Source: Bradyrhizobium erythrophlei (lineage in GTDB: Bacteria; Pseudomonadota; Alphaproteobacteria; Rhizobiales; Xanthobacteraceae). Taken from it: a stretch of DNA of 64,000 nt. The stretch is from contig NZ_LT670849.1 in assembly GCF_900142985.1 (NCBI RefSeq), positions 2,542,001 through 2,606,000 on the forward strand. Reading direction: 5' to 3'. The notes under the pieces were generated by a model. That model was not told the origin of the DNA. It saw nothing but the letters and a program-made list of their open reading frames with translations, and did not search any database. Made by a program: the position numbers and the translations under genes. Position 1 is the stretch's first letter, and each line of letters starts with the position of its first letter. Of the stretch, positions 1-64,000 are shown in pieces.

Positions 1-1
1 G

Positions 2-277
2 CTAAAACAGGTCGGCGTCCATCACTTCGGCCTGGCGTGCGACATCGTAAAGGACATCAATGGTCAACCTTCCTGGAAGGGCGATTTCTCGATGCTCGGA
101 GCTCTCGCAAAGCACCATAAGCTGATTTGGGGAGGTGACTGGGGCACGCCCGGTAGCGTCCATACGTTTGTCGATACTGATCACGTGCAGCGAGTAACGC
201 TCGGCCGCCAGGCGCGTCTTTTTGACGGCGATTGGTACCCCGACGCAAATTACGATCCCTATGCGGATCTAAACTAG
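2..277 (+). CDS. M15-family (VanY/endolysin-like) peptidase, 3' fragment
   Basis: The reading frame is open from the window edge to a TAG at 275-277, giving the last 91 residues of a protein whose start lies outside. The pattern HHFGLACDI, then GGDW about 38 residues on, then HTFVDTDHVQ resembles the zinc-binding core of M15 D-Ala-D-Ala carboxypeptidases and L-alanyl-D-glutamate endopeptidases (H-x6-D, then a WGGDW strand, then a D/H-x-H). Members cleave peptidoglycan peptides. Without the N-terminus I cannot say whether it is secreted, a cell-wall enzyme or a phage endolysin. The last zinc ligand (DTDHVQ) is offset from the usual PHF/PHW form, so the family is likely but not certain. Confidence 0.6.
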   Translation, partial: LKQVGVHHFGLACDIVKDINGQPSWKGDFSMLGALAKHHKLIWGGDWGTPGSVHTFVDTDHVQRVTLGRQARLFDGDWYPDANYDPYADLN

Positions 278-589
278 CCCCACAAAATGGGTTAACGCCG
301 TCTACGTATCGCGCCGCCTGCGGCCGCGAGGGGGCATCGAGACGGGGGAAACGCAATCGGACGGAAAATCCCGGCTCTACTTCTTCGCAGAGTGATAGTT
401 ATAGTGTGAAACGGTTCACATCGCTAACGGGCCGGTTGGGGTAACAATCGCCAATATTGCAACGGTGCAACTCAAGGCAGGATGACCCTTCGGTCCGTTT
501 GCTAGTTTGGGTATTCCGCGATCTACGTATTAAGCGCACCGACCATGGTGCCCTGGTAACATCATGCAGCGAGGTTTCGGGAGGTGTCG
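278..589 (+). other. Gene-free leader of the P450 operon
   Basis: No convincing gene is seen in these 312 bases. A good Shine-Dalgarno (GGAGG, 580-584) sits just before the P450 start, so the operon promoter should lie here. No clear -35/-10 pair or terminator was recognised. Confidence 0.5.
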
Positions 590-1969
590 ATGGACACAAA
601 CGTTCCAAAACCGTTGATGCAATGCGGGTCGCGAGATCGCTACGCGCAATTCACCCGTTGGCTCGGGCATTACATCCAGTCCCGACGTCTCGCCTTTCAT
701 ATGCGTCTCTATCGGATCTCGTGTTTCTTTCTCTGTCATCTTGGTTACCTGAAATTCGGCTTCGGTCTCCTGCGTCGTATCCGGCCGGTTTTCATCTTCA
801 AGAAGGTCCTTGTCGTCACTAGGGCAAGCGAAGTGCGCGAGGTTCTTCAACGCTTCGACGACTTCACGCTCGGCGACTTCATCGAACCGGGGATGCCATG
901 GGGAACGTTCCTCATGACGGTCGACTGGCGCCAGCAGCACGCACAGGAGCGCCAGCTGCTCCAGAGCGTGGTTGATCCGACCGACATCGACAAGATCAGG
1001 GCAATCGTCGACAACCGCTGCCGCCAGCAGCTCAGCGCCGCGAATGGACGCATCGACGTGGTCTCCCAACTGATCGAGCCCGTCGTCGTCGACATTGCCA
1101 ATGAATATTTTGGCGTTCCTCGGCTCGGCGGATGCGCACAGAAAATGGCGCACGCCATGCGCGACCTCGCCGGCATCATCATGGTCAATCCGCCCGTTGG
1201 TTCGGAGCCATGGTCCCGCTCGCGCGAGAGCATGGCGAACGTCACCGAGCTTTTGCTGAAGGAAATCTCACAGAAGCAGAAGCCGTCGAATCCCGTCGCT
1301 CCCCCACCGAATTCACCTGCCGGAGACCTACTAACGAGGCTGGTCCAGCGGCTCCGCGATCCTGGCCGGCCGAACTGGTTCGATGAGGACTGGATACGCC
1401 GCTATCTCACCGGCCTTCTTGCGACAGGAGGAGCGACGATCGTGCGGGCAGGCGCCGGAGCCATCGACCAGATCCTCGCGCATCCGGACGATCTAGAGAA
1501 GGCGAGATCGGTAGCGCTTGAGCTCGATCAGGCAGTAAGCAGCGGTGCACAAAACGTGGACGCGCTTCGTTGCACACTGCGTCATTACGTCTACGAGGCG
1601 TTGCGCTTCCGGCCGATGTTGCCGCTTTTGATCCGTGATACACCGCGCGAGACGGTGATCGCGTATGGCACAAAGGATGCGCGGATCGTCCGGCCGGGAA
1701 CGAGGGTACTTGCGCCGCCACTGGCAGCCATGTTCGATCCCGAGGTGTTCCTCGACCCAGAACGCTTTGACGTATCGCGACCGTTCGAACGCTACCTCCA
1801 TTTCGGATTCGGGCCGCGGCACTGTTTTGGACAATACATCGCCGAAACCGCACTGCTCGAGATTTTCAGGTCGTTGCTTGTCTTTCCCAATCTTTCCCGG
1901 GCCGCCGGCACGAAGGGAGATCTCGCATTTGACGGACCGGTGGCGGCCGGCCTCGTCGTTACGTTTTAG
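590..1969 (+). CDS. Cytochrome P450
   Basis: A 459-residue heme monooxygenase. The heme loop HFGFGPRHCFG carries the cysteine ligand near residue 412, and the helix-K ExxR is in YEALRFRP (around residue 333). The ATG at 590 is preferred over a GTG at 584 because GGAGG at 580-584 then has a 5-base spacer. Helix I reads ATGGATIVRAG and does not show a textbook AGxxT oxygen-activation motif, so substrate and even monooxygenase chemistry are open. It is the first gene of an operon with the 660-residue membrane protein (44-base gap) and the DyP peroxidase (14-base gap). No redox partner (ferredoxin or reductase) is encoded nearby. P450s beside peroxidases may use peroxide or act on the same substrate, but that is inference. 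Confidence 0.92.
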   Translation: MDTNVPKPLMQCGSRDRYAQFTRWLGHYIQSRRLAFHMRLYRISCFFLCHLGYLKFGFGLLRRIRPVFIFKKVLVVTRASEVREVLQRFDDFTLGDFIEPGMPWGTFLMTVDWRQQHAQERQLLQSVVDPTDIDKIRAIVDNRCRQQLSAANGRIDVVSQLIEPVVVDIANEYFGVPRLGGCAQKMAHAMRDLAGIIMVNPPVGSEPWSRSRESMANVTELLLKEISQKQKPSNPVAPPPNSPAGDLLTRLVQRLRDPGRPNWFDEDWIRRYLTGLLATGGATIVRAGAGAIDQILAHPDDLEKARSVALELDQAVSSGAQNVDALRCTLRHYVYEALRFRPMLPLLIRDTPRETVIAYGTKDARIVRPGTRVLAPPLAAMFDPEVFLDPERFDVSRPFERYLHFGFGPRHCFGQYIAETALLEIFRSLLVFPNLSRAAGTKGDLAFDGPVAAGLVVTF

Positions 1970-2013
1970 CGTTGATCATTTTAACCCGCGGAAATTCGAG
2001 CGGATAAAGGCCG

Positions 2014-3996
2014 ATGCCGGATTACATCACAATCATAACGCCGATAGAGACGTCGTATATCGAACCCTGTCGTCAATATCTCCGCGAAAATGCGGAGCCG
2101 GAAGTCGGCATGCGCTGCCGCCCGCGGTTTCGATTTGACCTTATTCCGAACCTCCACTTCGCCAGCTTCGTCGTTCTGGAAGCCGCAGCCGATTTTGGTC
2201 CCAGTCTCGTATTCGAAGCGACATTCGACGGAACAAAAGCAGACTTCCTTTCCGATCTCCTGCGCGTCGCTGGCATTGGTATGCACGAGCTTTATCAGCA
2301 TTGCGCCGGCTATCCGGTCTCCGGCCTCACGAGTCCCGAACTCGCAAAAGAATACTTTGTTGGCCACGATGCGGGGGCTCACATCTATTTTTCCGGCAGT
2401 CCCGGCCGCACCGTTGCGCAAATCAAGGACGAGAACCGGATACATCTAGGGATCACCCGCTATTTTTCTCGATTGCAGGATGGTGGCGTCTCCGCGCCGC
2501 GGCTGAACGGACTTTTTGGCGACCTGCGTGGCTTCATCGCCCGGCGTGTGAGCAGGCGATGGGCTGAACAACAGGCCCCCGTGCCCTGGGAGGTCAGATT
2601 TCGGACAACTATCGCCACCGCTGCGGGTGTTGCAGCCCTGATTTTGGCTTGCCTGATCGGTGCCCTGGCGGTCGCCGCATGCGGCTGGCGGCTTCAGTCG
2701 CTATCGAGCGCTATCCCGGCCTTGTTCGATGACGCCGGCCGATTTGGCAGCAGCATTGTCAGTCGTCTCGCGGGTTCTGCGTCCGAAATCCCGGCGATGC
2801 TGTTTCCAGTGATCGGACTGACCGCGATCTGGTTATTGCTTCGCTGCGGGGAGCTTTTCCTCATCAGCTGGAGCCGGCACCCGCGTGATCAGTTCTTTTT
2901 CAGGCGCGTTCCGCTCCACGTTGCGGTGATCTTGACATACGGCGCATTCATCTTTCTCACCGGAGCTGTCTTGCAGGCTCTTATTGAAGAAGTGGGAAAG
3001 TCGGCCGGCGCCGTCGGGTACTCCGTGCTTGTGCATCTCTTTGTTCTGTTCGTTTTGGTCGTCGTGCTGGCCGGTCTGCAATACCTCGCAACATCCCTAA
3101 AGATATCGGTCGAACTGAAGAAGCTGACCGGTCCGCAAGAGAATTGGCGGCGTCTGTGGCTCGATCTTGTCAGGGTTGCAATGGCGATAACCGTCGCTGG
3201 CTGCATCCTTGTCGCCAGCCGCTACATGCCTTCAGTGTTTGACGAGGAGTCTGCCAAGAGCCTGCTCTCCGGCGCCCTCGCCATCGCCGCCTGCGGATTG
3301 ATCGGCGTCTTTGCGCTGTATGCCATCGGCCTCCTGTTCTTGTCTATCCTGCGGGTGCGCGAATTGCTGGATGGCCGGAAATTCGCCGACCCCGTGGCGC
3401 TCGAAGCAAGGGCATCCATCAACGCGAAAAAGTACGCGCGGGAAGAGGGCGGCAACAATCGGTTTCAAAACCACCTGACAAGCCTGACACGTGTCAAGCC
3501 CGGCTTCGTACACGGCGTGGCGTTGCGCGCCACCTTGTTCGTCATCAACCTGTTGTCCCGATTCTGGTTCAACGTCGGCACACTTGGCGAGATCCCGACG
3601 ATCCTTTCGGCTCGCTGGGTTCTCATCGACGGTGGCCGGCGGTTGTTGTTCCTCGACAATTACGGGGGGGCCTGGGACAGCTACCTGAACGAGTTCATCG
3701 ACTTGACGGCGGTCAAGGGACTGAACGCCATCTGGACGAATACCTTTGTCGAAGTCGAAGGCAAAAAAGGTCAATGCTACGGCTTCCCTCAAACATCGTT
3801 TTATTTCTGGAAGGGGGCCCAGGCGGAGCAGCCGTTCAAGGCCTATGTGCGGGAAAGCCAGGTAGAGACGGTCGCTTGGTACAGCGCCTATCCGTTGCTA
3901 AGCGTTGTGAATATCAATACGAGCACCGCTGCCCGACAGTCCTTGTCAGAGCCGCTGACCGCCGCCGAAATCGACGCGGTCGTGCAGAACCTTTGA
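2014..3996 (+). CDS. Large membrane protein linked to a DyP peroxidase
   Basis: 660 residues of unknown function. The N-terminal ~190 residues are soluble (MPDYITIITPIE..., then LHFASFVVLEA and FGPSLVFEATFDG). Six or so hydrophobic segments follow between about residues 190 and 475 (for example VAALILACLIGALAVAACG, LHVAVILTYGAFIFLTGA, VLVHLFVLFVLVVVLAGL). A C-terminal soluble domain of about 170 residues has a striking block: FWFNVGTLGEIPTI, DGGRRLLFLDNYGGAWDSYL and GLNAIWTNTF. That tail looks conserved and globular. The gene sits between a P450 and a DyP-type peroxidase in one transcription unit. The N-terminal FATFDG-like strands recall the ferredoxin-like fold of DyP enzymes, but I see no heme-ligand motif. 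It may anchor or feed the peroxidase at the membrane; this is inference. Confidence 0.85.
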   Translation: MPDYITIITPIETSYIEPCRQYLRENAEPEVGMRCRPRFRFDLIPNLHFASFVVLEAAADFGPSLVFEATFDGTKADFLSDLLRVAGIGMHELYQHCAGYPVSGLTSPELAKEYFVGHDAGAHIYFSGSPGRTVAQIKDENRIHLGITRYFSRLQDGGVSAPRLNGLFGDLRGFIARRVSRRWAEQQAPVPWEVRFRTTIATAAGVAALILACLIGALAVAACGWRLQSLSSAIPALFDDAGRFGSSIVSRLAGSASEIPAMLFPVIGLTAIWLLLRCGELFLISWSRHPRDQFFFRRVPLHVAVILTYGAFIFLTGAVLQALIEEVGKSAGAVGYSVLVHLFVLFVLVVVLAGLQYLATSLKISVELKKLTGPQENWRRLWLDLVRVAMAITVAGCILVASRYMPSVFDEESAKSLLSGALAIAACGLIGVFALYAIGLLFLSILRVRELLDGRKFADPVALEARASINAKKYAREEGGNNRFQNHLTSLTRVKPGFVHGVALRATLFVINLLSRFWFNVGTLGEIPTILSARWVLIDGGRRLLFLDNYGGAWDSYLNEFIDLTAVKGLNAIWTNTFVEVEGKKGQCYGFPQTSFYFWKGAQAEQPFKAYVRESQVETVAWYSAYPLLSVVNINTSTAARQSLSEPLTAAEIDAVVQNL

Positions 3997-4010
3997 GAGT
4001 GGAGGCCGCG

Positions 4011-5405
4011 ATGGAAAAGATCGAATGGGAGGATGTTCAGCGCATCGTCCTTAGCGGATTCAAGCATCTGCCCTATTCGGCCTATGTGCTATGCCGCTTC
4101 CGCCCGGAAGAACGCGCGCAAAAGAAGAAATGGCTTGCGGACCTCGCGAAAAGACTGACACCGGTTCTCCCGGACCCAGAACGCAAGACGCACTGCGCCA
4201 TCAATCTGGCATTGACGGCCTCCGGCCTGCAACATCTCGGGATCGGTGAACCTGCACTCAATTCCTTCTCGATGGAGTTTCTCGAAGGAATGGCCCCTCC
4301 TCATGCTCCGGGCGCTCCAATCCCACGGCGAACAAATATCCTCGGAGACCTCGAAGCTAGCTCGCCTGAGTTCTGGGATTGGGGCGGCTGGGATGAGAAA
4401 GCGAACCACGTAGACGTCCTCCTGCTGTTGTTCGTGGCTGACGAGACATCGCTTGACCAGTTGATCGAGAGTGAAATGGACGCCATACATGGCGTTGCTG
4501 ATGGCGACCCCATCGTTCTCAAGGGGCACCTCTTTCCGGATACGAAAGAGCATTTCGGCTATGTCGACGGCCTGTCACAGCCAAAAATCGAAGGACGCCC
4601 CAAAAAGAAGAACAAGGCGCCCGAGAAAGGAACGTCCGGGATAAGGCCGGGCTCCGAGGTCAAGCCGGGCGAGTTCCTGCTTGGATATTTGAACGAGCGT
4701 CGGGCTCGCATCACCACCCGCCACGGCCGGGATATCAGGCGAAACGGCACCTACCTTGTGTTTCGACAACTCGAGCAGGATGTGCCGGCGTTCAACGCGT
4801 TTCTATCGGATGTGGCTAAAAACCTCGGCGAGACCGAAGACTGGGTTGCCGCACGTCTGCTCGGCCGATGGAGAGACGGCGTTCCGCTCGTTCCGGAGAG
4901 AGCTGTTGCTAATGTGGGATGTTCCAAGAACGACTTCCTCTACTATTACGAAGACCGTGCCGGTTTGACGTGCCCGATTGGCGCGCACATCCGGCGTGCG
5001 AATCCGCGTGATTCCCTCATACCGGATCCGGTGACGGCGCTGCATCTTTCAAAGATGCACCGGATCATCCGGCGCGGCCGGCCCTATGGCCAGAGATGGA
5101 AGCCCAATGATCAGGAACGCCTGGGCGAAAAAGCTGAGAGAGGCATGCTGTTCATTGCCTTGAATGCTGACATCGCCGGGCAGTTCGAACTGATTCAGCA
5201 TTCGTGGCTCAACAACCCCCGCTTCAACGGTCTCTACGCCGGGACAGATCTGATTAGCCACTTTTCGGGGGGCGAAAGCATCACGATACAAAGCCGGCCG
5301 GCGAATCTTCACATTCCTCGTCCGGCACCGTTTGTTAGGGTGCGCGGCGGGGCCTACTTTTTCCTTCCGGGAATTCGAGCGCTGCACGATATCGCCGCCT
5401 CCTAA
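4011..5405 (+). CDS. DyP-type heme peroxidase
   Basis: 464 residues from the ATG at 4011 (GGAGG at 4001-4005, 5-base spacer); a longer in-frame extension overlaps the upstream gene and is rejected. The DyP signature is present as GYVDG (residues 183-187, the catalytic Asp at 186). The heme-ligand block is CPIGAHIRRANPR with His 326. A late stretch, FIALNADIAGQFELIQHSW followed by GTDLISHFSGG, is typical of the longer DyP classes (C/D) rather than the short bacterial class A/B enzymes. No TAT signal or encapsulin-targeting tail is evident, so it is probably cytoplasmic, possibly membrane-associated through its partner. These enzymes use hydrogen peroxide to oxidise dyes and phenolics. Last gene of the P450 operon, convergent with the next gene. 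Confidence 0.93.
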   Translation: MEKIEWEDVQRIVLSGFKHLPYSAYVLCRFRPEERAQKKKWLADLAKRLTPVLPDPERKTHCAINLALTASGLQHLGIGEPALNSFSMEFLEGMAPPHAPGAPIPRRTNILGDLEASSPEFWDWGGWDEKANHVDVLLLLFVADETSLDQLIESEMDAIHGVADGDPIVLKGHLFPDTKEHFGYVDGLSQPKIEGRPKKKNKAPEKGTSGIRPGSEVKPGEFLLGYLNERRARITTRHGRDIRRNGTYLVFRQLEQDVPAFNAFLSDVAKNLGETEDWVAARLLGRWRDGVPLVPERAVANVGCSKNDFLYYYEDRAGLTCPIGAHIRRANPRDSLIPDPVTALHLSKMHRIIRRGRPYGQRWKPNDQERLGEKAERGMLFIALNADIAGQFELIQHSWLNNPRFNGLYAGTDLISHFSGGESITIQSRPANLHIPRPAPFVRVRGGAYFFLPGIRALHDIAAS

Positions 5406-5450
5406 TTTGAAGCGACACTTACGCGATTTCAAAGGGCGGGGCGGGCGCGA

Positions 5451-8400
5451 TCAAATGACCAAGGCTTTGGTGCATTGGTCCATCAATGGACGCATCCCGC
5501 ATGTTGTTGCAAGCTCGAGAGCACGCCCGAAATAAACCCGAGCTTCGGACACGTCGCCTTCCGCCAACGAGGTATCGCCCAGGAGTTTCAGCGCGTAAGC
5601 CTGTTGTGGCGGTTCACCGCGCTCTTCCGCAAGCGTCAAGGCGCGCATTCCCGCAGTGCGGGCTTGCATGCGATCGTTCGCAGCCAAAAATGCCCGCCCC
5701 TGCGTGACAAATAGCCATCCCCAACCGAACGCATTTTCGGCAAGCGGTACGTCCAAGCGCTCTGGCTTGGAAAGAATCTCGGCAGCGGCCTGGATATCGC
5801 CCTCCGCAAGATATGCCTCCCCCATCCGCGCCGCGAGTATCGGATACATTTGCACGATCCCGAGATCTAGACAGGTTTGCCAGCAATCTCGCGCGAGCGA
5901 CAGCGCTTCGGCATGCCGGCCCTGCGCTAATCTTAACCGAGCAAGGACATGTGAAATATTCGCACGCGAATAAAAATGACCCGCCGCTTCGGCGCGTTGG
6001 CTCGCCTCAACGGCCATGAGTTCGGCTCGCTCAATCTCGCCGATTTCAATCAGGGAATCGGCCAGAAAGGTGCGGAGCACTACGCTTGGATAGGCGGCCC
6101 ATCCCGCGCGCTTGATATCAAGTTCGGGGGTTTCAAAGGCAAAGCACTTTTCGTGGATTACAATCGACTCCTTGTAAGCTCCGGTTTCGTGGAGAACTAT
6201 CCCGATATTGTGCAGCGACGCAAAAGTAAGGGCCGGGTCCGCTATCTGCTGCGCAATTCTGCTCGCGGCGATGGCGGCCTCCATCGCACTTTCATGTTCT
6301 CCGATTCTCCAGAGGGCGACCGCAAGCTGACAGTTCACAGCAGCATTGCGCAACGGATCCCTGGAGGTATCGGCGAGGCTGCGCGCTTCGCGCAGCACAT
6401 CGGCGATCAAGCGATGTTTGCCCAGCGGCTCCAGCGCAATTACAGCTACTAGTCGGAGGTCGATTTCAGCCTTTGTCTTGGCCGCCGAAGCCGGCCAATG
6501 CGATAAGGTTTCCAATCCCCGTTGGTAAATCCCGATCGCGTCCTGGTTGGCTCCTCGCTTTACGGCGCGTCGACAGCTCCGCAGTTGATAGGGGGCCGCC
6601 TTTTCCCAAAGTTCCGCCATGAATGCGTGATCGGCGAGCCGATCTATGTGCTCAGCGAGACGGTCGGCAAAGCGGGATTCGATCGTTGCAACCGCCTTAG
6701 CATGAAGCGACCGACGTGTCCCCAATAGCATCGTTCCGTAGGCGACTTCTCGGATTAGATCGTGCTTGAAGGAATATTCGGATCCGACACGCTTCACCTT
6801 CCGGAGCAGGTCGGCCTTCTCCAGCGTCTTGAGGTCTCTGGCTATCTTGCCTGGAGCTACCTCGAGGATTCCTGAGAGCAGCGCGATCGAGACGTCCGCG
6901 CCGATCACAGCGGAGGTTTGCAACAGGGCCTTCGGCACGCCATCCAATCGATCAATACGCGCAGCCAAAACAGTGTGAATAGTTTGAGGGATCTCCATCC
7001 GCTCAGCAGGTTTGCTTAAGCCGTAATACCCCGGCTCTCCCCTAAAGCTGCCTGCCTCCGCGAGAGACTGAACCAGCTCTTCAAGAAATAATGGATTTCC
7101 CTGGGCCTTTGCGACAATACGCTGTCTTATCGACTGAAGAGTGACATCTCGCCCCATGAGCCGGTCGAGCATCTCTTGTGAGGCCATGCCATCGAGCGCC
7201 GACAGCTCAAGACGAAGGAGGCCAGGATCTGCCAATCCGTCTTCCGACCGTTGCGTCATGATCATCAAGATCCGCATGCCACGCAAACGACTCAGAAAAT
7301 TGTGAAGAATGATTTTTGTCTCGGCGTCTATCCAATGGACGTCCTCGACTATGATCACCATAGGTGTGCGCCGTTCTTGAAAAAGGATCAGGGAAATAAT
7401 CGCTTCAATGATCGCACGACGCTTTTCAGAAGGTTCTAGTTTTTTCCATTCCTGATCCTGATCTTCGACGCTGATATCTAAAACTGAAGAAATAGCCGGA
7501 AGATACTCCGACAAGGTCGGTTCCAGCGAAACGATCTGCTCTCTCACTCGCTTAGCTACCAAAGCAGGCGCATCATCGATGCCGATTCCGAACATATTGC
7601 GGATAAGACCACTGATTGGGTAATAACTAGACAGGGTCTGCTGAGGGACGCATGCGGCTTCCAGGACCATCCACTCGCTCGGAAGCTCACCGACAAAGTC
7701 GTGAATTAGTCGCGACTTCCCTAATCCCGCAGCTCCAACCACCGTCAGCGCTTGCCCATTTCCGCTTGCAGCTCTTTGGAGCGCACCCCTGAGCGTATCC
7801 AGCTCCGGCTGCCGACCTACAAGTCTGCTGAGGCCCCGCGACGACCGAGCCTGCCAGCGAGTGGTCGAACGCAGCTCATCCAATTCGAAAACCTCTACTG
7901 GCTCCTCCACGCCTTTCAGAGCAACTGCGCCTCGCGACTGCGCCACTATGAAACCCTCAGCAAGCTTGTGCGCCGCTGCCGTCATCATGATCGCATCCGA
8001 GGCCGCGAACTCTTCCATGCGAGCAGCCAGATGAACGGTTTTCCCAACCGCATCGTAGTTCATCACAAGATTGCTGCCGATCGAATGGATGACCACATCG
8101 CCGGAATTCATTCCGATGCGCAAGGAGATGTCGCTAGACCTCCTGCGATTGAGTTCGTCGATACCAGCCCGCATAGCAATCGCGGCGCGGCAAGCCTGCA
8201 CGGCGTGATCCTCGGTGGCTATGGGAGCTCCGAAAAGAGCCATGATGCCGTCGCCACGGGCTTGGTTCACGAAACCATGATGCTTATGAGTCGCGTCCAT
8301 GAGAACCTGAAGCACCGGCCCAAGGACTTCGAGCGCCTCTTCTGGATCAAGTTTGTCGATTAGAGCTGTCGACCCGCGAACGTCGGCAAACAAAACCGTG

Positions 8401-8630
8401 ACATGCTTGCGCTCACCGGACATGGCGCCGCCGGAATGCAATATCCGCTCGGCCAATTCGGGCGGCACCTTTGATTGCAGAAATGTTAGCGCATTCTGAT
8501 CCGTCGCGCTCGAGAGGGTTCTGGATCGTCCACAGCCACCGCAAAAGTTAGCAGCCGGCTGGATTGCGAACCCGCAATGGCTACACCGACGTCCAAATTC
8601 ACTAGGTAGCTCGCGCTGCTTCATGACCAC
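5451..8630 (-). CDS. Adenylate cyclase-domain / AAA ATPase / TPR regulator
   Basis: 1059 residues. An N-terminal double zinc ribbon (CSHCG...CGGCG, residues 16-34) precedes a class III nucleotide cyclase domain (VLFADVRGSTALID with the first metal Asp; ARGDGIMALFG with the second). A STAND-like ATPase follows with Walker A GAAGLGKSRL and Walker B VIIVEDVHWID. The C-terminal ~400 residues are TPR-like helical repeats (repeated ALSLARDCW- and AEEIL-type units). In the cyclase the usual VNLAAR reads VHLAAR, so activity should not be assumed. Such proteins are multidomain signalling switches whose ligand is unknown. Starts at GTG 8630 or ATG 8624; a purine-rich AAAAAGGGG lies upstream. Monocistronic and convergent with the DyP gene. 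Confidence 0.9.
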   Translation of the reverse strand: MVMKQRELPSEFGRRCSHCGFAIQPAANFCGGCGRSRTLSSATDQNALTFLQSKVPPELAERILHSGGAMSGERKHVTVLFADVRGSTALIDKLDPEEALEVLGPVLQVLMDATHKHHGFVNQARGDGIMALFGAPIATEDHAVQACRAAIAMRAGIDELNRRRSSDISLRIGMNSGDVVIHSIGSNLVMNYDAVGKTVHLAARMEEFAASDAIMMTAAAHKLAEGFIVAQSRGAVALKGVEEPVEVFELDELRSTTRWQARSSRGLSRLVGRQPELDTLRGALQRAASGNGQALTVVGAAGLGKSRLIHDFVGELPSEWMVLEAACVPQQTLSSYYPISGLIRNMFGIGIDDAPALVAKRVREQIVSLEPTLSEYLPAISSVLDISVEDQDQEWKKLEPSEKRRAIIEAIISLILFQERRTPMVIIVEDVHWIDAETKIILHNFLSRLRGMRILMIMTQRSEDGLADPGLLRLELSALDGMASQEMLDRLMGRDVTLQSIRQRIVAKAQGNPLFLEELVQSLAEAGSFRGEPGYYGLSKPAERMEIPQTIHTVLAARIDRLDGVPKALLQTSAVIGADVSIALLSGILEVAPGKIARDLKTLEKADLLRKVKRVGSEYSFKHDLIREVAYGTMLLGTRRSLHAKAVATIESRFADRLAEHIDRLADHAFMAELWEKAAPYQLRSCRRAVKRGANQDAIGIYQRGLETLSHWPASAAKTKAEIDLRLVAVIALEPLGKHRLIADVLREARSLADTSRDPLRNAAVNCQLAVALWRIGEHESAMEAAIAASRIAQQIADPALTFASLHNIGIVLHETGAYKESIVIHEKCFAFETPELDIKRAGWAAYPSVVLRTFLADSLIEIGEIERAELMAVEASQRAEAAGHFYSRANISHVLARLRLAQGRHAEALSLARDCWQTCLDLGIVQMYPILAARMGEAYLAEGDIQAAAEILSKPERLDVPLAENAFGWGWLFVTQGRAFLAANDRMQARTAGMRALTLAEERGEPPQQAYALKLLGDTSLAEGDVSEARVYFGRALELATTCGMRPLMDQCTKALVI

Positions 8631-9142
8631 GGCAGCCGCCCCTTTTTCGGACCCGCCCCACTGTTAGCCAATTCTATGCCGACGGCAAGGCGGGCGTCCG
8701 ACCCGCAACGTCGTTAATTGCCGCCGAATTGACCGGTAAACGGCCTCTCACCAGACATTTTCGAGCTGTCGTTTTCGAATTTCAGGATGCTATCGAGCAG
8801 ATTAAATTGGTAGTTAACCTCGGAATGGATCGCTTCGCCACGCGGGTAAACACTGCGACGCGGGCGATATTCTTAACCGTCCTTCCGGCAGTTGATTCAA
8901 GGCCGTGCCATTTGGAGATGAGCGGTAAAGGGAACTGCGGCTTGGAACGCCCTGAAGCAGAGGCAGGGCCTTGGTGCATTGGGGGGCAAATGACAATCGC
9001 ATTTAGTCCAAAGACCGTTTTCGCTGACCATCCGATGGGTAACGCACTTTTCGACTTCAGGAAGCGCCGCGGCCATTGAGAATAGCACGTTCGACGGCGG
9101 CTAATTGGGATGAAGGGGACATGACCGAGCTGCCGAACGCCT
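8631..9142. other. Intergenic, no gene seen
   Basis: About 510 bases upstream of the cyclase/ATPase gene. Open frames exist on both strands but have no ribosome-binding site and no recognisable protein features. It should hold the promoter of the cyclase gene; no motif was identified. Confidence 0.4.
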
Positions 9143-9403
9143 TCAATTAAAACCGTCGATGTAGGCGCGCGCCAAGGCCATGTCGCCAGCCTCCGCGGCG
9201 AAGATGCCAATCGCGTTGACTTCACGAGGCACTCCGCAGTCCGGGTGTTTACGCATGTCCATCATCATCGAGGCGACCGCCTCGCCTATCCGGCCCTCCC
9301 GAAGAAGCGTGAGCGCGTTCTCTTTGCACCGCTGAACGTATTGCTCTCGTGTCATTGCCGATAAGGCAAAGACGCGAGCTAGGCCCGTGTCTAAGCTTGC
9401 CAT
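9143..9403 (-). CDS. Small conserved hypothetical protein
   Basis: 86 residues, with AGGGGG about 6 bases before the ATG at 9403. The sequence has a helical, TPR-like character: REQYVQRCKENALTLLREG, then a run of three methionines, and ends AAEAGDMALARAYIDGFN. It has no signal peptide or membrane segment. Proteins of this shape recur in bradyrhizobia as unknowns. An internal Met at residue 17 could be an alternative start. Function unknown. Confidence 0.65.
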   Translation of the reverse strand: MASLDTGLARVFALSAMTREQYVQRCKENALTLLREGRIGEAVASMMMDMRKHPDCGVPREVNAIGIFAAEAGDMALARAYIDGFN

Positions 9404-9706
9404 TGCCGCCCCCTAGCTAGGCGTGATTCGAACTCTAATGAAATTAGTTTTGGGAAAGTGTGAGCTATTTCACCTTTGGTGGGGTCCTTCTCGCGACTGT
9501 CGGAGAAAAGAGCTGCCCTCCATGAAACGAATATCGGCTTTGGGGCTCATTTGCGGACATTGGCGGCTTGATCAGCCGCGTCAGGGTTCGAAGACCGACG
9601 TCGCGACTGGCGGTATTGCGCCTCGTGCCGGCTCACCACAGCGAGTGTTCGCGCATCCCTTGTTATGGAAAAATTCAGCCAGCGGCCGAGCGCAGGCGCT
9701 GAGTTG

Positions 9707-9990
9707 CTACCCCCTTGCCGAATTTCGCGACGTTTTTGGTTTGCCGCGACAAGCGACCCAAGCCGTGCCCGGAAAAATAATGGGCCGTTTTCGAATGAGC
9801 TATAGCGCTGCGGTTTTCCCCCGGCGCAAGCGATTCAGACAACGAAGCTTTTCATCAACGCCGATTGACGAAAGCCAGCGTGACCAGCCCGTAAGCTCCA
9901 AAAATCTGCGAGCGACGGAAAAAAATCCCTGAATGAGGCCGGTCCGAGAGACGGGAGTGCCTGAGGATCGACGTACCCCCCATTGGTGAC
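9707..9990. repeat. Dispersed degenerate repeat, family A, copy 1
   Basis: Two landmarks shared with 40313-40650 occur in the same order and at nearly the same spacing: a left block CCGAATTTCGCGA (9719-9731), and about 200 bases later AAAAAAATCCCTGA (9919-9932), followed by GCCGGTC and a GTACCCCCC run. The bases between are much diverged. It lies in a 670-base gap between genes that otherwise shows nothing. Probably a decayed mobile or formerly coding unit. Confidence 0.6.
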
Positions 9991-10072
9991 CTTCCTCGTC
10001 GCGCTTTCCTGTTCTTGTCGAAATTCGGCTAAGATCAACGTCGGTTGCGGCAAATCGGACAAGCAGGACCAG

Positions 10073-10963
10073 TCAGGGTAGGCTTGCGCTCGTCCGCGAT
10101 GCAGCGGGCGGCAGCGACGAAGTTATTGAACTATCGCTCGGACTGAAGCCCAGGTCTTCCACAAGCGAGGAAGATACCGAGGGAATCTGCTCGCCATTAG
10201 AGACGCGAGAAACAGCAGTGCGGGTCTTGTTGAAGACCCCTTCAGCGCTCACCTCCCTATCAAGCTCGTTAAGCAGCTCAGTAACAAGCACGCTGTGCTC
10301 GTTTGTCGAGTCATCGCCGACCTTGCCGGGCGTATTAGACGAGAGAATGAGTGCGTTAATTGGCGCATTGATTGGTGCAAGCCCGTGGGAGTAAGAGCGG
10401 AAACGTCGCTCGTAGGGATTGCGTCTTGAGGCGTCGAGCACAACCAGTTTGGCGCGAGCACCCCGCTCCTTCATTACGTCGAGCACGGCTTCGATCGAGA
10501 TTCCCTCATGTCGGACGTCGCTTTCCTTCCAGATCATTGCGTCGATTGGGATCATGTAGCTCTCGCGGCCGGACTGCACACCGTAGCCGCCGAAAAACAG
10601 CATTACGACCGAGCCGGGCTTGATCCGGGATTTTAGCCGTTCGATCGCGTTAGCCATATCTGCCTTGGTAGCGTCCTCGACCATATCGACATCGAACCCG
10701 TGCCGGCTCATTGCATCCGCTAGACCGCTTGCGTCGTTGATGGGTTGGTGCAGTGGTTCGGCGGCATCTGGGTAATGCCCATTGCCGATTATGAGTGCGA
10801 GCTGGGTGGCGCCGGCGCTCTCCTCGGCAAACACAACCCTTGGCGCATCCGATGTGTGAATATCCAAGGTAGCGCGCGCACCGATCGCCAGCAGTGCCAT
10901 ACTGATAATGCAATACGTCACGCCGACCAATTGACGAGTGATGTAGAGTTGCCCCACATTCAT
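10073..10963 (-). CDS. Caspase-fold (peptidase C14) protein lacking catalytic residues
   Basis: 296 residues from the ATG at 10963, chosen because GGAGAG precedes it; an upstream extension is rejected. A signal or anchor helix (residues 12-30, VGVTYCIISMALLAIGARA) suggests export to the periplasm or membrane tethering. The p20-like fold is clear: ALIIGNGHYPDAAEPLHQPINDA, DASGLADAMSRHGFDV and MLFFGGYGVQSGRESYMIPIDA. In active C14 enzymes the third block carries the histidine (SGHG) and the later DACR holds the cysteine. Here they read GGYG (Tyr 127) and DASR (Ser 179), so both catalytic residues are replaced and it is a predicted pseudopeptidase. A weakly conserved tail follows (residues 190-296). 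Role unknown; a scaffold or binding function is plausible. Confidence 0.85.
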   Translation of the reverse strand: MNVGQLYITRQLVGVTYCIISMALLAIGARATLDIHTSDAPRVVFAEESAGATQLALIIGNGHYPDAAEPLHQPINDASGLADAMSRHGFDVDMVEDATKADMANAIERLKSRIKPGSVVMLFFGGYGVQSGRESYMIPIDAMIWKESDVRHEGISIEAVLDVMKERGARAKLVVLDASRRNPYERRFRSYSHGLAPINAPINALILSSNTPGKVGDDSTNEHSVLVTELLNELDREVSAEGVFNKTRTAVSRVSNGEQIPSVSSSLVEDLGFSPSDSSITSSLPPAASRTSASLP

Positions 10964-11086
10964 TTCGCTCTCCACTTCATATCTGTCGCATCTCGAGCGA
11001 AAAGCATTTCGTGAATTAAAGCCGAACGCTCGATTTTGAGAATCGCCATCCTTCAAACGCGCTGCCGCTATAACTAGACGCGGCAA

Positions 11087-11322
11087 TCACGATCAGTTGG
11101 ATCGCAACATATCTCCCACCTGCCCTTCGACAAGCGTGCACGAAAATCCTTGAGCTCGGATTAGGCGAAGTGGTTTCTAGCGCCTTGTGGTGATTGGTAA
11201 ACAAAAGGATGCGAGCGCCTAAAAAGGGTTAGCATCCGACAACCAAGCGCCCTCGCGAGGTCCGTCGACGCATTCCCCTGGCGAAGCCGTCCCCCCGCGC
11301 AACGAGGTAGCCGCACGTGAAA
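11087..11322. other. Intergenic, no gene seen
   Basis: No credible gene, RBS or terminator was found between the pseudocaspase gene and the family A repeat fragment. Confidence 0.4.
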
Positions 11323-11434
11323 GGCCAACGAACGCTCCGGCTTAAAAACCGATCATGAGAGAAAAATCTCTGAATGAGATTGGGGCCGGTCTGCTGGTTA
11401 ATATTAGCCAAGGAATGACCTACCCACACACCGA
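11323..11434. repeat. Dispersed repeat family A, right half only
   Basis: Contains GAAAAATCTCTGAATGA (11361-11377), GGGGCCGGTC and, about 30 bases on, GAATGACCTACCCAC. The same elements appear in this order at 9919-9980 and 40573-40645. GGCCAACGAACGCTCC at the left end matches GGCCAACTCGCGCTC before the 40.6 kb copy. The left module is missing here. Confidence 0.6.
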
Positions 11435-11620
11435 CCTCAAGCCGAATGCCTGTGAGGGCGCGCTGCCAGCGCCGCGCGACGGTTCCCGAATTAACTCGTA
11501 CCGCACGCATAAAGCTTAACTAACAAGCTTAACTCAACAGTCCTGTTGCTCCAGATGCGAAAGCATGAGGATTCATCGGCAAAGATTTCTCTTAATTATT
11601 GCCGACGAGGAGCAACAGTT

Positions 11621-11716
11621 ATGGTGCGATCGCTAGACAAAGACCACTTGAATGAAATCGAGCGCGCAATCGCGGCAGAAGTGCGGAGCAGACCGCCTGT
11701 GAATGAGCCAAACTAA
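11621..11716 (+). CDS. Possible 31-residue protein upstream of coiled-coil gene
   Basis: ATG at 11621 follows CGAGGAGCAACAGTT, a strong Shine-Dalgarno with normal spacing, and encodes MVRSLDKDHLNEIERAIAAE and a short basic/proline tail, ending in TAA. It is followed 30 bases later by the coiled-coil gene and may be its translated leader. The helical, charged composition is sensible but nothing identifies a function. Confidence 0.4.
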   Translation: MVRSLDKDHLNEIERAIAAEVRSRPPVNEPN

Positions 11717-11746
11717 GGTGCCGCGCCGACCGTAAGCGCGCCAGCT

Positions 11747-12091
11747 ATGGCGATGCCCGACTATGTCGAGCACAGCGCGGGTGCAACGGAGATTGGCAAG
11801 CTGTCTGCGGAGGCTGTTGTCCGCGAATACGAAATCGCCGCAAAAGAGATCGAGGTAATGGGAACGGAATTGATGGATCTCGTCAAGCAATGCGAGACCG
11901 TAACCCGCAACGCGCTCGGCGTGACCGAAGAGTTAAAGGAAACCGCAGGCCGTTACCGCGAGGAAGCGAAGCGTGTTTTTCAGCAGATTGAAAATTGTTC
12001 CCAGGTTACGGCAGAAGTCCGCAATATCTGCAACGATCTGAGGGAAAAGATCGCCGCACGAAACTCAGCAACCAAGACCGGGCAAGCATGA
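11747..12091 (+). CDS. Conserved coiled-coil hypothetical protein
   Basis: 114 residues, soluble and almost entirely helical, with heptad-like spacing through AKEIEVMGTELMDLVKQCE and AGRYREEAKRVFQQIENCS. Cysteines at three points (residues ~46, 84 and 93) are unusual for such a small protein. Two near-adjacent starts (ATG GCG ATG) differ by two residues. Proteins of this type are common orphans in bradyrhizobia. Function unknown. Confidence 0.75.
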   Translation: MAMPDYVEHSAGATEIGKLSAEAVVREYEIAAKEIEVMGTELMDLVKQCETVTRNALGVTEELKETAGRYREEAKRVFQQIENCSQVTAEVRNICNDLREKIAARNSATKTGQA

Positions 12092-12402
12092 AATTAGCAA
12101 ACGGCCGAAAGACGAGGCCAATTTAAGGGCGTTCATTCGCGATCGATTGGATATGCGGCCGACATCTATTACGAGAGGCGCTTTTTTTATTTGATTTCGA
12201 CCTTTTGCGCGTGAACCAGAATACCAGACAAGGAGCATTCCCCGCGTTCGCTGGTCCTACCGCCGGACTTGGCGCGTCAGGTGATGTGGTCCTATACTCT
12301 CTATCGTCCGCCTTACAAGATTGCGTTAAGGTCTTCGCTGGCGGTCGACCTGCCAGGTGTTTGACACTATCTGCGGATGACATTGGACGGAGAAAAACGC
12401 CA
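12092..12402. other. Intergenic leader
   Basis: No gene seen. The frame of the downstream protein stays open back to 12205 but lacks a ribosome-binding site there, so this stretch is treated as its promoter region. A T-rich run (12183-12195) is present without a clear stem. Confidence 0.4.
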
Positions 12403-13173
12403 ATGAGCTCCACACCGACAAAGGATAGCTTGATCTCTCGCGCCGATGAACAAATCGCGCGTGCCTACGACCAAATCGCGCGCGCCGATGAAGAGCTTGC
12501 GCGTTTGTCTGAACGGATTTCAAAAATTGGGCACGATGCCGTACCCGAACCTTCGGTTGGATCCGCCGCGCAACCACCGCGTCGGAGGCTTGCGCGACGT
12601 GGCCTTGTCGGCCTGCTGTCGGCGGTATGTATCGTGGGCATCGTCGCCTTCGTTTTGCAATCGTCTCATGGCGGCGCGATGCTGATTGGCGCCCAATGGG
12701 CGCCGCAGCTCATTTCCACGCCATCCTTGCCATCGAAAACCCCGCCGTTTCCTGCACAACCCAATCCATCCGCCGTTCAAGTGACCGTGGCGGAGGCAGC
12801 GCCGCCGCAAGCAGCACCGTTGTCCCACACTGGGCCGCAGGACGCTGCTACGGCTGCCTCGGCGGCTTCAGACCTGACACAGTTGCTGCAAAAGGTGACG
12901 GGCGATATCGCAAATCTGGAGCAAGCGATGGAACAGCTCAAGGCAAAGCAAGACCAAATAGCCAGCGACAATGCAAAAGCCATTGAGCAGCTCAAGACGA
13001 AACAGGAAGACATGGCGCGCCTGCTCGCCAAGGTTTCCGAGCAAAGCGCGTCGCCCAAGACGTCTCCGCCCTCGGCGGGACCGACCCAGTCGCCGCAAAC
13101 GAGAATGCTCCCGGCGCCACCGCCGCGCCGGCAGCACCCGCCGCGGTGGCAGTACTACTACGACGACGAATAA
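12403..13173 (+). CDS. Single-pass membrane protein with coiled coil
   Basis: 256 residues from the ATG at 12403 (GGAGAAAAACGCCA upstream). Order: a charged helical N-terminus with the near-repeat YDQIARADEELARLSERIS; a transmembrane helix (about residues 66-84, GLVGLLSAVCIVGIVAFVL); a Pro/Ala-rich linker; a coiled coil (LTQLLQKVTGDIANLEQAME onward, with twin IEQLKTKQ units); and a basic proline-rich C-terminus ending YYYDDE. The layout suggests an inner-membrane protein with a periplasmic coiled coil. It resembles a frequently seen bradyrhizobial family of unknown role. Confidence 0.8.
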   Translation: MSSTPTKDSLISRADEQIARAYDQIARADEELARLSERISKIGHDAVPEPSVGSAAQPPRRRLARRGLVGLLSAVCIVGIVAFVLQSSHGGAMLIGAQWAPQLISTPSLPSKTPPFPAQPNPSAVQVTVAEAAPPQAAPLSHTGPQDAATAASAASDLTQLLQKVTGDIANLEQAMEQLKAKQDQIASDNAKAIEQLKTKQEDMARLLAKVSEQSASPKTSPPSAGPTQSPQTRMLPAPPPRRQHPPRWQYYYDDE

Positions 13174-13271
13174 CCGCGATAGGTGTAGCGATCCTTGAAG
13201 TCTACCTCCATCCGGTCATCGATCTTAAGGTCCGCTAGCTGCGGTCCGCTCGTGTCCGCGTCGGGCCGTAG

Positions 13272-13392
13272 GCGGACGTCCATGCTCTCTATGATGATAG
13301 TCCCTCTCCCACCCACCCCCTTCCCGAATTTCGCTACACTTTTCGTACGGGCTACGGAGCTCATGGAAAATAAATACTCGGCTGCCGATAGC
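13272..13392. repeat. Dispersed repeat family A, left half only
   Basis: GCGGACGTCCATGCTCTCTA, then CCGAATTTCGCTACACTTTTC, AGCTCATGGAAAATAAAT and GCTGCCGATAGC match 40313-40450 in order and spacing. It ends just before the autotransporter stop codon. A minus-strand open frame through it is a by-product of the repeat. Confidence 0.65.
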
Positions 13393-13452
13393 GGTCTTGC
13401 GCTTGCCGTGGACCGCACATTTTCTTGTTGCGCTCTCTTCTCAACCCGCCGA

Positions 13453-16400
13453 TCAGAAGTGCCGGCTGAGCTTAACTAGACCAGTCTGGTCATTGTAGCC
13501 AGGTCCAAACCGTCCAGTGTATTCGAGGCGGAGATCCAGACCCGGTATTCGTCCCACGCTGAAAACGTCGATCCCAGCCGCGACTTTCCACAACGTTTGC
13601 GGAAGCGTGCTTGATGTCGTGAACGGCACAACGCCGGCCGGTGCCCCCTCGAACGTCGAGTTGACGCTCCAGGTATTGTTAGAGAATACGGTAGCGCCGC
13701 CCTGAATATAGGGCCGCACCGCGGGTCCATCCGCCGGCAACCAGGTCCGTCCGATTTCGATCGTCGGAGTCGCCGCAAACGTCACCTTATTGGCGGCAGC
13801 GACATTAAGGTTAAGCGCTCCGGCGCCGCTTTCGCTGAACCCGGGCACCGCGGTATAGATCATATCGAGATCGAGCGACGGCTTGACGTACGCGCCGGCG
13901 GTCTCGGTGACATAAACGGCGCGGAAGCGCGAATCTAGACGCCACACGCTCGGCGAACTGTTAGCCGCGGTCACGCCGCCCAAATTGATGTAGCGCGTAG
14001 TGGTTAGCGCGTCGTATCCAACATCGAGGGCCGTCGCAAACAGCCAAGGCCCGATTTGATGCTTCAAAGCGGCGCCGAAGTCGTAGCGGTCCGCAAGCGT
14101 GGTGGCGAGACTGCCGCTCGTGGTTCGGCCCGCTTCGTAACCGACTGCGAATTCGCCAAACCAGTTAGGCGCAATCTCGATTTGCCTCCCGGTCTGAAGA
14201 CGTGCCGCCTGATCGTGAAACCCTGACGAAGTGGATGAAGCGATCTGGCTCGAGAAGCTGCCGGTCAGCTTTGCCCAATCGCAGGGAATTTCAGTCAGCG
14301 GCGCATAGGGACCGGCGGGGAGATGACAGCTCATCATGCTGTCGACGAAGCCGATCCCGGTGAAAGTTGAAATCGCAGTCTGCGCGAGATATGGCGCCGG
14401 ATGCAGGCGATCCAATGCTTGGGCGTAAGCCTGAGGATCTATTAGATTTGCAAGCGCGGCGAACACGGGGCCGATACTGGGGGTGGCAGCGGCGTTCCAG
14501 ATGTTCTGCAGCTGGTTTGCGACCGACATTTCATTCGGCGTGAGCGAAGTGATCAATGCAGGTGCCGCGAATTGCGCCTGCAGCGCGACGAGCTGGAGCG
14601 AGTTGCCGACGAACTGAACGCCGTAGGTCACAGTCGGCGAATTGATCGCCGTCACGTCGTTCACACCGACGAAGCCGGTCGCAGTGACGATGGTCGCAGG
14701 CGTGTTGGGCAGCAGCGACAGAACATTGGGTGCAATAAGGCCGCGAACGTTAGCGAGCCCATTCACAGCCAGCAGATCCGATGTTCCGCCGAAGCGGACG
14801 TCGACCGCATAAGTACCGGTCGCCGTCTGAGCGAAGGTGCCGGTCAGGTTCGTCGTAATGACATTTTTGAAGCCGCCGATGTCAAGCCGGCCCGCATTGA
14901 CCAGCGCCCCCGAACCGAGGTTCAGCGTCTGTCCGGTGATAAACGTCCCGCCCGAGAGATTGTTGATCTGGCTTTGGCCACTGCCAAGATCAACATTGCC
15001 GACCAAGCCACCTGAATTGTTGATCGTAGTGTTACCGATTGCGCGCGCGACGCCGTTCTGGTCTACGCCATCGGTCGCTTGAATGGCAAATCCGGACTGT
15101 GCCGACACCATCGCGCCGAGCGAAATGTTGATGGCGTTGGTGGCACCGCCGTCGATGTAAATCCCGGCCGCGTTGCCGGTGCCGCCGCTGATCATGCCGG
15201 CATGCAGATTGATGATGATGTTTCCACCGGTGGTCCCGCTGACACTCTGTCCGCCAACGCTCTGCGCGAAAATCGCATGCGAATCGACGCCGTTGGCGAT
15301 CACGTTTCCCGTCTGATCGATGGTGATGGCGCCGCCGGTACCGTTGCCGCCATTCGAACCGGCGTAGGCGATGGTGCCGCCGCTAGCGTCGCCGCTGCCG
15401 CCGATGCCGCCACCGCCGCCGATGCTCTGCGCCAGGATGCCATAGGCGGCGATACCGTAGGTCTGGATCGGGCCGGTGCTCGAGATCGTGATCCCCTCAC
15501 CATTGCCTGCCGCCCCAGCCGCTCCGCCAACACCTACACCAACAGTCAGTGCTCGGCTGCCAAGATGAGGGTTGGAGCCGGCCGCATCTCCGCCAATACC
15601 GCCACCGCCGCCGATGCTTTGCGCGAGTATGCCGTGGGCGCCGTTGCCGTAGGTCGTGATGCCTCCCGAATCCGTAATCTGGACGACGCCGCCGCTGCCG
15701 CCGGCGCCGCCGGTGCCGCCTACCACCACGGCGCCGAGATTGATCCCATCGCCGGTACCGCCGATGCCGCCGCTACCACCGATACTCTGGGCCAAAATAC
15801 CGAACGAGCGATCACCAATCGTCGTGATGGTACCGGTTTGGCTCAGCCTAATGTTGCCGCCGTCGCTTGAACTTCCCGTCGCGCCGCCGATCGCGATCGC
15901 GACGCCCTTGGGGTTGAGGCCGACATGGCCGTCTCCGATCAGCGCGAGGCCACCGCCACCCCCGACACTCTGTGCGAAGATAGCGGTTGCATCGTCGCCC
16001 CAGGTGGAAATCGTGCCGGTGTTGCTGATGTAGAGATCGCCGCCCTTGCCGGCCGCACCGCCGTTGCCTGCGACGCCGACACCGACGGCAATCCCGCCCG
16101 AACTCTGTCCTCCGCCACCACCCGCCGATCCGCCGCCACCGCCAACGCTTTGGGCGAAGATGCCCTGTGAAGCATAGCCATAGGTCACGATGTCGCCGTC
16201 GTTGGTGACATAGATGTCTCCTCCAGCCCCGCCTATGCCGCCGCTGCCACCGACGGCAACAGCGACAGCGACCTTCAAGCCTTCTTTCGAACCGTTCGCT
16301 AGCTGTTCGAGCTTCGACCTATCGGTCGAATTCGGGACATCCGGATCGGCAGGAGGCGTGCTTGGGTTTGGATTGAAGATGTTGCCCGGCGTGAAATTAT

Positions 16401-19400
16401 TGATGTTGCCAACCGTGTCGGAGGAGGCAACGCCAGCGCCACCCATGCCGCCGCCGCCACCGACGCTTTGCGCGACGATCGCCGGCGCTTCGTCGCCCGT
16501 CGTAAAGATCTTGCCGACGTTGTTCACCGCTACAGTGCCGCCCTTGCCGCCACCGCTGCCATTGCCCCCCATGCTGACGGTCAGCGACAGCGTGTTCGCG
16601 CCGCCGTCGTTGACAGCTGTCGACGTGGCCGACGCATCACCGCCGTTGCCACCGCCGCCGCCGACGCTCTGTGCAAAAATGCCGGCAGATCCGGCGCCGC
16701 CGGTTAGGATGTATCCTGTGTTGTAAACATTGACCGCACCCCCGTCTCCAGCAGAGCCGCCGGTGCCCCCAAACGAAAGATCCATCGACATCGTCGCCGG
16801 ACCAGTCTTGCCTGTGTTGGAGGGTACAAAAAGCGTTGTCGCCGTGCGGGAGGCGCTGCTGCCGCCGCTGCCACCGCCCCCGCCAATGCTGAAGGCGGTG
16901 ATACCGTTTGAATTCACACCTGTCGTGACGATTGCGCCGGTTTGATCAACGGTAACGGTGCCGCCGCCACCAGCCGAACCGCCGGCGCCGCCGACCGAAA
17001 TGCCGACGTTGAGAACGCCGGCCCCATATCCATAACCAGCACCGCCGCTGCCGCCACCACCGCCGACGCTCTGCGCAAAAATGGCTGGCGCGAGGTCGCC
17101 CGTGCTGCTGATCGTACCAAAATTATCGACCTCGACATTGCCGCCGGCTCCCGATGAGCCACCCTTGCCGCCAACCGCATATTGCACAACGCAAGCGCAA
17201 CCGAGTGTGCTGTCGCCGCCATTGCCTCCCCCGCCGCCGAGGCTTTGCGCGAAGATCGCGCTCGAGCGAAAACCGGATACATCGATCGCACCGTAGTTCT
17301 GAACCAGAACCTGCATGCCGCTGCCGGCAACGCCACCGCTACCACCGATCCCGACACTAGCAAGCGCGGCGAACGAGCTTGCGGAGCCGCCGTCACCACC
17401 ACCGCCGCCGACGCTCTGAGCAAAGATGCCATTGCTCCCGAGGCCCGTCGTGGTGATCGACCCGTAATTGTAGACATTGACGTTGCCGCCATTGCCGCCA
17501 GTGCTACCGGCGCCACCGACCGAGACGAGGCCGCTCGAACCGCCGCCGTTGCCACCACCGCCACCGAGGCTCTCGGCATAAATGCCGTATGCTCCGATGC
17601 CGGACGTCTGGATGGCACCACTGGCCTCATTGGTGACGGTTACGGTGTTGCCGTCACCGCTGGAGTTGCCCGATCCACCGAGCGCGACCAGCCCGCCGTC
17701 ATGGCTGCCGGCTCCGCCGCCACCACCGATGCTGGCAGCGGTGATGCCGTGTGCGACAAGCCCGCTCGTCATAATGGATCCGTAGTTGCTGACGTTGACA
17801 ATGCCGCCATCGCTCGCCGCACCGCCGGTACCGCCCACCGAGACGACACCGCTGCCGTTGGCCGCCGTGCCGCCACCGCCGCCGGTGCTTTCAGCCTGAA
17901 TACCGAAAGAACCCAATCCGCTCGTAGTGATCGAACCATTCGCCGTGACGGTGACGAGCGCCGAAAGGCCTCCGGCACCGCCGCCACCGGGATCGGCGTA
18001 GGTCGCGCCCGCATTGCCACCATTGCCGCCGGCCGCACCTAGGCTTCTCGCGTAGATGCCGCTCGCTAGCAGTCCGGACGTCGTGATGGTGCTGTTCGCG
18101 GCCGTGGTGACGGTCACCTCACCGCCAGCGCCACCTGCTCCACCCCGGCCGCCATTGGTCACGAACGCACCGGTGGCGCTGCCGCCGGTGCCGCCCACTC
18201 CGCCTTCACTCAATGCATAAACGCCATAGGACAGATCGCCACCGGTCGCGATCTTGCCGTTAGCATTCACGATCACCGCCATGCCCGAGCCACCGGCGCC
18301 ACCCGGGCCGCCGCTGCCGCCAGCTCCCCCGGCGCTGTCGCCATTGCCACCAGTCCCGCCGATACTTTGAGCGCTCACCCCGGCGGCCGCATTGCCCGCC
18401 GAACTCGCTGTCCCATTGGCGTTGACGGTAACCGCTCCGCCATTGCCGCCCGCGCCACCATTGCCGCCAGCGGCAACGGCTGCGCCTGCACTATTGCCGT
18501 TGCCACCATCGCCACCAGAGCTCAAGGCGTACAGCGCTGCCGCACTCGAACCGCCGGTCGTAACCGTGCCATTCGACGTCAAAGTGATCGTGCCGCCGGC
18601 CCCGGCGTCGGCGCTGTTTCCCGCATTGGAGTTGAACACCGATATCGCCGCGCCGCCGTTGCCACTGTTGCCGCCTTGGCTCAAGGCCGCGATGCCGTAA
18701 GCGCCGCTGCCGCTCGTCGTCACATTGGCTGACGTATCGATGGTGACGGTGCCGCCATTTCCACCCGCGCCACCATTGCGCGCGTCAGCGTTACTGGTGC
18801 CGAATGCGTTGGCGCCGTTGCCGCCGTTGCCGCCATTGCTCTGGCCGTAAATGCCGACAGCGTTCGCACCTGACGTTATCACGGTCCCCGATCCCGTGAT
18901 CTTGACGGTGCCGCCCGTCCCACCGTTGCCGCCGTTGCCACTAGTGCCGTCGGAATTCCCGTTGTCGCTGGCGTCGCCACCTGTCCCACCGTTGCCACCC
19001 TGGCTCAGCGCAAGGATGCCCACAGGCGGGATCGTTGCGAAAAGGCTCACGGTGCCGTTTCCGGTGGTGGTGAGCGAAAGGCCTGACGTCGTGATGGTCA
19101 CGTCACCGCCCGCGCCGCCGTCGCCGCCGGGGCGCCCGACTGATATGAGACCGGTCGCGTCGCCGCCGGTGCCGCCTGCACCACCGACACTATTGGCGGA
19201 AACGCCGCCGCCGTTGGTTTTGATTGTACCGGACGCCGTCACCGTTACGGCACCGCCGGCGCCACCGGTTCCGCCATCGCCTCCGCCTGTATTGGTAGCA
19301 CCTTCCTCACCGGCGCCGCCGCCGACGCCACCGACGCCTCCGAGGCTCTGCAAATAAATGCCGTAGCTGCCGACGCCCTGGGTGATAATGGTGCCGCCAG

Positions 19401-20505
19401 TGTTGACTCTGATCGCACTGCCGACGCCGCCAGCACCGGCATTGCCGCCGCTCTGGTTGCCGGCGCCGTTCTCGTTCTCGCCGTTACTCCCCGCGCCACC
19501 GGTTCCAAGCGCCATGATTCCGTTCGATAGCGTGAACGGAAACGGGAAGGCCGGTAGCGTGCTCGATCCTGATGTCGTGATCGCGCCGCTATTGGTGATC
19601 GTGATCGAGCCGGCATTGGCGCCGATCGAACTGCTGTTTCCGGTCGTGCCGCCGATCGAGGACGCAAAGATAGCCGAACTGCCGGCAAGCAGCGTCGTGA
19701 TCGAACCGGAGTTGCCGACGTTGATATTGCCGGACATCGCACCGGGCGCGCCGTTGTCCTGACTTTGCAGATAGCCGTTGCCGCCGATCGAAGACGCGAA
19801 GATGCCGTAAGCACTGGTCCCGTTGGTCGATATGGCACCTGAATTCGTCACCATGACCGCGCCGCCGAGACCGCCGCCGCCGGTGGCCGCATTCAATCCT
19901 GCACTGCCGCCGCTGCTCTGGGCGGAGATGCCGATCGCATTCGCCCCGGATGTCGTGATTGAGCCCGCGTTGCTGACGGTGACCGCTCCGCCCGCCCCGC
20001 CGCCGCCATTGTTGACGAACGGAACATAGTCAGCGCCATTGCCGCCAGTGCTGGTCACCGCGATGCCGGACGCGTTGCTCGTCGTGATGCCCACGCTGGT
20101 ATCGGTCGTGGTGGATAAGGGCGATCCGGGCAGTCCACTGGGTGTCGTAATCTGAATGCCGGGGAAGCCCTGCGCCTGGAAACTGATGCCGGCAGTGCCC
20201 GCCGCCGGCATGATTGGCAAGGTCAGCGACTGGACGAATAGGCTGTTGACCACGCCACCGAAATTGAGCGCTATCCCAGCAGACTGATCGCCGGAGCAGG
20301 TCGCGGAGTTGCCGGCCGTTGCGCAGAGATCGTTTGCCCTGGCGCTTCCGGCAAGAACAGCGAAGTAGACCGCAACCATCGCAAGCGCAATTGAGCCGGC
20401 GCGCGAGGCCCACTGCACCCCGATCGGTCGCCAACCCAATTCGCAGATGAACGCCCGACGGCCACCTACGATACTTCTTACATCTACGCTCAATCGCCGC
20501 CTCAA
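13453..20505 (-). CDS. Giant glycine-rich autotransporter (type V secretion)
   Basis: 2350 residues. A basic N-terminus and hydrophobic segment (SIALAMVAVYFAVLAG) end at a plausible signal-peptidase site SARA/ND near residue 57. The passenger (about 60-1900) is built of tens of imperfect repeats with cores such as QSVGGGGGSGG and repeated TVTNSG/ITTSG strands, which predicts a long beta-helix. The last ~270 residues form an autotransporter barrel (GRQIEIAPNWFGEFAVGYEAG onward) and end in SRHF, the aromatic C-terminus needed for outer-membrane insertion. No protease motif was seen, so an adhesin role is likely. The translation start is uncertain: TTG at 20505 opens the frame, a GTG at 20418 would leave a classical short signal, and there is no in-frame ATG before the hydrophobic core. 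Confidence 0.93.
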   Translation of the reverse strand: MRRRLSVDVRSIVGGRRAFICELGWRPIGVQWASRAGSIALAMVAVYFAVLAGSARANDLCATAGNSATCSGDQSAGIALNFGGVVNSLFVQSLTLPIMPAAGTAGISFQAQGFPGIQITTPSGLPGSPLSTTTDTSVGITTSNASGIAVTSTGGNGADYVPFVNNGGGGAGGAVTVSNAGSITTSGANAIGISAQSSGGSAGLNAATGGGGLGGAVMVTNSGAISTNGTSAYGIFASSIGGNGYLQSQDNGAPGAMSGNINVGNSGSITTLLAGSSAIFASSIGGTTGNSSSIGANAGSITITNSGAITTSGSSTLPAFPFPFTLSNGIMALGTGGAGSNGENENGAGNQSGGNAGAGGVGSAIRVNTGGTIITQGVGSYGIYLQSLGGVGGVGGGAGEEGATNTGGGDGGTGGAGGAVTVTASGTIKTNGGGVSANSVGGAGGTGGDATGLISVGRPGGDGGAGGDVTITTSGLSLTTTGNGTVSLFATIPPVGILALSQGGNGGTGGDASDNGNSDGTSGNGGNGGTGGTVKITGSGTVITSGANAVGIYGQSNGGNGGNGANAFGTSNADARNGGAGGNGGTVTIDTSANVTTSGSGAYGIAALSQGGNSGNGGAAISVFNSNAGNSADAGAGGTITLTSNGTVTTGGSSAAALYALSSGGDGGNGNSAGAAVAAGGNGGAGGNGGAVTVNANGTASSAGNAAAGVSAQSIGGTGGNGDSAGGAGGSGGPGGAGGSGMAVIVNANGKIATGGDLSYGVYALSEGGVGGTGGSATGAFVTNGGRGGAGGAGGEVTVTTAANSTITTSGLLASGIYARSLGAAGGNGGNAGATYADPGGGGAGGLSALVTVTANGSITTSGLGSFGIQAESTGGGGGTAANGSGVVSVGGTGGAASDGGIVNVSNYGSIMTSGLVAHGITAASIGGGGGAGSHDGGLVALGGSGNSSGDGNTVTVTNEASGAIQTSGIGAYGIYAESLGGGGGNGGGSSGLVSVGGAGSTGGNGGNVNVYNYGSITTTGLGSNGIFAQSVGGGGGDGGSASSFAALASVGIGGSGGVAGSGMQVLVQNYGAIDVSGFRSSAIFAQSLGGGGGNGGDSTLGCACVVQYAVGGKGGSSGAGGNVEVDNFGTISSTGDLAPAIFAQSVGGGGGSGGAGYGYGAGVLNVGISVGGAGGSAGGGGTVTVDQTGAIVTTGVNSNGITAFSIGGGGGSGGSSASRTATTLFVPSNTGKTGPATMSMDLSFGGTGGSAGDGGAVNVYNTGYILTGGAGSAGIFAQSVGGGGGNGGDASATSTAVNDGGANTLSLTVSMGGNGSGGGKGGTVAVNNVGKIFTTGDEAPAIVAQSVGGGGGMGGAGVASSDTVGNINNFTPGNIFNPNPSTPPADPDVPNSTDRSKLEQLANGSKEGLKVAVAVAVGGSGGIGGAGGDIYVTNDGDIVTYGYASQGIFAQSVGGGGGSAGGGGGQSSGGIAVGVGVAGNGGAAGKGGDLYISNTGTISTWGDDATAIFAQSVGGGGGLALIGDGHVGLNPKGVAIAIGGATGSSSDGGNIRLSQTGTITTIGDRSFGILAQSIGGSGGIGGTGDGINLGAVVVGGTGGAGGSGGVVQITDSGGITTYGNGAHGILAQSIGGGGGIGGDAAGSNPHLGSRALTVGVGVGGAAGAAGNGEGITISSTGPIQTYGIAAYGILAQSIGGGGGIGGSGDASGGTIAYAGSNGGNGTGGAITIDQTGNVIANGVDSHAIFAQSVGGQSVSGTTGGNIIINLHAGMISGGTGNAAGIYIDGGATNAINISLGAMVSAQSGFAIQATDGVDQNGVARAIGNTTINNSGGLVGNVDLGSGQSQINNLSGGTFITGQTLNLGSGALVNAGRLDIGGFKNVITTNLTGTFAQTATGTYAVDVRFGGTSDLLAVNGLANVRGLIAPNVLSLLPNTPATIVTATGFVGVNDVTAINSPTVTYGVQFVGNSLQLVALQAQFAAPALITSLTPNEMSVANQLQNIWNAAATPSIGPVFAALANLIDPQAYAQALDRLHPAPYLAQTAISTFTGIGFVDSMMSCHLPAGPYAPLTEIPCDWAKLTGSFSSQIASSTSSGFHDQAARLQTGRQIEIAPNWFGEFAVGYEAGRTTSGSLATTLADRYDFGAALKHQIGPWLFATALDVGYDALTTTRYINLGGVTAANSSPSVWRLDSRFRAVYVTETAGAYVKPSLDLDMIYTAVPGFSESGAGALNLNVAAANKVTFAATPTIEIGRTWLPADGPAVRPYIQGGATVFSNNTWSVNSTFEGAPAGVVPFTTSSTLPQTLWKVAAGIDVFSVGRIPGLDLRLEYTGRFGPGYNDQTGLVKLSRHF

Positions 20506-20603
20506 GTCGCCGACCAGAAGCCATCACAAGGCGAACCACCGCAGTGCGTAGCGTACACAAAAGTCAGCGCAATGTTTTTCGCCGAGGACGAGTGTAGGCG
20601 CTA

Positions 20604-20626
20604 GGTCCTAGGACGGTCTTAGGACC
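20604..20626. promoter_or_regulatory. 23-bp inverted repeat upstream of the autotransporter
   Basis: Arms GGTCCTA and TAGGACC face each other across a 9-base centre that is itself nearly symmetric, about 100 bases before the start of the autotransporter gene. It is too symmetric to be a chance terminator and has no T tract. A regulator-binding site is the likeliest reading; the regulator is unknown. Confidence 0.45.
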
Positions 20627-20715
20627 ATTAAAAAGCCAAACGTGTTGCCATGAAGATACTACTTTTGCGCGTGCAGCGTCGGTACCGAAGGGAACGTTCG
20701 TAGAACGTCGGATGA

Positions 20716-22464
20716 TCAGAGCCGCCCTGGCACTTCAGCCGTCAATTTTGCGATCGACGCGCGCAATCTGTTGTCGGATACGGGCTTGTGCATCAGAAAG
20801 CAGTCGCTGATCACCGCGTCACGAATCCGGTCGGGCGTCGTGTCGCCAGTGATCAGAATGGCCGGAATATCGCTGTTGAACTCGGAGCGGAGGCGCTCGA
20901 TAGCAAGAATGCCATCTTCGCCATTTCGCAAACGGTAATCCGAAATAATCAGGCTCGGCGTAGTGATAAAGGCGGTCGCATATTCCAACATCTCGGCGCA
21001 GGAACTCGCGGTAACGACCGAATGCCCCCATCCCGTCAGCAAAGCCTTCATTCCTTCCTGGATTTCAACCTCATCGTCGATAACCAGGATGAAACGTGAT
21101 GCCTGAGCAACCGCAGGCAGTCCTTGGGAAGGCTCAATAGCCACCGACCTTTCCGCGGCTACTGGGATGGACAACTTGAACACCGATCCCCGAGCGACCC
21201 GCGATTGCATCTGCATCGGAATATCCAGTATTCGTGTCAAGCGTCGTACGATTGCAAGACCAAGTCCTAATCCCTGCGCTCGGTCCCGCTCTGAATTTCC
21301 GATCTGATAAAATTCTTGAAAAATCAAATCCTGCTGATCAGCCGGGATGCCACGTCCGGAATCCCACACCTGAACGCTCAACCGAGCGCCACGCCTGCAA
21401 CCAACCACCACGCGCCCTGCGTCCGTATAGCGAACGGCGTTGGAGACCAGGTTACGCAAGACACGTTCAAGCAATACCGGATCGGTTCGAACAAAGAGAC
21501 TGCAATGGACGAGCCGCAATTCGATACCCTTGCGATCGATTTCAGGAATCTCGTCACGGCAGATTCGTTCGAGCATCGGATGAATTGCGAAAGCTTGTGG
21601 CCCGCTTTCGATGACACCGGCATCGAGGCGCGAAATGTCGAGGATTGCACTAAACAAGCTATCGAGCGTGCCTATCGAATTTTGAATCTGCCTTACTAGT
21701 CGACCGCTGACTTCATCGAGAGGTCGATCGCGCAAGGCGCCGACAAACATACCCAGCGCGTGAACCGGCTGACGTAGATCGTGGCTTGCCGATGCCAAGA
21801 ATCTCGATTTAGCGACATTGGCAGCCTCGGCAAATTCCTTTTGAACCAACAGGTCGTTGGCAAGGTCGAGGTTGGCAAATTGCAGTTCGAGCGAGTCGAT
21901 CAACAATTTGCTAAACGAATTTGCGAGAACAGCGACAACGACCACCCAGATCACGTCAAGGATGGCGTAAGTCCAGTGCAAGGCATCTCCCTGCAACGCG
22001 GACCAAACGCAACCCGGCGCCATGATGGTGAACAAATTGCAGTAATAGGACGGCAAGTAGGTACCAAACGCCGTGATCGCTCCAGCTGCAAGCGCGGCGC
22101 ACGTCATAAGAACCATAAACTGATATTCTGGACGACCAGGATCCATTAAGAACAGCCCGCCTAATCCCCAGCACGAGCCGCCAATGAGCGCAGTCACGAT
22201 CGCGAAATTGGCCCAACGGCGCCAGTCTTTGGCCGGTGGCTCCGCCTTCTTATAGGACCGGATCAAAGCTAATCGTCCGACAGTGCTTGAAGCCAACAGC
22301 AGCACGAAAATGGCAGCCACACCGAAAGAGATAGCCTTTTCGTAAACCAGCAGCCCTGAGAGAATCGGCGCTACGATCATGCCACCCGCCGTGCCCGGCG
22401 TAGAATTACGATAGAATCCTGCGACCTGCTCTGCGCGCAATTGATCGAGTCGCTGAGGGGACAT
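20716..22464 (-). CDS. Hybrid sensor histidine kinase (6 TM, HisKA, HATPase, receiver)
   Basis: About 582 residues. Six hydrophobic helices occupy roughly residues 25-190 with short loops, so the sensor is membrane-embedded with no periplasmic domain. A HisKA box follows (SHDLRQPVHALGMFVGAL, phosphoacceptor His in SHDLR), then a HATPase domain (NAVRYTD, GRGIPADQQ, GLGLGLAIV) and a C-terminal receiver with phospho-Asp in LIISDYRLRNGEDG. The ATG at 22464 with AGAAGG upstream is preferred; a GTG at 22479 is possible. It is divergent from a LuxR-type response regulator 180 bases away, its likely partner. The SHDLRQP kinase type is often found with FixJ/NarL regulators. Confidence 0.9.
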   Translation of the reverse strand: MSPQRLDQLRAEQVAGFYRNSTPGTAGGMIVAPILSGLLVYEKAISFGVAAIFVLLLASSTVGRLALIRSYKKAEPPAKDWRRWANFAIVTALIGGSCWGLGGLFLMDPGRPEYQFMVLMTCAALAAGAITAFGTYLPSYYCNLFTIMAPGCVWSALQGDALHWTYAILDVIWVVVVAVLANSFSKLLIDSLELQFANLDLANDLLVQKEFAEAANVAKSRFLASASHDLRQPVHALGMFVGALRDRPLDEVSGRLVRQIQNSIGTLDSLFSAILDISRLDAGVIESGPQAFAIHPMLERICRDEIPEIDRKGIELRLVHCSLFVRTDPVLLERVLRNLVSNAVRYTDAGRVVVGCRRGARLSVQVWDSGRGIPADQQDLIFQEFYQIGNSERDRAQGLGLGLAIVRRLTRILDIPMQMQSRVARGSVFKLSIPVAAERSVAIEPSQGLPAVAQASRFILVIDDEVEIQEGMKALLTGWGHSVVTASSCAEMLEYATAFITTPSLIISDYRLRNGEDGILAIERLRSEFNSDIPAILITGDTTPDRIRDAVISDCFLMHKPVSDNRLRASIAKLTAEVPGRL

Positions 22465-22645
22465 CTTCGCCTTCTGCACTGCAGATCTCTCGCCTGTCGC
22501 GGCTTACTCGGGTGGGTTAGATCAGAGGTGAAGCCATAAATCCGGATCTATGAGGGGGCTCTTAGTCGGCGAGCCCAGGCCGATTTTCCAGCATTTGAGG
22601 ATCAACGACTTGCGGTTCGGTAAGATTATCGGAAATAATGCTAGC

Positions 22646-23287
22646 ATGAAGCTGCTCATTATCGACGATCATGCGCTGGTGAGGGAGGGACTTGTCGCCT
22701 TGCTTCAGCAATTCGAGCAAGCCGTTGACGTGTTGCAGGCATCGGAAGCGGTAGAAGGATTGCGATTAGCCGAAGCCCACCCTGACCTCGACGCGGTCTT
22801 TCTCGATCTCAATATGCCAGATCAGGGCGGCATGGAAGTGATCCCCGTTTTTGCCAAACGCCGGCCCCACTTGCCGGTGATCGTATTGTCTTCGTCAGAG
22901 GATCCGAACGATGTGTCTCTCGCCCTGAAGTCGGGAGCATTCGGATATTTGCCAAAATCAGCTAGCCCGCGAAATGTCCTGTCTGCCCTACGGTTGGTGT
23001 TGGCAGGCGAAATCTATGTACCGCCGTTGATACTCAACTATACGCCTACCCTGGCTGAGGAGGCCCCTCGTCCGGCACCTGCCGCTGTTGGACGTATGAC
23101 CGAACGGCAAACCGAGGTGCTGCGAGAGCTGTGCCGTGGGCTCACCAACAAAGAGATAAGCCACGTGCTCAACCTCTCCGAAAAGACGACCAAATCGTAC
23201 ATCACCGCCATCTTTAGGGCGCTCGGTGTAGTGAATCGAACGCAAGCCGCAGCCGCGGCGAGACAAGCTCGGATCGTGACAGATTGA
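22646..23287 (+). CDS. NarL/FixJ-type response regulator
   Basis: 213 residues. A receiver domain comes first (MKLLIIDDHALVREGLVALL, phospho-Asp in AVFLDLNMPDQGG, Lys in FGYLPKSA). A LuxR-type helix-turn-helix follows (MTERQTEVLRELCRGLTNKE, then LSEKTTKSYITAIFRALGV). The ATG at 22646 starts exactly at the receiver; the frame is open 32 codons further up without support. It is divergently paired with the hybrid kinase on the other side, so it is likely that kinase's output. Its targets are unknown; the autotransporter and the methyltransferase/synthase pair are the nearest candidates. Confidence 0.92.
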   Translation: MKLLIIDDHALVREGLVALLQQFEQAVDVLQASEAVEGLRLAEAHPDLDAVFLDLNMPDQGGMEVIPVFAKRRPHLPVIVLSSSEDPNDVSLALKSGAFGYLPKSASPRNVLSALRLVLAGEIYVPPLILNYTPTLAEEAPRPAPAAVGRMTERQTEVLRELCRGLTNKEISHVLNLSEKTTKSYITAIFRALGVVNRTQAAAAARQARIVTD

Positions 23288-23674
23288 AACGTGATTGGGC
23301 ACCTATGCGTACCAAGTAAATACTTCCGCTCGGGTCATTAGCGGGCGCCGTAGATTTGCGATTTGACCTCTGCTCAACTCGTAAGAGCGGATATCGATAC
23401 GGCACCTTGGTCTGGCGAGGCGGTGGCCGTTCGCAAAATCAGCGTTATGACATAAATCGGCCGCTGACCGATCTCCTGGTGTCGCTTTGCCGATGCAAAT
23501 CTCACCAAGCCGGCCAAATTCTTATTCCAAAGGCCGAACCTGAAAACGCTGCGTTGGCAGCCACGGAACCCTGTCGTGTCGGTTCGAAGCTGGCTTTTGC
23601 CAGTCCTTATGAAACCCCCGATCGCCCGCACGAGTGGTATCTGCGGATGCGCGGGCTAGACCCTGCAAACGACC
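23288..23674. other. Intergenic, no gene seen
   Basis: About 390 bases between the response regulator and the convergent methyltransferase gene. No RBS-supported ORF and no obvious hairpin were found. Confidence 0.4.
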
Positions 23675-24508
23675 CTAGGCGGCGAGCCTTTTCGCTTCGG
23701 GCGTTCGCATCGGTTCCAGCAGGTAAAAGGCGGACCGGAAACCGAATTGCATATAGAGCAGGCTAAGGAGAAGAAGCGCAGGAGACTTAAGCGGCATCCG
23801 CCGTACCTCCACCAGCTTCAGGCCTCGCTCTGCCCCGAGTCTTTCGATCAGCCCCCGAAACCACATCGGATATTGAATGAGGAGCCGGCCGTTATCCGCG
23901 AGGTGTTCACCGACATGTGCGAAAAGAGTGGGCAGGTAACGCACCGAAGTTGCAAACTGTTTTTCCTTGTCCTCGAAATCCGCCTCGAGATAGGGCGGGT
24001 TAGCCAGAATCAGATCGAACTTGCCGTCAACGCTGGAAAACATGTCGCTTTGCTTAACCACGACATTGTTCACGCCGTTGAGGCGGCAATTCTCTTCCGT
24101 ATTCTTGACGGCTGACGGGTTGATATCGACAGCGAGCAGTTCGTGCGCCTTCGGCGCGCAGAACACCGCTCCGACACCGCTCCCGCAACCCAGGTCCAGT
24201 ACCCTGTCGCCCTCGCGGCAGTAATCGGCACAAGCGTATTCATTTTCCAGCGGCTTATAAACGTCAGGAAATACGACGAGTCGCTTTCCCCGGACGACGA
24301 TCGACGGAAAAATCATATTTAGTAATTTGACGTATCCATACCAGAAGGTCATGAATGCGTGCTTGGCAAACGACCAAATCTTCATAACCGGAACTCCATT
24401 GCTCGTGCCCAGCGATTTGAAACACAAGTGGGTTAAGAACCTTTCTCGAAGGCGTTCGCCCCTGGTGTAATCGGACCGAGCGAGCAGGGCGAGTGCATTG
24501 GCCTTCAT
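23675..24508 (-). CDS. SAM-dependent methyltransferase (HemK/RsmC-like fold)
   Basis: About 277 residues. The Rossmann SAM-binding loop is VLDLGCGSGVGAVF, the acidic ribose-binding turn LLAVDINPSAV and the catalytic loop LILANPPYLEADF. NPPY is the motif of N-methylating enzymes that act on planar nitrogens (HemK/PrmC, RsmC, TrmN6). An N-terminal extension of ~70 residues, with a hydrophobic stretch WSFAKHAFMTFWYGYVKLLN, is not typical of PrmC and may bring it to the membrane. The C-terminus again has a hydrophobic patch (LLLLSLLYMQFGF). ATG 24508 is chosen; GTG 24523 is an alternative. It lies 84 bases after the alpha-oxoamine synthase on the same strand and is probably co-transcribed, so it may modify that enzyme's product. 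Confidence 0.85.
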   Translation of the reverse strand: MKANALALLARSDYTRGERLRERFLTHLCFKSLGTSNGVPVMKIWSFAKHAFMTFWYGYVKLLNMIFPSIVVRGKRLVVFPDVYKPLENEYACADYCREGDRVLDLGCGSGVGAVFCAPKAHELLAVDINPSAVKNTEENCRLNGVNNVVVKQSDMFSSVDGKFDLILANPPYLEADFEDKEKQFATSVRYLPTLFAHVGEHLADNGRLLIQYPMWFRGLIERLGAERGLKLVEVRRMPLKSPALLLLSLLYMQFGFRSAFYLLEPMRTPEAKRLAA

Positions 24509-24592
24509 ACGAAATCCGGGCACGCTTCAAAATGGTCCGCTACTCCTGATTAACCCAAGAGCAACTTTGATGAATGCGGCTGGTGAAAAGTC

Positions 24593-25936
24593 TTACGCGG
24601 CCGTTCGTCTGGCAGGCTGCGCTTCGTTGCCAAGGCTTTCGAGCTCCTGCTCAGCTTCCGTCTTGGCCGTCTTCAGGATTCGAACCGCATCGCTGATATT
24701 CTGCTCGCTGTGGTCTGCCATGACCTGCATGCGAATACGTGCGGCGCCCTTCGGGACCGCGGGAAACTCGACCAGGTTGGCGACCAGGCCAAGACCGGGC
24801 AGGCGACGCGATACGAGTCGGGCAAGTCCTTCCGACCCCATTTTGACGCAAACGATTGCCGATGGATCGCCATAAAATTCCAGGCCCGCCTCGGTCAGTT
24901 CGCGGCGGAGCGACAGGACGTTGGCGAGCAGTTCAAGCCGCAGCATGCGCCCTTCGAGCGAATCGACAATGTCGAACGCCTTCAGGATGGTCGCCGCCTG
25001 TGCGGGCGACAGCGCGTTGGAGAAGGTTGCCGGCGCGCTGTAAAAACGCAGATATTCCTTTACCGCGCGGCTCCTGCTCGCGACGAATCCGCCATTCGAG
25101 GCGAACGTCTTCGAGAAGCTTCCCATCACCACGTCGATCTTGCCCAACATGTCCTGCATGCCGATATGGCCGCGGCCTTCCTTGCCGAGGCAGCCGAGAT
25201 CATGCGCGACGTCGACGACCAGCGTCGCCCGGTATTCGCGGCAGAGTTCCTGAAGCTCGAGAAGCTTGGGCGTGTCCGAGTCCATCGAGAACAGGCCTTC
25301 GGTGATCACCAGAATGCCGTTATCCTTGTCCTTGGCGCGGATCTTGGCCAGGATGTCGCGGCAATAGTCGTTGTCGAGGTGCCGGAACAGATGGATGTTG
25401 TTGGTGGCGGCGTTTGCGCCTTCCTGAAGGCAGGAATGCGAAAGCATGTCCATGACGACGTGATCGGCCGACCGCACCAGGCCTTTCACAACGCCAAAGC
25501 CAGCGCCCCATCCGGTCGGATACAGAACGACGTGCTCCATGTTGAGAAATTCCGCGATCTTGCGCTCGAGCGAAACCGAATGCGAGGTGTTGCCGACGAG
25601 CGCGGGCGAGCCCGCGCTGTGAACGCCGCAGCGCTCGATGGTTTCGATCGCGGTAGCCTTGATCTCGGGATGTGAAGCCAGACTGAGATAGTCCTGCGAT
25701 GCGAAGTTGACGCCTTGCATCCTGTTGCCGCTGTCGTCCTGCGCCGCGCAGATCGTCTTCGGCCCGTCTTCGGTCGCGCGCGAGAACGGCCAAAGGCCAT
25801 TTTGCCGGCGTAGGTCCTGCCAGCGGTAAAAACCTTCGGTCCGGCCCAGCAGGTCAGCGCCGCCCGGCACGCGAAAATCACGCATGCTGCCCGTCAAGGC
25901 AGCCGCAGGCACTTGCGCATAGGTGTCGGTAGTCAT
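24593..25936 (-). CDS. Alpha-oxoamine synthase family PLP enzyme
   Basis: 447 residues from the ATG at 25936 (GGGGTTGACG upstream). It belongs to the group of BioF, Kbl, HemA, serine palmitoyltransferase and the autoinducer synthases CqsA/LqsA, which condense an amino acid with an acyl-CoA and release CO2. Visible motifs are NFASQDYLSLASHP (residues 77-90), the aldimine-stacking region DMLSHSC, and the PLP lysine in GSFSKTF (Lys 276). The PLP aspartate is in VDVAHDLG (Asp 242), where family members usually have DEAHS. The N-terminal ~75 residues are longer than in BioF. Biotin synthesis genes are absent from the window, so BioF is unlikely. The neighbours are a methyltransferase and many sensor kinases. 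Confidence 0.88.
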   Translation of the reverse strand: MTTDTYAQVPAAALTGSMRDFRVPGGADLLGRTEGFYRWQDLRRQNGLWPFSRATEDGPKTICAAQDDSGNRMQGVNFASQDYLSLASHPEIKATAIETIERCGVHSAGSPALVGNTSHSVSLERKIAEFLNMEHVVLYPTGWGAGFGVVKGLVRSADHVVMDMLSHSCLQEGANAATNNIHLFRHLDNDYCRDILAKIRAKDKDNGILVITEGLFSMDSDTPKLLELQELCREYRATLVVDVAHDLGCLGKEGRGHIGMQDMLGKIDVVMGSFSKTFASNGGFVASRSRAVKEYLRFYSAPATFSNALSPAQAATILKAFDIVDSLEGRMLRLELLANVLSLRRELTEAGLEFYGDPSAIVCVKMGSEGLARLVSRRLPGLGLVANLVEFPAVPKGAARIRMQVMADHSEQNISDAVRILKTAKTEAEQELESLGNEAQPARRTAA

Positions 25937-26229
25937 CGTCAACCCCGTTCGGCCAATTAGTCTCTTATTTTGCCGATACCGCACGATGCGTCGCCGACGT
26001 TAACGTCTGATGGTGCCTGAGACCGATCCGGTTGTTTTTTCGGACTTTTTGATGACGTTATAAATTTTTGGTTGTCAGGCGACAGAGTCATCCGCTGCGC
26101 AGTCTTGCGCGCCAGTAGTTCCACTTAGCGGATTATTAACCATAAAGCTGCATTTCCGAGGTCATAAAGCTCAGGCGCTGCAAGCCATTTGCTGGGTCGT
26201 GCAGCTGATGAATTCACAATGGGTCCCGC

Positions 26230-26997
26230 ATGCTCCGGTCAAGCGCGATCGTGTCCCTCGCTGCAGCTGTCGGCACCGTGTTGGGGTCATGCGCATCTCT
26301 TGCGGCAGACCTGCCGCGGGCCTACACCAAAGCGCCGCCGGTTGATCAGGCACCGCCGAGCTGGAGCGGATGTTATCTCGGCGGCAACGTCGGCGCGGGC
26401 TGGGACAAAACCCACAGCGACGGAACTGGCTTTGCCAGTGAGGTGTTCGTGCCTCCGTTCGACTACGGCAGCAGCAGCGGCTCGGCCGTCATCGGCGGTG
26501 GCCAGATCGGCTGCGATTACCAGTTCGCATCGAACTGGATCATCGGCATCCAGGTTAAGGCGGATTTCGGAAAGATCACGTCGAGCAACGCCGTTGCCCC
26601 GTTTCCCGGCATCACCGCTTCCTACCAGCTGAAGAACACCGAAGAAGTCACCGCGCGCCTTGGTTACGCGGTCGCGCCCGCCGTTCTCGCTTACGTCAAG
26701 GGCGGCGTCGCGTGGGCCAACGCCGGCGCTTCGGCGCTTGCCCTCCCGGTGCTGGCGGAAAACGCCAGCTTCACCCGCACCGGCTACACGGTCGGCGGCG
26801 GCCTCGAATGGAAGTTTGCTCCCGGCTGGTCGGTCTTCGGCGAGTACAACTATCTGGATTTCGGGACCAAGAGCACCAATCTCTACGCGACCGGCCTGAT
26901 CCCGGCCTTCGGCACAGCCGGCGCGCTGGCGGATACCATTTCGTTGCGGCTTCGCAGCCAGGAGGCGCTCGTCGGCGTCAATTACAGGTTCGATTGA
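26230..26997 (+). CDS. Outer-membrane beta-barrel protein (Omp25/Omp31-like)
   Basis: 255 residues with a signal peptide (hydrophobic residues 5-20, cleavage near SLAA/DLP). The mature protein begins with the usual proline-rich segment YTKAPPVDQAPPSWSGCYLG. Alternating strands and glycine-rich turns follow (NVGAGWD, VIGGGQIGCDYQF, VGGGLEWKF) and it ends in VGVNYRFD. This is the pattern of rhizobial Omp25/Omp31 family surface proteins. The terminal residue is Asp after RF, slightly unlike the usual final Phe. A bidirectional hairpin terminator lies directly downstream. Confidence 0.92.
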   Translation: MLRSSAIVSLAAAVGTVLGSCASLAADLPRAYTKAPPVDQAPPSWSGCYLGGNVGAGWDKTHSDGTGFASEVFVPPFDYGSSSGSAVIGGGQIGCDYQFASNWIIGIQVKADFGKITSSNAVAPFPGITASYQLKNTEEVTARLGYAVAPAVLAYVKGGVAWANAGASALALPVLAENASFTRTGYTVGGGLEWKFAPGWSVFGEYNYLDFGTKSTNLYATGLIPAFGTAGALADTISLRLRSQEALVGVNYRFD

Positions 26998-27049
26998 GCG
27001 AACCCGGTCGTCACCAAGTACTGACGGGCGATACGCTAGAAGATTTGAA

Positions 27050-27085
27050 AGAAAAATCGGCGCCGGAAACGGCGCCCTTTCTGTT
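27050..27085. terminator. Bidirectional intrinsic terminator
   Basis: A perfect 7-bp stem, GGCGCCG (27059-27065) and CGGCGCC (27070-27076), with a GAAA tetraloop, flanked by an A-rich left side and TTTCTGTTT on the right. It serves the outer-membrane protein gene (+) and the receiver gene (-), which converge here. Confidence 0.85.
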
Positions 27086-27477
27086 TATGCAACCGCCGCG
27101 CTGGTCTGATTATCCGCAGGCAACAGCGCCCGCATCTTGCCGAGCAGGCGCTGCAGGTCCACCGGCTTGGTGTCGAAGCCGGAGCAGCCGACTTCCACAC
27201 TCCTGGCGCGGTCGCTGGCGAGCGCATGAGCGGTCAGCGCGATGATCGGAATCGCTGATGTCGCCGGATTGGCCTTGATCAACTGGGTTGCCTCCCAGCC
27301 GTCCATTTCGCCGAGCGCGACATCCATCAGAATCAGGTCGGGAGATTCGCTCGCCGCCATGGCGACGCCGGAGACGCCATCAACGGCGCAGCACACCGAA
27401 AATCCGTGACGCTGCAAGCGCCGGGTCAGCATGTCCCGGTTCATTTCATTATCTTCGACAAGCAGAATCTTATGCAT
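27085..27477 (-). CDS. Single-domain response regulator (DivK/CheY-like)
   Basis: 130 residues forming one receiver domain: acidic pocket LLVEDNEMNRDML, phospho-Asp in LILMDVALGEMDGWE, Thr in PIIALTAHAL and Lys in FDTKPVD. No output domain is present, so it acts by protein contact or as a phosphotransfer intermediate. The ATG at 27477 overlaps the stop of the upstream kinase gene (ATGCATAA, 8 bases), so the two are translationally coupled and probably partners. GGAAG lies 6 bases before the start. Confidence 0.93.
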   Translation of the reverse strand: MHKILLVEDNEMNRDMLTRRLQRHGFSVCCAVDGVSGVAMAASESPDLILMDVALGEMDGWEATQLIKANPATSAIPIIALTAHALASDRARSVEVGCSGFDTKPVDLQRLLGKMRALLPADNQTSAAVA

Positions 27478-28948
27478 GATGGACTTCCGCAGCAGACTGA
27501 AGCGGCTGTTCAGAACTCTCCGGCACAAGAGTAGCGGCCGCATCGGCATCGGTCCGTCTCCGGCCCGCGACCAACGGCATCCGGATCGTGAAGCGGCTGC
27601 CCTTTCCGAGCGTGCTTTCGACCGAAATCTCTCCACCCATCAGTTTGCAGAGTTTTTGGCTGAGTGCCAGACCCAGTCCGGTTCCGCCGTATTTGCTGGT
27701 GCTGGAATCGTCCGCCACGGTGAATTTTTCGAAAAGATGCGTGATCTGATCCGGCGAAATTCCGATGCCGGTGTCGATGACGTCAACCACGAGCTGGTCG
27801 CCGCTTTCGTACAGGATACGATCGGCAATGAACTCGATCTTGCCGTTTTGCGTGAATTTGGCGGCGTTATCCAGCAACTGGCTCGCCATGTTCTTGAATC
27901 GGCCGGCGTCGCAAAGCGCCATGCCCAGACGAGGCGAGATCGAGGCGTTGAACGCGTTGCCGTTGCCGATGGCGGCGGCCCTAGCGTTTTCCACGACTTG
28001 CTCAAGCAATTCGCGGATATCGACCTCCTCGAGGTCGAGCTCCATTTTTCCGGCTTCGATCTTCGACAAATCGAGGATCTCGTTGACGAGTTTCAGGAGG
28101 TGCTGGCCGGCCACGTGAATCTTGAAAAGATCCGCAACGCTGGCGTTATCGCCTTCGATCTCGGCGTCTTCGAGCAGGATCTGGCTGTAGCCGATGACGG
28201 CGTTGAGGGGGGTGCGCAATTCGTGGCTCATCTTGGCCAGAAACTCGGCCTTAGCCGCACCGGCGCGCTCGGCTTCTTCGGTGGCGGCACGCAACGCGGT
28301 TGCGGTCGCCATGTGCTGGCGCATCTCGCCTTCGAGCTCGCCTTGCGAGGCTTGAACCTGCGCGTAATAGAGCGCCATCATCGCCACGTAGATAGCCGCG
28401 GCCGTCGTCGATACCAGGCCAAGGCCCTGCATGGCGGCGACCGGGAGGCTGTTATTGACGTGGAAACCAAGAAAATAGAAGACGCCGAAGATCGCAACAT
28501 TGACGGCAAGCATCGCCTGGAAGATCAGGCGCAACCTGACCGACGAGCCAAGATAGAAGAACGCGAGCAAGGGAATGACGAGCACCCAGGCGAGCGTCGG
28601 CGAGGTAACGCCGCCGTAGAAATAGCAGCTCCACAGGATGCAGAAGATCAGGTTCTCGATCGAGATCAGTGCCAGCGGGTTGTAAGGGACGCCCGCGCGC
28701 AGCACGAAGGGAAACGCCCAGAATGCGATGATCGATGTCGCCAGAACCGCGACGTCATACCCGGGCTCCGGATCCAGCAGATAGATCGTGATCGGAACCA
28801 CGCTTCCGATGAACGGGCCGAGAATGTGGCTGACCAGAAATACGTGCGCCCGGTTTCGCGTATCGCGATCGGCTGCGATCTTGGCTGGAATGAAATAATT
28901 AACCAGACGATCGAGCGCAGCAATTGCCGTTGCAAGTTTGGCTTTCAT
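27470..28948 (-). CDS. Sensor histidine kinase with 6-7 TM sensor
   Basis: 492 residues. About six hydrophobic helices (residues ~35-195) have very short loops; a FYGGVTSPTLAWVLVIPLL stretch is shared with the divergent paralogue. A coiled linker is followed by HisKA (AEFLAKMSHELRTPLNAVIG) and a HATPase domain (DNAAKFTQNG, DTGIGISPDQI, GGTGLGLALSQKLC). No receiver is attached; that role falls to the overlapping downstream gene. It is a close paralogue of the kinase starting at 29161, and the two are transcribed away from each other. The N-terminus LDRLVNYFIPAKI also matches the paralogue's start. Confidence 0.92.
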   Translation of the reverse strand: MKAKLATAIAALDRLVNYFIPAKIAADRDTRNRAHVFLVSHILGPFIGSVVPITIYLLDPEPGYDVAVLATSIIAFWAFPFVLRAGVPYNPLALISIENLIFCILWSCYFYGGVTSPTLAWVLVIPLLAFFYLGSSVRLRLIFQAMLAVNVAIFGVFYFLGFHVNNSLPVAAMQGLGLVSTTAAAIYVAMMALYYAQVQASQGELEGEMRQHMATATALRAATEEAERAGAAKAEFLAKMSHELRTPLNAVIGYSQILLEDAEIEGDNASVADLFKIHVAGQHLLKLVNEILDLSKIEAGKMELDLEEVDIRELLEQVVENARAAAIGNGNAFNASISPRLGMALCDAGRFKNMASQLLDNAAKFTQNGKIEFIADRILYESGDQLVVDVIDTGIGISPDQITHLFEKFTVADDSSTSKYGGTGLGLALSQKLCKLMGGEISVESTLGKGSRFTIRMPLVAGRRRTDADAAATLVPESSEQPLQSAAEVHHA

Positions 28949-29160
28949 GACCTGGCGCCGCCTTCTGCAATTGATTTTGCCAATTTGCTTTCCGTGCGCA
29001 CGGATTCCTGTGCTGCACGAGGGCGCGCATAATCGCCCTCAACTAACATTTTCAGGCCTGGCTTAAAACGGCGTTAATGCATGAAAAGGCAAAGCTAAAC
29101 CCATTTTTAAAACCGCTCACGCTAAGTTCAATCCGACAGAAGTCAGCGAGGCGAAGAAGA

Positions 29161-30588
29161 ATGCTCATCTGGAGCCGGCTTGTCAGGTTAATGGACTGGT
29201 TCATTCCGGCTGCCGCCAAGCTGGAGCGCTCCGAGTATGGTCTCGCGCAGAACTACGTCTTTACGCATCTGTTCGGGCCCCTGCTCTCGCAGTCGATCAG
29301 CATCTTTCTTTATCTGAGCGATCCACATCCCGGATTTGCGTGCTGGACGATCATCATCGGCATCTGGCTGTTCTGGACGTTGCCGTTCGTCTACAAGTAC
29401 ACGGGCAATTTGCAGCTGTCGGCCCTGATCTCGGTCGAGCTACTCGCTTTCGCCTCGCTGTTCGGGGCCTACTTTTACGGCGGCGTCAGTTCGCCGTTCC
29501 TGCCGTGGCTGCTGGTCAGCCTGTTGCTTGGATTTTTCTATCTCTCGGAGCGGCCGATCCTGGTTGTCGGGTTGTTCACGTTCAACATTACGGGCTTTGT
29601 GATCGCATATCTCGCCTATGGCTTTCCGGACCTGCTTTCCCATGAGCAGCTTTCGATGGTCGGCTGGATATCGATCCTCTCGGCGACGATCTATATGTCC
29701 TGGATGGCGATCTACTACGCCAACATGATTTCGATGCGGTCCGACCTTGAACGGGAGGCGGAGCGGCATCGCGAGACGGCGGTTCGCCTGCGCGAGGCCA
29801 AGGACATGGCGGACCGGGCCAACCGCGCGAAATCGATCTTTCTCGCCAAGATGAGCCACGAGCTTCGCACGCCGCTCAACGCGGTGATTGGCTTTTCCGA
29901 AATCCTGCTCGATGACGTCGAACTCGACGGCAAGAACAGCCGGAAGAAGGCCGACCTCGAACGCATCAACTCTGCCGGTAAGCATCTGTTATCGCTGGTG
30001 ACCGACGTTCTCGACCTTTCGAAAATCGAATCCAACCATATCGAACTGAAGATCGAGAAGTTCGATCTCGATGAAATGGTGCGGGAGGTGGTTGCCACGG
30101 TCGAGCCAATGGTGACCGAGCACCAGAACAGACTGGTGGTCAAATGCCCGCCGGATCTCGGCGTCGTCTCGACAGACCAAACCAAGTTGCGGCAGGCGGC
30201 CCTCAATCTTTTGAGCAACGCCGCAAAATTTACCCGTGACGGAACGGTCACGCTCACGGTCCAGCGCCGCAAGAGTCTGGTTGGCGACTGGATCGAGATC
30301 CAGGTTCAGGATACCGGCATCGGCATCGCCGAGTCCGACATCGGACGGCTGTTTCAGAATTTCGGTCAGGCCAACCGCTCGACCTCCAGCAAATACGGTG
30401 GCACGGGCCTGGGGCTCGCGCTCAGTCAGAAGCTGTGTGCGCTGATGGGTGGCGGCATTTCCGTTAAGAGCGAAGTCGGCCAGGGCTCGAGCTTCACGAT
30501 TCGCGTGCTCGCCTGCATGACCAAACAAAAAGATACGGAAGACAACGCCGGCGTCGTTTTAAATTTCGCACATTCACCAGCAGCATAA
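29161..30588 (+). CDS. Sensor histidine kinase, paralogue of the divergent one
   Basis: 475 residues from ATG 29161, chosen because MLIWSRLVRLMDWFIPAA aligns with the start of the paralogue; an ATG at 29077 would add 28 residues but has no RBS. The domain order is the same: six to seven hydrophobic helices, SIFLAKMSHELRTPLNAVIG (phospho-His), LLSNAAKFTRDG, DTGIGIAESDI and GGTGLGLALSQKLC. A FYGGVSSPFLPWLLVSLLLG segment marks the shared sensor. It is co-transcribed with the receiver-GGDEF-EAL gene 3 bases downstream, so its output is probably cyclic-di-GMP. Confidence 0.92.
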   Translation: MLIWSRLVRLMDWFIPAAAKLERSEYGLAQNYVFTHLFGPLLSQSISIFLYLSDPHPGFACWTIIIGIWLFWTLPFVYKYTGNLQLSALISVELLAFASLFGAYFYGGVSSPFLPWLLVSLLLGFFYLSERPILVVGLFTFNITGFVIAYLAYGFPDLLSHEQLSMVGWISILSATIYMSWMAIYYANMISMRSDLEREAERHRETAVRLREAKDMADRANRAKSIFLAKMSHELRTPLNAVIGFSEILLDDVELDGKNSRKKADLERINSAGKHLLSLVTDVLDLSKIESNHIELKIEKFDLDEMVREVVATVEPMVTEHQNRLVVKCPPDLGVVSTDQTKLRQAALNLLSNAAKFTRDGTVTLTVQRRKSLVGDWIEIQVQDTGIGIAESDIGRLFQNFGQANRSTSSKYGGTGLGLALSQKLCALMGGGISVKSEVGQGSSFTIRVLACMTKQKDTEDNAGVVLNFAHSPAA

Positions 30589-30591
30589 AAA

Positions 30592-32484
30592 ATGTCCAAT
30601 TCCCATACTAATCTCCGCGAGGCTTTTTCGCCTCCCGATCAAGTGGCCGATGCAGCGGACGGCCAGCCTGCGGCGCAGCCGCGCTTGTTGATCGTCGACG
30701 ATATCAGCGACAACCGCTCAATTCTCAAACGGCGCTTCGAGCGCCGGGGCTTTGATGTCGCCGAAGCCGAGTCGGGCCTGATTGCCATTGACATGATCGA
30801 GAAGACTCCGTTCGATCTGGTTCTCCTCGACGTGATGATGCCGGGCATCGACGGAATGGAGACGCTTAAGCGCATTCGCAGCCAGAAATCCGCCTCCGCG
30901 CTGCCGGTGATCATGGTCACCGCCAAATCGGAAAGCGACAATATTGTCGATGCGCTCGAGCAGGGCGCCAATGATTACGTCACCAAGCCGGTTGACTTCG
31001 CTGTGGCGCTGGCGCGCGTGAATACGCAGCTGAGCCGCCGGCGTGCCGAGCAGCAGGTAGCGGCGGCCAACGAGGAATTGCGCAAGGCCAACGAAGACCT
31101 CGAGCGTCGCGTCGAGGAGCGGACCCATCGGCTGATCGATGCCAATCAGCGGCTCAAGGAAGAGATAGCGGATCGCGAGGAATTGCAGGCAAAATCGCAG
31201 TATCTGGCCTATCACGATTCCCTGACCGGCCTCGGCAATCGGCTTTTGTTCAAGGAACAGCTCGATGAGGCGCTAAAGGACGTCTCGGTGACGCCGCATC
31301 CTTTGGCGGTGCTGTTCCTGGACCTCGATGGCTTCAAAGCCGTCAATGATACGCTTGGACATTCCGTCGGCGATTTGTTGTTGAAGTCCATCGCGGCGAA
31401 GCTGCGCGATCTGCTTCCCTCCACCGACCGGATCGCCCGACTCGGAGGCGACGAGTTTGCCATCCTTCAGATGTCGAGCCCGCAGCCCACATCTTCGACG
31501 TTGCTCGCGGAGCGGATCATCGAAATCGTCGCTGAGCCGCACAATATCGATGGTCATGAAGTCACCGTCGGCGCCAGCATAGGCATCGCGATCGCCCGTC
31601 CTGGCGAAATGAGCACCGAAAGCCTGCTCAAGAGCGCCGATCTCGCCATGTATAGCGCCAAGTCCGATGGCCGCGGCACCTACCGAATTTTCGACCCGCA
31701 GATGGACGCGGTTATTCAGACGCGGCGTTCGCTTGAGAGGGATATGCGGACCTCGCTCGCGCAGGGCGGATTCGAGCTCTACTACCAGCCGCTGGTCAAC
31801 TTGCAGACGAAGCGGGTGACGGCCTTCGAAGCGCTGATGCGCTGGAACCACAGGGATCGCGGCGCGGTCCCGCCGTCGGAGTTTATTCCGGTCGCCGAGG
31901 ATATGGGCCTTATCGTCCAGCTCGGCGAATGGGCCCTTCGGCAGGCGTGTGCAGAAGCAGTGGAATGGCCGGACGATATCCGGATATCCGTCAACCTGTC
32001 GCCGCTACAATTCTCAAAGGGGAATTTGGTGTCCACCGTCGTGAGCGCGCTGGCTTCCTCTGGCCTCCCGGCTTCTCGGCTTGAGCTGGAAATCACTGAA
32101 TCTGTCTTGTTGGAAAAGTCCGAGCGCAATATTACGGTTTTGAATCGACTGCGCGAACTTGGCGTCCGCATCTCGATGGACGATTTTGGTACGGGTTATT
32201 CGAGTATCGGTTATTTACGCAGCTTCCCATTCGACAAGATAAAGATCGACAAGTCGTTCGTGCGTGACTTGCTCGTCGATGAGGGGAGCCTTGCGATCGT
32301 TCGCGCAATTGCCGGGCTCGGCGTCAGCTTTGGAATTACGACCACCGCCGAAGGCGTCGAGACCGAGGAGCAAGTGCGCTGTCTAAATCTCGAAGGCTGC
32401 ATCGAGGTTCAAGGATATTTTTATAGCAAACCCATTGTGGCGAGCCAAGTCGCCGGCGTGCTCGCAAAATTGAACGAACAGTAA
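30592..32484 (+). CDS. Receiver-GGDEF-EAL cyclic-di-GMP regulator
   Basis: 630 residues. A receiver (about 30-150; phospho-Asp in LVLLDVMMPGIDG, Lys in YVTKPVD) is followed by a coiled coil. The GGDEF domain has an intact active site GGDEF in IARLGGDEFAILQ. The EAL domain has EALMRW, ELEITES and DDFGTGYSSIGYL, with the catalytic and metal residues apparently present. Both diguanylate cyclase and phosphodiesterase activities are therefore possible. The start is 3 bases after the kinase stop, so the two are coupled. The pair most likely forms a phosphorelay that sets cyclic-di-GMP level in response to the kinase's membrane signal. Confidence 0.94.
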   Translation: MSNSHTNLREAFSPPDQVADAADGQPAAQPRLLIVDDISDNRSILKRRFERRGFDVAEAESGLIAIDMIEKTPFDLVLLDVMMPGIDGMETLKRIRSQKSASALPVIMVTAKSESDNIVDALEQGANDYVTKPVDFAVALARVNTQLSRRRAEQQVAAANEELRKANEDLERRVEERTHRLIDANQRLKEEIADREELQAKSQYLAYHDSLTGLGNRLLFKEQLDEALKDVSVTPHPLAVLFLDLDGFKAVNDTLGHSVGDLLLKSIAAKLRDLLPSTDRIARLGGDEFAILQMSSPQPTSSTLLAERIIEIVAEPHNIDGHEVTVGASIGIAIARPGEMSTESLLKSADLAMYSAKSDGRGTYRIFDPQMDAVIQTRRSLERDMRTSLAQGGFELYYQPLVNLQTKRVTAFEALMRWNHRDRGAVPPSEFIPVAEDMGLIVQLGEWALRQACAEAVEWPDDIRISVNLSPLQFSKGNLVSTVVSALASSGLPASRLELEITESVLLEKSERNITVLNRLRELGVRISMDDFGTGYSSIGYLRSFPFDKIKIDKSFVRDLLVDEGSLAIVRAIAGLGVSFGITTTAEGVETEEQVRCLNLEGCIEVQGYFYSKPIVASQVAGVLAKLNEQ

Positions 32485-32752
32485 TGAGTGAGTCGTCGAT
32501 GCCGTTTTTGCTGATGAATTTCAGGATCTACATTTCATGCTCGAGAATTTCGAAGCAGATTATGCTGCAGCTTTGTCGCAGCGTGCAAATCGCCCGATGC
32601 GAGAACACGGCATTCCTGTCACGCCGGTTATCTCCCGACAGCGGGCATCTGATGACGGCTGCTTAGTGTCGGCCTTGGGCCAAAATCGGAAATCTCAATA
32701 AGAAGCCGCCCGCAGGCGGCGATTGGCGTGACCCACATTGGTCCGCACCGTT
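32485..32752. other. Intergenic, no firm gene
   Basis: One plus-strand frame reads like decayed coding sequence (VDAVFADEFQDLHFMLENFE and onward to 32700) but has no start codon with an RBS. It may be the remains of a gene. Confidence 0.3.
32703..32722 (-). terminator. Intrinsic terminator of the 32.8 kb gene
   Basis: Stem GCCGCC/GGCGGC (32705-32710 and 32715-32720), loop CGCA; read on the minus strand it is followed by TTCTTATT. It lies 30 bases past the stop of the small minus-strand gene. Confidence 0.6.
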
Positions 32753-32992
32753 TCAGGTCTCCACCTTATGGAGAACAGTAGCGTCGTTCATAATCACGAG
32801 GCTGCCATCAAAGCGACCATCGAGCTGTTCGCCCGTGACTAGGCTGTAGCGAATCTTGCCGGGAATTCTAATTACCGAGCCCCCTAACGGCCGGCAGACA
32901 ACCATGTCCTGCTTACGAACGACAGTATAACGCCGACCCATGTTATCTTCGGCAAAAAACCTATCTACTTCCTTTTCTGTTATTATGCCCAT
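32753..32992 (-). CDS. Small hypothetical protein
   Basis: 79 residues from ATG 32992 (GGAG 9 bases upstream); GTG 33016 could add 8. It looks soluble and beta-rich: RYTVVRKQDMVVCRPLGGSV, IPGKIRYSLVTGEQLDGRF and SLVIMNDATVLHKVE. Function unknown. A hairpin terminator follows directly, and it heads a group of small orphan genes all on the minus strand. Confidence 0.65.
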   Translation of the reverse strand: MGIITEKEVDRFFAEDNMGRRYTVVRKQDMVVCRPLGGSVIRIPGKIRYSLVTGEQLDGRFDGSLVIMNDATVLHKVET

Positions 32993-33154
32993 CGAGCAGA
33001 ACTCCGCTCTGCACACACATGGCCGGACGGTATCCGTAAATCGCGAACGAAGCGGTTAAGTCGATAATCCCAGGTTGATCTTAATTTGAAGATAAACTGC
33101 TCGATTGGGACGCGACATATCACCGGCGGCTCTATTTCGGTCGCTGTAGTCCAA

Positions 33155-33245
33155 TTGCGCCAAACGGCGCGTCCGCTTCACCCTCCGACAACGGACATCG
33201 TCTGCAACTGAGCATGTCTGTTTCGTGCCAAACCCGGACATGGCG
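33155..33245. repeat. Dispersed repeat family R, diverged copy
   Basis: CATGTCTGTTTCGTGCCAAA and CCCGGACAT correspond to the GCATGTC-x-AAA-GTGCCA and CGGACAT landmarks of the copies at 36.8, 38.4 and 38.5 kb. The minus-strand frame reads MSGFGTKQTCSVADDVR, similar to spurious small proteins repeatedly annotated in bradyrhizobia, here taken as a translation of the repeat. Confidence 0.55.
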
Positions 33246-33261
33246 GATGCGAGCCACATCC

Positions 33262-33292
33262 AAAAGGAAAAGCCGCCTTCAGGCGGCTCCTG
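33262..33292 (-). terminator. Intrinsic terminator of the 33.3 kb gene
   Basis: Stem AGCCGCC (33271-33277) and GGCGGCT (33282-33288) with loop TTCA. On the minus strand it is followed by TTTTCCTTTT. It lies about 25 bases after the stop of the 63-residue gene. Confidence 0.75.
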
Positions 33293-33312
33293 GATAGACA
33301 CGTTCCGCCAAT

Positions 33313-33504
33313 CTACGCCTTCAACCAGCGGGTCCCAACCGCGATTGACTTGATTGGTTTTCTCTCTAGAGGTTCATTGCTGTGCAAAAGCTCTTTTGCA
33401 TCATGCACAGCCCGCAGCGCAGCGGCTTTCCGGTCGAACTTAATGATGCCGATTTGCCCCTCGCAAACGATCCAGTCTTGATCGACGTGAATGATTCTGT
33501 ACAC
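33313..33504 (-). CDS. Small hypothetical protein
   Basis: 63 residues with a GTG start at 33504 fixed by GAGAGGAG seven bases upstream. It opens MYRIIHVDQDWIVCEGQIGI and ends KPIKSIAVGTRWLKA, an alternating strand/helix pattern with a lysine-rich tail, compatible with a DUF2188-like fold. No signal peptide. Its own terminator follows. Confidence 0.7.
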   Translation of the reverse strand: MYRIIHVDQDWIVCEGQIGIIKFDRKAAALRAVHDAKELLHSNEPLERKPIKSIAVGTRWLKA

Positions 33505-33661
33505 GGCGACGCTCCTCTCAAATTTGAAGCATCTATTGCCTTAAACAGGAACGTTCTAATTCACGCCGGTTAACGCAAATCGCGCCGGGCCAAAAAAATT
33601 CGGCCCTATAAAGGTTAATAAGACCAGAGAAAATTGCTGCCTTCGAGGTTGCCCCATGGAA

Positions 33662-33859
33662 CTAAGGGCGACTCTCGTCAATAGCACTCGACCGATCTAA
33701 TCCGGCAAGTCGCTCGTCGAGTGCCAGATCGAATTCGAAGTTACATGCCGCACAGCGGTAGCGATCATTGGCGCACACCCAAGCAATCGTTTTTGGCGCT
33801 GTCATACCGCACCGGGGACAGGCGATTTCAACGCCATTATCGTATAAAAAAAGAGTCAT
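33662..33859 (-). CDS. Small zinc-ribbon protein
   Basis: 65 residues. Two CxxC pairs, CPRCG (residues 14-18) and CAAC (36-39), form a zinc ribbon, separated by TAPKTIAWVCANDRY. The tail is acidic. It could bind nucleic acid or protein. A strong AAGGAGG lies upstream but is 16 bases from the ATG at 33859, longer than usual. Confidence 0.65.
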   Translation of the reverse strand: MTLFLYDNGVEIACPRCGMTAPKTIAWVCANDRYRCAACNFEFDLALDERLAGLDRSSAIDESRP

Positions 33860-34048
33860 GGCTTGGCGTCGAGAGCCTCCTTAGGCGACAATATCAATCA
33901 GCGCCGCAGCATCAACTGCGGACATAGACGCTGTTCAAGAGCCCGTTTCACAAGGCGAATGATGATGTACGGTTCGATTACATGATGACGATTCGGGGCC
34001 GGAGCAACCGCCGCGTTAGTGTGCAGCATGGAAAGCAGGTTCGAGGTT

Positions 34049-34438
34049 CTAAGGCTTGATATCGGAAAGCGCTTTTCTCAGAGTTATTTTCTCTGTTGGT
34101 AGCGGAGTCTCGTCGGTAGCGAAACTGCTTTCGATCCATTCAAGTGTTCGGAGAACTTCCGGGTAAATTGAAAAATCGTACTCGCTCCGCGCTACTCCGA
34201 AAAACTCTCGACCCCTTTCACTGGCTAAAGCTCGTCTTAACCGCCTTGTAAAAAGTGACAACTGCTCGTTAGTAGGTCTAACGCCGGCCTGAATGGTTTT
34301 TCTCTCCATCCGCCGGTCTACCGCTTCGCGTCGTTCACCAATCATCTGTTTTTCTGCGTCTGAGCGCGTGTCCGTGCCAGACCGCCGATCCTCAGTGACT
34401 CGCTTGTCTGATTTTGAACGGCTATAATCGCTATCCAT
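34049..34438 (-). CDS. Hypothetical charged protein
   Basis: 129 residues with GGAGG about 6 bases before ATG 34438. The first 50 residues are highly charged and Arg/Asp-rich (RSGTDTRSDAEKQMIGERRE, then VDRRMERKT) and probably disordered. The remainder is a compact helical region (LSLFTRRLRRALASERGREF, IYPEVLRTLEWIESSF). A DRRSGxDxR/DRR motif of this type recurs in bradyrhizobial stress-related unknowns. Function unknown. Confidence 0.7.
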   Translation of the reverse strand: MDSDYSRSKSDKRVTEDRRSGTDTRSDAEKQMIGERREAVDRRMERKTIQAGVRPTNEQLSLFTRRLRRALASERGREFFGVARSEYDFSIYPEVLRTLEWIESSFATDETPLPTEKITLRKALSDIKP

Positions 34439-34463
34439 CGGGACCCTCCAGAACGGAGTTTGC

Positions 34464-34748
34464 CTACGTGCACGCAGCGTTGGCAGACTTGGTTGATGGT
34501 AGCTTATCTGTCCGAGATTTTGGCGCCGTGACCCGCTGCATTACAAGGCGACAGCTCCGGCACTCGAATGTGAAAATGAGCGGTTCTGAACGCCAATCTT
34601 CGCGACAAGACATCACCATTTTCGAATGGCAACTTGGGCAAACGGGCAGAGGCTGACCAAAAGAAGCGATAAGGTTCGTAGCCGTCGAGATGAAACGAGC
34701 ATCCTGCATGAAAGCACCAGCTAACCCCAAAATGACCCTTGATTCCAT
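34464..34748 (-). CDS. Hypothetical protein with CxxC zinc ribbon
   Basis: 94 residues from ATG 34748; an internal ATG at 34709 is possible. A zinc-ribbon core, VCPSCHSKMVMS then FECRSCRLVMQRV (CxxC at residues 37-40 and 64-67), binds one metal. It overlaps the upstream gene by 28 bases, with GAGGGTGA just before the start, so the two appear translationally coupled. Similar proteins occur widely in bradyrhizobia without known role. Confidence 0.6.
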   Translation of the reverse strand: MESRVILGLAGAFMQDARFISTATNLIASFGQPLPVCPSCHSKMVMSCREDWRSEPLIFTFECRSCRLVMQRVTAPKSRTDKLPSTKSANAACT

Positions 34749-35020
34749 TCACCCTCGTTCAGCCAGATAAGCGCTTCGCGTGCGCCTAACCGAATGATTC
34801 TCTCCTCGTTGAAGAGCGACGGGATGCACGTTGAGAGATATAAGAGGTATCCCCGGCGGTCACGAAAGAGCGCTTCTCGTGCTTCACCAGGCGCAAGCGT
34901 TTCCGTGTCTAGCAAGGCAATGTTTCGCAAAAAGAGCATCTGCATTATTCGGAATACCATTTGTTGAAGTAGAAAAATCGATCTAACTGACTTGAACTCA
35001 AATCGGGGCGGATCAGACAT
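34721..35020 (-). CDS. Small hypothetical protein
   Basis: 99 residues from ATG 35020 with GGTGAG six bases before. It is helical and slightly hydrophobic (FLLQQMVFRIMQMLFLRNIA) and then reads DRRGYLLYLSTCIPSLF. The overlap with the zinc-ribbon gene suggests a two-gene unit. No family recognised; the reading frame could still be accidental. Confidence 0.45.
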   Translation of the reverse strand: MSDPPRFEFKSVRSIFLLQQMVFRIMQMLFLRNIALLDTETLAPGEAREALFRDRRGYLLYLSTCIPSLFNEERIIRLGAREALIWLNEGEWNQGSFWG

Positions 35021-35081
35021 TCAGATCTCACCGCAAGATTTCATCATTACTCTGGGCTGCTAAGGTTCCTTAGATATAAGT

Positions 35082-35321
35082 TCAGTCGAACGTAACGCCC
35101 AGGCGAAAGTCTCTTCGCCACACCACCCGACACCGCAGATTCAACCTTTCCTCCGACAAGATCAGAGAGAATGTTGAAGGCATCCCCTTTGCTTGCGAAA
35201 CTTCCAGTGAAGCACCGGTCATCGATATGTCGCGAACGATGCAGGGAGTTTTGTCGCCGCCGCATTCGATTATGGCAGGCTTCGCAACACGGACCCGCGG
35301 TGCACTCCGAGTTTGAACCAT
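35082..35321 (-). CDS. PilZ-domain protein (c-di-GMP binding)
   Basis: 79 residues from ATG 35321. The frame is open 39 codons further up, but the PilZ core begins at the inner Met. The c-di-GMP-binding motifs are visible: the arginine patch RSAPRVR (residues 5-11, compare RxxxR) and DISMTGASLEV (compare D/NxSxxG). It probably reads the cyclic-di-GMP made or broken by the 30.6-32.5 kb protein or others. Last member of the run of small minus-strand genes. Confidence 0.75.
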   Translation of the reverse strand: MVQTRSAPRVRVAKPAIIECGGDKTPCIVRDISMTGASLEVSQAKGMPSTFSLILSEERLNLRCRVVWRRDFRLGVTFD

Positions 35322-35841
35322 CCTGCTAACCCCGACATAAGCTTTGCGTTGTTTCCGGGTTGCAGCTCCGCCACGCGAGAAAAAAGCGAACTGACTGCCG
35401 CTATTGAGCTGCGAAACTATGCTAGCCCTCGTTCGCACACACAGCGAGCATCACCAAATGAAGTCAGCAAACTTCGAAATGAGAAAAAAACACATTTGAA
35501 AAGCTTTGTTATCTTCAACGTCAATCGTTAATTATCCGCTAATCATAGCTTTCCGTGCAGGCAACAAGAATGACCGGTTGGCCCTCCTCGAATGTCGCGA
35601 ATTATCGCACTTCCGCCCAAACTCGGAAATCGCTGGTCGCAATCGCGGGGTCCAGTTTACCCCTGAAAGCAGACTCAAGTTGGTCATCGCGGCATGTCGG
35701 TTTAGTGCCCAGAAGGGGAAATCAGTCGCCGTCAGGACGGTGCTAAGCCCAAACGTCACAGATGGCCTTATCAAACGGACGGCGTCCGCCTTGGCGTGCT
35801 ATCGTGTTCAACACTGAAAACCTTTGAGTAAGGGAGCTGGT
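35322..35841. other. Intergenic, contains a family R fragment
   Basis: No gene seen. At 35640-35715, TCCAGTTTACCCCTGAAAGC and GGTCATCGCGGCATGTCGG match family R copies at 38.5 kb (CCGGTCTTCCCGAAATAGC and GGTCATTCGGCATGTCG). Confidence 0.5.
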
Positions 35842-36819
35842 ATGAGGCGCCGCGAGTTCATCAGCCTTCTCAGTGGCGCAACGGCATCGCTCGGCGTGTC
35901 GTTGCCGCTCGCTGCACAAGAAGCGGGCCGCATCTACCGTATCGGCTTCTTGAGCGGGGGCCCGCGCGACGCGGCGCATATCATTGCTTTCTTCGAAGAA
36001 TTGCGCAGGTCGGGCTTCAGCAGCGGCCAAAATCTAGCGATTGTCGCTGGCGGATTTGGTCTGCGCGACGAACAGTTTGCTGAAACCGCTGTGACACTTG
36101 TCGAAGCGGCGCCCGATGCAATCGTCAGCACTGGTCCGGTTGCCACCCGCGCTGCGCAGGCGGCGACGAAGACGATTGCTATACTTGCTTCGTCCGACGA
36201 CATGGTGGCGGATGGATTGGTGCCGTCGCTTCGGCAGCCGGGTGGCAACATCACCGGCGTCAGTCTGTTCGCGCCGGAACTCGACGGCAAGCGGCAAGAT
36301 ATCTTAATGGAGGCGGTGCCCGGCATTCGGCGCGTCGCCGCGCTCGCTGATCCCAACGTCGCCACTACCGAGCATCTTCAGGTCTTAAGGGATCGGGCGC
36401 GCGCTCGCGGCGTCGAATTATCGGTTGTTTCCGCACGCACACCCGAGGAGATCGCGCCAGCCTTGAACGCGGCGAGTGCCTCAGGGGCCCAAGCACTCAA
36501 CGTTCTGGCAACGCCGCTGTTCTTCTTCAATAGGCATACCGTGATCGTGCGCGCCGCAGCGTTGCGCCTGCCCGCAATGTACCAGTGGCCTGAAATGGCA
36601 GAAGAGGGCGGCTTCGCGGGGTACGGTCCGCGTATCACTCAATGGTACCGTGAGCTGGCCCGGTTAGTCGCCAAGGTGCTGCGCGGCGCCAAACCTTACG
36701 ATCTTCCTATCGAACAACCGACAAGGTTTGAGCTGGTCATCAATCTCGAGACGGCCAAGGCGATCGGTCACGAAATTCCGACCGGGCTCATAGCGCGTGC
36801 GGACAAGGTAATAGAATAA
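35842..36819 (+). CDS. ABC transporter substrate-binding protein (ABC_sub_bind type)
   Basis: 325 residues from ATG 35842 with AAGGGAGCTGGT upstream; a TTG six codons earlier is rejected. A twin-arginine-like signal starts the protein (MRRREFISLLSGATASLGVS) and the mature domain begins near QEAGRIYRIGFLSGG. The fold has two Rossmann lobes (DAIVSTGPVATRAAQAA, NITGVSLFAPELDGKR, RVAALADPNVATTEHLQVL). Proteins of this group sit in the periplasm; many are orphan binding proteins without adjacent permease genes, as here. Ligand unknown; aromatic or nucleobase-like ligands are typical. Confidence 0.9.
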   Translation: MRRREFISLLSGATASLGVSLPLAAQEAGRIYRIGFLSGGPRDAAHIIAFFEELRRSGFSSGQNLAIVAGGFGLRDEQFAETAVTLVEAAPDAIVSTGPVATRAAQAATKTIAILASSDDMVADGLVPSLRQPGGNITGVSLFAPELDGKRQDILMEAVPGIRRVAALADPNVATTEHLQVLRDRARARGVELSVVSARTPEEIAPALNAASASGAQALNVLATPLFFFNRHTVIVRAAALRLPAMYQWPEMAEEGGFAGYGPRITQWYRELARLVAKVLRGAKPYDLPIEQPTRFELVINLETAKAIGHEIPTGLIARADKVIE

Positions 36820-36846
36820 ACGGCGGTGGTGGCGTTGCTCGCGCCC

Positions 36847-36957
36847 ATGTCTCGTTCGGGTCATTCGCGTCGCTTTGACCGCGCGCCGCTCACTTCCGGT
36901 CTTCCCCGATAAGCAGTCATTCTCGGGTCGTTCGGTATGTGTCAAAGGTGCCATGAG
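36847..36957. repeat. Dispersed repeat family R, copy
   Basis: TTCGGGTCATTCGCGTCGCT, then CTCACTTCCGGTCTTCCCC, AAGCAGTCATTCTCGGGTC and TATGTGTCAAAGGTGCCA. It matches 38357-38590 closely (see there) and lies in the gap between two binding-protein genes. Confidence 0.7.
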
Positions 36958-37002
36958 TCGACCTAGACGCCGACGGGATTTTGCCGCGTGGACCATCTAG
37001 TG

Positions 37003-38220
37003 TCAGTTACCAGCGACCACTCCACTGTAGAGAGGACCGAGGAGCTCAATGGTTTCGCCATTGAAGCGAGTCATTTGCATGTGCTTTACAGGGAAATAGT
37101 CAGTTGGACTCGTATTAATTTTGATGCCAGGAAGTAGCAGTCCTAATTCAAGGTCTTTGATGTTGGCGGCCTGGCGCATGACATTTTCGCGTGTGAGATC
37201 GTCGCCGCATTGCCTCAAAACCTGGACCATGGTTTGAGCCACGAGATACCCGTAGGCCGTGAATGTATTGGTGCGATCGCCCTCGGGATAATACTTGGCC
37301 ATGAAGACCTCCCATTCCTTAACTGCCGGATCATCCTTCAAAAGCGGGTCAGAGGGATCTTTGAGATAGCCCGCCGACAGAATGCCATTTGCGACCTCAA
37401 GGCCGGCTGGTTTCATAACCGCGCCGATCGAATTCGATATACTCGCGAGTAGTCGGATCGGCTTCCAATCCAACTCAGCCATCCTGCGTATAGCTTGGAC
37501 AGCTGTCTTCGGCGTAGCCGCTAAGAAAATGATGTCGGCACCGGATTCCTTGAGGGAAATAACCTGTGAATCGACCGTCGGATCGGTGATTTCGTAAGGG
37601 ACTTCAGCAACGACCTGCATCTTGCCGTCGAGGCCCTCCTTGAGGGCCATCAGATATTCCTTGCCCACATCGACGTTTAGATAAAGGACGCCGACCCTGG
37701 AGCTTGGATGGTTCTTAAGCAGATACTGCGCGTAGATGCGTCCCTCATTATCGGCCGTCGGTGACCACCCCATCGTCCATGGAAAATTCTTCGGATCACC
37801 GAATCTTTTGTTAGGAGCCGAAACAAAAAGCTGGGGCACCTTCCTATCATTTAGATATTTCTCGATGGCAATATTCATCGAGCCGCCGAGACTCTGAAAA
37901 ATCAAAAGGACTTCGTCTCCCTCGACAAGCTTGCGCGCCTGTTCGACCGTTTTTGCGGGATTGGAGCTATCGTCATAGCTGATAAACTTGATTTTGCGTC
38001 CGTTGATGCCGCCTTCCGCGTTAATCTTTTCGAAGTAGGCTGTCTCTGTCTTGCCAATGACGCTGTAGGACGAGATCGGCCCGCTGTAGGGCATGATGTT
38101 GCCGATCTTTATTTCGCTATCGTTAGCACCCGGATCGTACTTCCTTTGAGCAAGCGAGGGGCTTGCAGCAATAGTCGCCAGTCCGAGAACACCCACCATC
38201 AACAGTCGCAGGCTGCCCAT
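37003..38220 (-). CDS. Branched-chain amino acid-type ABC substrate-binding protein
   Basis: 405 residues from ATG 38220 with GGGAGGGAATT in front. A signal peptide (LLMVGVLGLATIAASPSLA) leads to a Leu/Ile/Val-binding (type 1) fold: NDSEIKIGNIMPYSGPISSY, INAEGGINGRKIKFISYDDS, VEGDEVLLIFQSLGGSMN and GADIIFLAATPKTAVQAIR. No permease or ATPase gene is adjacent, so it is an orphan binding protein. Ligand unknown. Repeats of family R flank the gene on both sides. Confidence 0.92.
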   Translation of the reverse strand: MGSLRLLMVGVLGLATIAASPSLAQRKYDPGANDSEIKIGNIMPYSGPISSYSVIGKTETAYFEKINAEGGINGRKIKFISYDDSSNPAKTVEQARKLVEGDEVLLIFQSLGGSMNIAIEKYLNDRKVPQLFVSAPNKRFGDPKNFPWTMGWSPTADNEGRIYAQYLLKNHPSSRVGVLYLNVDVGKEYLMALKEGLDGKMQVVAEVPYEITDPTVDSQVISLKESGADIIFLAATPKTAVQAIRRMAELDWKPIRLLASISNSIGAVMKPAGLEVANGILSAGYLKDPSDPLLKDDPAVKEWEVFMAKYYPEGDRTNTFTAYGYLVAQTMVQVLRQCGDDLTRENVMRQAANIKDLELGLLLPGIKINTSPTDYFPVKHMQMTRFNGETIELLGPLYSGVVAGN

Positions 38221-38356
38221 AATTCCCTCCCACCAACAAGCATTGGTCGACACTACCTCTCCCACTAAAAGCTACGGCATATTCGACAATCCTACTGCAA
38301 CTTGAAGGTAAGGGATATCTGGATCAGAGGTTGCGGTCGGCGATATTTGACCAGCC

Positions 38357-38590
38357 CGTGTCCGCCTCGGATCAGTCGCGTCGGTTTGACCCTCTGCCGA
38401 TTACTTCCGGTCGGGCCCTTATGAGCAGACACAGACCGGCCAGGCATGTCTCAAAAGTGCCAACAGTGGGTCCGCACATGATGTCCGAATCGGGTCAATC
38501 GCGTCACGCTGACCGCTCGCCCCTCACTTCCGGTCTTCCCGAAATAGCAGACATTCTCGGGGTCATTCGGCATGTCGCAAATGTGCCAGA
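38357..38590. repeat. Family R repeats, two tandem copies
   Basis: Two copies about 123 bases apart. The second reads ATGTCCGAATCGGGTCAATC (38481-), CTCACTTCCGGTCTTCCCG, AGCAGACATTCTCGGGGTCA and GGCATGTCGCAAATGTGCCA. The first shows TTACTTCCGGTCGGGCCC and GGCATGTCTCAAAAGTGCCA. Together with 36.8 and 42.3 kb they define a family of about 110 bp. The remainder of the 480-base gap shows no gene. Confidence 0.75.
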
Positions 38591-38763
38591 CTCGGACATC
38601 GGGCTAATCATTCGATCGCCGCGTCGGGGCGGGCTAGGATCGCGGCGGCACTGCTAACAGCAGCTTCTCTTTCCCTTTGCGTCTTCACGTAATCAAACAT
38701 CGAACCGTGGCCCGATCAGCAGCATGGTGACGAGGATTTGCCACCATGCTGCTGTCGTCTACG

Positions 38764-39135
38764 TTACGGCAGCACGTTGGTGAAGCCTCCGCCGACACCG
38801 ACACCATGGTTGTTGGAGAAGGCGCCGCTCAAGGCCGCACCGCCACCCGGACCAGCCACTGCACCGGACTGACCGACCGATTGGCCGATGGAACTGCCAA
38901 TGCCCGCACTGAGGCTTCCCGCAGGCGTCGCAACGGCAACACCGCTCCCCACCGAGGTATTGATACCATTGGCCGCCGAGGCCGCTGCTGCGTTACCCAA
39001 CGTTCCAGCGCCGGTGATCGTGGTCACATTACCAAGATTGAAACCACCACCAATGGCGAGCGTCGAGCCGGCATCGGCCGGCACAATGCTTCCCACCAGA
39101 GCGATGAACGCGGCACTCATCAATAGCTTCTTCAT
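38764..39135 (-). CDS. Small secreted glycine/alanine-rich protein
   Basis: 123 residues with GGAGGAGTCACA before ATG 39135. A signal peptide (LLMSAAFIALVGSIVPADAG, residues 4-23) precedes a low-complexity Gly/Ala/Ser protein (IGGGFNLGNVTTITGAGTLG, SGIGSSIGQSVGQSG). It overlaps the upstream gene by 4 bases, so both are one translational unit. It is probably an exported structural or surface protein. Function unknown. Confidence 0.75.
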   Translation of the reverse strand: MKKLLMSAAFIALVGSIVPADAGSTLAIGGGFNLGNVTTITGAGTLGNAAAASAANGINTSVGSGVAVATPAGSLSAGIGSSIGQSVGQSGAVAGPGGGAALSGAFSNNHGVGVGGGFTNVLP

Positions 39136-39845
39136 TGTGACTCCTCCTTTTCGGTTCCCGCCACGGCGGTTGCCGGGACGGGTGATGCTGCCGCGTGAAT
39201 GACTTCACTGCTCGGCACCGATTTCTTCTTCCATGCCGAGCGGTGAACGGTGCGAGCCCAGACGCGGCAGCGCTGCTGGGTCACATCGTAGTCCTTGCAA
39301 AGACGGTTCTTGCCGGTCGCCCCCACCAGCCAAATATCGCCGATGGTGGAGGACTGCTCCCCGGAAGCTTCCGCCCGCGCGTAGCGGGCGGGCGCGGGCG
39401 GCAGGTACTGGTCGCAAACCTCCGGCATCGCGCGATAGACGTCGCCGTTAAGGCAAAGCCGCGCCACTGCGGCCTTCTTCAGGCCCATGCTCCACAGCGT
39501 CCGAGCATCGAGCCGCGCCGCGCAGCCAGGATCAGGGATCGTGGTGCCGAAGCTGAATCCGGTCCCGACAAACGCTCCGCCGCCGGAAATCGACCCGAGG
39601 CACGTTTCGAGCCCGGCCGCGGCCAAGCCCGGTGCGACAACGCCCGGCACGTTCTTGACCGTCTGATCGGCCGGCACGGTGCTGTTGCTGGTGATCGTCG
39701 CCGCGCCGCCCTGCCCCGAGATCGCCTGCGAAGTCGACGTTGATTTGGCAACGCCGACGCCCGTCCCCATCGCCGTCGATGATTGAGCGCACGCAGGCCC
39801 GCTCGCCGCCATCGCAACGATGGCAGCCGACAAAAGCCGCTTCAT
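39132..39845 (-). CDS. Secreted hypothetical protein
   Basis: 237 residues. A signal peptide (LLSAAIVAMAASGPACA, residues 4-20) leads into a mature region with Ser/Thr/Gly repeats and then a folded part with cysteines (LETCLGSISGGG, DPGCAARLDARTLWSMG, KAAVARLCLN, CDQYLPPAP, QQRCRVW). Pairs of cysteines suggest disulfides in the periplasm. The stop overlaps the next gene's ATG (TGA in ATGA). No family recognised, but composition and operon structure support a real exported protein pair. Confidence 0.75.
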   Translation of the reverse strand: MKRLLSAAIVAMAASGPACAQSSTAMGTGVGVAKSTSTSQAISGQGGAATITSNSTVPADQTVKNVPGVVAPGLAAAGLETCLGSISGGGAFVGTGFSFGTTIPDPGCAARLDARTLWSMGLKKAAVARLCLNGDVYRAMPEVCDQYLPPAPARYARAEASGEQSSTIGDIWLVGATGKNRLCKDYDVTQQRCRVWARTVHRSAWKKKSVPSSEVIHAAASPVPATAVAGTEKEESQ

Positions 39846-40312
39846 GTGTGGTTCTCCGCGCGCCGGTGAAATGAAAATTCACAGCCGTCCGCCGACGGCG
39901 ACACGAAGAAGAAAAAGCTATCCTTGCTTGCTCACGAGACGCAGCGCGTCGGTGAACTCTCCCAATTGATTCAATTTATCTTAAATTTTAGCATTTTCAT
40001 CCGCAGATTTGTTTCGTGGTTAACAGGCGCGACCGCTATCACTCAATTTGGCAATGCGCCATCAGCAGGCTTACCGACGCCTGCGAGCAGTTCATCGCCG
40101 GGTTCGTGCAAGCAGCTGCAGATGCGTTGGACCGCGTGATAACAGTGCTTTGCGGCGACAGAATTGTTTACCAATCAATGTCCCTGATTCTGGTGTCCGC
40201 AATGCTGCCGGACATACGCGATCATTCTGGCTGCCGACAGCGACCGACAAATTTATCCCGACTTTCGTCGCGCAGTATAACTTCAGCCGAGTGTATGTCT
40301 GTTGTGGGATCT
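39846..40312. other. Intergenic, no gene seen
   Basis: This gap of about 470 bases holds the promoter of the secreted-protein pair and runs into the family A repeat. GTATGTCTGTTGTGGG (40294-) faintly recalls family R. No supported ORF was found. Confidence 0.4.
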
Positions 40313-40650
40313 GCGGACGTTCTTGCTCTGTATGATCATGGTCTGCTTCGCATCCGAAAGCGGACCTTCGAATACCCCCCTCGAATTTCGCGATACTTTT
40401 TCAGATGAGGCTGTGAGCTCACTGAAAATAAATAGTTAGCTGCCGATAGCCGCTGCCCCACCTTCGGCTACACCATCTCCGTAAGTATCCGACACAGCGA
40501 GATTTTCTTAGACCCCAAGTTGGGGGCTGCTACAAAACCGGCCAACTCGCGCTCAAAAATGGCAGCCGAGCAGAAAAAAATCCCTGAGTGATAGTGGGGC
40601 CGGTCGGCGCACGCCGGTTTGCTAGAGATTGACCCACCCCCCACGGTCGG
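40313..40650. repeat. Dispersed repeat family A, longest copy
   Basis: Left module: GCGGACGTTCTTGCTCTGTA, CGAATTTCGCGATACTTTTTC, CTGAAAATAAATAG, GCTGCCGATAGC. Right module: GCTCAAAAATGGCAGCCGAG, AAAAAAATCCCTGAGTGA, GGGGCCGGTC, GATTGACCCACCCCCCAC. Left matches 13272-13392; right matches 9919-9990 and 11323-11434. This copy shows the full order and size (about 340 bp). Confidence 0.7.
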
Positions 40651-40677
40651 GACCGGCACCCCGCCAAGTCCTAAACT

Positions 40678-42201
40678 CTAGCGGCGATGCTTTTTCAACT
40701 TTAGCGATGCCTCCGGTGCCCGGGCATTGGCATCGAGCGATGTCGATGCCAATGGCGTCTCACCCTTGGCCTCTTCGTGTCGGACTTCGCGGCGCGGCCA
40801 CGCAAAATCATCGGCGCGGCCGGGCGGCGGCGTCAGCGCTTCACCCTTGAACAGCGTACGTGCGGCGAGCGCATCGACCGCGGCAGGTCGTGTACCCGGC
40901 GCCCCGAGCAATTGATCGGTGGGGACCGAGGAGGCCGCCAAGGGAACGATCGGCCCGGCCAGCGGACGCGGCGTCGGCTGACCCGGCAGTGCATTGGCGT
41001 CGGGCGTCGTAGGCTCGGTTGGCAGTGTGATCGGCGACGAACGCGCGGCGAGCAGGCGCGTGATTTCGCGCTCGACATAATGTGCGAGCTTACGCGCGCC
41101 GGCCTTGGTGAAGTACACGCCGTCAGAAGAACGCAGCTGTCTGGTCTGACCTTCGAAGTCCGGGCCCTTCTGCAGGAAGCGGCCAGCCTCATCAACAAAG
41201 CCATCCCAGACATCAACATAGGTGATGCCGGCCTTGCCGGCCACATCGCGATAGAGCGAATCCAGGAACAGCGTGTCGGCGGTCGCCTTGGGGCCATACA
41301 CCACCGGCAGACCAACCCATAACACCGGCACCCCCTTGGACTTAAGCACGCCGATCATCTCTTCGATCTTTTTTTTGTAGAGCTCGACCCAAGGTCCCTC
41401 GCGAAACTCATAAAGGCCGTTCGGCGAGCGCGCGGCTTTCTCCGGTGCTATGACCGTCGGCGGCACATCACTGTTGTCGGCGGCATCGGCCGGCGATAAT
41501 TCGTAATCCGTAGCCTTGGTTGAGCGATCGGGCTTCGCGGCGGGTCTTGCGCCTGAAGGCTTGCTGTCAGGTTTGGCCTTGGCGTCCTTGTCGCTCTTCT
41601 TGTCCGGCAATTTATTGTCGGATTTATCGGTCGCGGGCTCGCGAATTGCGATACGGTCATCGAGCCCGAGCATGACGACAATGGCGTCCGCTTTTTCGGT
41701 GGCGAGAATGCCTTTGGCGGCGGCGGCCCAATCGGCCGGATCGCCCTTCGGCTGATATTTGATCAGGCCGGAAACTGTTTTGTGTTTGCGGATCACGCCC
41801 ATGTCGGGCTGTTCGGCATAGGCGTCTTCAAGACCATAGGCGAGCCAGTCCGCCATGGCGTCACCAAGCACAAGAATGTGGCGCTCCGGTACAGTATTGC
41901 GTTTGTCGGGCGGCGGCGCCTTGGAAAAATCCCCTTGCACGGGCTGTAACGTTTGCCGGCCATTCCAACGAGGCTGCGGCGCATGCTGCTGGAACGGCGT
42001 AACCGCGTCGTTACCAGGCCAGCCGCCACCGAAGCCGGCGCCACCGCGTTGTGGTTGCGGCCGCTGCTGAAATCCACCGAAATTAAAGAACTGCGCCGAA
42101 GTGGGTCCGACCATGCCGACCACCATCCCCGCCGCAATGGCTAGCGCAATCAACCGGCCACTCTCGGTAAAGATGCACGGCTTCTTTGGCTTGTCCGGCA
42201 T
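40678..42201 (-). CDS. DUF459 (SGNH-like) exported protein
   Basis: 507 residues from ATG 42201. A signal anchor (GRLIALAIAAGMVVGMVGPTSA) and a Gln/Gly/Pro linker precede the SGNH-like DUF459 domain (residues ~108-350): HILVLGDAMADWLAYG, DAIVVMLGLDDR, and SDGVYFTKAGARKLAHYVE. A charged Lys/Asp-rich insert interrupts it, and a long Ala/Pro tail follows. In active SGNH hydrolases the first block is GDS and the last is DGxH; here they read GDA and DGVY, so the nucleophile and histidine appear missing. The protein is probably periplasmic and may bind glycans rather than hydrolyse esters. Confidence 0.85.
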   Translation of the reverse strand: MPDKPKKPCIFTESGRLIALAIAAGMVVGMVGPTSAQFFNFGGFQQRPQPQRGGAGFGGGWPGNDAVTPFQQHAPQPRWNGRQTLQPVQGDFSKAPPPDKRNTVPERHILVLGDAMADWLAYGLEDAYAEQPDMGVIRKHKTVSGLIKYQPKGDPADWAAAAKGILATEKADAIVVMLGLDDRIAIREPATDKSDNKLPDKKSDKDAKAKPDSKPSGARPAAKPDRSTKATDYELSPADAADNSDVPPTVIAPEKAARSPNGLYEFREGPWVELYKKKIEEMIGVLKSKGVPVLWVGLPVVYGPKATADTLFLDSLYRDVAGKAGITYVDVWDGFVDEAGRFLQKGPDFEGQTRQLRSSDGVYFTKAGARKLAHYVEREITRLLAARSSPITLPTEPTTPDANALPGQPTPRPLAGPIVPLAASSVPTDQLLGAPGTRPAAVDALAARTLFKGEALTPPPGRADDFAWPRREVRHEEAKGETPLASTSLDANARAPEASLKLKKHRR

Positions 42202-42320
42202 GCTCTTGGACCGCACAGACGCATAACTCGCCTCGACGAAGACTACCACTAACGCTGTGACGAGTCTCAGGTTACCGTGAAGAGCGTTACCGCCAGTGAG
42301 GGCCAAACGAGCAACAGCCC

Positions 42321-42405
42321 ATGTCCGGTTCGGGCCAAACGCATCGCCCTGACGGCGCCCCGCACACTTCCGGTCTTCCTCTATGAACAGAAATCACGCA
42401 GTGCG
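42321..42405. repeat. Dispersed repeat family R, partial copy
   Basis: ATGTCCGGTTCGGGCCAAACG and CACACTTCCGGTCTTCC, followed by AGAAATCACGCA. It lacks the right part of the unit and lies in the gap before the next gene. Confidence 0.5.
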
Positions 42406-42697
42406 AGGGTGACCTCCAACTTTCTGGCCGACGGACAAAACCGTGCGGAGCATCGTCGCCTGCTTGACGCCAGCGTCGAGACGTCACGACCACACGACTT
42501 CGCGTCCGCCTCAGCGTTCGTCTCGTCGCGCCAACAGCGAAAGTTTTGCATTCTTATTCACGAAAGTCCGCCTCCCGCTTGATCGGTTCCCAAACCCCAG
42601 TGAAATCAAGGATTCTCCTCAATCGTGGCGGTGATTGTCGCTTTTTGGCCCTCAATAGCAGCGTACTCGTAAACCAATAATCAGGAGGCATCACCCA
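42406..42697. other. Intergenic leader
   Basis: About 290 bases with no gene; an AGGAGG (42683-42688) at the end serves the next gene. Confidence 0.4.
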
Positions 42698-43495
42698 ATG
42701 CCGACGAAAGACGGTTTGACTAACGACCATCCTTTGCCTCTCTTTCTCGCCGAACATGCCGAAGAACCTGAGCAGTGGGATATCGGGAGCGCTTGGGATA
42801 GAGCGGTTATCTCGTCGCGAATCCTCAAGACGAGTATTTTGGCTGTAACGGCGACAGCGATCGGTGTCGCGGTTATATCGGTGGGAAATCCAGTCATGCT
42901 TCTTGCGAACGTCAAGGCCTCGCTGTTCGACGCATCGGCGTTGCGTCCTGGCACTGGTCAATCGGCGCCAACAATTCAATCGACCGCCGGCACTCAGGAT
43001 CTACTGCCGACCGCAAGGGACGAGGCGCCAATTAACCCCGGCGCTAACCCTGAGTCGGCGCCGCCATCAGACGGCATCGCAACGGATACGCCAACACGCA
43101 ACGAAATTGCTGCCGCTTTTGAACCTGCCGATCAGAGTCGGGCCGAAGCGGGTCAACCGTCAGCCGATGACTTGTTCAAGCAATTCCAAGCGTGGGCGGC
43201 ACAGCAAGATCAACGGGCACAGGTCAGTTCCGCACAACCCGCGCAAGATGCCTCATCACAGGTTGTGCAAAATGCCCGACAACAGGTCCGACCCATGCAA
43301 GTGCACCGACAGGTCCGTCACGTGCAGAATGCGCGGGCAGAGATCCAGTCGGTGCAAAATCCCCGAAAAGGGGCCCGGCAGGAGCAAAATGTACGAATAC
43401 AAGTCCCGCCCGTACAAGACGCCCGAGTACAGGGTCAGTCTGTACAAAATGCCCAGGCACCGTCGTTCCTGCAAAGCCTCGGTTTGCGCAATTAG
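42698..43495 (+). CDS. Membrane-anchored protein with VQNAR repeats
   Basis: 265 residues, ATG 42698 with AGGAGG 9 bases before. The cytoplasmic N-terminus (WDIGSAWDRAVISSRILK) is followed by one transmembrane helix (about 49-68, AVTATAIGVAVISVGNPVML) and a Pro/Ser-rich linker. A Gln-rich tail follows in which VQNAR/VQNPR/VQDAR recurs at about 10-15 residue spacing, from residue ~190 to 255. The repeats are also visible in the DNA and look like recent tandem expansion. Similar anchors with variable tails occur in bradyrhizobia; function unknown. Confidence 0.7.
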   Translation: MPTKDGLTNDHPLPLFLAEHAEEPEQWDIGSAWDRAVISSRILKTSILAVTATAIGVAVISVGNPVMLLANVKASLFDASALRPGTGQSAPTIQSTAGTQDLLPTARDEAPINPGANPESAPPSDGIATDTPTRNEIAAAFEPADQSRAEAGQPSADDLFKQFQAWAAQQDQRAQVSSAQPAQDASSQVVQNARQQVRPMQVHRQVRHVQNARAEIQSVQNPRKGARQEQNVRIQVPPVQDARVQGQSVQNAQAPSFLQSLGLRN

Positions 43496-44195
43496 ACCTA
43501 GCAGGAAGTGACGCTCTCCAAGCCTGATCAAGCCGTTTCGATTGGCGGTCTTGTTGAGCGATGATATTCTGTATTTGAGGGTTGGTCTAACCCTAGGGCA
43601 TGGACGATCCTTGATGCACGGGGTCGCACCCCAAATGTGCGGTCGAGTAGCCGGCCCATTGTTAGGCCGAGGGGCCGGGGGTCGCTCCCCCGGCTTCCTT
43701 TAGCCGCCTCAGTGGCAACGCCGAAGTACCGCCGAGCGAGAAGGTAGCAAGTTCCGCACCTTCGTTGTCGAGGGGCGCCAGCAGCCCCGCCGACAGATAC
43801 AACTAAATCGCCGGACTCGTGAAGCTCCAAACGGGCGACTTTCTCTCTTCCTCAACGCAAGGGACGAGAACCGCGAGCTCACCACCTGCTTTGGCGAAAA
43901 CCGCGAATTCCCGTTGGCGTCAAACTCACACCTCGGACCGCAGCAGCGCTAGGTCCGCGCATCCCCTAATAGCGGACGGGCGTCGCCGCAACCAAGGCCG
44001 CGTCGTCCAGCACCGCTAGCTACTCACGAACTGCGCGGCGTGATCGAACTGGGTCTAGTCTTTCGGCGCCCTGCACTCCGCTTTCGCGGTTAGGCGCGCC
44101 TGAGCGATGCACACTGTCTAGGCTTTGTTAGTTTTCTTATCAGTTGCCGACACATATCTACCGTCGGCAATTGGAGAGCTTCTGCCGGAACCTTA
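43496..44195. other. Gene-poor region with a hairpin
   Basis: 700 bases. Minus- and plus-strand ORFs here have no RBS and odd composition, so none is called. The only structure seen is the hairpin at 43674-43694. Confidence 0.4.
43674..43701 (+). terminator. Possible intrinsic terminator
   Basis: An 8-bp perfect stem, GCCGGGGG/CCCCCGGC, with loop TCGCT, followed by TTCCTTT. It is about 180 bases after the VQNAR-repeat gene, so it could end that transcript. Confidence 0.45.
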
Positions 44196-44609
44196 TCAAC
44201 TCCGAGCCGACTTCGATTGACGAGCGCGCTTTTGCAGCAAGATCACGCCTTCGGCGATTTCATCGCGCGCCTTGTTGTATGCCTTCATCTCATACTTTGT
44301 CGGCTGCTGGTCGCCCCGATTTTCGATCGGGATTTTCGCATTGAGGTCCAACATCGCGGCGACCATTCGAAGCGCCCCCCGCAAGACGGAATTAATCGGT
44401 TCGTCGATATCGTCTTTGCCGCGCTCAAGCTTCAGCATCCGGATAGCCACACCCTTGGGGTCGGAACTTTCTTTTTCTGCGGCGTCATAAACCGCAACAA
44501 ACTCTTTCATATCTTCGACTAGATCGGATTTTGGCCGTTTGCCGCTTAGAGTATGCAGCATGCTTCCGGCTAGACGACGACGCTGTATCGGGGAACGTTC
44601 TAACCGCAC
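44196..44609 (-). CDS. Hypothetical soluble helical protein
   Basis: 137 residues from a GTG at 44609 (GAGGG upstream); an ATG at 44561 would give 121. It is charged and helical: VEDMKEFVAVYDAAEKESS, GVAIRMLKLERGKDDID, then a repeat-free hydrophobic helix SVLRGALRMVAAMLDL and KARDEIAEGVILLQKRARQ. Lies 75 bases downstream of the tetR stop on the same strand and may be co-transcribed with it. No family recognised. Confidence 0.5.
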   Translation of the reverse strand: MRLERSPIQRRRLAGSMLHTLSGKRPKSDLVEDMKEFVAVYDAAEKESSDPKGVAIRMLKLERGKDDIDEPINSVLRGALRMVAAMLDLNAKIPIENRGDQQPTKYEMKAYNKARDEIAEGVILLQKRARQSKSARS

Positions 44610-44684
44610 GGCGCCCTCGCGTAGTGAACCTGCGTCGCGGAGGACCGACCGACAGCAAGCGACCCTTTTAGGATACAGCTTGGT

Positions 44685-45383
44685 TCATTTGGCGCGAATC
44701 CCACTCAGGAAGAAGTCGACGGCAGCCTTTCGATGTCGCTCTTCGGTCTTTGGATCGGTTGGGATGCCGTACAACGTCAGACGTTTGCCGTGCCCCAGCA
44801 CAAGATTGAGGAACATGTCAGCCGCAAGTTCTGGGTCGTCCACTTTGATATGGCCGCGGGCGGCGGACTGACGCAAAATAGTTGAAACGCTCCGGACCGC
44901 ACGTAGCCAGCCTTCTTCGTTTGCAAGTTTTGCCAACTCAGGAAATTGGACAGCCTGCGCCGAAAGGATCCGCTGCAGCGCGCCCGCGTCAGGCGCCAAC
45001 GTGTATGCAACCATATGTCGGCTAAGCTCATGCAAAGTCGTCTTGATGCTTTTGGGGCTGGTCTCGGTTGCCTGGGCTTCAGCCGCCGCTGATACCGGAG
45101 CGAACCACCTTCGTATCCTGCCTCGCAGAACGGCGGCGAAAAGATCCCGCTTATCGTGGTAGCGAGCATAGACGGTTGGCTTGCTTATGCCTGCCGCCTC
45201 CGCAACCGCATCGATAGATGTGCCGTCAAAGCCTCGCTCCATGAACAGCCTCGTTGCGACGTCGAGCAATCGCACGTCACGCGCCTCAGCCTCTTCCCGG
45301 GTGGGACGGCCGCCACCACCCCGCCGGATCGTCCGCTCGAGAGCTTTAATTCCTGTCTTGGTCAACCAAAATTCCCTTGTCAC
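44685..45383 (-). CDS. TetR/AcrR-family repressor
   Basis: 232 residues. The DNA-binding helix-turn-helix is at about 45-90: VRLLDVATRLFMERGFDGTS, then DAVAEAAGISKPTVYARYHD. A C-terminal ligand-binding domain of the AcrR type follows (LAADMFLNLVLGHGKRLTLYG). A 19-bp near-palindrome lies 22 bases before the start, so it should repress itself. The same operator precedes the RND pump, NYN and patatin genes. In Bradyrhizobium a flavonoid-responsive TetR regulator (FrrA) with palindromic sites controls an RND pump; this protein may be the equivalent or a relative, which needs alignment. Confidence 0.92.
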   Translation of the reverse strand: MTREFWLTKTGIKALERTIRRGGGGRPTREEAEARDVRLLDVATRLFMERGFDGTSIDAVAEAAGISKPTVYARYHDKRDLFAAVLRGRIRRWFAPVSAAAEAQATETSPKSIKTTLHELSRHMVAYTLAPDAGALQRILSAQAVQFPELAKLANEEGWLRAVRSVSTILRQSAARGHIKVDDPELAADMFLNLVLGHGKRLTLYGIPTDPKTEERHRKAAVDFFLSGIRAK

Positions 45384-45405
45384 CCGATTGAAGGTGGGAT
45401 TATAT

Positions 45406-45424
45406 AAACGATACAGTTTGGTTT
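45406..45424. promoter_or_regulatory. TetR operator in front of the repressor gene
   Basis: AAACGATACAGTTTGGTTT. It matches the other three sites at 13 or more positions but its right arm is degenerate (GTTTGGTTT rather than GTATAGTTT). It overlaps or abuts a minus-strand TATAAT (45399-45404). A weaker site at the repressor's own gene fits autoregulation. Confidence 0.7.
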
Positions 45425-45754
45425 TTTAAAACTACCTGCCTGAATGCTCTTCGTAAAGGTGCTCATAGGCAACGGTCAGCGAAAGGGTCCTCGCCTCGGC
45501 ACCGCAACTGAGAGACTGGACCGCCGCATGAACTCTTTGATCGAAGCTTATCAGGGCATTTTTGCGGGGACAAGATTCGCGACCACGGGGTTCGCGATGG
45601 AAACGGCCGGCCTAGGTTGCCCCACCTCGCTAGGCTTGGACGTCGTGGAGCGGCCTGCCTGTAGGATTGTCCCGAATCTCGGGCAGGCCGCTCGTGGATT
45701 GCAACCCTGGTATATGGTGCTCTCGAGGGAGAGCCCGCGGAAGAGATTTTGACC
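45425..45754. other. Intergenic, no gene seen
   Basis: 330 bases upstream of tetR. A plus-strand frame from 45444 has no RBS or recognisable features. CGGGATTGTCC-like text at 45665-45685 forms GCGGCCTGCC/GGCAGGCCGC, a 10-bp inverted repeat with a 20-base loop, role unknown. Confidence 0.35.
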
Positions 45755-45871
45755 ATGCCCAATCGGTCAATTTCCGACCCAGCCCCACTCCACGCGGTGG
45801 TCATTCTCTCTGTGAGCATTGGGGTTGTCGTTTCGGCCCTGGTTCTCCTCGTCCTCGTCATCTTCTTTTGA
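45755..45871 (+). CDS. Possible 38-residue single-pass membrane peptide
   Basis: ATG 45755 opens MPNRSISDPAPLHAVVILSV and continues into a continuous hydrophobic helix of about 25 residues rich in Val, Leu and Ile that ends FF. GGAAGAG is about 10 bases before. It has the look of a small membrane protein of the kind found with efflux pumps, but a random hydrophobic frame is possible. Confidence 0.35.
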   Translation: MPNRSISDPAPLHAVVILSVSIGVVVSALVLLVLVIFF

Positions 45872-46091
45872 TGAACGGTGCACGACGTGATCGAGTCGGT
45901 CGGGTCAGGGATTTCAATATCCGGCAGAAATGCTCTGGCATTCTATCTTCCCGCCCTCTTTCTCCCGGCGCCGCAAGGAGAAGATTTGCGTGTACGGACT
46001 TCGAGCCGGTTCGTTAAATCCGCCGCCGGTCCGGGATCCATGTAACTGGTGGAGGTCGGCGGCTAAGGGCATGGCCAGCACTTGCTCGAGC

Positions 46092-46250
46092 TTAATCGAA
46101 CTGCACGACACCGAGCATCTCGGCATAACAGGCCACGGCAAAAGCCAGCCCCAACAATATCCCGGTCGCGAAAAGCAATCGGCGAAGGGATCTCGCAACT
46201 ACTTCAAGGTTGGGGCTCTCGCCGTCGTCCGCCTTTTCCATAGCTAACAC
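46092..46250 (-). CDS. Small single-pass membrane protein
   Basis: 52 residues from a GTG at 46250, chosen because AGGAGG then sits six bases upstream (the ATG at 46241 would be too far). An acidic N-terminus precedes VARSLRRLLFATGILLGLAF and the rest of one transmembrane helix. It lies between tetR and the NYN gene in the efflux locus. Function unknown; small pump-associated proteins exist in RND systems, but no homology is claimed. Confidence 0.5.
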   Translation of the reverse strand: MLAMEKADDGESPNLEVVARSLRRLLFATGILLGLAFAVACYAEMLGVVQFD

Positions 46251-46427
46251 AGGATGCCTCCTGGCGGTATCGGTACGCACCGACGATCTCCGTTCGGACG
46301 CCTTCGGCCATCCGGCTATTGGGGGCATGCGATGGTTCGGCTCCCGCTGGGCCAACGCGAACGCAATCGAGCTCAGAGCCGAGGCGAGAGAGCATGCACC
46401 ACAGCGACGCGGATAATGCTGAAGGCC

Positions 46428-47078
46428 CTAACGCGACTTTGCGCGTTCAAGTTCGGTTTCCCGCGGCGCATAGCCGCCTCCTGACGATGTCCGCCGCTGA
46501 ACGTGGTGCGTGGTATGTTGATTCGCTTCGCGCGGAACCGGACGCTGGGACGGATCGCGGCCGAGCTTGGATTGCAGTTCCAGTAGATCGGTGAAAACGT
46601 CGGCCTGGCGTCGCAACTCGTCAGCGATCATCGGCGGCTGGCTCGAAATCGTCGAAACCACGGTCACATGGACGCCACGGCGTTGCACTGCTTCGACGAG
46701 CGAGCGAAAGTCTCCGTCCCCGGAGAAGAGCACGATGTGATCGACGTGGGCGGCGAGTTCCATGGCATCGACTGTAAGCTCGATGTCCATGTTGCCCTTG
46801 ACCTTCCGGTTGCCGGTGGCGTCGACAAATTCCTTGGTGGGTTTGGTAACGACGGTAAAGCCGTTGTAATCGAGCCAATCGAGCAGCGGACGAATTGACG
46901 AGAACTCCTGATCTTCAATGACCGCGGTATAGTAAAATGCGCGCACCAGCGTTCCCTGGCACTGGAACTCCTTTAGAAGCCGCTTGTAATCGATGTCAAA
47001 GCCGAGCGCCTTGGCGGTAGCATAAAGATTGGCGCCGTCGATAAAGAGCGCAGTCCTGTTAGCTGAAGAAACTGTCAT
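46428..47078 (-). CDS. NYN-domain (LabA/DUF88-type) putative ribonuclease
   Basis: 216 residues, ATG 47078 with AAGGAGCGGCAA before. The PIN-like NYN domain shows its acidic residues in ALFIDGANLYATAKALG (Asp at residue 14), MDIELTVDAME, and ILFSGDGDFRSLVEAVQRRG (two Asp). Such enzymes may cleave RNA or bind nucleic acid with a magnesium site. The C-terminus is basic and poorly conserved (PREANQHTTHHVQRRTSSGG). A TetR operator and a minus-strand promoter lie about 210 bases upstream, so it belongs to the same regulon as the pump. A 53-bp copy of its 5' part is found at 52409-52461. Confidence 0.9.
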   Translation of the reverse strand: MTVSSANRTALFIDGANLYATAKALGFDIDYKRLLKEFQCQGTLVRAFYYTAVIEDQEFSSIRPLLDWLDYNGFTVVTKPTKEFVDATGNRKVKGNMDIELTVDAMELAAHVDHIVLFSGDGDFRSLVEAVQRRGVHVTVVSTISSQPPMIADELRRQADVFTDLLELQSKLGRDPSQRPVPREANQHTTHHVQRRTSSGGGYAPRETELERAKSR

Positions 47079-47194
47079 TTGCCGCTCCTTCGTTCAATCT
47101 AAGCTAATTTTCTTGACGACGCCGCGCCCACGCAGAAACACCAACGTAACGTATCGTCGCGTATGGGCTTGTTGCCTTCGAACTTCTCGGCGCG

Positions 47195-47365
47195 AAGGTG
47201 ACCATTGACGCCGCACACATGGCATCCAATGGCGTCATTCACTCCTTTTGTGCGCGGACCTGTCGGGCGTTCTCATGAGATATAAACGATACAGTATAGT
47301 TTTCAACTTGCCAAGCGGTGTGCGGGTTTTTTGCGGAGCCGCCTTGGGAGTCACGGATAGCGGCC
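47195..47365. repeat. Duplicated operator segment, copy 1
   Basis: GTCATTCACTCCTTTTGTGC, then TTTTTTGCGGAGCCG and GGATAGC match 53870-54050 in order, with about 75-80% similarity by eye over 170 bases. It includes the operator at 47284. Copy 1 serves the NYN gene; copy 2 lies before the patatin gene. Confidence 0.75.
47284..47314 (-). promoter_or_regulatory. TetR operator and promoter of the NYN gene
   Basis: Operator AAACGATACAGTATAGTTT at 47284-47302. On the minus strand a TTGGCA (47309-47314) and TATCGT (47286-47291) lie 17 bases apart, so the operator covers the -10 and part of the spacer. Repression by blocking polymerase is the simple reading. Confidence 0.75.
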
Positions 47366-47763
47366 CCGCGCGCAAATCTGCGTCGGGCATAACTCTGCAG
47401 ATCGTCGAACTGACGCCAACCTTGCTCACGAATAGCGGCAGGTCGATATCGCGTTCGGCGCGTTCGAGAAGATCCCGGCCGGCTTCCGGTCCGAGGTGCT
47501 ATGGCACAGCCACGTTCACGATGATCTCGGTTCACCGTGGCTGAGGGCCAGCCGTCTGAGCTACGGACCCAAGCGCCCGCCCGCGACCAGGACGCGCAAC
47601 CGCGGGTGGCGGCCGATGATCAGTGATCACGGGTTCGCTCATCTCTCGCATACCGTAAGTGCCGCGGCCGTTATCGAAGAGCGTATTGTCGAATTCCCGA
47701 GCTCAGCCGATGATTTGGTGCGCGCCCAAGGACTGTCTGCGACACAGCGTGGCCTCAGAAGAT
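47366..47763. other. Region between NYN promoter and pump genes
   Basis: About 400 bases just after the RND operon's 3' end. No RBS-supported ORF was found. Stretches such as AAVIEERIVEFPSSADDLVR (+) read like protein but cannot be placed in a family; a decayed gene is possible. Confidence 0.3.
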
Positions 47764-49020
47764 CTATGACTTGCTTTGTCCCAGGCGTACCTTGCTGCCG
47801 TCGGGCAGATCGACGGCTGGATTGAGGATCACCTGATCGCCCCCCTTGACGCCGCTGTTGATCTCGACTTCTTTCCCAAGGTCGCGCACGATCGTCACCT
47901 TGCGCAGATGCACCACACCATTCTCCACCACTCCGACCTGCAGCCCCGCCTCGTTGAAGATAATCGTATCCGCGGACACCTTGAAGCTTGGAGTCTTGCG
48001 CGGAATGTGGAGCTCGATGGTGCAGTAGATCCCGGGGCTGAGAGTTCCGTCGGGATTCGGGATATCGATTTCCGTCAGCAGGGTGCGGGACCCGGGCTGC
48101 AAGGCGTTGGCAATCCGCGTCACCTTGCCTGGAAAGGTGCGATTCGGGATTTCGGGCACGTGCACGACGGCTTCGATGCCCGGCTGCAATCCGAACGCTT
48201 GGTCCTGCGGCACGAAGACCTGGGTTCTGATCACGTTGCCCTGCATGATCGTGAACATGAACGTGCCGCTGGTCGCGTCGGCTTGCACCAGGCTGCCAAT
48301 ATCCACATTGCGCTGGGTAATGACACCCTCGAACGGCGCTACCACGCGCTGATAAATTTTCTGCTGATGCAGGACCTGCACCTGAGCTTCTTCCGCAACT
48401 ACGTTGGCCTGTGCGACGTCGACGGCCGCTTCCCGTGCCTTGAGCGTCTGGACGTCGATGGTCCCTTGCTGAGCGGTCAGCCAGCCTTTGCCGACCAGCG
48501 GGCTATCGCGGTCCCATGTCACCTGCGCAAGCAGCCGGTTGGCTTCCGCCTGCTGCAGTGCCGCCTTGAGCTGTCCCAGCGTGGCCTCGGCCTGCGATAT
48601 CTGGTGATCGAGTTCGGGAGCCACGATCTCGGCCAGCAATTGTCCCTCCACTACCCTGTCGCCAATGTCCACTTCGCGCTTAGCGAGATAGCCGCTCGCG
48701 CGAGCGAACACGTTTGCGGCCGCGAATGCCGACGTGGAGGCGGGCAGACTGACGATTTGGATGCTGCCGCCGGGCTGTACCGACGCCACGCGAACCTCCG
48801 GGACAAGATCGCGGCTTTGCTCCGCGGTGGCGATCACCTGTCGGTGCTGCTCATAGTGGCTCCATGCTCCGAAAGCCAGCGTTGTCACTAGAAGCAGCAC
48901 CACCCCGAGAACAGGCAACAGGCCTGTCCAACGGCCGCGATCCGCGCGGCGCAACGAGGCGCCTGCTTTGTCGTTCGTCTCCAGCGCGCGCTTGAAATTT
49001 AACGGTTCGTTCGAATTCAT
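47764..49020 (-). CDS. RND efflux periplasmic adaptor (membrane fusion protein)
   Basis: 418 residues. An N-terminal transmembrane anchor (residues 31-50, GLLPVLGVVLLLVTTLAFG) precedes a barrel-sandwich hybrid and hairpin (ASGYLAKREVDIGDRVVEGQ, QISQAEATLGQLKAALQQAE with paired coiled coils). A beta-barrel domain follows (VVAPFEGVITQRNVDIGSLV, GIEAVVHVPEIPNRTFPGKV) and then a membrane-proximal domain. This is HlyD/AcrA architecture. It starts inside the pump's last codons (4-base overlap at ATGA), so pump and adaptor are made together. No outer-membrane channel gene is present; the TolC-like partner must be encoded elsewhere. Confidence 0.93.
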   Translation of the reverse strand: MNSNEPLNFKRALETNDKAGASLRRADRGRWTGLLPVLGVVLLLVTTLAFGAWSHYEQHRQVIATAEQSRDLVPEVRVASVQPGGSIQIVSLPASTSAFAAANVFARASGYLAKREVDIGDRVVEGQLLAEIVAPELDHQISQAEATLGQLKAALQQAEANRLLAQVTWDRDSPLVGKGWLTAQQGTIDVQTLKAREAAVDVAQANVVAEEAQVQVLHQQKIYQRVVAPFEGVITQRNVDIGSLVQADATSGTFMFTIMQGNVIRTQVFVPQDQAFGLQPGIEAVVHVPEIPNRTFPGKVTRIANALQPGSRTLLTEIDIPNPDGTLSPGIYCTIELHIPRKTPSFKVSADTIIFNEAGLQVGVVENGVVHLRKVTIVRDLGKEVEINSGVKGGDQVILNPAVDLPDGSKVRLGQSKS

Positions 49021-52000
49021 TCCGGTACCTCGTCAAACACGCCGCGATGTGGTGTGCCGTCGTTTCGTTTGCGAAGTAACGCGAACAGATACGGCACCAG
49101 AAACAGTGTGGTCGGCGTGGCGAACAGCAGGCCACCGACAACCGCCCGTGCCAGGGCCGCATTTTGCTCTTCGCCGGCGCCGCCAATAGCCATCGGAATC
49201 ATGCCGACGATCATGGCAGCCGCGGTCATCAGTACGGGGCGGATCCGCGTGTGCCCGGCCTCGATGGCAGCCTGGAATGCAGTCTTTCCCGCTAGTTGCT
49301 GTTCTCGAGCGAATGTCACCAAAAGAATCGAGTTCGCCGATGCGACTCCCACCGCCATGATCGCGCCCATCAGCGAAGGCACATTCAGGGTGGTGCCAGT
49401 AACGAACAGCATGGTGACGATGCCGCACAGTGTCGCCGGCAAGGCCAGGATGACAACGAACGGATCGCCGAAATTCTGATAGTTCACGACCATCAGCAGA
49501 TAGACAAACACTGCGGCGAACAGCAGGCCGATGCCTAGATCGAGGAATGCGCCGTTCATGCTCTCGATTTGCCCGATAACCTGAATGGTGTTTCCGGGCT
49601 TAAGCTGCTTCTGCAGGTCGGCCACGATATTGCTGATGTCGGTGGAGACGCTGCCGAGATCACGGCCCTGCGTGCTGGCGTACACCTCATAGACCGGCTG
49701 TATGTTGGCTTGGTTGGCGTTGGTCGGGATGTTAGCTCGCTTGAATGTCGCAACGTTACTCAGCAAACCCGGTACCGGGACATCGGTCAGGGATGAGGAT
49801 AGTGAAGTGGAAACCGGCGTATTGCCGAGATCGCTCAGCGAACCGATCCTGTTCTCCGGCGTCTGGACCGCGAGATAATATGGGATTCCCGATTTCGGAT
49901 CGGTCCAGAAATTCGGTGTGACCTGCTCGGATGAGCTCAGGCTGACATTGAGGTTGGTGGCAATGGTGTTCGCATTCAGCCCGAGCTGCGCCGCTCGCGT
50001 GCGGTCGATAGTGACATAGAACGCGGGCGCATCGACTTCCTGCTGCAGATGCGCGTCCACGATTCCCGGTATCGTCGCGATGCGCCGGCGCAACTCCCGC
50101 GCAACCCGCAGATTGTTGGCCCTGTCATAGCCGGCGGTACGCACGTCGATTTGCGCCGGCAGCCCGAAATTGAGGATCTGGGTGACGATGTCGGCCGCCT
50201 GAAAGTAGAATGTATCTTCGGGAAATTTCTCGGGCAGCACCGTTCGCAGCTTGCGGACGTATTCACCGGTTGCCGCGTGCCCCTCCTTCAGCGAGATCAG
50301 AATGAAGCCGTCGTTCACGCCGATGGTCGAGCCATCGGTGAACGCCAGATTGTAGGCCCTCGCCGGCAGCCCGATATTGTCGACCATCAATTCGCGATCG
50401 CTCTCGGGAATGATCTCGCGGATCTTGTTTTCGACCTCCTGGAAATTCCGCTCGGTCGATTCGATCCGGGTACCGGCCGGTGCACGAAGGTGAAGCTGAA
50501 TCTGTCCGCCGTCGATGGCCGGAAAGAAGTCGCGGCCGACCAATGGGAACATCACCCCTCCGAGGACCAGCAGCAGAACCATAGCGGTAGGAATAATGAA
50601 CTTGTTCTTTAGCAATTCCTTGAGCGACCCCGAATAGGCCTGACGCATCGACTCGAAGCGTCGCTCGAACGCTGCATGAAAACGGGCGAATAAGCCCCGC
50701 GGAGTTCCCTCAATGGGACCATGATGTTCATTCTTAAGCAACAGGCCGATGGTGATCGGCGTCAGGGTGCGTGACAGACCGTAAGAGGCCAGCATTGCGA
50801 ACACGACTGCCAATCCCAGTGGCGTGAACAAATATTTTGCCGGACCGTCGAGGAACACCACGGAGGTAAAGACGCAGCTGATAGCAAGCGTCGAAACCAG
50901 CGTCGGCACGGCGATGCCGGCCGCTCCATAGAGCGTCGCTTGCGGCAGTGGTTGCCTTTCTTCCGTAAGCAGGCGGTGAGTGTTCTCGATCGTGACCGTC
51001 GAATCATCGACTAGGATTCCGATCGCAAGGGCAAGTCCGCCGAGCGTCATGGTATTAATGGTATTGCCGAGGAAATATAGCGCGATCAGCGAGCTCAGAA
51101 TCGAAAGCGGGATCGAGATCATGACAATGAGTGTCGATCGCCACGATCCGAGGAACAGCAGGATCATCATTGCCGTCAGCGCGGCCGCGATCGCGCCCTC
51201 GCGTAGCACACCGATCACCGATTCCTTCACGAACACGGACTGATCGAACAATTCATGTATCTGCATGCCGGGAGGTGCAGCGGCTCGCGATACCTGTAAA
51301 GCCTTACGGACCGCGTTGACGACGCTTAAGGTCGAAGCGTTACCGTTCTTGATTATGCTGAGCAGAACCGATCGCCGGCCGTTCTCCCTCACGACGTTTT
51401 GCTGCACCAGCCAGCCGTCGTGAACCTGGCCGACGTCCTTTACGAATACGGTGGCGCCGTTCACGACCTTGACCGGAATATCGTTGAGATCGTCGATGGT
51501 CGTGGGCGTCGCGTTGGTCTGAACCGCATATTGCTTGTTGTCGATTTTTGCGGTGCCGGAGGGAAGCGTTAGATTCTGAGTATTGACCGCGTTCACTACG
51601 TCAAGCGGCGTCAGCCCCTTGGCCAGCAGCTTTGACGGATCGAGATCAACCATGATCTGGCGATATTTTCCGCCCGCAGGAGTCGGAAGCGTGATCCCGG
51701 GTATCGGGGCCAGTTGCTGGCGGATTCGATAGATGCCGTAGTCATAGAGTTGCTGCTCGCTGAGCGTATCGGAACTCAAGCTTATCTGAAGCACCGGGAC
51801 GCTCGACGCATTGAATTGCACCACCGTCGGGGCCTGGATTCCCGGCGGCAGCGCCGAGCGCACACTGTTCGTCGCGGACACAATCTGCGCTATGGCGAGG
51901 TCAAGATTGACGTCTGGCTGGAAGAAAATCTTCTGGACCGAGAGCCCGGCTAAGGACTGAGCCTCGATGTTCTTGATGCCGTTGACGTTCGTGCTGATCG

Positions 52001-52208
52001 TATACTGGCTGTAGGTGGTGATACGCTGGTCTATCTCCGGCGTGCTAAGGCCGGTATAGGTCCAGATCACCGTCACGACAGGAATGTTGATTTCCGGGAA
52101 GATGTCCGTAGGCATTTTCCAGCATGCAACGACGCCCAGAAACATTATCAGCGCCGCCGCCACGTAGTATGTGTGCGGAAAACGTAGAGCGAACCGAACA
52201 ATGCCCAT
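49017..52208 (-). CDS. RND efflux transporter (AcrB/HAE1 type)
   Basis: 1063 residues with two copies of the RND fold. TM1 is HTYYVAAALIMFLGVVACW. The porter domain begins at MPTDIFPEINIPVVTVIWTY. The proton-relay aspartates lie in TM4 (LAIGILVDDSTVTIENTHRL). The second half has TM7-12 (SGYGL... and a late VGVASANSILLVTFARE). The family fits HAE-type multidrug or organic-substrate exporters rather than the metal pumps, as no CusA methionine cluster is seen. It is transcribed first in the operon with the adaptor overlapping. The promoter at 52381-52409 carries a TetR operator. Confidence 0.95.
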   Translation of the reverse strand: MGIVRFALRFPHTYYVAAALIMFLGVVACWKMPTDIFPEINIPVVTVIWTYTGLSTPEIDQRITTYSQYTISTNVNGIKNIEAQSLAGLSVQKIFFQPDVNLDLAIAQIVSATNSVRSALPPGIQAPTVVQFNASSVPVLQISLSSDTLSEQQLYDYGIYRIRQQLAPIPGITLPTPAGGKYRQIMVDLDPSKLLAKGLTPLDVVNAVNTQNLTLPSGTAKIDNKQYAVQTNATPTTIDDLNDIPVKVVNGATVFVKDVGQVHDGWLVQQNVVRENGRRSVLLSIIKNGNASTLSVVNAVRKALQVSRAAAPPGMQIHELFDQSVFVKESVIGVLREGAIAAALTAMMILLFLGSWRSTLIVMISIPLSILSSLIALYFLGNTINTMTLGGLALAIGILVDDSTVTIENTHRLLTEERQPLPQATLYGAAGIAVPTLVSTLAISCVFTSVVFLDGPAKYLFTPLGLAVVFAMLASYGLSRTLTPITIGLLLKNEHHGPIEGTPRGLFARFHAAFERRFESMRQAYSGSLKELLKNKFIIPTAMVLLLVLGGVMFPLVGRDFFPAIDGGQIQLHLRAPAGTRIESTERNFQEVENKIREIIPESDRELMVDNIGLPARAYNLAFTDGSTIGVNDGFILISLKEGHAATGEYVRKLRTVLPEKFPEDTFYFQAADIVTQILNFGLPAQIDVRTAGYDRANNLRVARELRRRIATIPGIVDAHLQQEVDAPAFYVTIDRTRAAQLGLNANTIATNLNVSLSSSEQVTPNFWTDPKSGIPYYLAVQTPENRIGSLSDLGNTPVSTSLSSSLTDVPVPGLLSNVATFKRANIPTNANQANIQPVYEVYASTQGRDLGSVSTDISNIVADLQKQLKPGNTIQVIGQIESMNGAFLDLGIGLLFAAVFVYLLMVVNYQNFGDPFVVILALPATLCGIVTMLFVTGTTLNVPSLMGAIMAVGVASANSILLVTFAREQQLAGKTAFQAAIEAGHTRIRPVLMTAAAMIVGMIPMAIGGAGEEQNAALARAVVGGLLFATPTTLFLVPYLFALLRKRNDGTPHRGVFDEVPE

Positions 52209-52378
52209 AGTCTATCCTTCCGATGGCCGGTCTTCGAAGGCCGGAGGATACCGACGCGGGTCTTGCTCAAATTTACCCGGCGACTTCGCCGCAATTCGTA
52301 GCCGTCTGCTACAGACAATCCGGAGACTCGTCGCGTCCGATCTCACTAACCATCGGAGCAAGGTATGCGCCCGTTTTT

Positions 52379-52409
52379 AAACTATACCGTATCGTTTTTA
52401 CTTTAGCAA
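52379..52409 (-). promoter_or_regulatory. TetR operator and promoter of the RND operon
   Basis: Operator AAACTATACCGTATCGTTT (52379-52397). On the minus strand, TTGCTA (52404-52409), a 17-base spacer and TATAGT (52381-52386) make a good sigma-70-like promoter whose -10 is inside the operator. The -35 borders the NYN gene fragment. Confidence 0.8.
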
Positions 52410-52461
52410 GCCGGCCTTGGCGGTAGAATAAAGTTTGGCGCCGTCGATAAAGAGCGCAGTC
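52409..52461 (-). pseudogene. Fragment of the NYN-domain gene
   Basis: GGCGCCGTCGATAAAGAGCG and flanking bases match 47002-47055 with a few changes. On the minus strand it reads TALFIDGAKLYSTAKAG against TALFIDGANLYATAKALG in the intact gene. Only about 18 codons remain and the frame does not continue. It is the scar of a duplication or recombination with the NYN locus. Confidence 0.8.
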
Positions 52462-52485
52462 GATGCAGCGCTTGTCGTTTTGTCC

Positions 52486-53658
52486 CTAGTCGCGACCGTC
52501 CCGCTCCAGGTCGAAAACCGCGACGCTTTCGTGATTGGCAGGTCGTTTCAGAACATTCGGATGCCGTAGCGTCCGCACCGTGTCTTGGTAACCGGCGCGC
52601 CAATGAGTCTCCATGCTTGAGCGCGAGAATTCGTAGTCTTTAGAGTTTCCCTCGTAGTTCTTGGCCCGATAGATTAAGTGTACCATGTTGTAGACCTTGC
52701 GGCCGGCGATGGAGCCGAGCAGTTTCGCATTGGGTTCGTCCTTCAGATTATCAGGTAGGCTCTCAAGCAAGGCGGCGACGGTGTTGCGTATCCGCTGGGC
52801 ACGCTTGAACTGGTCCGTGTTGGCTCGGGTGCGGCTGGAATATTGGATCTCTTTTTGTCGCGTTTCGACTTCGGCCATGTTGCCAGGAAAATCTCCCCGC
52901 GCACTCCATAGGTCGACCTGGAACGCCAGCGTGTCCTGGCGCGGAGTGCTGTCCAGCACCCATTGCAACGGGGTGTTCGAGATAAGGCCGCCATCCCAAT
53001 AGCGCTCGCCGTCGATTTCGACCGCCGCAAAGGCCGGCGGCAATGCGCCGCTAGCCATCACGTGCTCGGGCCGGATCGTGTGGGTCGTCGAGTCAAAATA
53101 AACGAAATTGCCACTCCGCACGTTGACCGCGCCGACGCTGAACCGCATTTCCCGAGCGTTGATGCGGTCAAAATCGACAAGGCTTTCGAGCGTGCTTCTT
53201 AGCGCGGACGCATCGTAGAAGCTGGTCGCTTCGATCGATCCCGTCGGATGCAGCCAGGGAGACAGAAGTCGCGGCGCGAAAAATCCGGACGCACCGCTCA
53301 ACATGGCTGAATTGGCGCTGATTTGGTTCATGAGTCCACGGACCCAGTCGCCCTTCGCCAAAGGCGTCAGAAAATCCTGCGGCCAGCTCCCAAAGACATC
53401 CGAGGTAACGCGCTCCCAGAACTCTCGTAGCTTTTCCACCCGCCTTTCCGGCGGGTTGCCTGCGATAAGGGCCGAATTGATGGCCCCGATCGAAATACCC
53501 GCTACCCAGTCCGGGTGGATGCCGGATTGCACCAGTGCCTCATATACGCCAGCCTGGTAAGCTCCAAGGGCGCCACCCCCCTGCAGCAGCAACGCGATGC
53601 ACTCGAAGGGCGGGCGGCCCTCAGTGCAATGGTGTTTTTTCTGGTCGGCCGGCAACAT
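52486..53658 (-). CDS. Patatin-like phospholipase
   Basis: 390 residues from ATG 53658 (an in-frame GTG/TTG extension to 53718 is possible but lacks an RBS). The oxyanion hole LLLQGGGALGAYQAG, the nucleophile elbow GISIGA (Ser in GxSxG) and the catalytic Asp in DGGLISNTPL are all present. A C-terminal DUF3734-type domain follows (HLIYRAKNYEGNSKDYEFSR). It hydrolyses acyl esters of phospholipids or stored polymers. It lies behind a TetR operator copy (53975) and next to the pump, so it may be part of a membrane-stress response with the efflux system. Confidence 0.92.
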   Translation of the reverse strand: MLPADQKKHHCTEGRPPFECIALLLQGGGALGAYQAGVYEALVQSGIHPDWVAGISIGAINSALIAGNPPERRVEKLREFWERVTSDVFGSWPQDFLTPLAKGDWVRGLMNQISANSAMLSGASGFFAPRLLSPWLHPTGSIEATSFYDASALRSTLESLVDFDRINAREMRFSVGAVNVRSGNFVYFDSTTHTIRPEHVMASGALPPAFAAVEIDGERYWDGGLISNTPLQWVLDSTPRQDTLAFQVDLWSARGDFPGNMAEVETRQKEIQYSSRTRANTDQFKRAQRIRNTVAALLESLPDNLKDEPNAKLLGSIAGRKVYNMVHLIYRAKNYEGNSKDYEFSRSSMETHWRAGYQDTVRTLRHPNVLKRPANHESVAVFDLERDGRD

Positions 53659-53869
53659 GATTTTAAGGCTCCTCCAAGGTGGCCTTAGGTTCTCCGAGAT
53701 CCACAGCAGGCTCACCATGGCCTCGACACCGCCGGCGAATAGGTCGTCAAGCGGTCGGAGACTAATCGCTAAAGAATCTGGCGGATCCCGGTGTCAGGGG
53801 CCTTCTGAATCGCGTCAAGGAGCAACTCGTGCCGTTGACGACATCAATCTGGGCTGACGGATCATTTCC

Positions 53870-54050
53870 GGGCGCGAAGGTGACTACCTCACGCCGCATA
53901 CGTGGCATCCCGCGACGTCATTCACTCCTTTTGTGCGCGGCCGCACTTGTCGGCATCATGCCCGCGTGCTATGTAAACGATACAGTATAGTTTCCATCGT
54001 GCCAAGCCCGGCAAGCGAATTTTTTGCGGAGCCGGCTTGAGAGGCATGGA
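53870..54050. repeat. Duplicated operator segment, copy 2
   Basis: Same order of blocks as 47195-47365: GCGCGAAGGTGAC, GGCATCC, GTCATTCACTCCTTTTGTGC, the operator, TGCCAAGC and TTTTTTGCGGAGCCGGCTTG. The right end stops before the P450 gene. Confidence 0.75.
53975..54005 (-). promoter_or_regulatory. TetR operator and promoter before the patatin gene
   Basis: Operator AAACGATACAGTATAGTTT at 53975-53993, identical to that at 47284. A minus-strand TTGGCA (54000-54005) and TATCGT (53977-53982) are again 17 bases apart. It is 317 bases before the patatin start. It also lies 190 bases before the divergent P450 gene, which may share control. Confidence 0.7.
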
Positions 54051-54181
54051 TAGCCGAGGAACCCAGTTCTCACCGAAATCAGGAGTCACGGGAGGCCGCC
54101 TTCTTTTAGTGGTTTCCGACTTTGCGGAAACGCCGCTCGGATAACCGGCCTTATTCGTGAGGATGCAGGAACATCTCCCCA

Positions 54182-55375
54182 GTGCACCACCCAGACCGTC
54201 AAGATGATCAAAAGACTTCGTTCTTGAGGAGTGAGAGGAACCAAACTCCGTTTGAACGAATATCCAACGAAGTGGTCAGGATTCGCGGCATCCAACTTGC
54301 GCGCCAGATCCTTCGGAGCGACGGTCTCCGGCAAGCTGGATTCATGGCGGAGATTGCAAATCGATTCACAAAGCGTAGCCGTGCGCCCGTCCTCTTTCAG
54401 GAGGGGGACGCTCATCGGAAACAAAGGAGTGCTACGGCGCGCTTCTTTGCTCCCAAGGTCGTCGCTACTCGCTACCGTCAACTTATGCTGGAGCAGAGCA
54501 AGCGATTGATGAAGGACTTGCGTTCGACCGGCCGCGCTCAACTGGATTCGCTGGGCCTGGAGCTGTCTGTCGCCGTGACCGCCGAGATAGTTGGGCTGAC
54601 TGATCGGTGCAGCCCTGGTTTGGCAAACCGGTTAAGTAGCTTCTGCAACGAAGAGCAGCAGAGTTCCGGAAGGCTGGCGACCTTCACAAGAATGGCCTTT
54701 GCCCTTTATCGGATGGTGCGGTTTTTCTTATGCGACGTGATGCCGGCGATAAGGTCGCGCAGGATTGTTCGGCGGCAAGACATCATTTCGCATCTGATCG
54801 ATCAAGGCTACAGCAACCGGGAAATTCTTATCGAGTGCATAACCTACGGCGCAGCGGGCGTCGCGACAACCCGCGAACTGATCGTTGTGGCTGCCTGGCA
54901 TCTCTTTGACCGCATGGATCTGCGGATGCGGTTTCTGAATGGTGACGAAATCGACCGAATCGCAATCCTTGAGGAGGTGATTAGACTTGAACCTGTCGTT
55001 GGCCTGCTTTATCGGCGCGCCGAACAGAACCTGCTTCTCGACAACAACGGACGAGCGGAAAGTATATCGGCCGGCACGTTGCTCGCGATAGACATTCGAG
55101 CCGTCAACGTCGATCCCGCGGCCGCGGGAGTCTGTCCTTACAGACTCGATCCGGACCGACGGATTGAGGATCATAGATTTCCCGGAAGCCTGATGAGTTT
55201 TGGTGATGGTCCGCATCGTTGTCCCGGTGCAGCGGTCGCATTGCTAGAAAGCGCAATTTTCCTCAACCACCTTTTTAGGGTTCCTGGAATTCGGCTGACG
55301 CACACGCCTACGATGACGTCGAATCCACTAGTCGAAAGCTACGAACTCCGGGGTGCCATCGTCGAGTGCAACTAG
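54182..55375 (+). CDS. Cytochrome P450
   Basis: 397 residues. The heme loop SFGDGPHRCPGAAVALLE has Cys 347; the ExxR is in LEEVIRLEP; the I-helix reads YGAAGVATTRELIV, with the AGxxTTRE oxygen-activation pattern. This is a normal bacterial soluble P450. The start is a GTG at 54182 with a modest AGGA upstream, so the N-terminus is not certain. No ferredoxin or reductase gene is adjacent. Divergent from the patatin gene across the duplicated operator region. Unlike the P450 at 590, its oxygen-binding helix is canonical. Confidence 0.9.
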   Translation: MHHPDRQDDQKTSFLRSERNQTPFERISNEVVRIRGIQLARQILRSDGLRQAGFMAEIANRFTKRSRAPVLFQEGDAHRKQRSATARFFAPKVVATRYRQLMLEQSKRLMKDLRSTGRAQLDSLGLELSVAVTAEIVGLTDRCSPGLANRLSSFCNEEQQSSGRLATFTRMAFALYRMVRFFLCDVMPAIRSRRIVRRQDIISHLIDQGYSNREILIECITYGAAGVATTRELIVVAAWHLFDRMDLRMRFLNGDEIDRIAILEEVIRLEPVVGLLYRRAEQNLLLDNNGRAESISAGTLLAIDIRAVNVDPAAAGVCPYRLDPDRRIEDHRFPGSLMSFGDGPHRCPGAAVALLESAIFLNHLFRVPGIRLTHTPTMTSNPLVESYELRGAIVECN

Positions 55376-55384
55376 CGCCTTCAA

Positions 55385-55510
55385 TCAGGCTTTACCGGCT
55401 CGCTTCTGGTTGATCAGGTCAATCAAGGCAGTCTCATAGTGGTCCTCGAACTTCTCAGGCCCGAACGACCCAGACTCCTGGTTGACGATATGCTTGGCAA
55501 GATCGAGCAT
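55385..55510 (-). pseudogene. ku: C-terminal remnant of a Ku DNA-repair gene
   Basis: Reading from ATG 55510 the 41 codons begin MLDLAKHIVNQESGSF and include FEDHYETALIDLINQKRAGK, which is the C-terminal region of bacterial Ku (the end-binding protein of non-homologous end joining). The rest of Ku, about 240 residues, is missing. The sequence upstream (to 55650) does not continue the family. No LigD gene is in the window. A vestige rather than a functional gene. Confidence 0.75.
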
Positions 55511-55734
55511 ACTCCCCTCCCAAAGGTGACGCCCCAACACCGACTGGATCACCTCTGTCCCGCCGTGGCACCTCGTTAAAGGACGGTTGCAGCTGCATTT
55601 GGCCGGCTATATTAGGTCTCGCGGATGCTTATAAGAATGCCGTAAATATAGCGGAGCGGGACCGGTCCCGCGCGGCGCGGCCCTTGCTGCCGAAGAAGAG
55701 CGCGTTTTTCCGACCCATTCTTCGATTGGCTGAC

Positions 55735-56847
55735 TCAGGTTAACTTGGTGCGACGCTCGGTTTCGGCAGCTTCCTCAACTGCCGCGATCACCCGATGCAG
55801 CGCGACCGCGTCGTCGAAGCTTGGCGCCGTGTGGGTGCCTTCCTGCAGGTCCTTGGCCATTCTGGCGTAGTTGCGGGCGATGTTCCCGGGGATCACCTCC
55901 ACAGGGAAGCCAGTACGGTAGGACGCAGGAACCTCCAGCGTCTGGAACGCCTTCTGGTCGCCCCGCGCACCCTTGAGCGAGAGCGGCACGAGCTGCGCGT
56001 GGCCGAAGGGGCCGGATACCCGGATATCTCCCTTCGTGCCGTTGATCTCCCAGAGGAGGCCGTCGCCGTCCCGCGCCATCCCGCCGCGATAGTGAATGGA
56101 GACGGGTGCGCCGTTGGTCAATACTCCGCTCACCAGTACCTGGTCAGGAGCGGACACAGGCAACGTCTCGCCGGTATCGGCGACAAGCGCCGTGGTACGC
56201 CTAGTGGAGAGCACCGAAGATACATCTGCGAACTTGCCCAGCACATCGGTAAGCGCAGCGAGCGTATGTCCCACCGGAATCGTCAGCATGGTGGCGCCAC
56301 CAGCCTTGTCGAGCAGATAGGCATTGTCTTTCTTCTGAGGGATGACCCCGCCCCAGCCACCGCCTCGCGCGATTAGTGTGGTCGACAGCACCTCGCCGAC
56401 GAAGCCGTCCGCGATGAGCTTCTTCAAATACTCAATTTCCGGGGCGACACGCGCTTGCGTTCCGATCACGCCCAACACGCCCTTGGCCCGGGCGACCGCG
56501 GCGAGTTTCTCGGCTTCCGCCAGGCCGTTGCCCAGAGGCCATTCGCAATAGACGTGTTTGCCCGCTTCGATCGCCGCCTTAACGATCTCCAGATGATGGG
56601 TCACCTTGACCGTGACGGTCACGATGTCGATCTCGGGTGCCGAAACCATCTCCGCAACATTTGCGTATGCCTTCGGCAGACCCATAGCGGCGGCCGCCGC
56701 TTGGGAACTTTCCAGGCTGGTGTTAGCGACGCCGGCGATCTCGAAGCTCTCAGGCAGCGCGCGCAGCGCAGGGACATGGCCTCGGGCTGCCCAGCTCCTG
56801 CCAGGTTGCAACCCGACGATGCCCACCTTGAAGCGTTGTTCAGTCAT
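55735..56847 (-). CDS. Gfo/Idh/MocA-family oxidoreductase
   Basis: 370 residues. The N-terminal NAD(P)-binding Rossmann fold is KVGIVGLQPGRSWAARGH, with the turn EIAGVANTSLES and EWPLGNGLAEA in the place of the CEKP motif. The C-terminal domain binds a sugar or other cyclic substrate (LISVHYRGG, HTAPSFDDAVALHRVI). The usual catalytic EKP lysine is replaced here by EWP, which is seen in some subfamilies and may mean a different substrate. Starts ATG 56847 with GGAGA. It lies next to an aldo/keto reductase gene on the same strand (124-base gap), and the two could form a redox pathway. Confidence 0.9.
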   Translation of the reverse strand: MTEQRFKVGIVGLQPGRSWAARGHVPALRALPESFEIAGVANTSLESSQAAAAAMGLPKAYANVAEMVSAPEIDIVTVTVKVTHHLEIVKAAIEAGKHVYCEWPLGNGLAEAEKLAAVARAKGVLGVIGTQARVAPEIEYLKKLIADGFVGEVLSTTLIARGGGWGGVIPQKKDNAYLLDKAGGATMLTIPVGHTLAALTDVLGKFADVSSVLSTRRTTALVADTGETLPVSAPDQVLVSGVLTNGAPVSIHYRGGMARDGDGLLWEINGTKGDIRVSGPFGHAQLVPLSLKGARGDQKAFQTLEVPASYRTGFPVEVIPGNIARNYARMAKDLQEGTHTAPSFDDAVALHRVIAAVEEAAETERRTKLT

Positions 56848-56970
56848 AATGTTCGGTTCTCCATCGGCCTGTCTCGGCCGGGCCGTAGTTTGTGCTCAAG
56901 CCCATACAAGCCGGAGGCCGATGGTTGAGACCACAAGGGCGCTCCGGCCGATTCACGCGTCTTCATCTGG

Positions 56971-59012
<2,042 letters not shown>

Positions 59013-59161
59013 GTAGGGCGAATGGCGGATAGCGCGTACCACCGGTGACCGGCGTTGTGCTGCGGACGATATCGCGCCGGACGAGGACGACGAGGCGATC
59101 ACCTTGTCAGCGCGGTCGGTTGCTGCGCACGCGCCGCGATCGACCGCCCGTCCGGTGTCCT

Positions 59162-60076
59162 TCAAGACGCCTTCGCGCGATTCCGATAGACCACCTCCTT
59201 GGCCAGATCGACGAAGGCACGAAAGCTCGCGGCCATGTGGCGGCGTCCCGGATAATAGAGGCAATATCCGGGATAGGAGGGCGTCCACTCGCTTAGAACT
59301 TCAATCAGCCTGCCTGAGGCGATGTCATCAGCAACCGTCCACTCGCCTACATAGGCAAGACCGATACCGGCCCTGCTCGCTTGCGCGATCATCTCGGGCT
59401 CATCGAGTGTGAGGGGCCCCGGCACATCGATCCTCATCGCTTCGCCGTGACGTTCAAACTCCCAGCGGTAGAGGGCGCCGCTTGAATAGCGCGCGCGGAT
59501 GCATTCATGATCCATCAGATCGGCCGGCGCGGTGGGCCGGGACCTGTTTGCGAAATAGCTTGGCGCCCCGACCACGACATGCCGCGTATGTGGACCAAGC
59601 GGCATCGCGATCATGTCCTGCGGAACCGCTTCAGCCAAACGCACCCCGGCGTCGAACCCGTCCGTGATGATGTCGATCAGCCGCCCCTCGGTTACGATTT
59701 CGATCTTCATCTCGCTATAGCGACGAAGATACTCGACGACGAAGGGCATCAGCAGCCGGCGTCCCCCGGCGAGCGAGCAACTGAATCGTAGTGTGCCTGT
59801 CGGTTTGCGGCTGTGATCGGCGATCGCCTGAGCGGCATTGCGGATGTCCGACAGCGCCGGCGCGATTGCCTCGACGTATTCGCGGCCAGCACTCGTCAGG
59901 GCGACGTTGCGCGTCGTGCGGTTGAAGAGGCGAACGCCAAGACGGTTCTCAAGACCGGCGACGGCATTGCCGATCGCTGTCGGTGACATCTCAAGTTCGC
60001 GTGCCGCCGCACGGAAGCTTCCTAGCCTGGCGATGGCGACCACAGCCTCGAGTTCCATCAGTCCACTCTTGTGCAT
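59162..60076 (-). CDS. LysR-type regulator
   Basis: 304 residues from ATG 60076; an upstream open frame of 118 codons is rejected because the winged helix ([40 protein letters not shown]) starts here. A LysR effector domain follows. It is 102 bases from, and divergent to, the aldo/keto reductase gene at 60179, which it probably regulates. It is similar in layout to the regulator at 58113, suggesting a duplicated regulator/reductase module. Confidence 0.9.
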
Positions 60077-60178
60077 TGTCACGATTCTCTGGATACGCCA
60101 TCGCAGTTTATCTCGATTATCGAGACGATCAAAGTCCGTTATGGGAGAAGCCATACTCAATGACGCAAGGCGGTCGGA

Positions 60179-61180
60179 ATGCCCAAAGCCCCCATCACCA
60201 ACATCACCTTCGGCACCATGACGCTCGGCTACCGCGGATACGGAGCCCGGGTTCATGACGCTGCGACCGCAGACGCAATGCTTGGCGCCGTCTTGGAATT
60301 TGGCCACAACCAGCTCGACACGTGCTCTGTCTATGGCGATGGAAGCTGCGAACAGATGTTGGGTGATCTCCGCGCCGGCGAACGGTTCGGCATCGCCACG
60401 CGGATTCCTTCCGGAAACACTCGCGGCCACGAACCTGAGAATCTGAAGCGAGTCTTCAAGGAGTCCCTGGCGCGCCTGAAGACCGACAAGGTCAAGATCT
60501 TCTATTTAGTGACGCGCGACAACGCAACGCCGATCGAATCGACGCTGTCGACCGTTCAGGAACTTCATGATGAAGGCCTGTTTGAAGAGTTCGGCGTCAG
60601 CAATTTCAGCGCGTGGCACGTGGCAGAGACATCGGAAATAGCCGCGCGCCATGGATGGATAAGGCCGAGCGTCTACCAGGGAATGTACAACGCGATCACG
60701 CGTGCGGTTGAACCGGAACTGTTCAAATGCCTCGGCAACTATGGCATCCGCTTCCATGCTTTCAATCCGCTGGCCGGCGGCGCTTTCAGCAGGAATTTTG
60801 CCGATAGCGCTGCGGTAGCCGGTTCGCGTTTCGACAGCTCAACTGCTCAAGGAAAACTGTATCGCGATCGCTATCTGAACGACGCCTATCTCGATGCCTT
60901 GGCGGAAATCCACCGATCGTGTGTGGGCCATGGTCTCGATGCGGTCTCCGTGGCGCTGCGCTGGCTGATTCATCACTCCCAGCTAAACGCCGGACGCAAC
61001 GACGGCGTCATCATCGGCGCCTCTTCACTGGAGCATCTGCGGCACAATCTTACGGCCGTGACTGAAGGTCCGTTGCCACCCGATGTCCTGATTGCGATCG
61101 ACGATGCAGCCCTCAAGGCCCAGCCGAAATGGCCACCCTATTTCTTCGGCAACGAGGTCTTCGGTCCTGGAGCGAAGTGA
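60179..61180 (+). CDS. AKR7-like aldo/keto reductase with altered active site
   Basis: 333 residues of the AKR7 (aflatoxin aldehyde reductase-like) type. Asp 47 and Tyr 52 in QLDTCSVYGDG are kept, but the lysine of IATK is Arg 75 (IATRIPS) and the histidine of FYLHAPD is Val 111 (FYLVTRD). The remaining landmarks (EFGVSNFSAWHV, FHAFNPLAGG, ALRWLIHHSQL) fit the family. Loss of Lys and His, which activate the tyrosine and polarise the carbonyl, predicts low or changed activity. Divergent from the LysR gene at 59162. Confidence 0.85.
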   Translation: MPKAPITNITFGTMTLGYRGYGARVHDAATADAMLGAVLEFGHNQLDTCSVYGDGSCEQMLGDLRAGERFGIATRIPSGNTRGHEPENLKRVFKESLARLKTDKVKIFYLVTRDNATPIESTLSTVQELHDEGLFEEFGVSNFSAWHVAETSEIAARHGWIRPSVYQGMYNAITRAVEPELFKCLGNYGIRFHAFNPLAGGAFSRNFADSAAVAGSRFDSSTAQGKLYRDRYLNDAYLDALAEIHRSCVGHGLDAVSVALRWLIHHSQLNAGRNDGVIIGASSLEHLRHNLTAVTEGPLPPDVLIAIDDAALKAQPKWPPYFFGNEVFGPGAK

Positions 61181-61395
61181 AGCGCGGTTGTAGAGTTAAA
61201 GAGCAACCGTCGGGTTGGAGCGGCGGCTGGCCGTCCCGGTCGGCTCAGCCCGCAAAGTCGGAACGCGAAGACCGAGACATTATAACAACAGTCGTCGTGC
61301 AAAATTCCAAAATGCTGACCCGGACGCGTGGTTAAGAAAACGTTAACTGATTTGTGGAGATATAAGCGCACCGATGATTCCAGAAGGAGTTCTCG

Positions 61396-61572
61396 ATGGC
61401 GAAGTTTGCGATTGGCGAGACGGTCGATAACGCAGCCGACGACCATGAGGTGGGTAAGGTCATCGCCGTGTTCCCAACAGACGACGGCCACTTTAGATAC
61501 GCGGTTGACATGGAAGGGTACGGCGCGCTCCAGTTTTTCAACGAAGAAAAACTAGTCGTTCACCCCTGCTAG
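61396..61572 (+). CDS. Small conserved protein
   Basis: 58 residues, ATG 61396 with AGAAGGAG six bases before. Opens MAKFAIGETVDNAADDHEVG, followed by KVIAVFPTDDGHFRYAVDME and QFFNEEKLV. This looks like a beta-barrel small protein of the kind seen with CarD-like/hypervariable small regulators in bradyrhizobia (pattern VGxV+AVFPT-DGxFRYAVD). Function unknown. Preceded by a 215-base gap. Confidence 0.75.
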   Translation: MAKFAIGETVDNAADDHEVGKVIAVFPTDDGHFRYAVDMEGYGALQFFNEEKLVVHPC

Positions 61573-61904
61573 GAATGGCTCATGATGGGCCGCGCAACGC
61601 GGCCCGTGGTGAGGCCAATTCGCAAGATCAAACTCGATCGTGTGTACGCGCAACCGTGGGGTCCGCGTTACCCCCGCGAACGGAAGTAGTTTGGCGAGCC
61701 CTTAAGGTCCGGAAATGGGATGGACCGGCCGTGCTCCCGCCCCGAACCACTCAGACAATGAGCGGAGGGCTGAGAAGCACGAGGAGCAGATCGCCATGCC
61801 CCATAATAAAACCGCTACCGTCGCACAAACCATTGGCATCGATACGGGCAAGAATAAGGGCCATAACCCGACATGCGGTCAGGTCCATCGCCACAGAGAC
61901 ATCA
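61573..61904. other. Intergenic with a transposase remnant
   Basis: 330 bases. The only structure seen is the IS110-type remnant described separately, with its typical purine-rich leader (ATGAGCGGAGGGCTGAGAAG). Confidence 0.5.
61796..61855 (+). pseudogene. IS110-type transposase N-terminal remnant
   Basis: Twenty codons read MPHNKTATVAQTIGIDTGKN, the start of IS110-family transposases (GIDTGKN is the DEDD-type catalytic strand). The match ends at once and the frame is truncated. No terminal repeats are present. A mark of past insertion or deletion. Confidence 0.6.
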
Positions 61905-62936
61905 TCATGCGGTTTGAGCAGTGGGAATATCGAGACCGACTACATCAATCCCTTCTACACGTCCGCGAATTGGAAGCCGCCCCAGATCGCGAACCTTCAC
62001 CGGCAGTGCGGACCGAAACTGCTCCATGCCCGCTCGCGATGCGAGAAAACCGCCCTCAACGCTGCGGCTGAGTTCCTCAAGTCGCGCAGCCGCGTTCATG
62101 ACATCGCCGTTGAAGACGATCGCGCGCTTTATGTCGCCGATTTCGCCGACGATCACCGCTCCAAAATGTAGACTTCCGCGAATGCGGGGTAGGACTCCGA
62201 ACTCCCGCTCAAGCTGGCCAGCTGCGAGCGATAATTCATCGCGCATCGCTATGAAACAACGCAGCGGACGGCAATCGACTGCGCCGCTGCGTTCGCGCCA
62301 GGTCACGATCACCTCGTCGCCGACATAGTTAAGGACTTCACCCCGATAATCGACCACGGCAAGGGTAAGCAGACGAAAGGTGCGATCGAGCAGGCGATGA
62401 ATGGCGATCCCGCCGAGCCGCTCGGCCAGTCCCGTTGATCCCGCTATATCGACAAAAAGCACGAAGCGGTTTTCCTCGACCGGGAGATGATATCGCCCAG
62501 TGACGAAGTTTAGGAATGCGCGGGGCCCGATGATGTTGGCGATCCCGAGAACGAGGTTGGCCAAAACCACGAATACAACGGAGTAGACGATAGATATCCA
62601 GAAGGTCTTGCGAGACGGATCGGGAGGAACCCGCGCGATAATCTCACCCAACTGGAAGTACAGAATGGGAACGATGATAGCCGCATAGATTGCGGTTCGC
62701 ACCAGCAGATTGGCTGTGAACGAAAGGCTACCAAGCCACGGACGCATCGGACCTTCCAGGACGAACAGCGAGATGCCGCCGAGCGCGACCCCAAGAAAGA
62801 CTCCATACGCAATCCCTGCCGCTATCGCAGAAGGCGACATGAGACCATTTGCAACAACGAAAGCGACTCCTCCGATCGCGCTGGCAACGGTGACGACCGC
62901 AAGCAGTCGCAGCTTTCTTTCAAGCCGTGCGTTCAT
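61905..62936 (-). CDS. Membrane-bound class III adenylate/guanylate cyclase
   Basis: 343 residues. Six hydrophobic helices (residues ~10-150, with GGVAFVVANGLMSPSAIAAG and AIYAAIIVPILYFQLGEII among them) precede the cyclase domain. The metal-binding aspartates are in FVLFVDIAGSTGLAERLGG and VLNYVGDEVIVTW. The base and transition-state residues are in GDIKRAIVFNGDVMNAAARL (Asn and Arg in place). It is likely an active dimeric cyclase, specificity (cAMP or cGMP) not decidable. It has no attached output domain, unlike the one at 5451. Confidence 0.92.
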   Translation of the reverse strand: MNARLERKLRLLAVVTVASAIGGVAFVVANGLMSPSAIAAGIAYGVFLGVALGGISLFVLEGPMRPWLGSLSFTANLLVRTAIYAAIIVPILYFQLGEIIARVPPDPSRKTFWISIVYSVVFVVLANLVLGIANIIGPRAFLNFVTGRYHLPVEENRFVLFVDIAGSTGLAERLGGIAIHRLLDRTFRLLTLAVVDYRGEVLNYVGDEVIVTWRERSGAVDCRPLRCFIAMRDELSLAAGQLEREFGVLPRIRGSLHFGAVIVGEIGDIKRAIVFNGDVMNAAARLEELSRSVEGGFLASRAGMEQFRSALPVKVRDLGRLPIRGRVEGIDVVGLDIPTAQTA

Positions 62937-63169
62937 CGGACCCTCATCTGTCTATAGCGCTAAGAGAGGCGACATGCGCCCTTTGCAACACAGTATAACC
63001 ACGAGAATTGCTTCCTAGTCCGTTGCGGGACGTATCGCGGACATTGCCACCGAAGATATATATTTGCGGGGCGCAACGTTCGGCTCTTCCAATTCGACCC
63101 TCCTTCTGTATCGTCGGCCAATTGGAGCGAGCCGAGCTTGCGCCTAACCGTTTTCAAACGGAGGAAACG

Positions 63170-64000
63170 ATGACCACGCGCCGGGATTTCATCAAGACCG
63201 CAGTCGCGGCAACCGTCGGCACCTCGGCCTTCGGGCAAGCAACACAAGCAAAGACGGATCCTGCGACTGGGCCAAAACAATTGCCACGGGGGCTAACTCT
63301 GCTCTCGATTGCAAAGGCTGGCGGTGCCGAGACACTCGGCGTGAAGTTGCCGAGTGGCATTCTGGACGTCGCGGACGCGCGAGAGGCATTGAAGATCAAC
63401 GCGCCAACGACGCTTGAGGATCTCCTTGCCTCTGGGAATGCTGGTGCTCTCGAGCAACTGATCGCCGCAGGGAAGGACCGACGGGAATTCCTGCGCGACG
63501 AGGTCAATATCAAATTCGGCCGCTTGTTTACGAAGCCCGGGAAGATCGTTTGTGTGGGCTTGAACTATAAGGAACACGCCGAGGAAGCCGGGGAGAAACT
63601 CCCGACAGTGCCCATCCTGTTCAACAAATTCAATAATACACTCAGCGCTCACAATTGCACGATCAAGCTTCCGCCTCGCGAAGTCTCCTATAAGTTCGAC
63701 TATGAGACCGAACTCCTAGTAGTAATGGGAAAGACGGCTCGCAACGTTTCGGAAGCGGAGGCCCTCGACTATGTGGCTGGTTACGCGATTGGACACGACT
63801 TCTCAGCCCGCGATCTGCAGCTCGAGACGGGCGGCCAATGGATGGTCGGCAAGACGTTGGACGATTTCGCGCCCATAGGACCGTACTTCGTATCGGCGGA
63901 TCTAGTGGATCCAAACAATCTGTCTATCGAGACGTTTGTGAACGATGAGACAAAGCCGCGTCAGTCGTCCCATACCTCGAAGTTTATCTTCAATCCGCAG
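63170..64000 (+). CDS. TAT-exported fumarylacetoacetase-family protein (5' part)
   Basis: 277 residues to the window edge, no stop reached. ATG 63170 follows GGAGGAAACG. A twin-arginine signal opens the protein (TTRRDFIKTAVAATVGTSAF). The FAH catalytic domain begins near IVCVGLNYKEHAEEAG, with metal ligands in DYETELLVVMGK (Glu-x-Glu) and GHDFSARDLQLETGGQWMVG, and TLDDFAPIGPYF. FAH-family enzymes cleave or hydrate beta-diketone-type acids in ring degradation. A TAT signal on one is unusual and suggests a periplasmic hydrolase. Confidence 0.9.
   Translation, partial: MTTRRDFIKTAVAATVGTSAFGQATQAKTDPATGPKQLPRGLTLLSIAKAGGAETLGVKLPSGILDVADAREALKINAPTTLEDLLASGNAGALEQLIAAGKDRREFLRDEVNIKFGRLFTKPGKIVCVGLNYKEHAEEAGEKLPTVPILFNKFNNTLSAHNCTIKLPPREVSYKFDYETELLVVMGKTARNVSEAEALDYVAGYAIGHDFSARDLQLETGGQWMVGKTLDDFAPIGPYFVSADLVDPNNLSIETFVNDETKPRQSSHTSKFIFNPQ

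Follow-up and report, generated by a model that had tools for sequence, protein, structure and literature searches.

In Bradyrhizobium diazoefficiens USDA110, genistein induces the BjG30 locus (bll7017-bll7033) already at 5 min (PMC4070704), and blr4684 responds to genistein without NodW (PMC5793154). A 19-bp operator of the stretch presented above recurs at that locus. The passages of PMC4070704 drawn upon here give no description of this operator for BjG30. A sequence-only reading of the Bradyrhizobium erythrophlei DNA presented above (the window, 64,000 nucleotides) had proposed that one TetR protein controls an RND pump, an NYN-domain gene and a patatin gene together with tetR itself, and had taken the FrrA system for the closest known parallel. 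The FrrA of USDA110 belongs to the bll4319-blr4322 locus, and its residues 18-229 are identical to PDB entries 6g87 and 6g8g, which are published FrrA structures.

The best explanation of the window, to which I would give a probability of about two in three, is an AefR-like TetR regulon with a phenolic-type inducer, in which the patatin, pump, tetR and NYN genes would be controlled jointly. The papers used here name no regulator site for the genistein-responsive BjG30 genes of a soybean symbiont or for blr4684, and this explanation offers a concrete candidate operator for the former and probably for the latter. It also highlights the recurring pairing of efflux with a patatin lipase, and gives an apparent example of regulon growth by promoter copying.

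Operators, promoters and genes of the window

The four 19-bp operators predicted earlier are all present, on the minus strand, in front of tetR1 (45406..45424, two mismatches), the NYN gene (47284..47302), the pump operon (52379..52397) and the patatin gene (53975..53993), the latter three without mismatch. They are the sole matches in the window at up to three mismatches, where 100 dinucleotide shuffles give a mean expectation of 0.01. In the whole 7.5-Mb genome the pattern has 8 matches at up to two mismatches and 10 at up to three, versus 0 and 1, respectively, for the pattern read backwards. A genome-wide scan had been suggested as a way to further members, and it does add four sites to those of the window: three around a second tetR (tetR2), together with marR-emrAB-nodT and an isochorismatase-like gene, and one between a third tetR (tetR3) and emrAB. 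Two of the sites at tetR2 are identical, letter for letter, to the tetR1 site. The loose form AAACNNNACNGTNNNGTTT occurs without mismatch at 7 genomic sites, every one inside this set; a wider regulon defined by it was rejected, as two mismatches give 123 sites vs. 154 for the backward control.

The genes, all on the minus strand, have the identities first given to them. The repressor gene tetR1 (44685..45383) encodes a TetR_N and a TetR_C_7 (AefR-like) domain, the TetR_N HTH scoring 60.6 bits and the AefR-like C-terminal domain (PF14246) 75.8 bits, both above the cut-offs; judged by an AAGGGA ribosome-site-like stretch and by comparison with the paralogue, TTG at 45365 is a more likely start than GTG at 45383. 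The NYN-domain gene (46428..47078), a putative RNase, has the motifs DGANL, DIELTVD and SGDGDF. By their domain matches, the pump consists of an HlyD_D23 periplasmic adaptor (47764..49020) and an AcrB-family permease (49017..52208), the latter being the first gene of the operon, while the patatin-like phospholipase (52486..53718, although its start may be 53658 instead of 53718) combines Patatin and DUF3734 domains, with the motifs GGGALG, GISIG and DGG.

Promoters with 17-bp spacing had been described at three of the sites, and they are indeed found, on the minus strand, at those of NYN, patatin and the RND pump. The NYN and patatin promoters read TTGGCA-17-TATCGT and that of the pump TTGCTA-17-TATAGT, each with 9 of 12 consensus letters, and at all three the operator lies over the -10, 206 bp before the NYN gene and 171 bp before the pump operon. 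The tetR1 site is outside this geometry, with a TATAAT just downstream whose -35, spaced by 18 or 19 bp, is weak; in the B. erythrophlei genome, the geometry fits only 4 of the 9 site orientations tested.

The tetR1 product, and very likely also its paralogue TetR2, would bind the palindrome AAACKATACNGTATMGTTT, and as this covers the -10 at three window sites and abuts one at tetR1, the dimer would block RNA polymerase. A small aromatic inducer, which to judge from USDA110 would most likely be a flavonoid or some other phenolic of plant origin, would then free the operator and derepress the repressor, the RND pump, the patatin lipase and, locally, the NYN RNase, jointly with the emrAB-nodT genes and isochorismatase-like hydrolase of the tetR2 locus. 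The earlier label of envelope stress finds no result that points there, and plant flavonoids or phenolics are a better guess. A NodA match is obtained in USDA110 but not in the B. erythrophlei genome, so that a role in legume signalling is not implied.

Recurrence of the operator in genus and family

Good support for a single operator family that links tetR genes, pumps and patatins comes from its recurrence across the genus, where 84 of 98 genomes have sites (207 in total, vs. 9 control matches). In the other genera of the family, 10 of 269 genomes have a site at up to one mismatch, all with a TetR gene in the cluster of the site and 8 with this gene directly beside it; in L156 and L160 the TetR is 4-6 kb from the site, and a second, weaker site is located beside the TetR. 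Twenty loci picked from the genus-scan list all contain a TetR gene, and 15 contain a patatin gene. Among the BjG30-type loci with a patatin, L156 included, the site directly precedes the patatin gene in only 5 of 10. In the Afipia and MAG loci (L015-L017), one cluster holds the site, a tetR1-class gene (59-71%), marR-emrAB and a patatin gene, but these loci differ from the window in their Emr-type pump, their blr4684-like patatin and the lack of an NYN match.

The promoter geometry of the window, here with a spacing of 16-17 bp, is kept at 13 of 15 sites preceding a PepSY gene, with two misses, these sites being mostly orthologous and hence not independent; it is found at none of 11 sites preceding blr4684-type patatins. 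The autoregulatory tetR site would be the old core of the regulon, with patatins and pumps as recurrent yet changing partners.

Promoter copies and the identity of the repressor

From their sequences, the RND pump and the NYN gene look like local recruits to the operator, which they would have gained in this lineage through rearrangement and promoter duplication. The NYN promoter segment (47189..47361, minus strand) is a copy of the patatin promoter segment (53871..54054, minus strand), or has a common ancestor with it (77.7% over 184 aligned positions), so the sites at 47284 and 53975 are not two independent occurrences. What is left of another NYN 5' end (52408..52461, minus strand), 91% identical to 46999-47055, breaks off at the pump promoter. 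A short ORF follows the AAAAGGAG stretch in the duplicated leaders; judged by eye, its conservation ends by about ten codons. There are five NYN copies in the genome, and just one of the 8 genomic sites precedes an NYN gene. In the 1.5-kb flanks of 29 close pump relatives (21 at 83-86% identity, likely orthologues, and 8 at 78-79%), no operator was found at up to five mismatches, except in L188, and the DNA similarity to these relatives stops near the coding ends of the pump; a single site in a single genome is consequently the basis for pump control. The match in L188 has five mismatches and is located some 1.3 kb upstream. The genome's own second pump copy (78%) has none of the scanned sites of this genome nearby, and no site precedes the two nearest relatives of the window patatin, both from one genome (L129 and L130 in G245). 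The copied promoter, the single NYN gene behind an operator and the pump relatives that lack the site would also suit a working pair of only tetR1 and perhaps patatin, the NYN and RND sites being rearrangement leftovers with little effect. I consider this rather unlikely, as both sites have no mismatch and keep their -35/17/-10 geometry; such sites, in promoter copies that have drifted to 78%, suggest selection on the site. Of the joint control proposed at the outset, the part concerning NYN thus seems a side effect of a duplication within the region, and a site at the pump is seen in this genome only.

With respect to the protein that would bind, the proposal of one TetR as sole controller is not supported. 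TetR2 is about 85% identical to TetR1, all but 2 of 61 positions agree between their DNA-binding domains, and two TetRs with near-identical DNA-binding domains would share the sites of the genome. This resemblance, and the site of the same operator family that TetR3 adjoins, could also mean that TetR2 or TetR3 binds the window sites while TetR1 regulates only itself; however, three other sites are located within 10 kb of tetR1, and tetR1-class relatives retain the site before tetR (7 loci), which makes this quite improbable. A rule that pairs the recognition helix KPT[VI]Y with KATAC sites and KATLY with TGAAC fits the TetR nearest to the site in most loci, but it is broken by four non-genus TetRs at KATAC-type sites (L157, L158, L160 and L161). 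As these have other recognition helices, the site alone does not name its repressor. Hardly any weight can be given to the window as the FrrA regulon of this organism. Both regulators combine TetR_N with TetR_C_7, and at 1-2 mismatches the loose form AAAC-NNN-ACNGT-NNN-GTTT also covers palindromes of the FrrA promoter. However, the alignment with FrrA that had been proposed places TetR1 at 29-31% identity and on a separate branch of the tree, and the palindromes in the frrA-freC gap, AAACTGAACNGTTCAGTTT-like, have the inner bases TGAAC, not KATAC as in the window (as compared on the gap sequence); on these grounds orthology is rejected, and FrrA is not supported as the closest parallel. Furthermore, no pump is divergent from tetR1 in the window, and the adaptor is 25% identical to FreA. 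Around a TGAAC-like site at 6133814 in G000, neither FreCAB nor FrrA has a match within the 18 kb read.

Comparison with BjG30, blr4684 and FrrA-FreCAB

In USDA110, the operator is located just before the tetR gene blr7023 (7738379) and before the Patatin + DUF3734 gene of BjG30 (7742610; blr7027 by primer match), the identification resting on a published primer that matches inside the published BjG30 coordinates (PMC4070704). Like the window, BjG30 has TetR, RND pump and patatin together, with the same operator at tetR and patatin, and its patatin is 66% identical to that of the window. However, blr7023 and TetR1 are not orthologous and have an identity of only about 29%, so the inducer need not be common. 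The BjG30-type pump has three genes and belongs to another RND group (about 23% identity to the window pump), in USDA110 about 1 kb separates the first site from where the pump operon starts, and the patatin is followed by adc and bdh, for which no Adc or Bdh match exists in positions 40001-58000 of the window.

A further USDA110 locus (~5187499-5190504) contains a patatin gene, a TetR and a PepSY gene, with the operator before patatin and before PepSY; by strand, domain and interpolated map position, this patatin gene is probably blr4684. The blr4684-type TetR, 46-48% identical and on an adjacent branch, is the nearest USDA110 relative of TetR1. The PepSY site carries the promoter geometry of the window, whereas that of the patatin promoter differs, and the patatin has no DUF3734 match and belongs to another subfamily than the one in the window; no pump is seen in the locus. 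At 7.30 Mb, the TetR beside an emrAB-like pair, probably blr6623 by strand, domain and interpolated map position, has neither operator kind in the 18 kb read, and the operator therefore leaves part of the NodW-independent genistein genes unexplained. In the stretches at 2.655-2.695 Mb, chosen to cover blr2422-blr2423, none of the pump references found a match, and these genes were probably missed. A more general proposal, for and against which I see about equal weight, is that the KATAC-type palindrome supplies a cis-element so far lacking for the bradyrhizobial NodW-independent response to genistein, that AefR-like repressors, each adjoining the palindrome, couple efflux pumps with patatin phospholipases genus-wide, also where nodA is not detectable, and that new genes (RND pump, NYN RNase) are recruited by promoter-operator copying.

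FrrA-FreCAB shares with the window an AefR-like TetR adjoining an RND pump, and 19-bp palindromes that follow the same general pattern. However, frrA is divergent from freCAB, whereas tetR1 and the pump are on the same strand with NYN between them, and the ORFs listed around FrrA, judged by their first residues, include no patatin. The combination in the window had been regarded as a new kind of regulon, a status it loses to BjG30, and probably to blr4684 as well, which carry the same operator with patatins, in BjG30 together with a pump. Its TetR, efflux and patatin genes form a lineage-specific variant of a module that probably responds to flavonoids or phenolics.

Operators and local history of the window

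The four 19-bp near-palindromes of the window (45406, 47284, 52379 and 53975) lie exactly where the sequence-only reading had placed them, and they fit the palindrome with 2, 0, 0 and 0 mismatches, compared with a mean of 0.01 matches in shuffled sequence. The products of the genes concerned are TetR1, a TetR whose C-terminal domain is AefR-like; a protein with an NYN domain; the adaptor and permease of an RND pump; and a patatin that carries DUF3734. The sigma-70-like promoters with 17-bp spacing proposed in that reading are indeed found at three sites: each has the form TTGnnA-17-TATnGT, has its -10 covered by the site and is directed at the NYN gene, the pump or the patatin. A TATAAT lies just downstream of the tetR site. 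A cytochrome P450 gene (54182-55375) is divergent from the patatin, and in G245, the genome that holds the window patatin's two nearest relatives, a 73% relative of it is likewise found some 3 kb from the patatin. The translated ORF at 42698-43495 has VQNAR-like units repeated in its C-terminal part.

The promoter segments of the patatin (53871-54054) and of NYN (47189-47361) are copies, 77.7% identical. Both duplicated promoter/leader segments have the stretch AAAAGGAGTGAATGAC in common; the short ORFs behind it show no conservation beyond about 10 codons. Directly upstream of the pump promoter lies a remnant of the NYN start (52408-52461, about 54 bases), 91% identical to 46999-47055. The arrangement in G245 is P450, patatin, NYN, site, tetR and marR-emrAB; no pump separates patatin from NYN there. 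The pump itself occurs in 194 of 265 genus genomes at E <=1e-200, a count that takes in distant relatives down to 45% identity; no site precedes it in the 29 non-self loci fetched, and the DNA similarity of its relatives to the window stops within 20 bp of its start codon. The most parsimonious account is an insertion of the pump between the patatin and NYN genes, with operator control of both pump and NYN gained in this lineage. Since the genome contains five NYN copies, NYN is not a defining member of the regulon. At L129, a locus of G245, the tetR1-class gene and the NYN copy both look broken, as the former is matched in two separate pieces and the latter has one internal stop.

Sites elsewhere in the genome and in the family

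A scan of the whole genome, whose window-bearing chromosome measures 7.5 Mb, gave 8 sites with at most 2 mismatches against no match to the control, the operator pattern read backwards; allowing 3 mismatches added 2 weak sites and 1 control match. Of the four further good sites, one stands about 40 bp upstream of a second tetR (product TetR2, 85-86% identical to TetR1) and one in front of the adjoining marR-emrA-emrB-nodT; the third follows that operon and precedes an isochorismatase-like gene by about 330 bp, and the fourth lies in the gap between emrAB and a third tetR. At L012 a TGAAC-like and a KATAC-type palindrome (8858 and 8907) stand 49 bp apart between a third tetR and emrAB, so that a single promoter region holds both operator types. 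Over the 61 positions compared, the DNA-binding domains of TetR1 and TetR2 show two differences. Because of these additional sites and near-identical domains, the regulon would be larger than the four sites originally proposed and probably has two interchangeable repressors; the shared operator is well supported, the four-gene extent and the single TetR are not.

Among 98 genus genomes examined, 84 have at least one site at <=2 mismatches (207 sites in total vs. 9 control matches). Across the family, at <=1 mismatch, a site is present in 34 of 296 genomes (24 of the 27 from the genus, 10 of the 269 from other genera) and a control match in none. Each of the ten non-genus genomes has a TetR-family match clustered with the site. 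In eight the two are immediate neighbours; in L156 and L160 they are 4-6 kb apart, and a second, weaker site adjoins the TetR. Within the fetched stretches of 20 genus loci chosen from the listed sites, a TetR is found in all 20 and a patatin in 15, weak patatin fragments in L067 being left out. The TetR operator family is real and recurrent across the genus, with what appears to be a lineage-specific target set in B. erythrophlei; the initial observation is confirmed and its interpretation supported in part.

Patatin and PepSY genes at the sites

Two kinds of patatin occur at site loci, one with DUF3734, as in the window and in BjG30 (the USDA110 locus bll7017-bll7033, with tetR blr7023, an RND pump and a patatin), and one without a DUF3734 match (one member scanned). 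The site precedes the patatin in all 11 listed loci of blr4684 type, which combine patatin, tetR and a PepSY gene. Ten BjG30-type loci that contain a patatin were compared: L058, L059, L060, L063, L090, L131-L134 (these four detected through the similarity of their patatins) and L156. In L058, L059, L063, L090 and L156 a site with <=3 mismatches immediately precedes the patatin gene; the remaining five have a weaker site, with 2-3 mismatches, farther upstream, in front of a PepSY gene that itself lies ahead of the patatin. No site precedes the two G245 patatins. As the patatin site is absent from part of the BjG30-type loci and from both G245 relatives, the site at tetR is the steadiest element, rather than the one at the patatin.

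A PepSY-domain gene lies behind the operator next to tetR in all 13 mapped blr4684-type genus loci (L096, L054-L073), and BjG30 likewise has one (L090:14404-15552). A promoter geometry with at least 4 of 6 -35 letters at offset -11 or -12 and at least 4 of 6 -10 letters within the operator is seen at 13 of the 15 sites that precede a PepSY gene, including all 13 from blr4684-type loci (exceptions L067 and L160), and at 0 of 11 sites before blr4684-type patatins, counts that rest mostly on orthologous and hence not independent sites. In B. erythrophlei itself, 4 of 9 site orientations have it, three of the window and that of the isochorismatase site.

Relatives in B. diazoefficiens USDA110

Genome G114 was taken as USDA110 because the blr7027 primer given in PMC4070704 matches it at 7743661, within the published BjG30 coordinates. 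One operator (7738379) lies just before blr7023, with the pump operon starting about 1 kb away, another (7742610) before the BjG30 patatin, and two weaker matches with 3 mismatches each lie between them. According to the same paper, genistein induces BjG30 as early as 5 min, and its authors suspected a TetR. At 5.19 Mb the second pair of sites brackets a patatin gene and a tetR, which are followed by a PepSY gene; this patatin gene fits blr4684, the gene number being inferred, and a review (PMC5793154) lists blr4684 among genes with a NodW-independent genistein response. By analogy with USDA110, the inducer may be a flavonoid or another phenolic. A search for NodA gave no match in the B. erythrophlei genome and was positive in USDA110. 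Explanation by the operator is incomplete: it is missing from the probable bll6621-6622 regulator region of USDA110, and the TetRs that adjoin KATAC-type sites in other genera differ in their recognition helices.

FrrA had been named the closest known parallel, which is not supported. It lies at 4.77 Mb in USDA110, adjoining FreCAB, and is identical to PDB 6g87 over residues 18-229; the palindromes of the frrA-freC gap have TGAAC where the window sites have KATAC, and the protein is 29-31% identical to TetR1.
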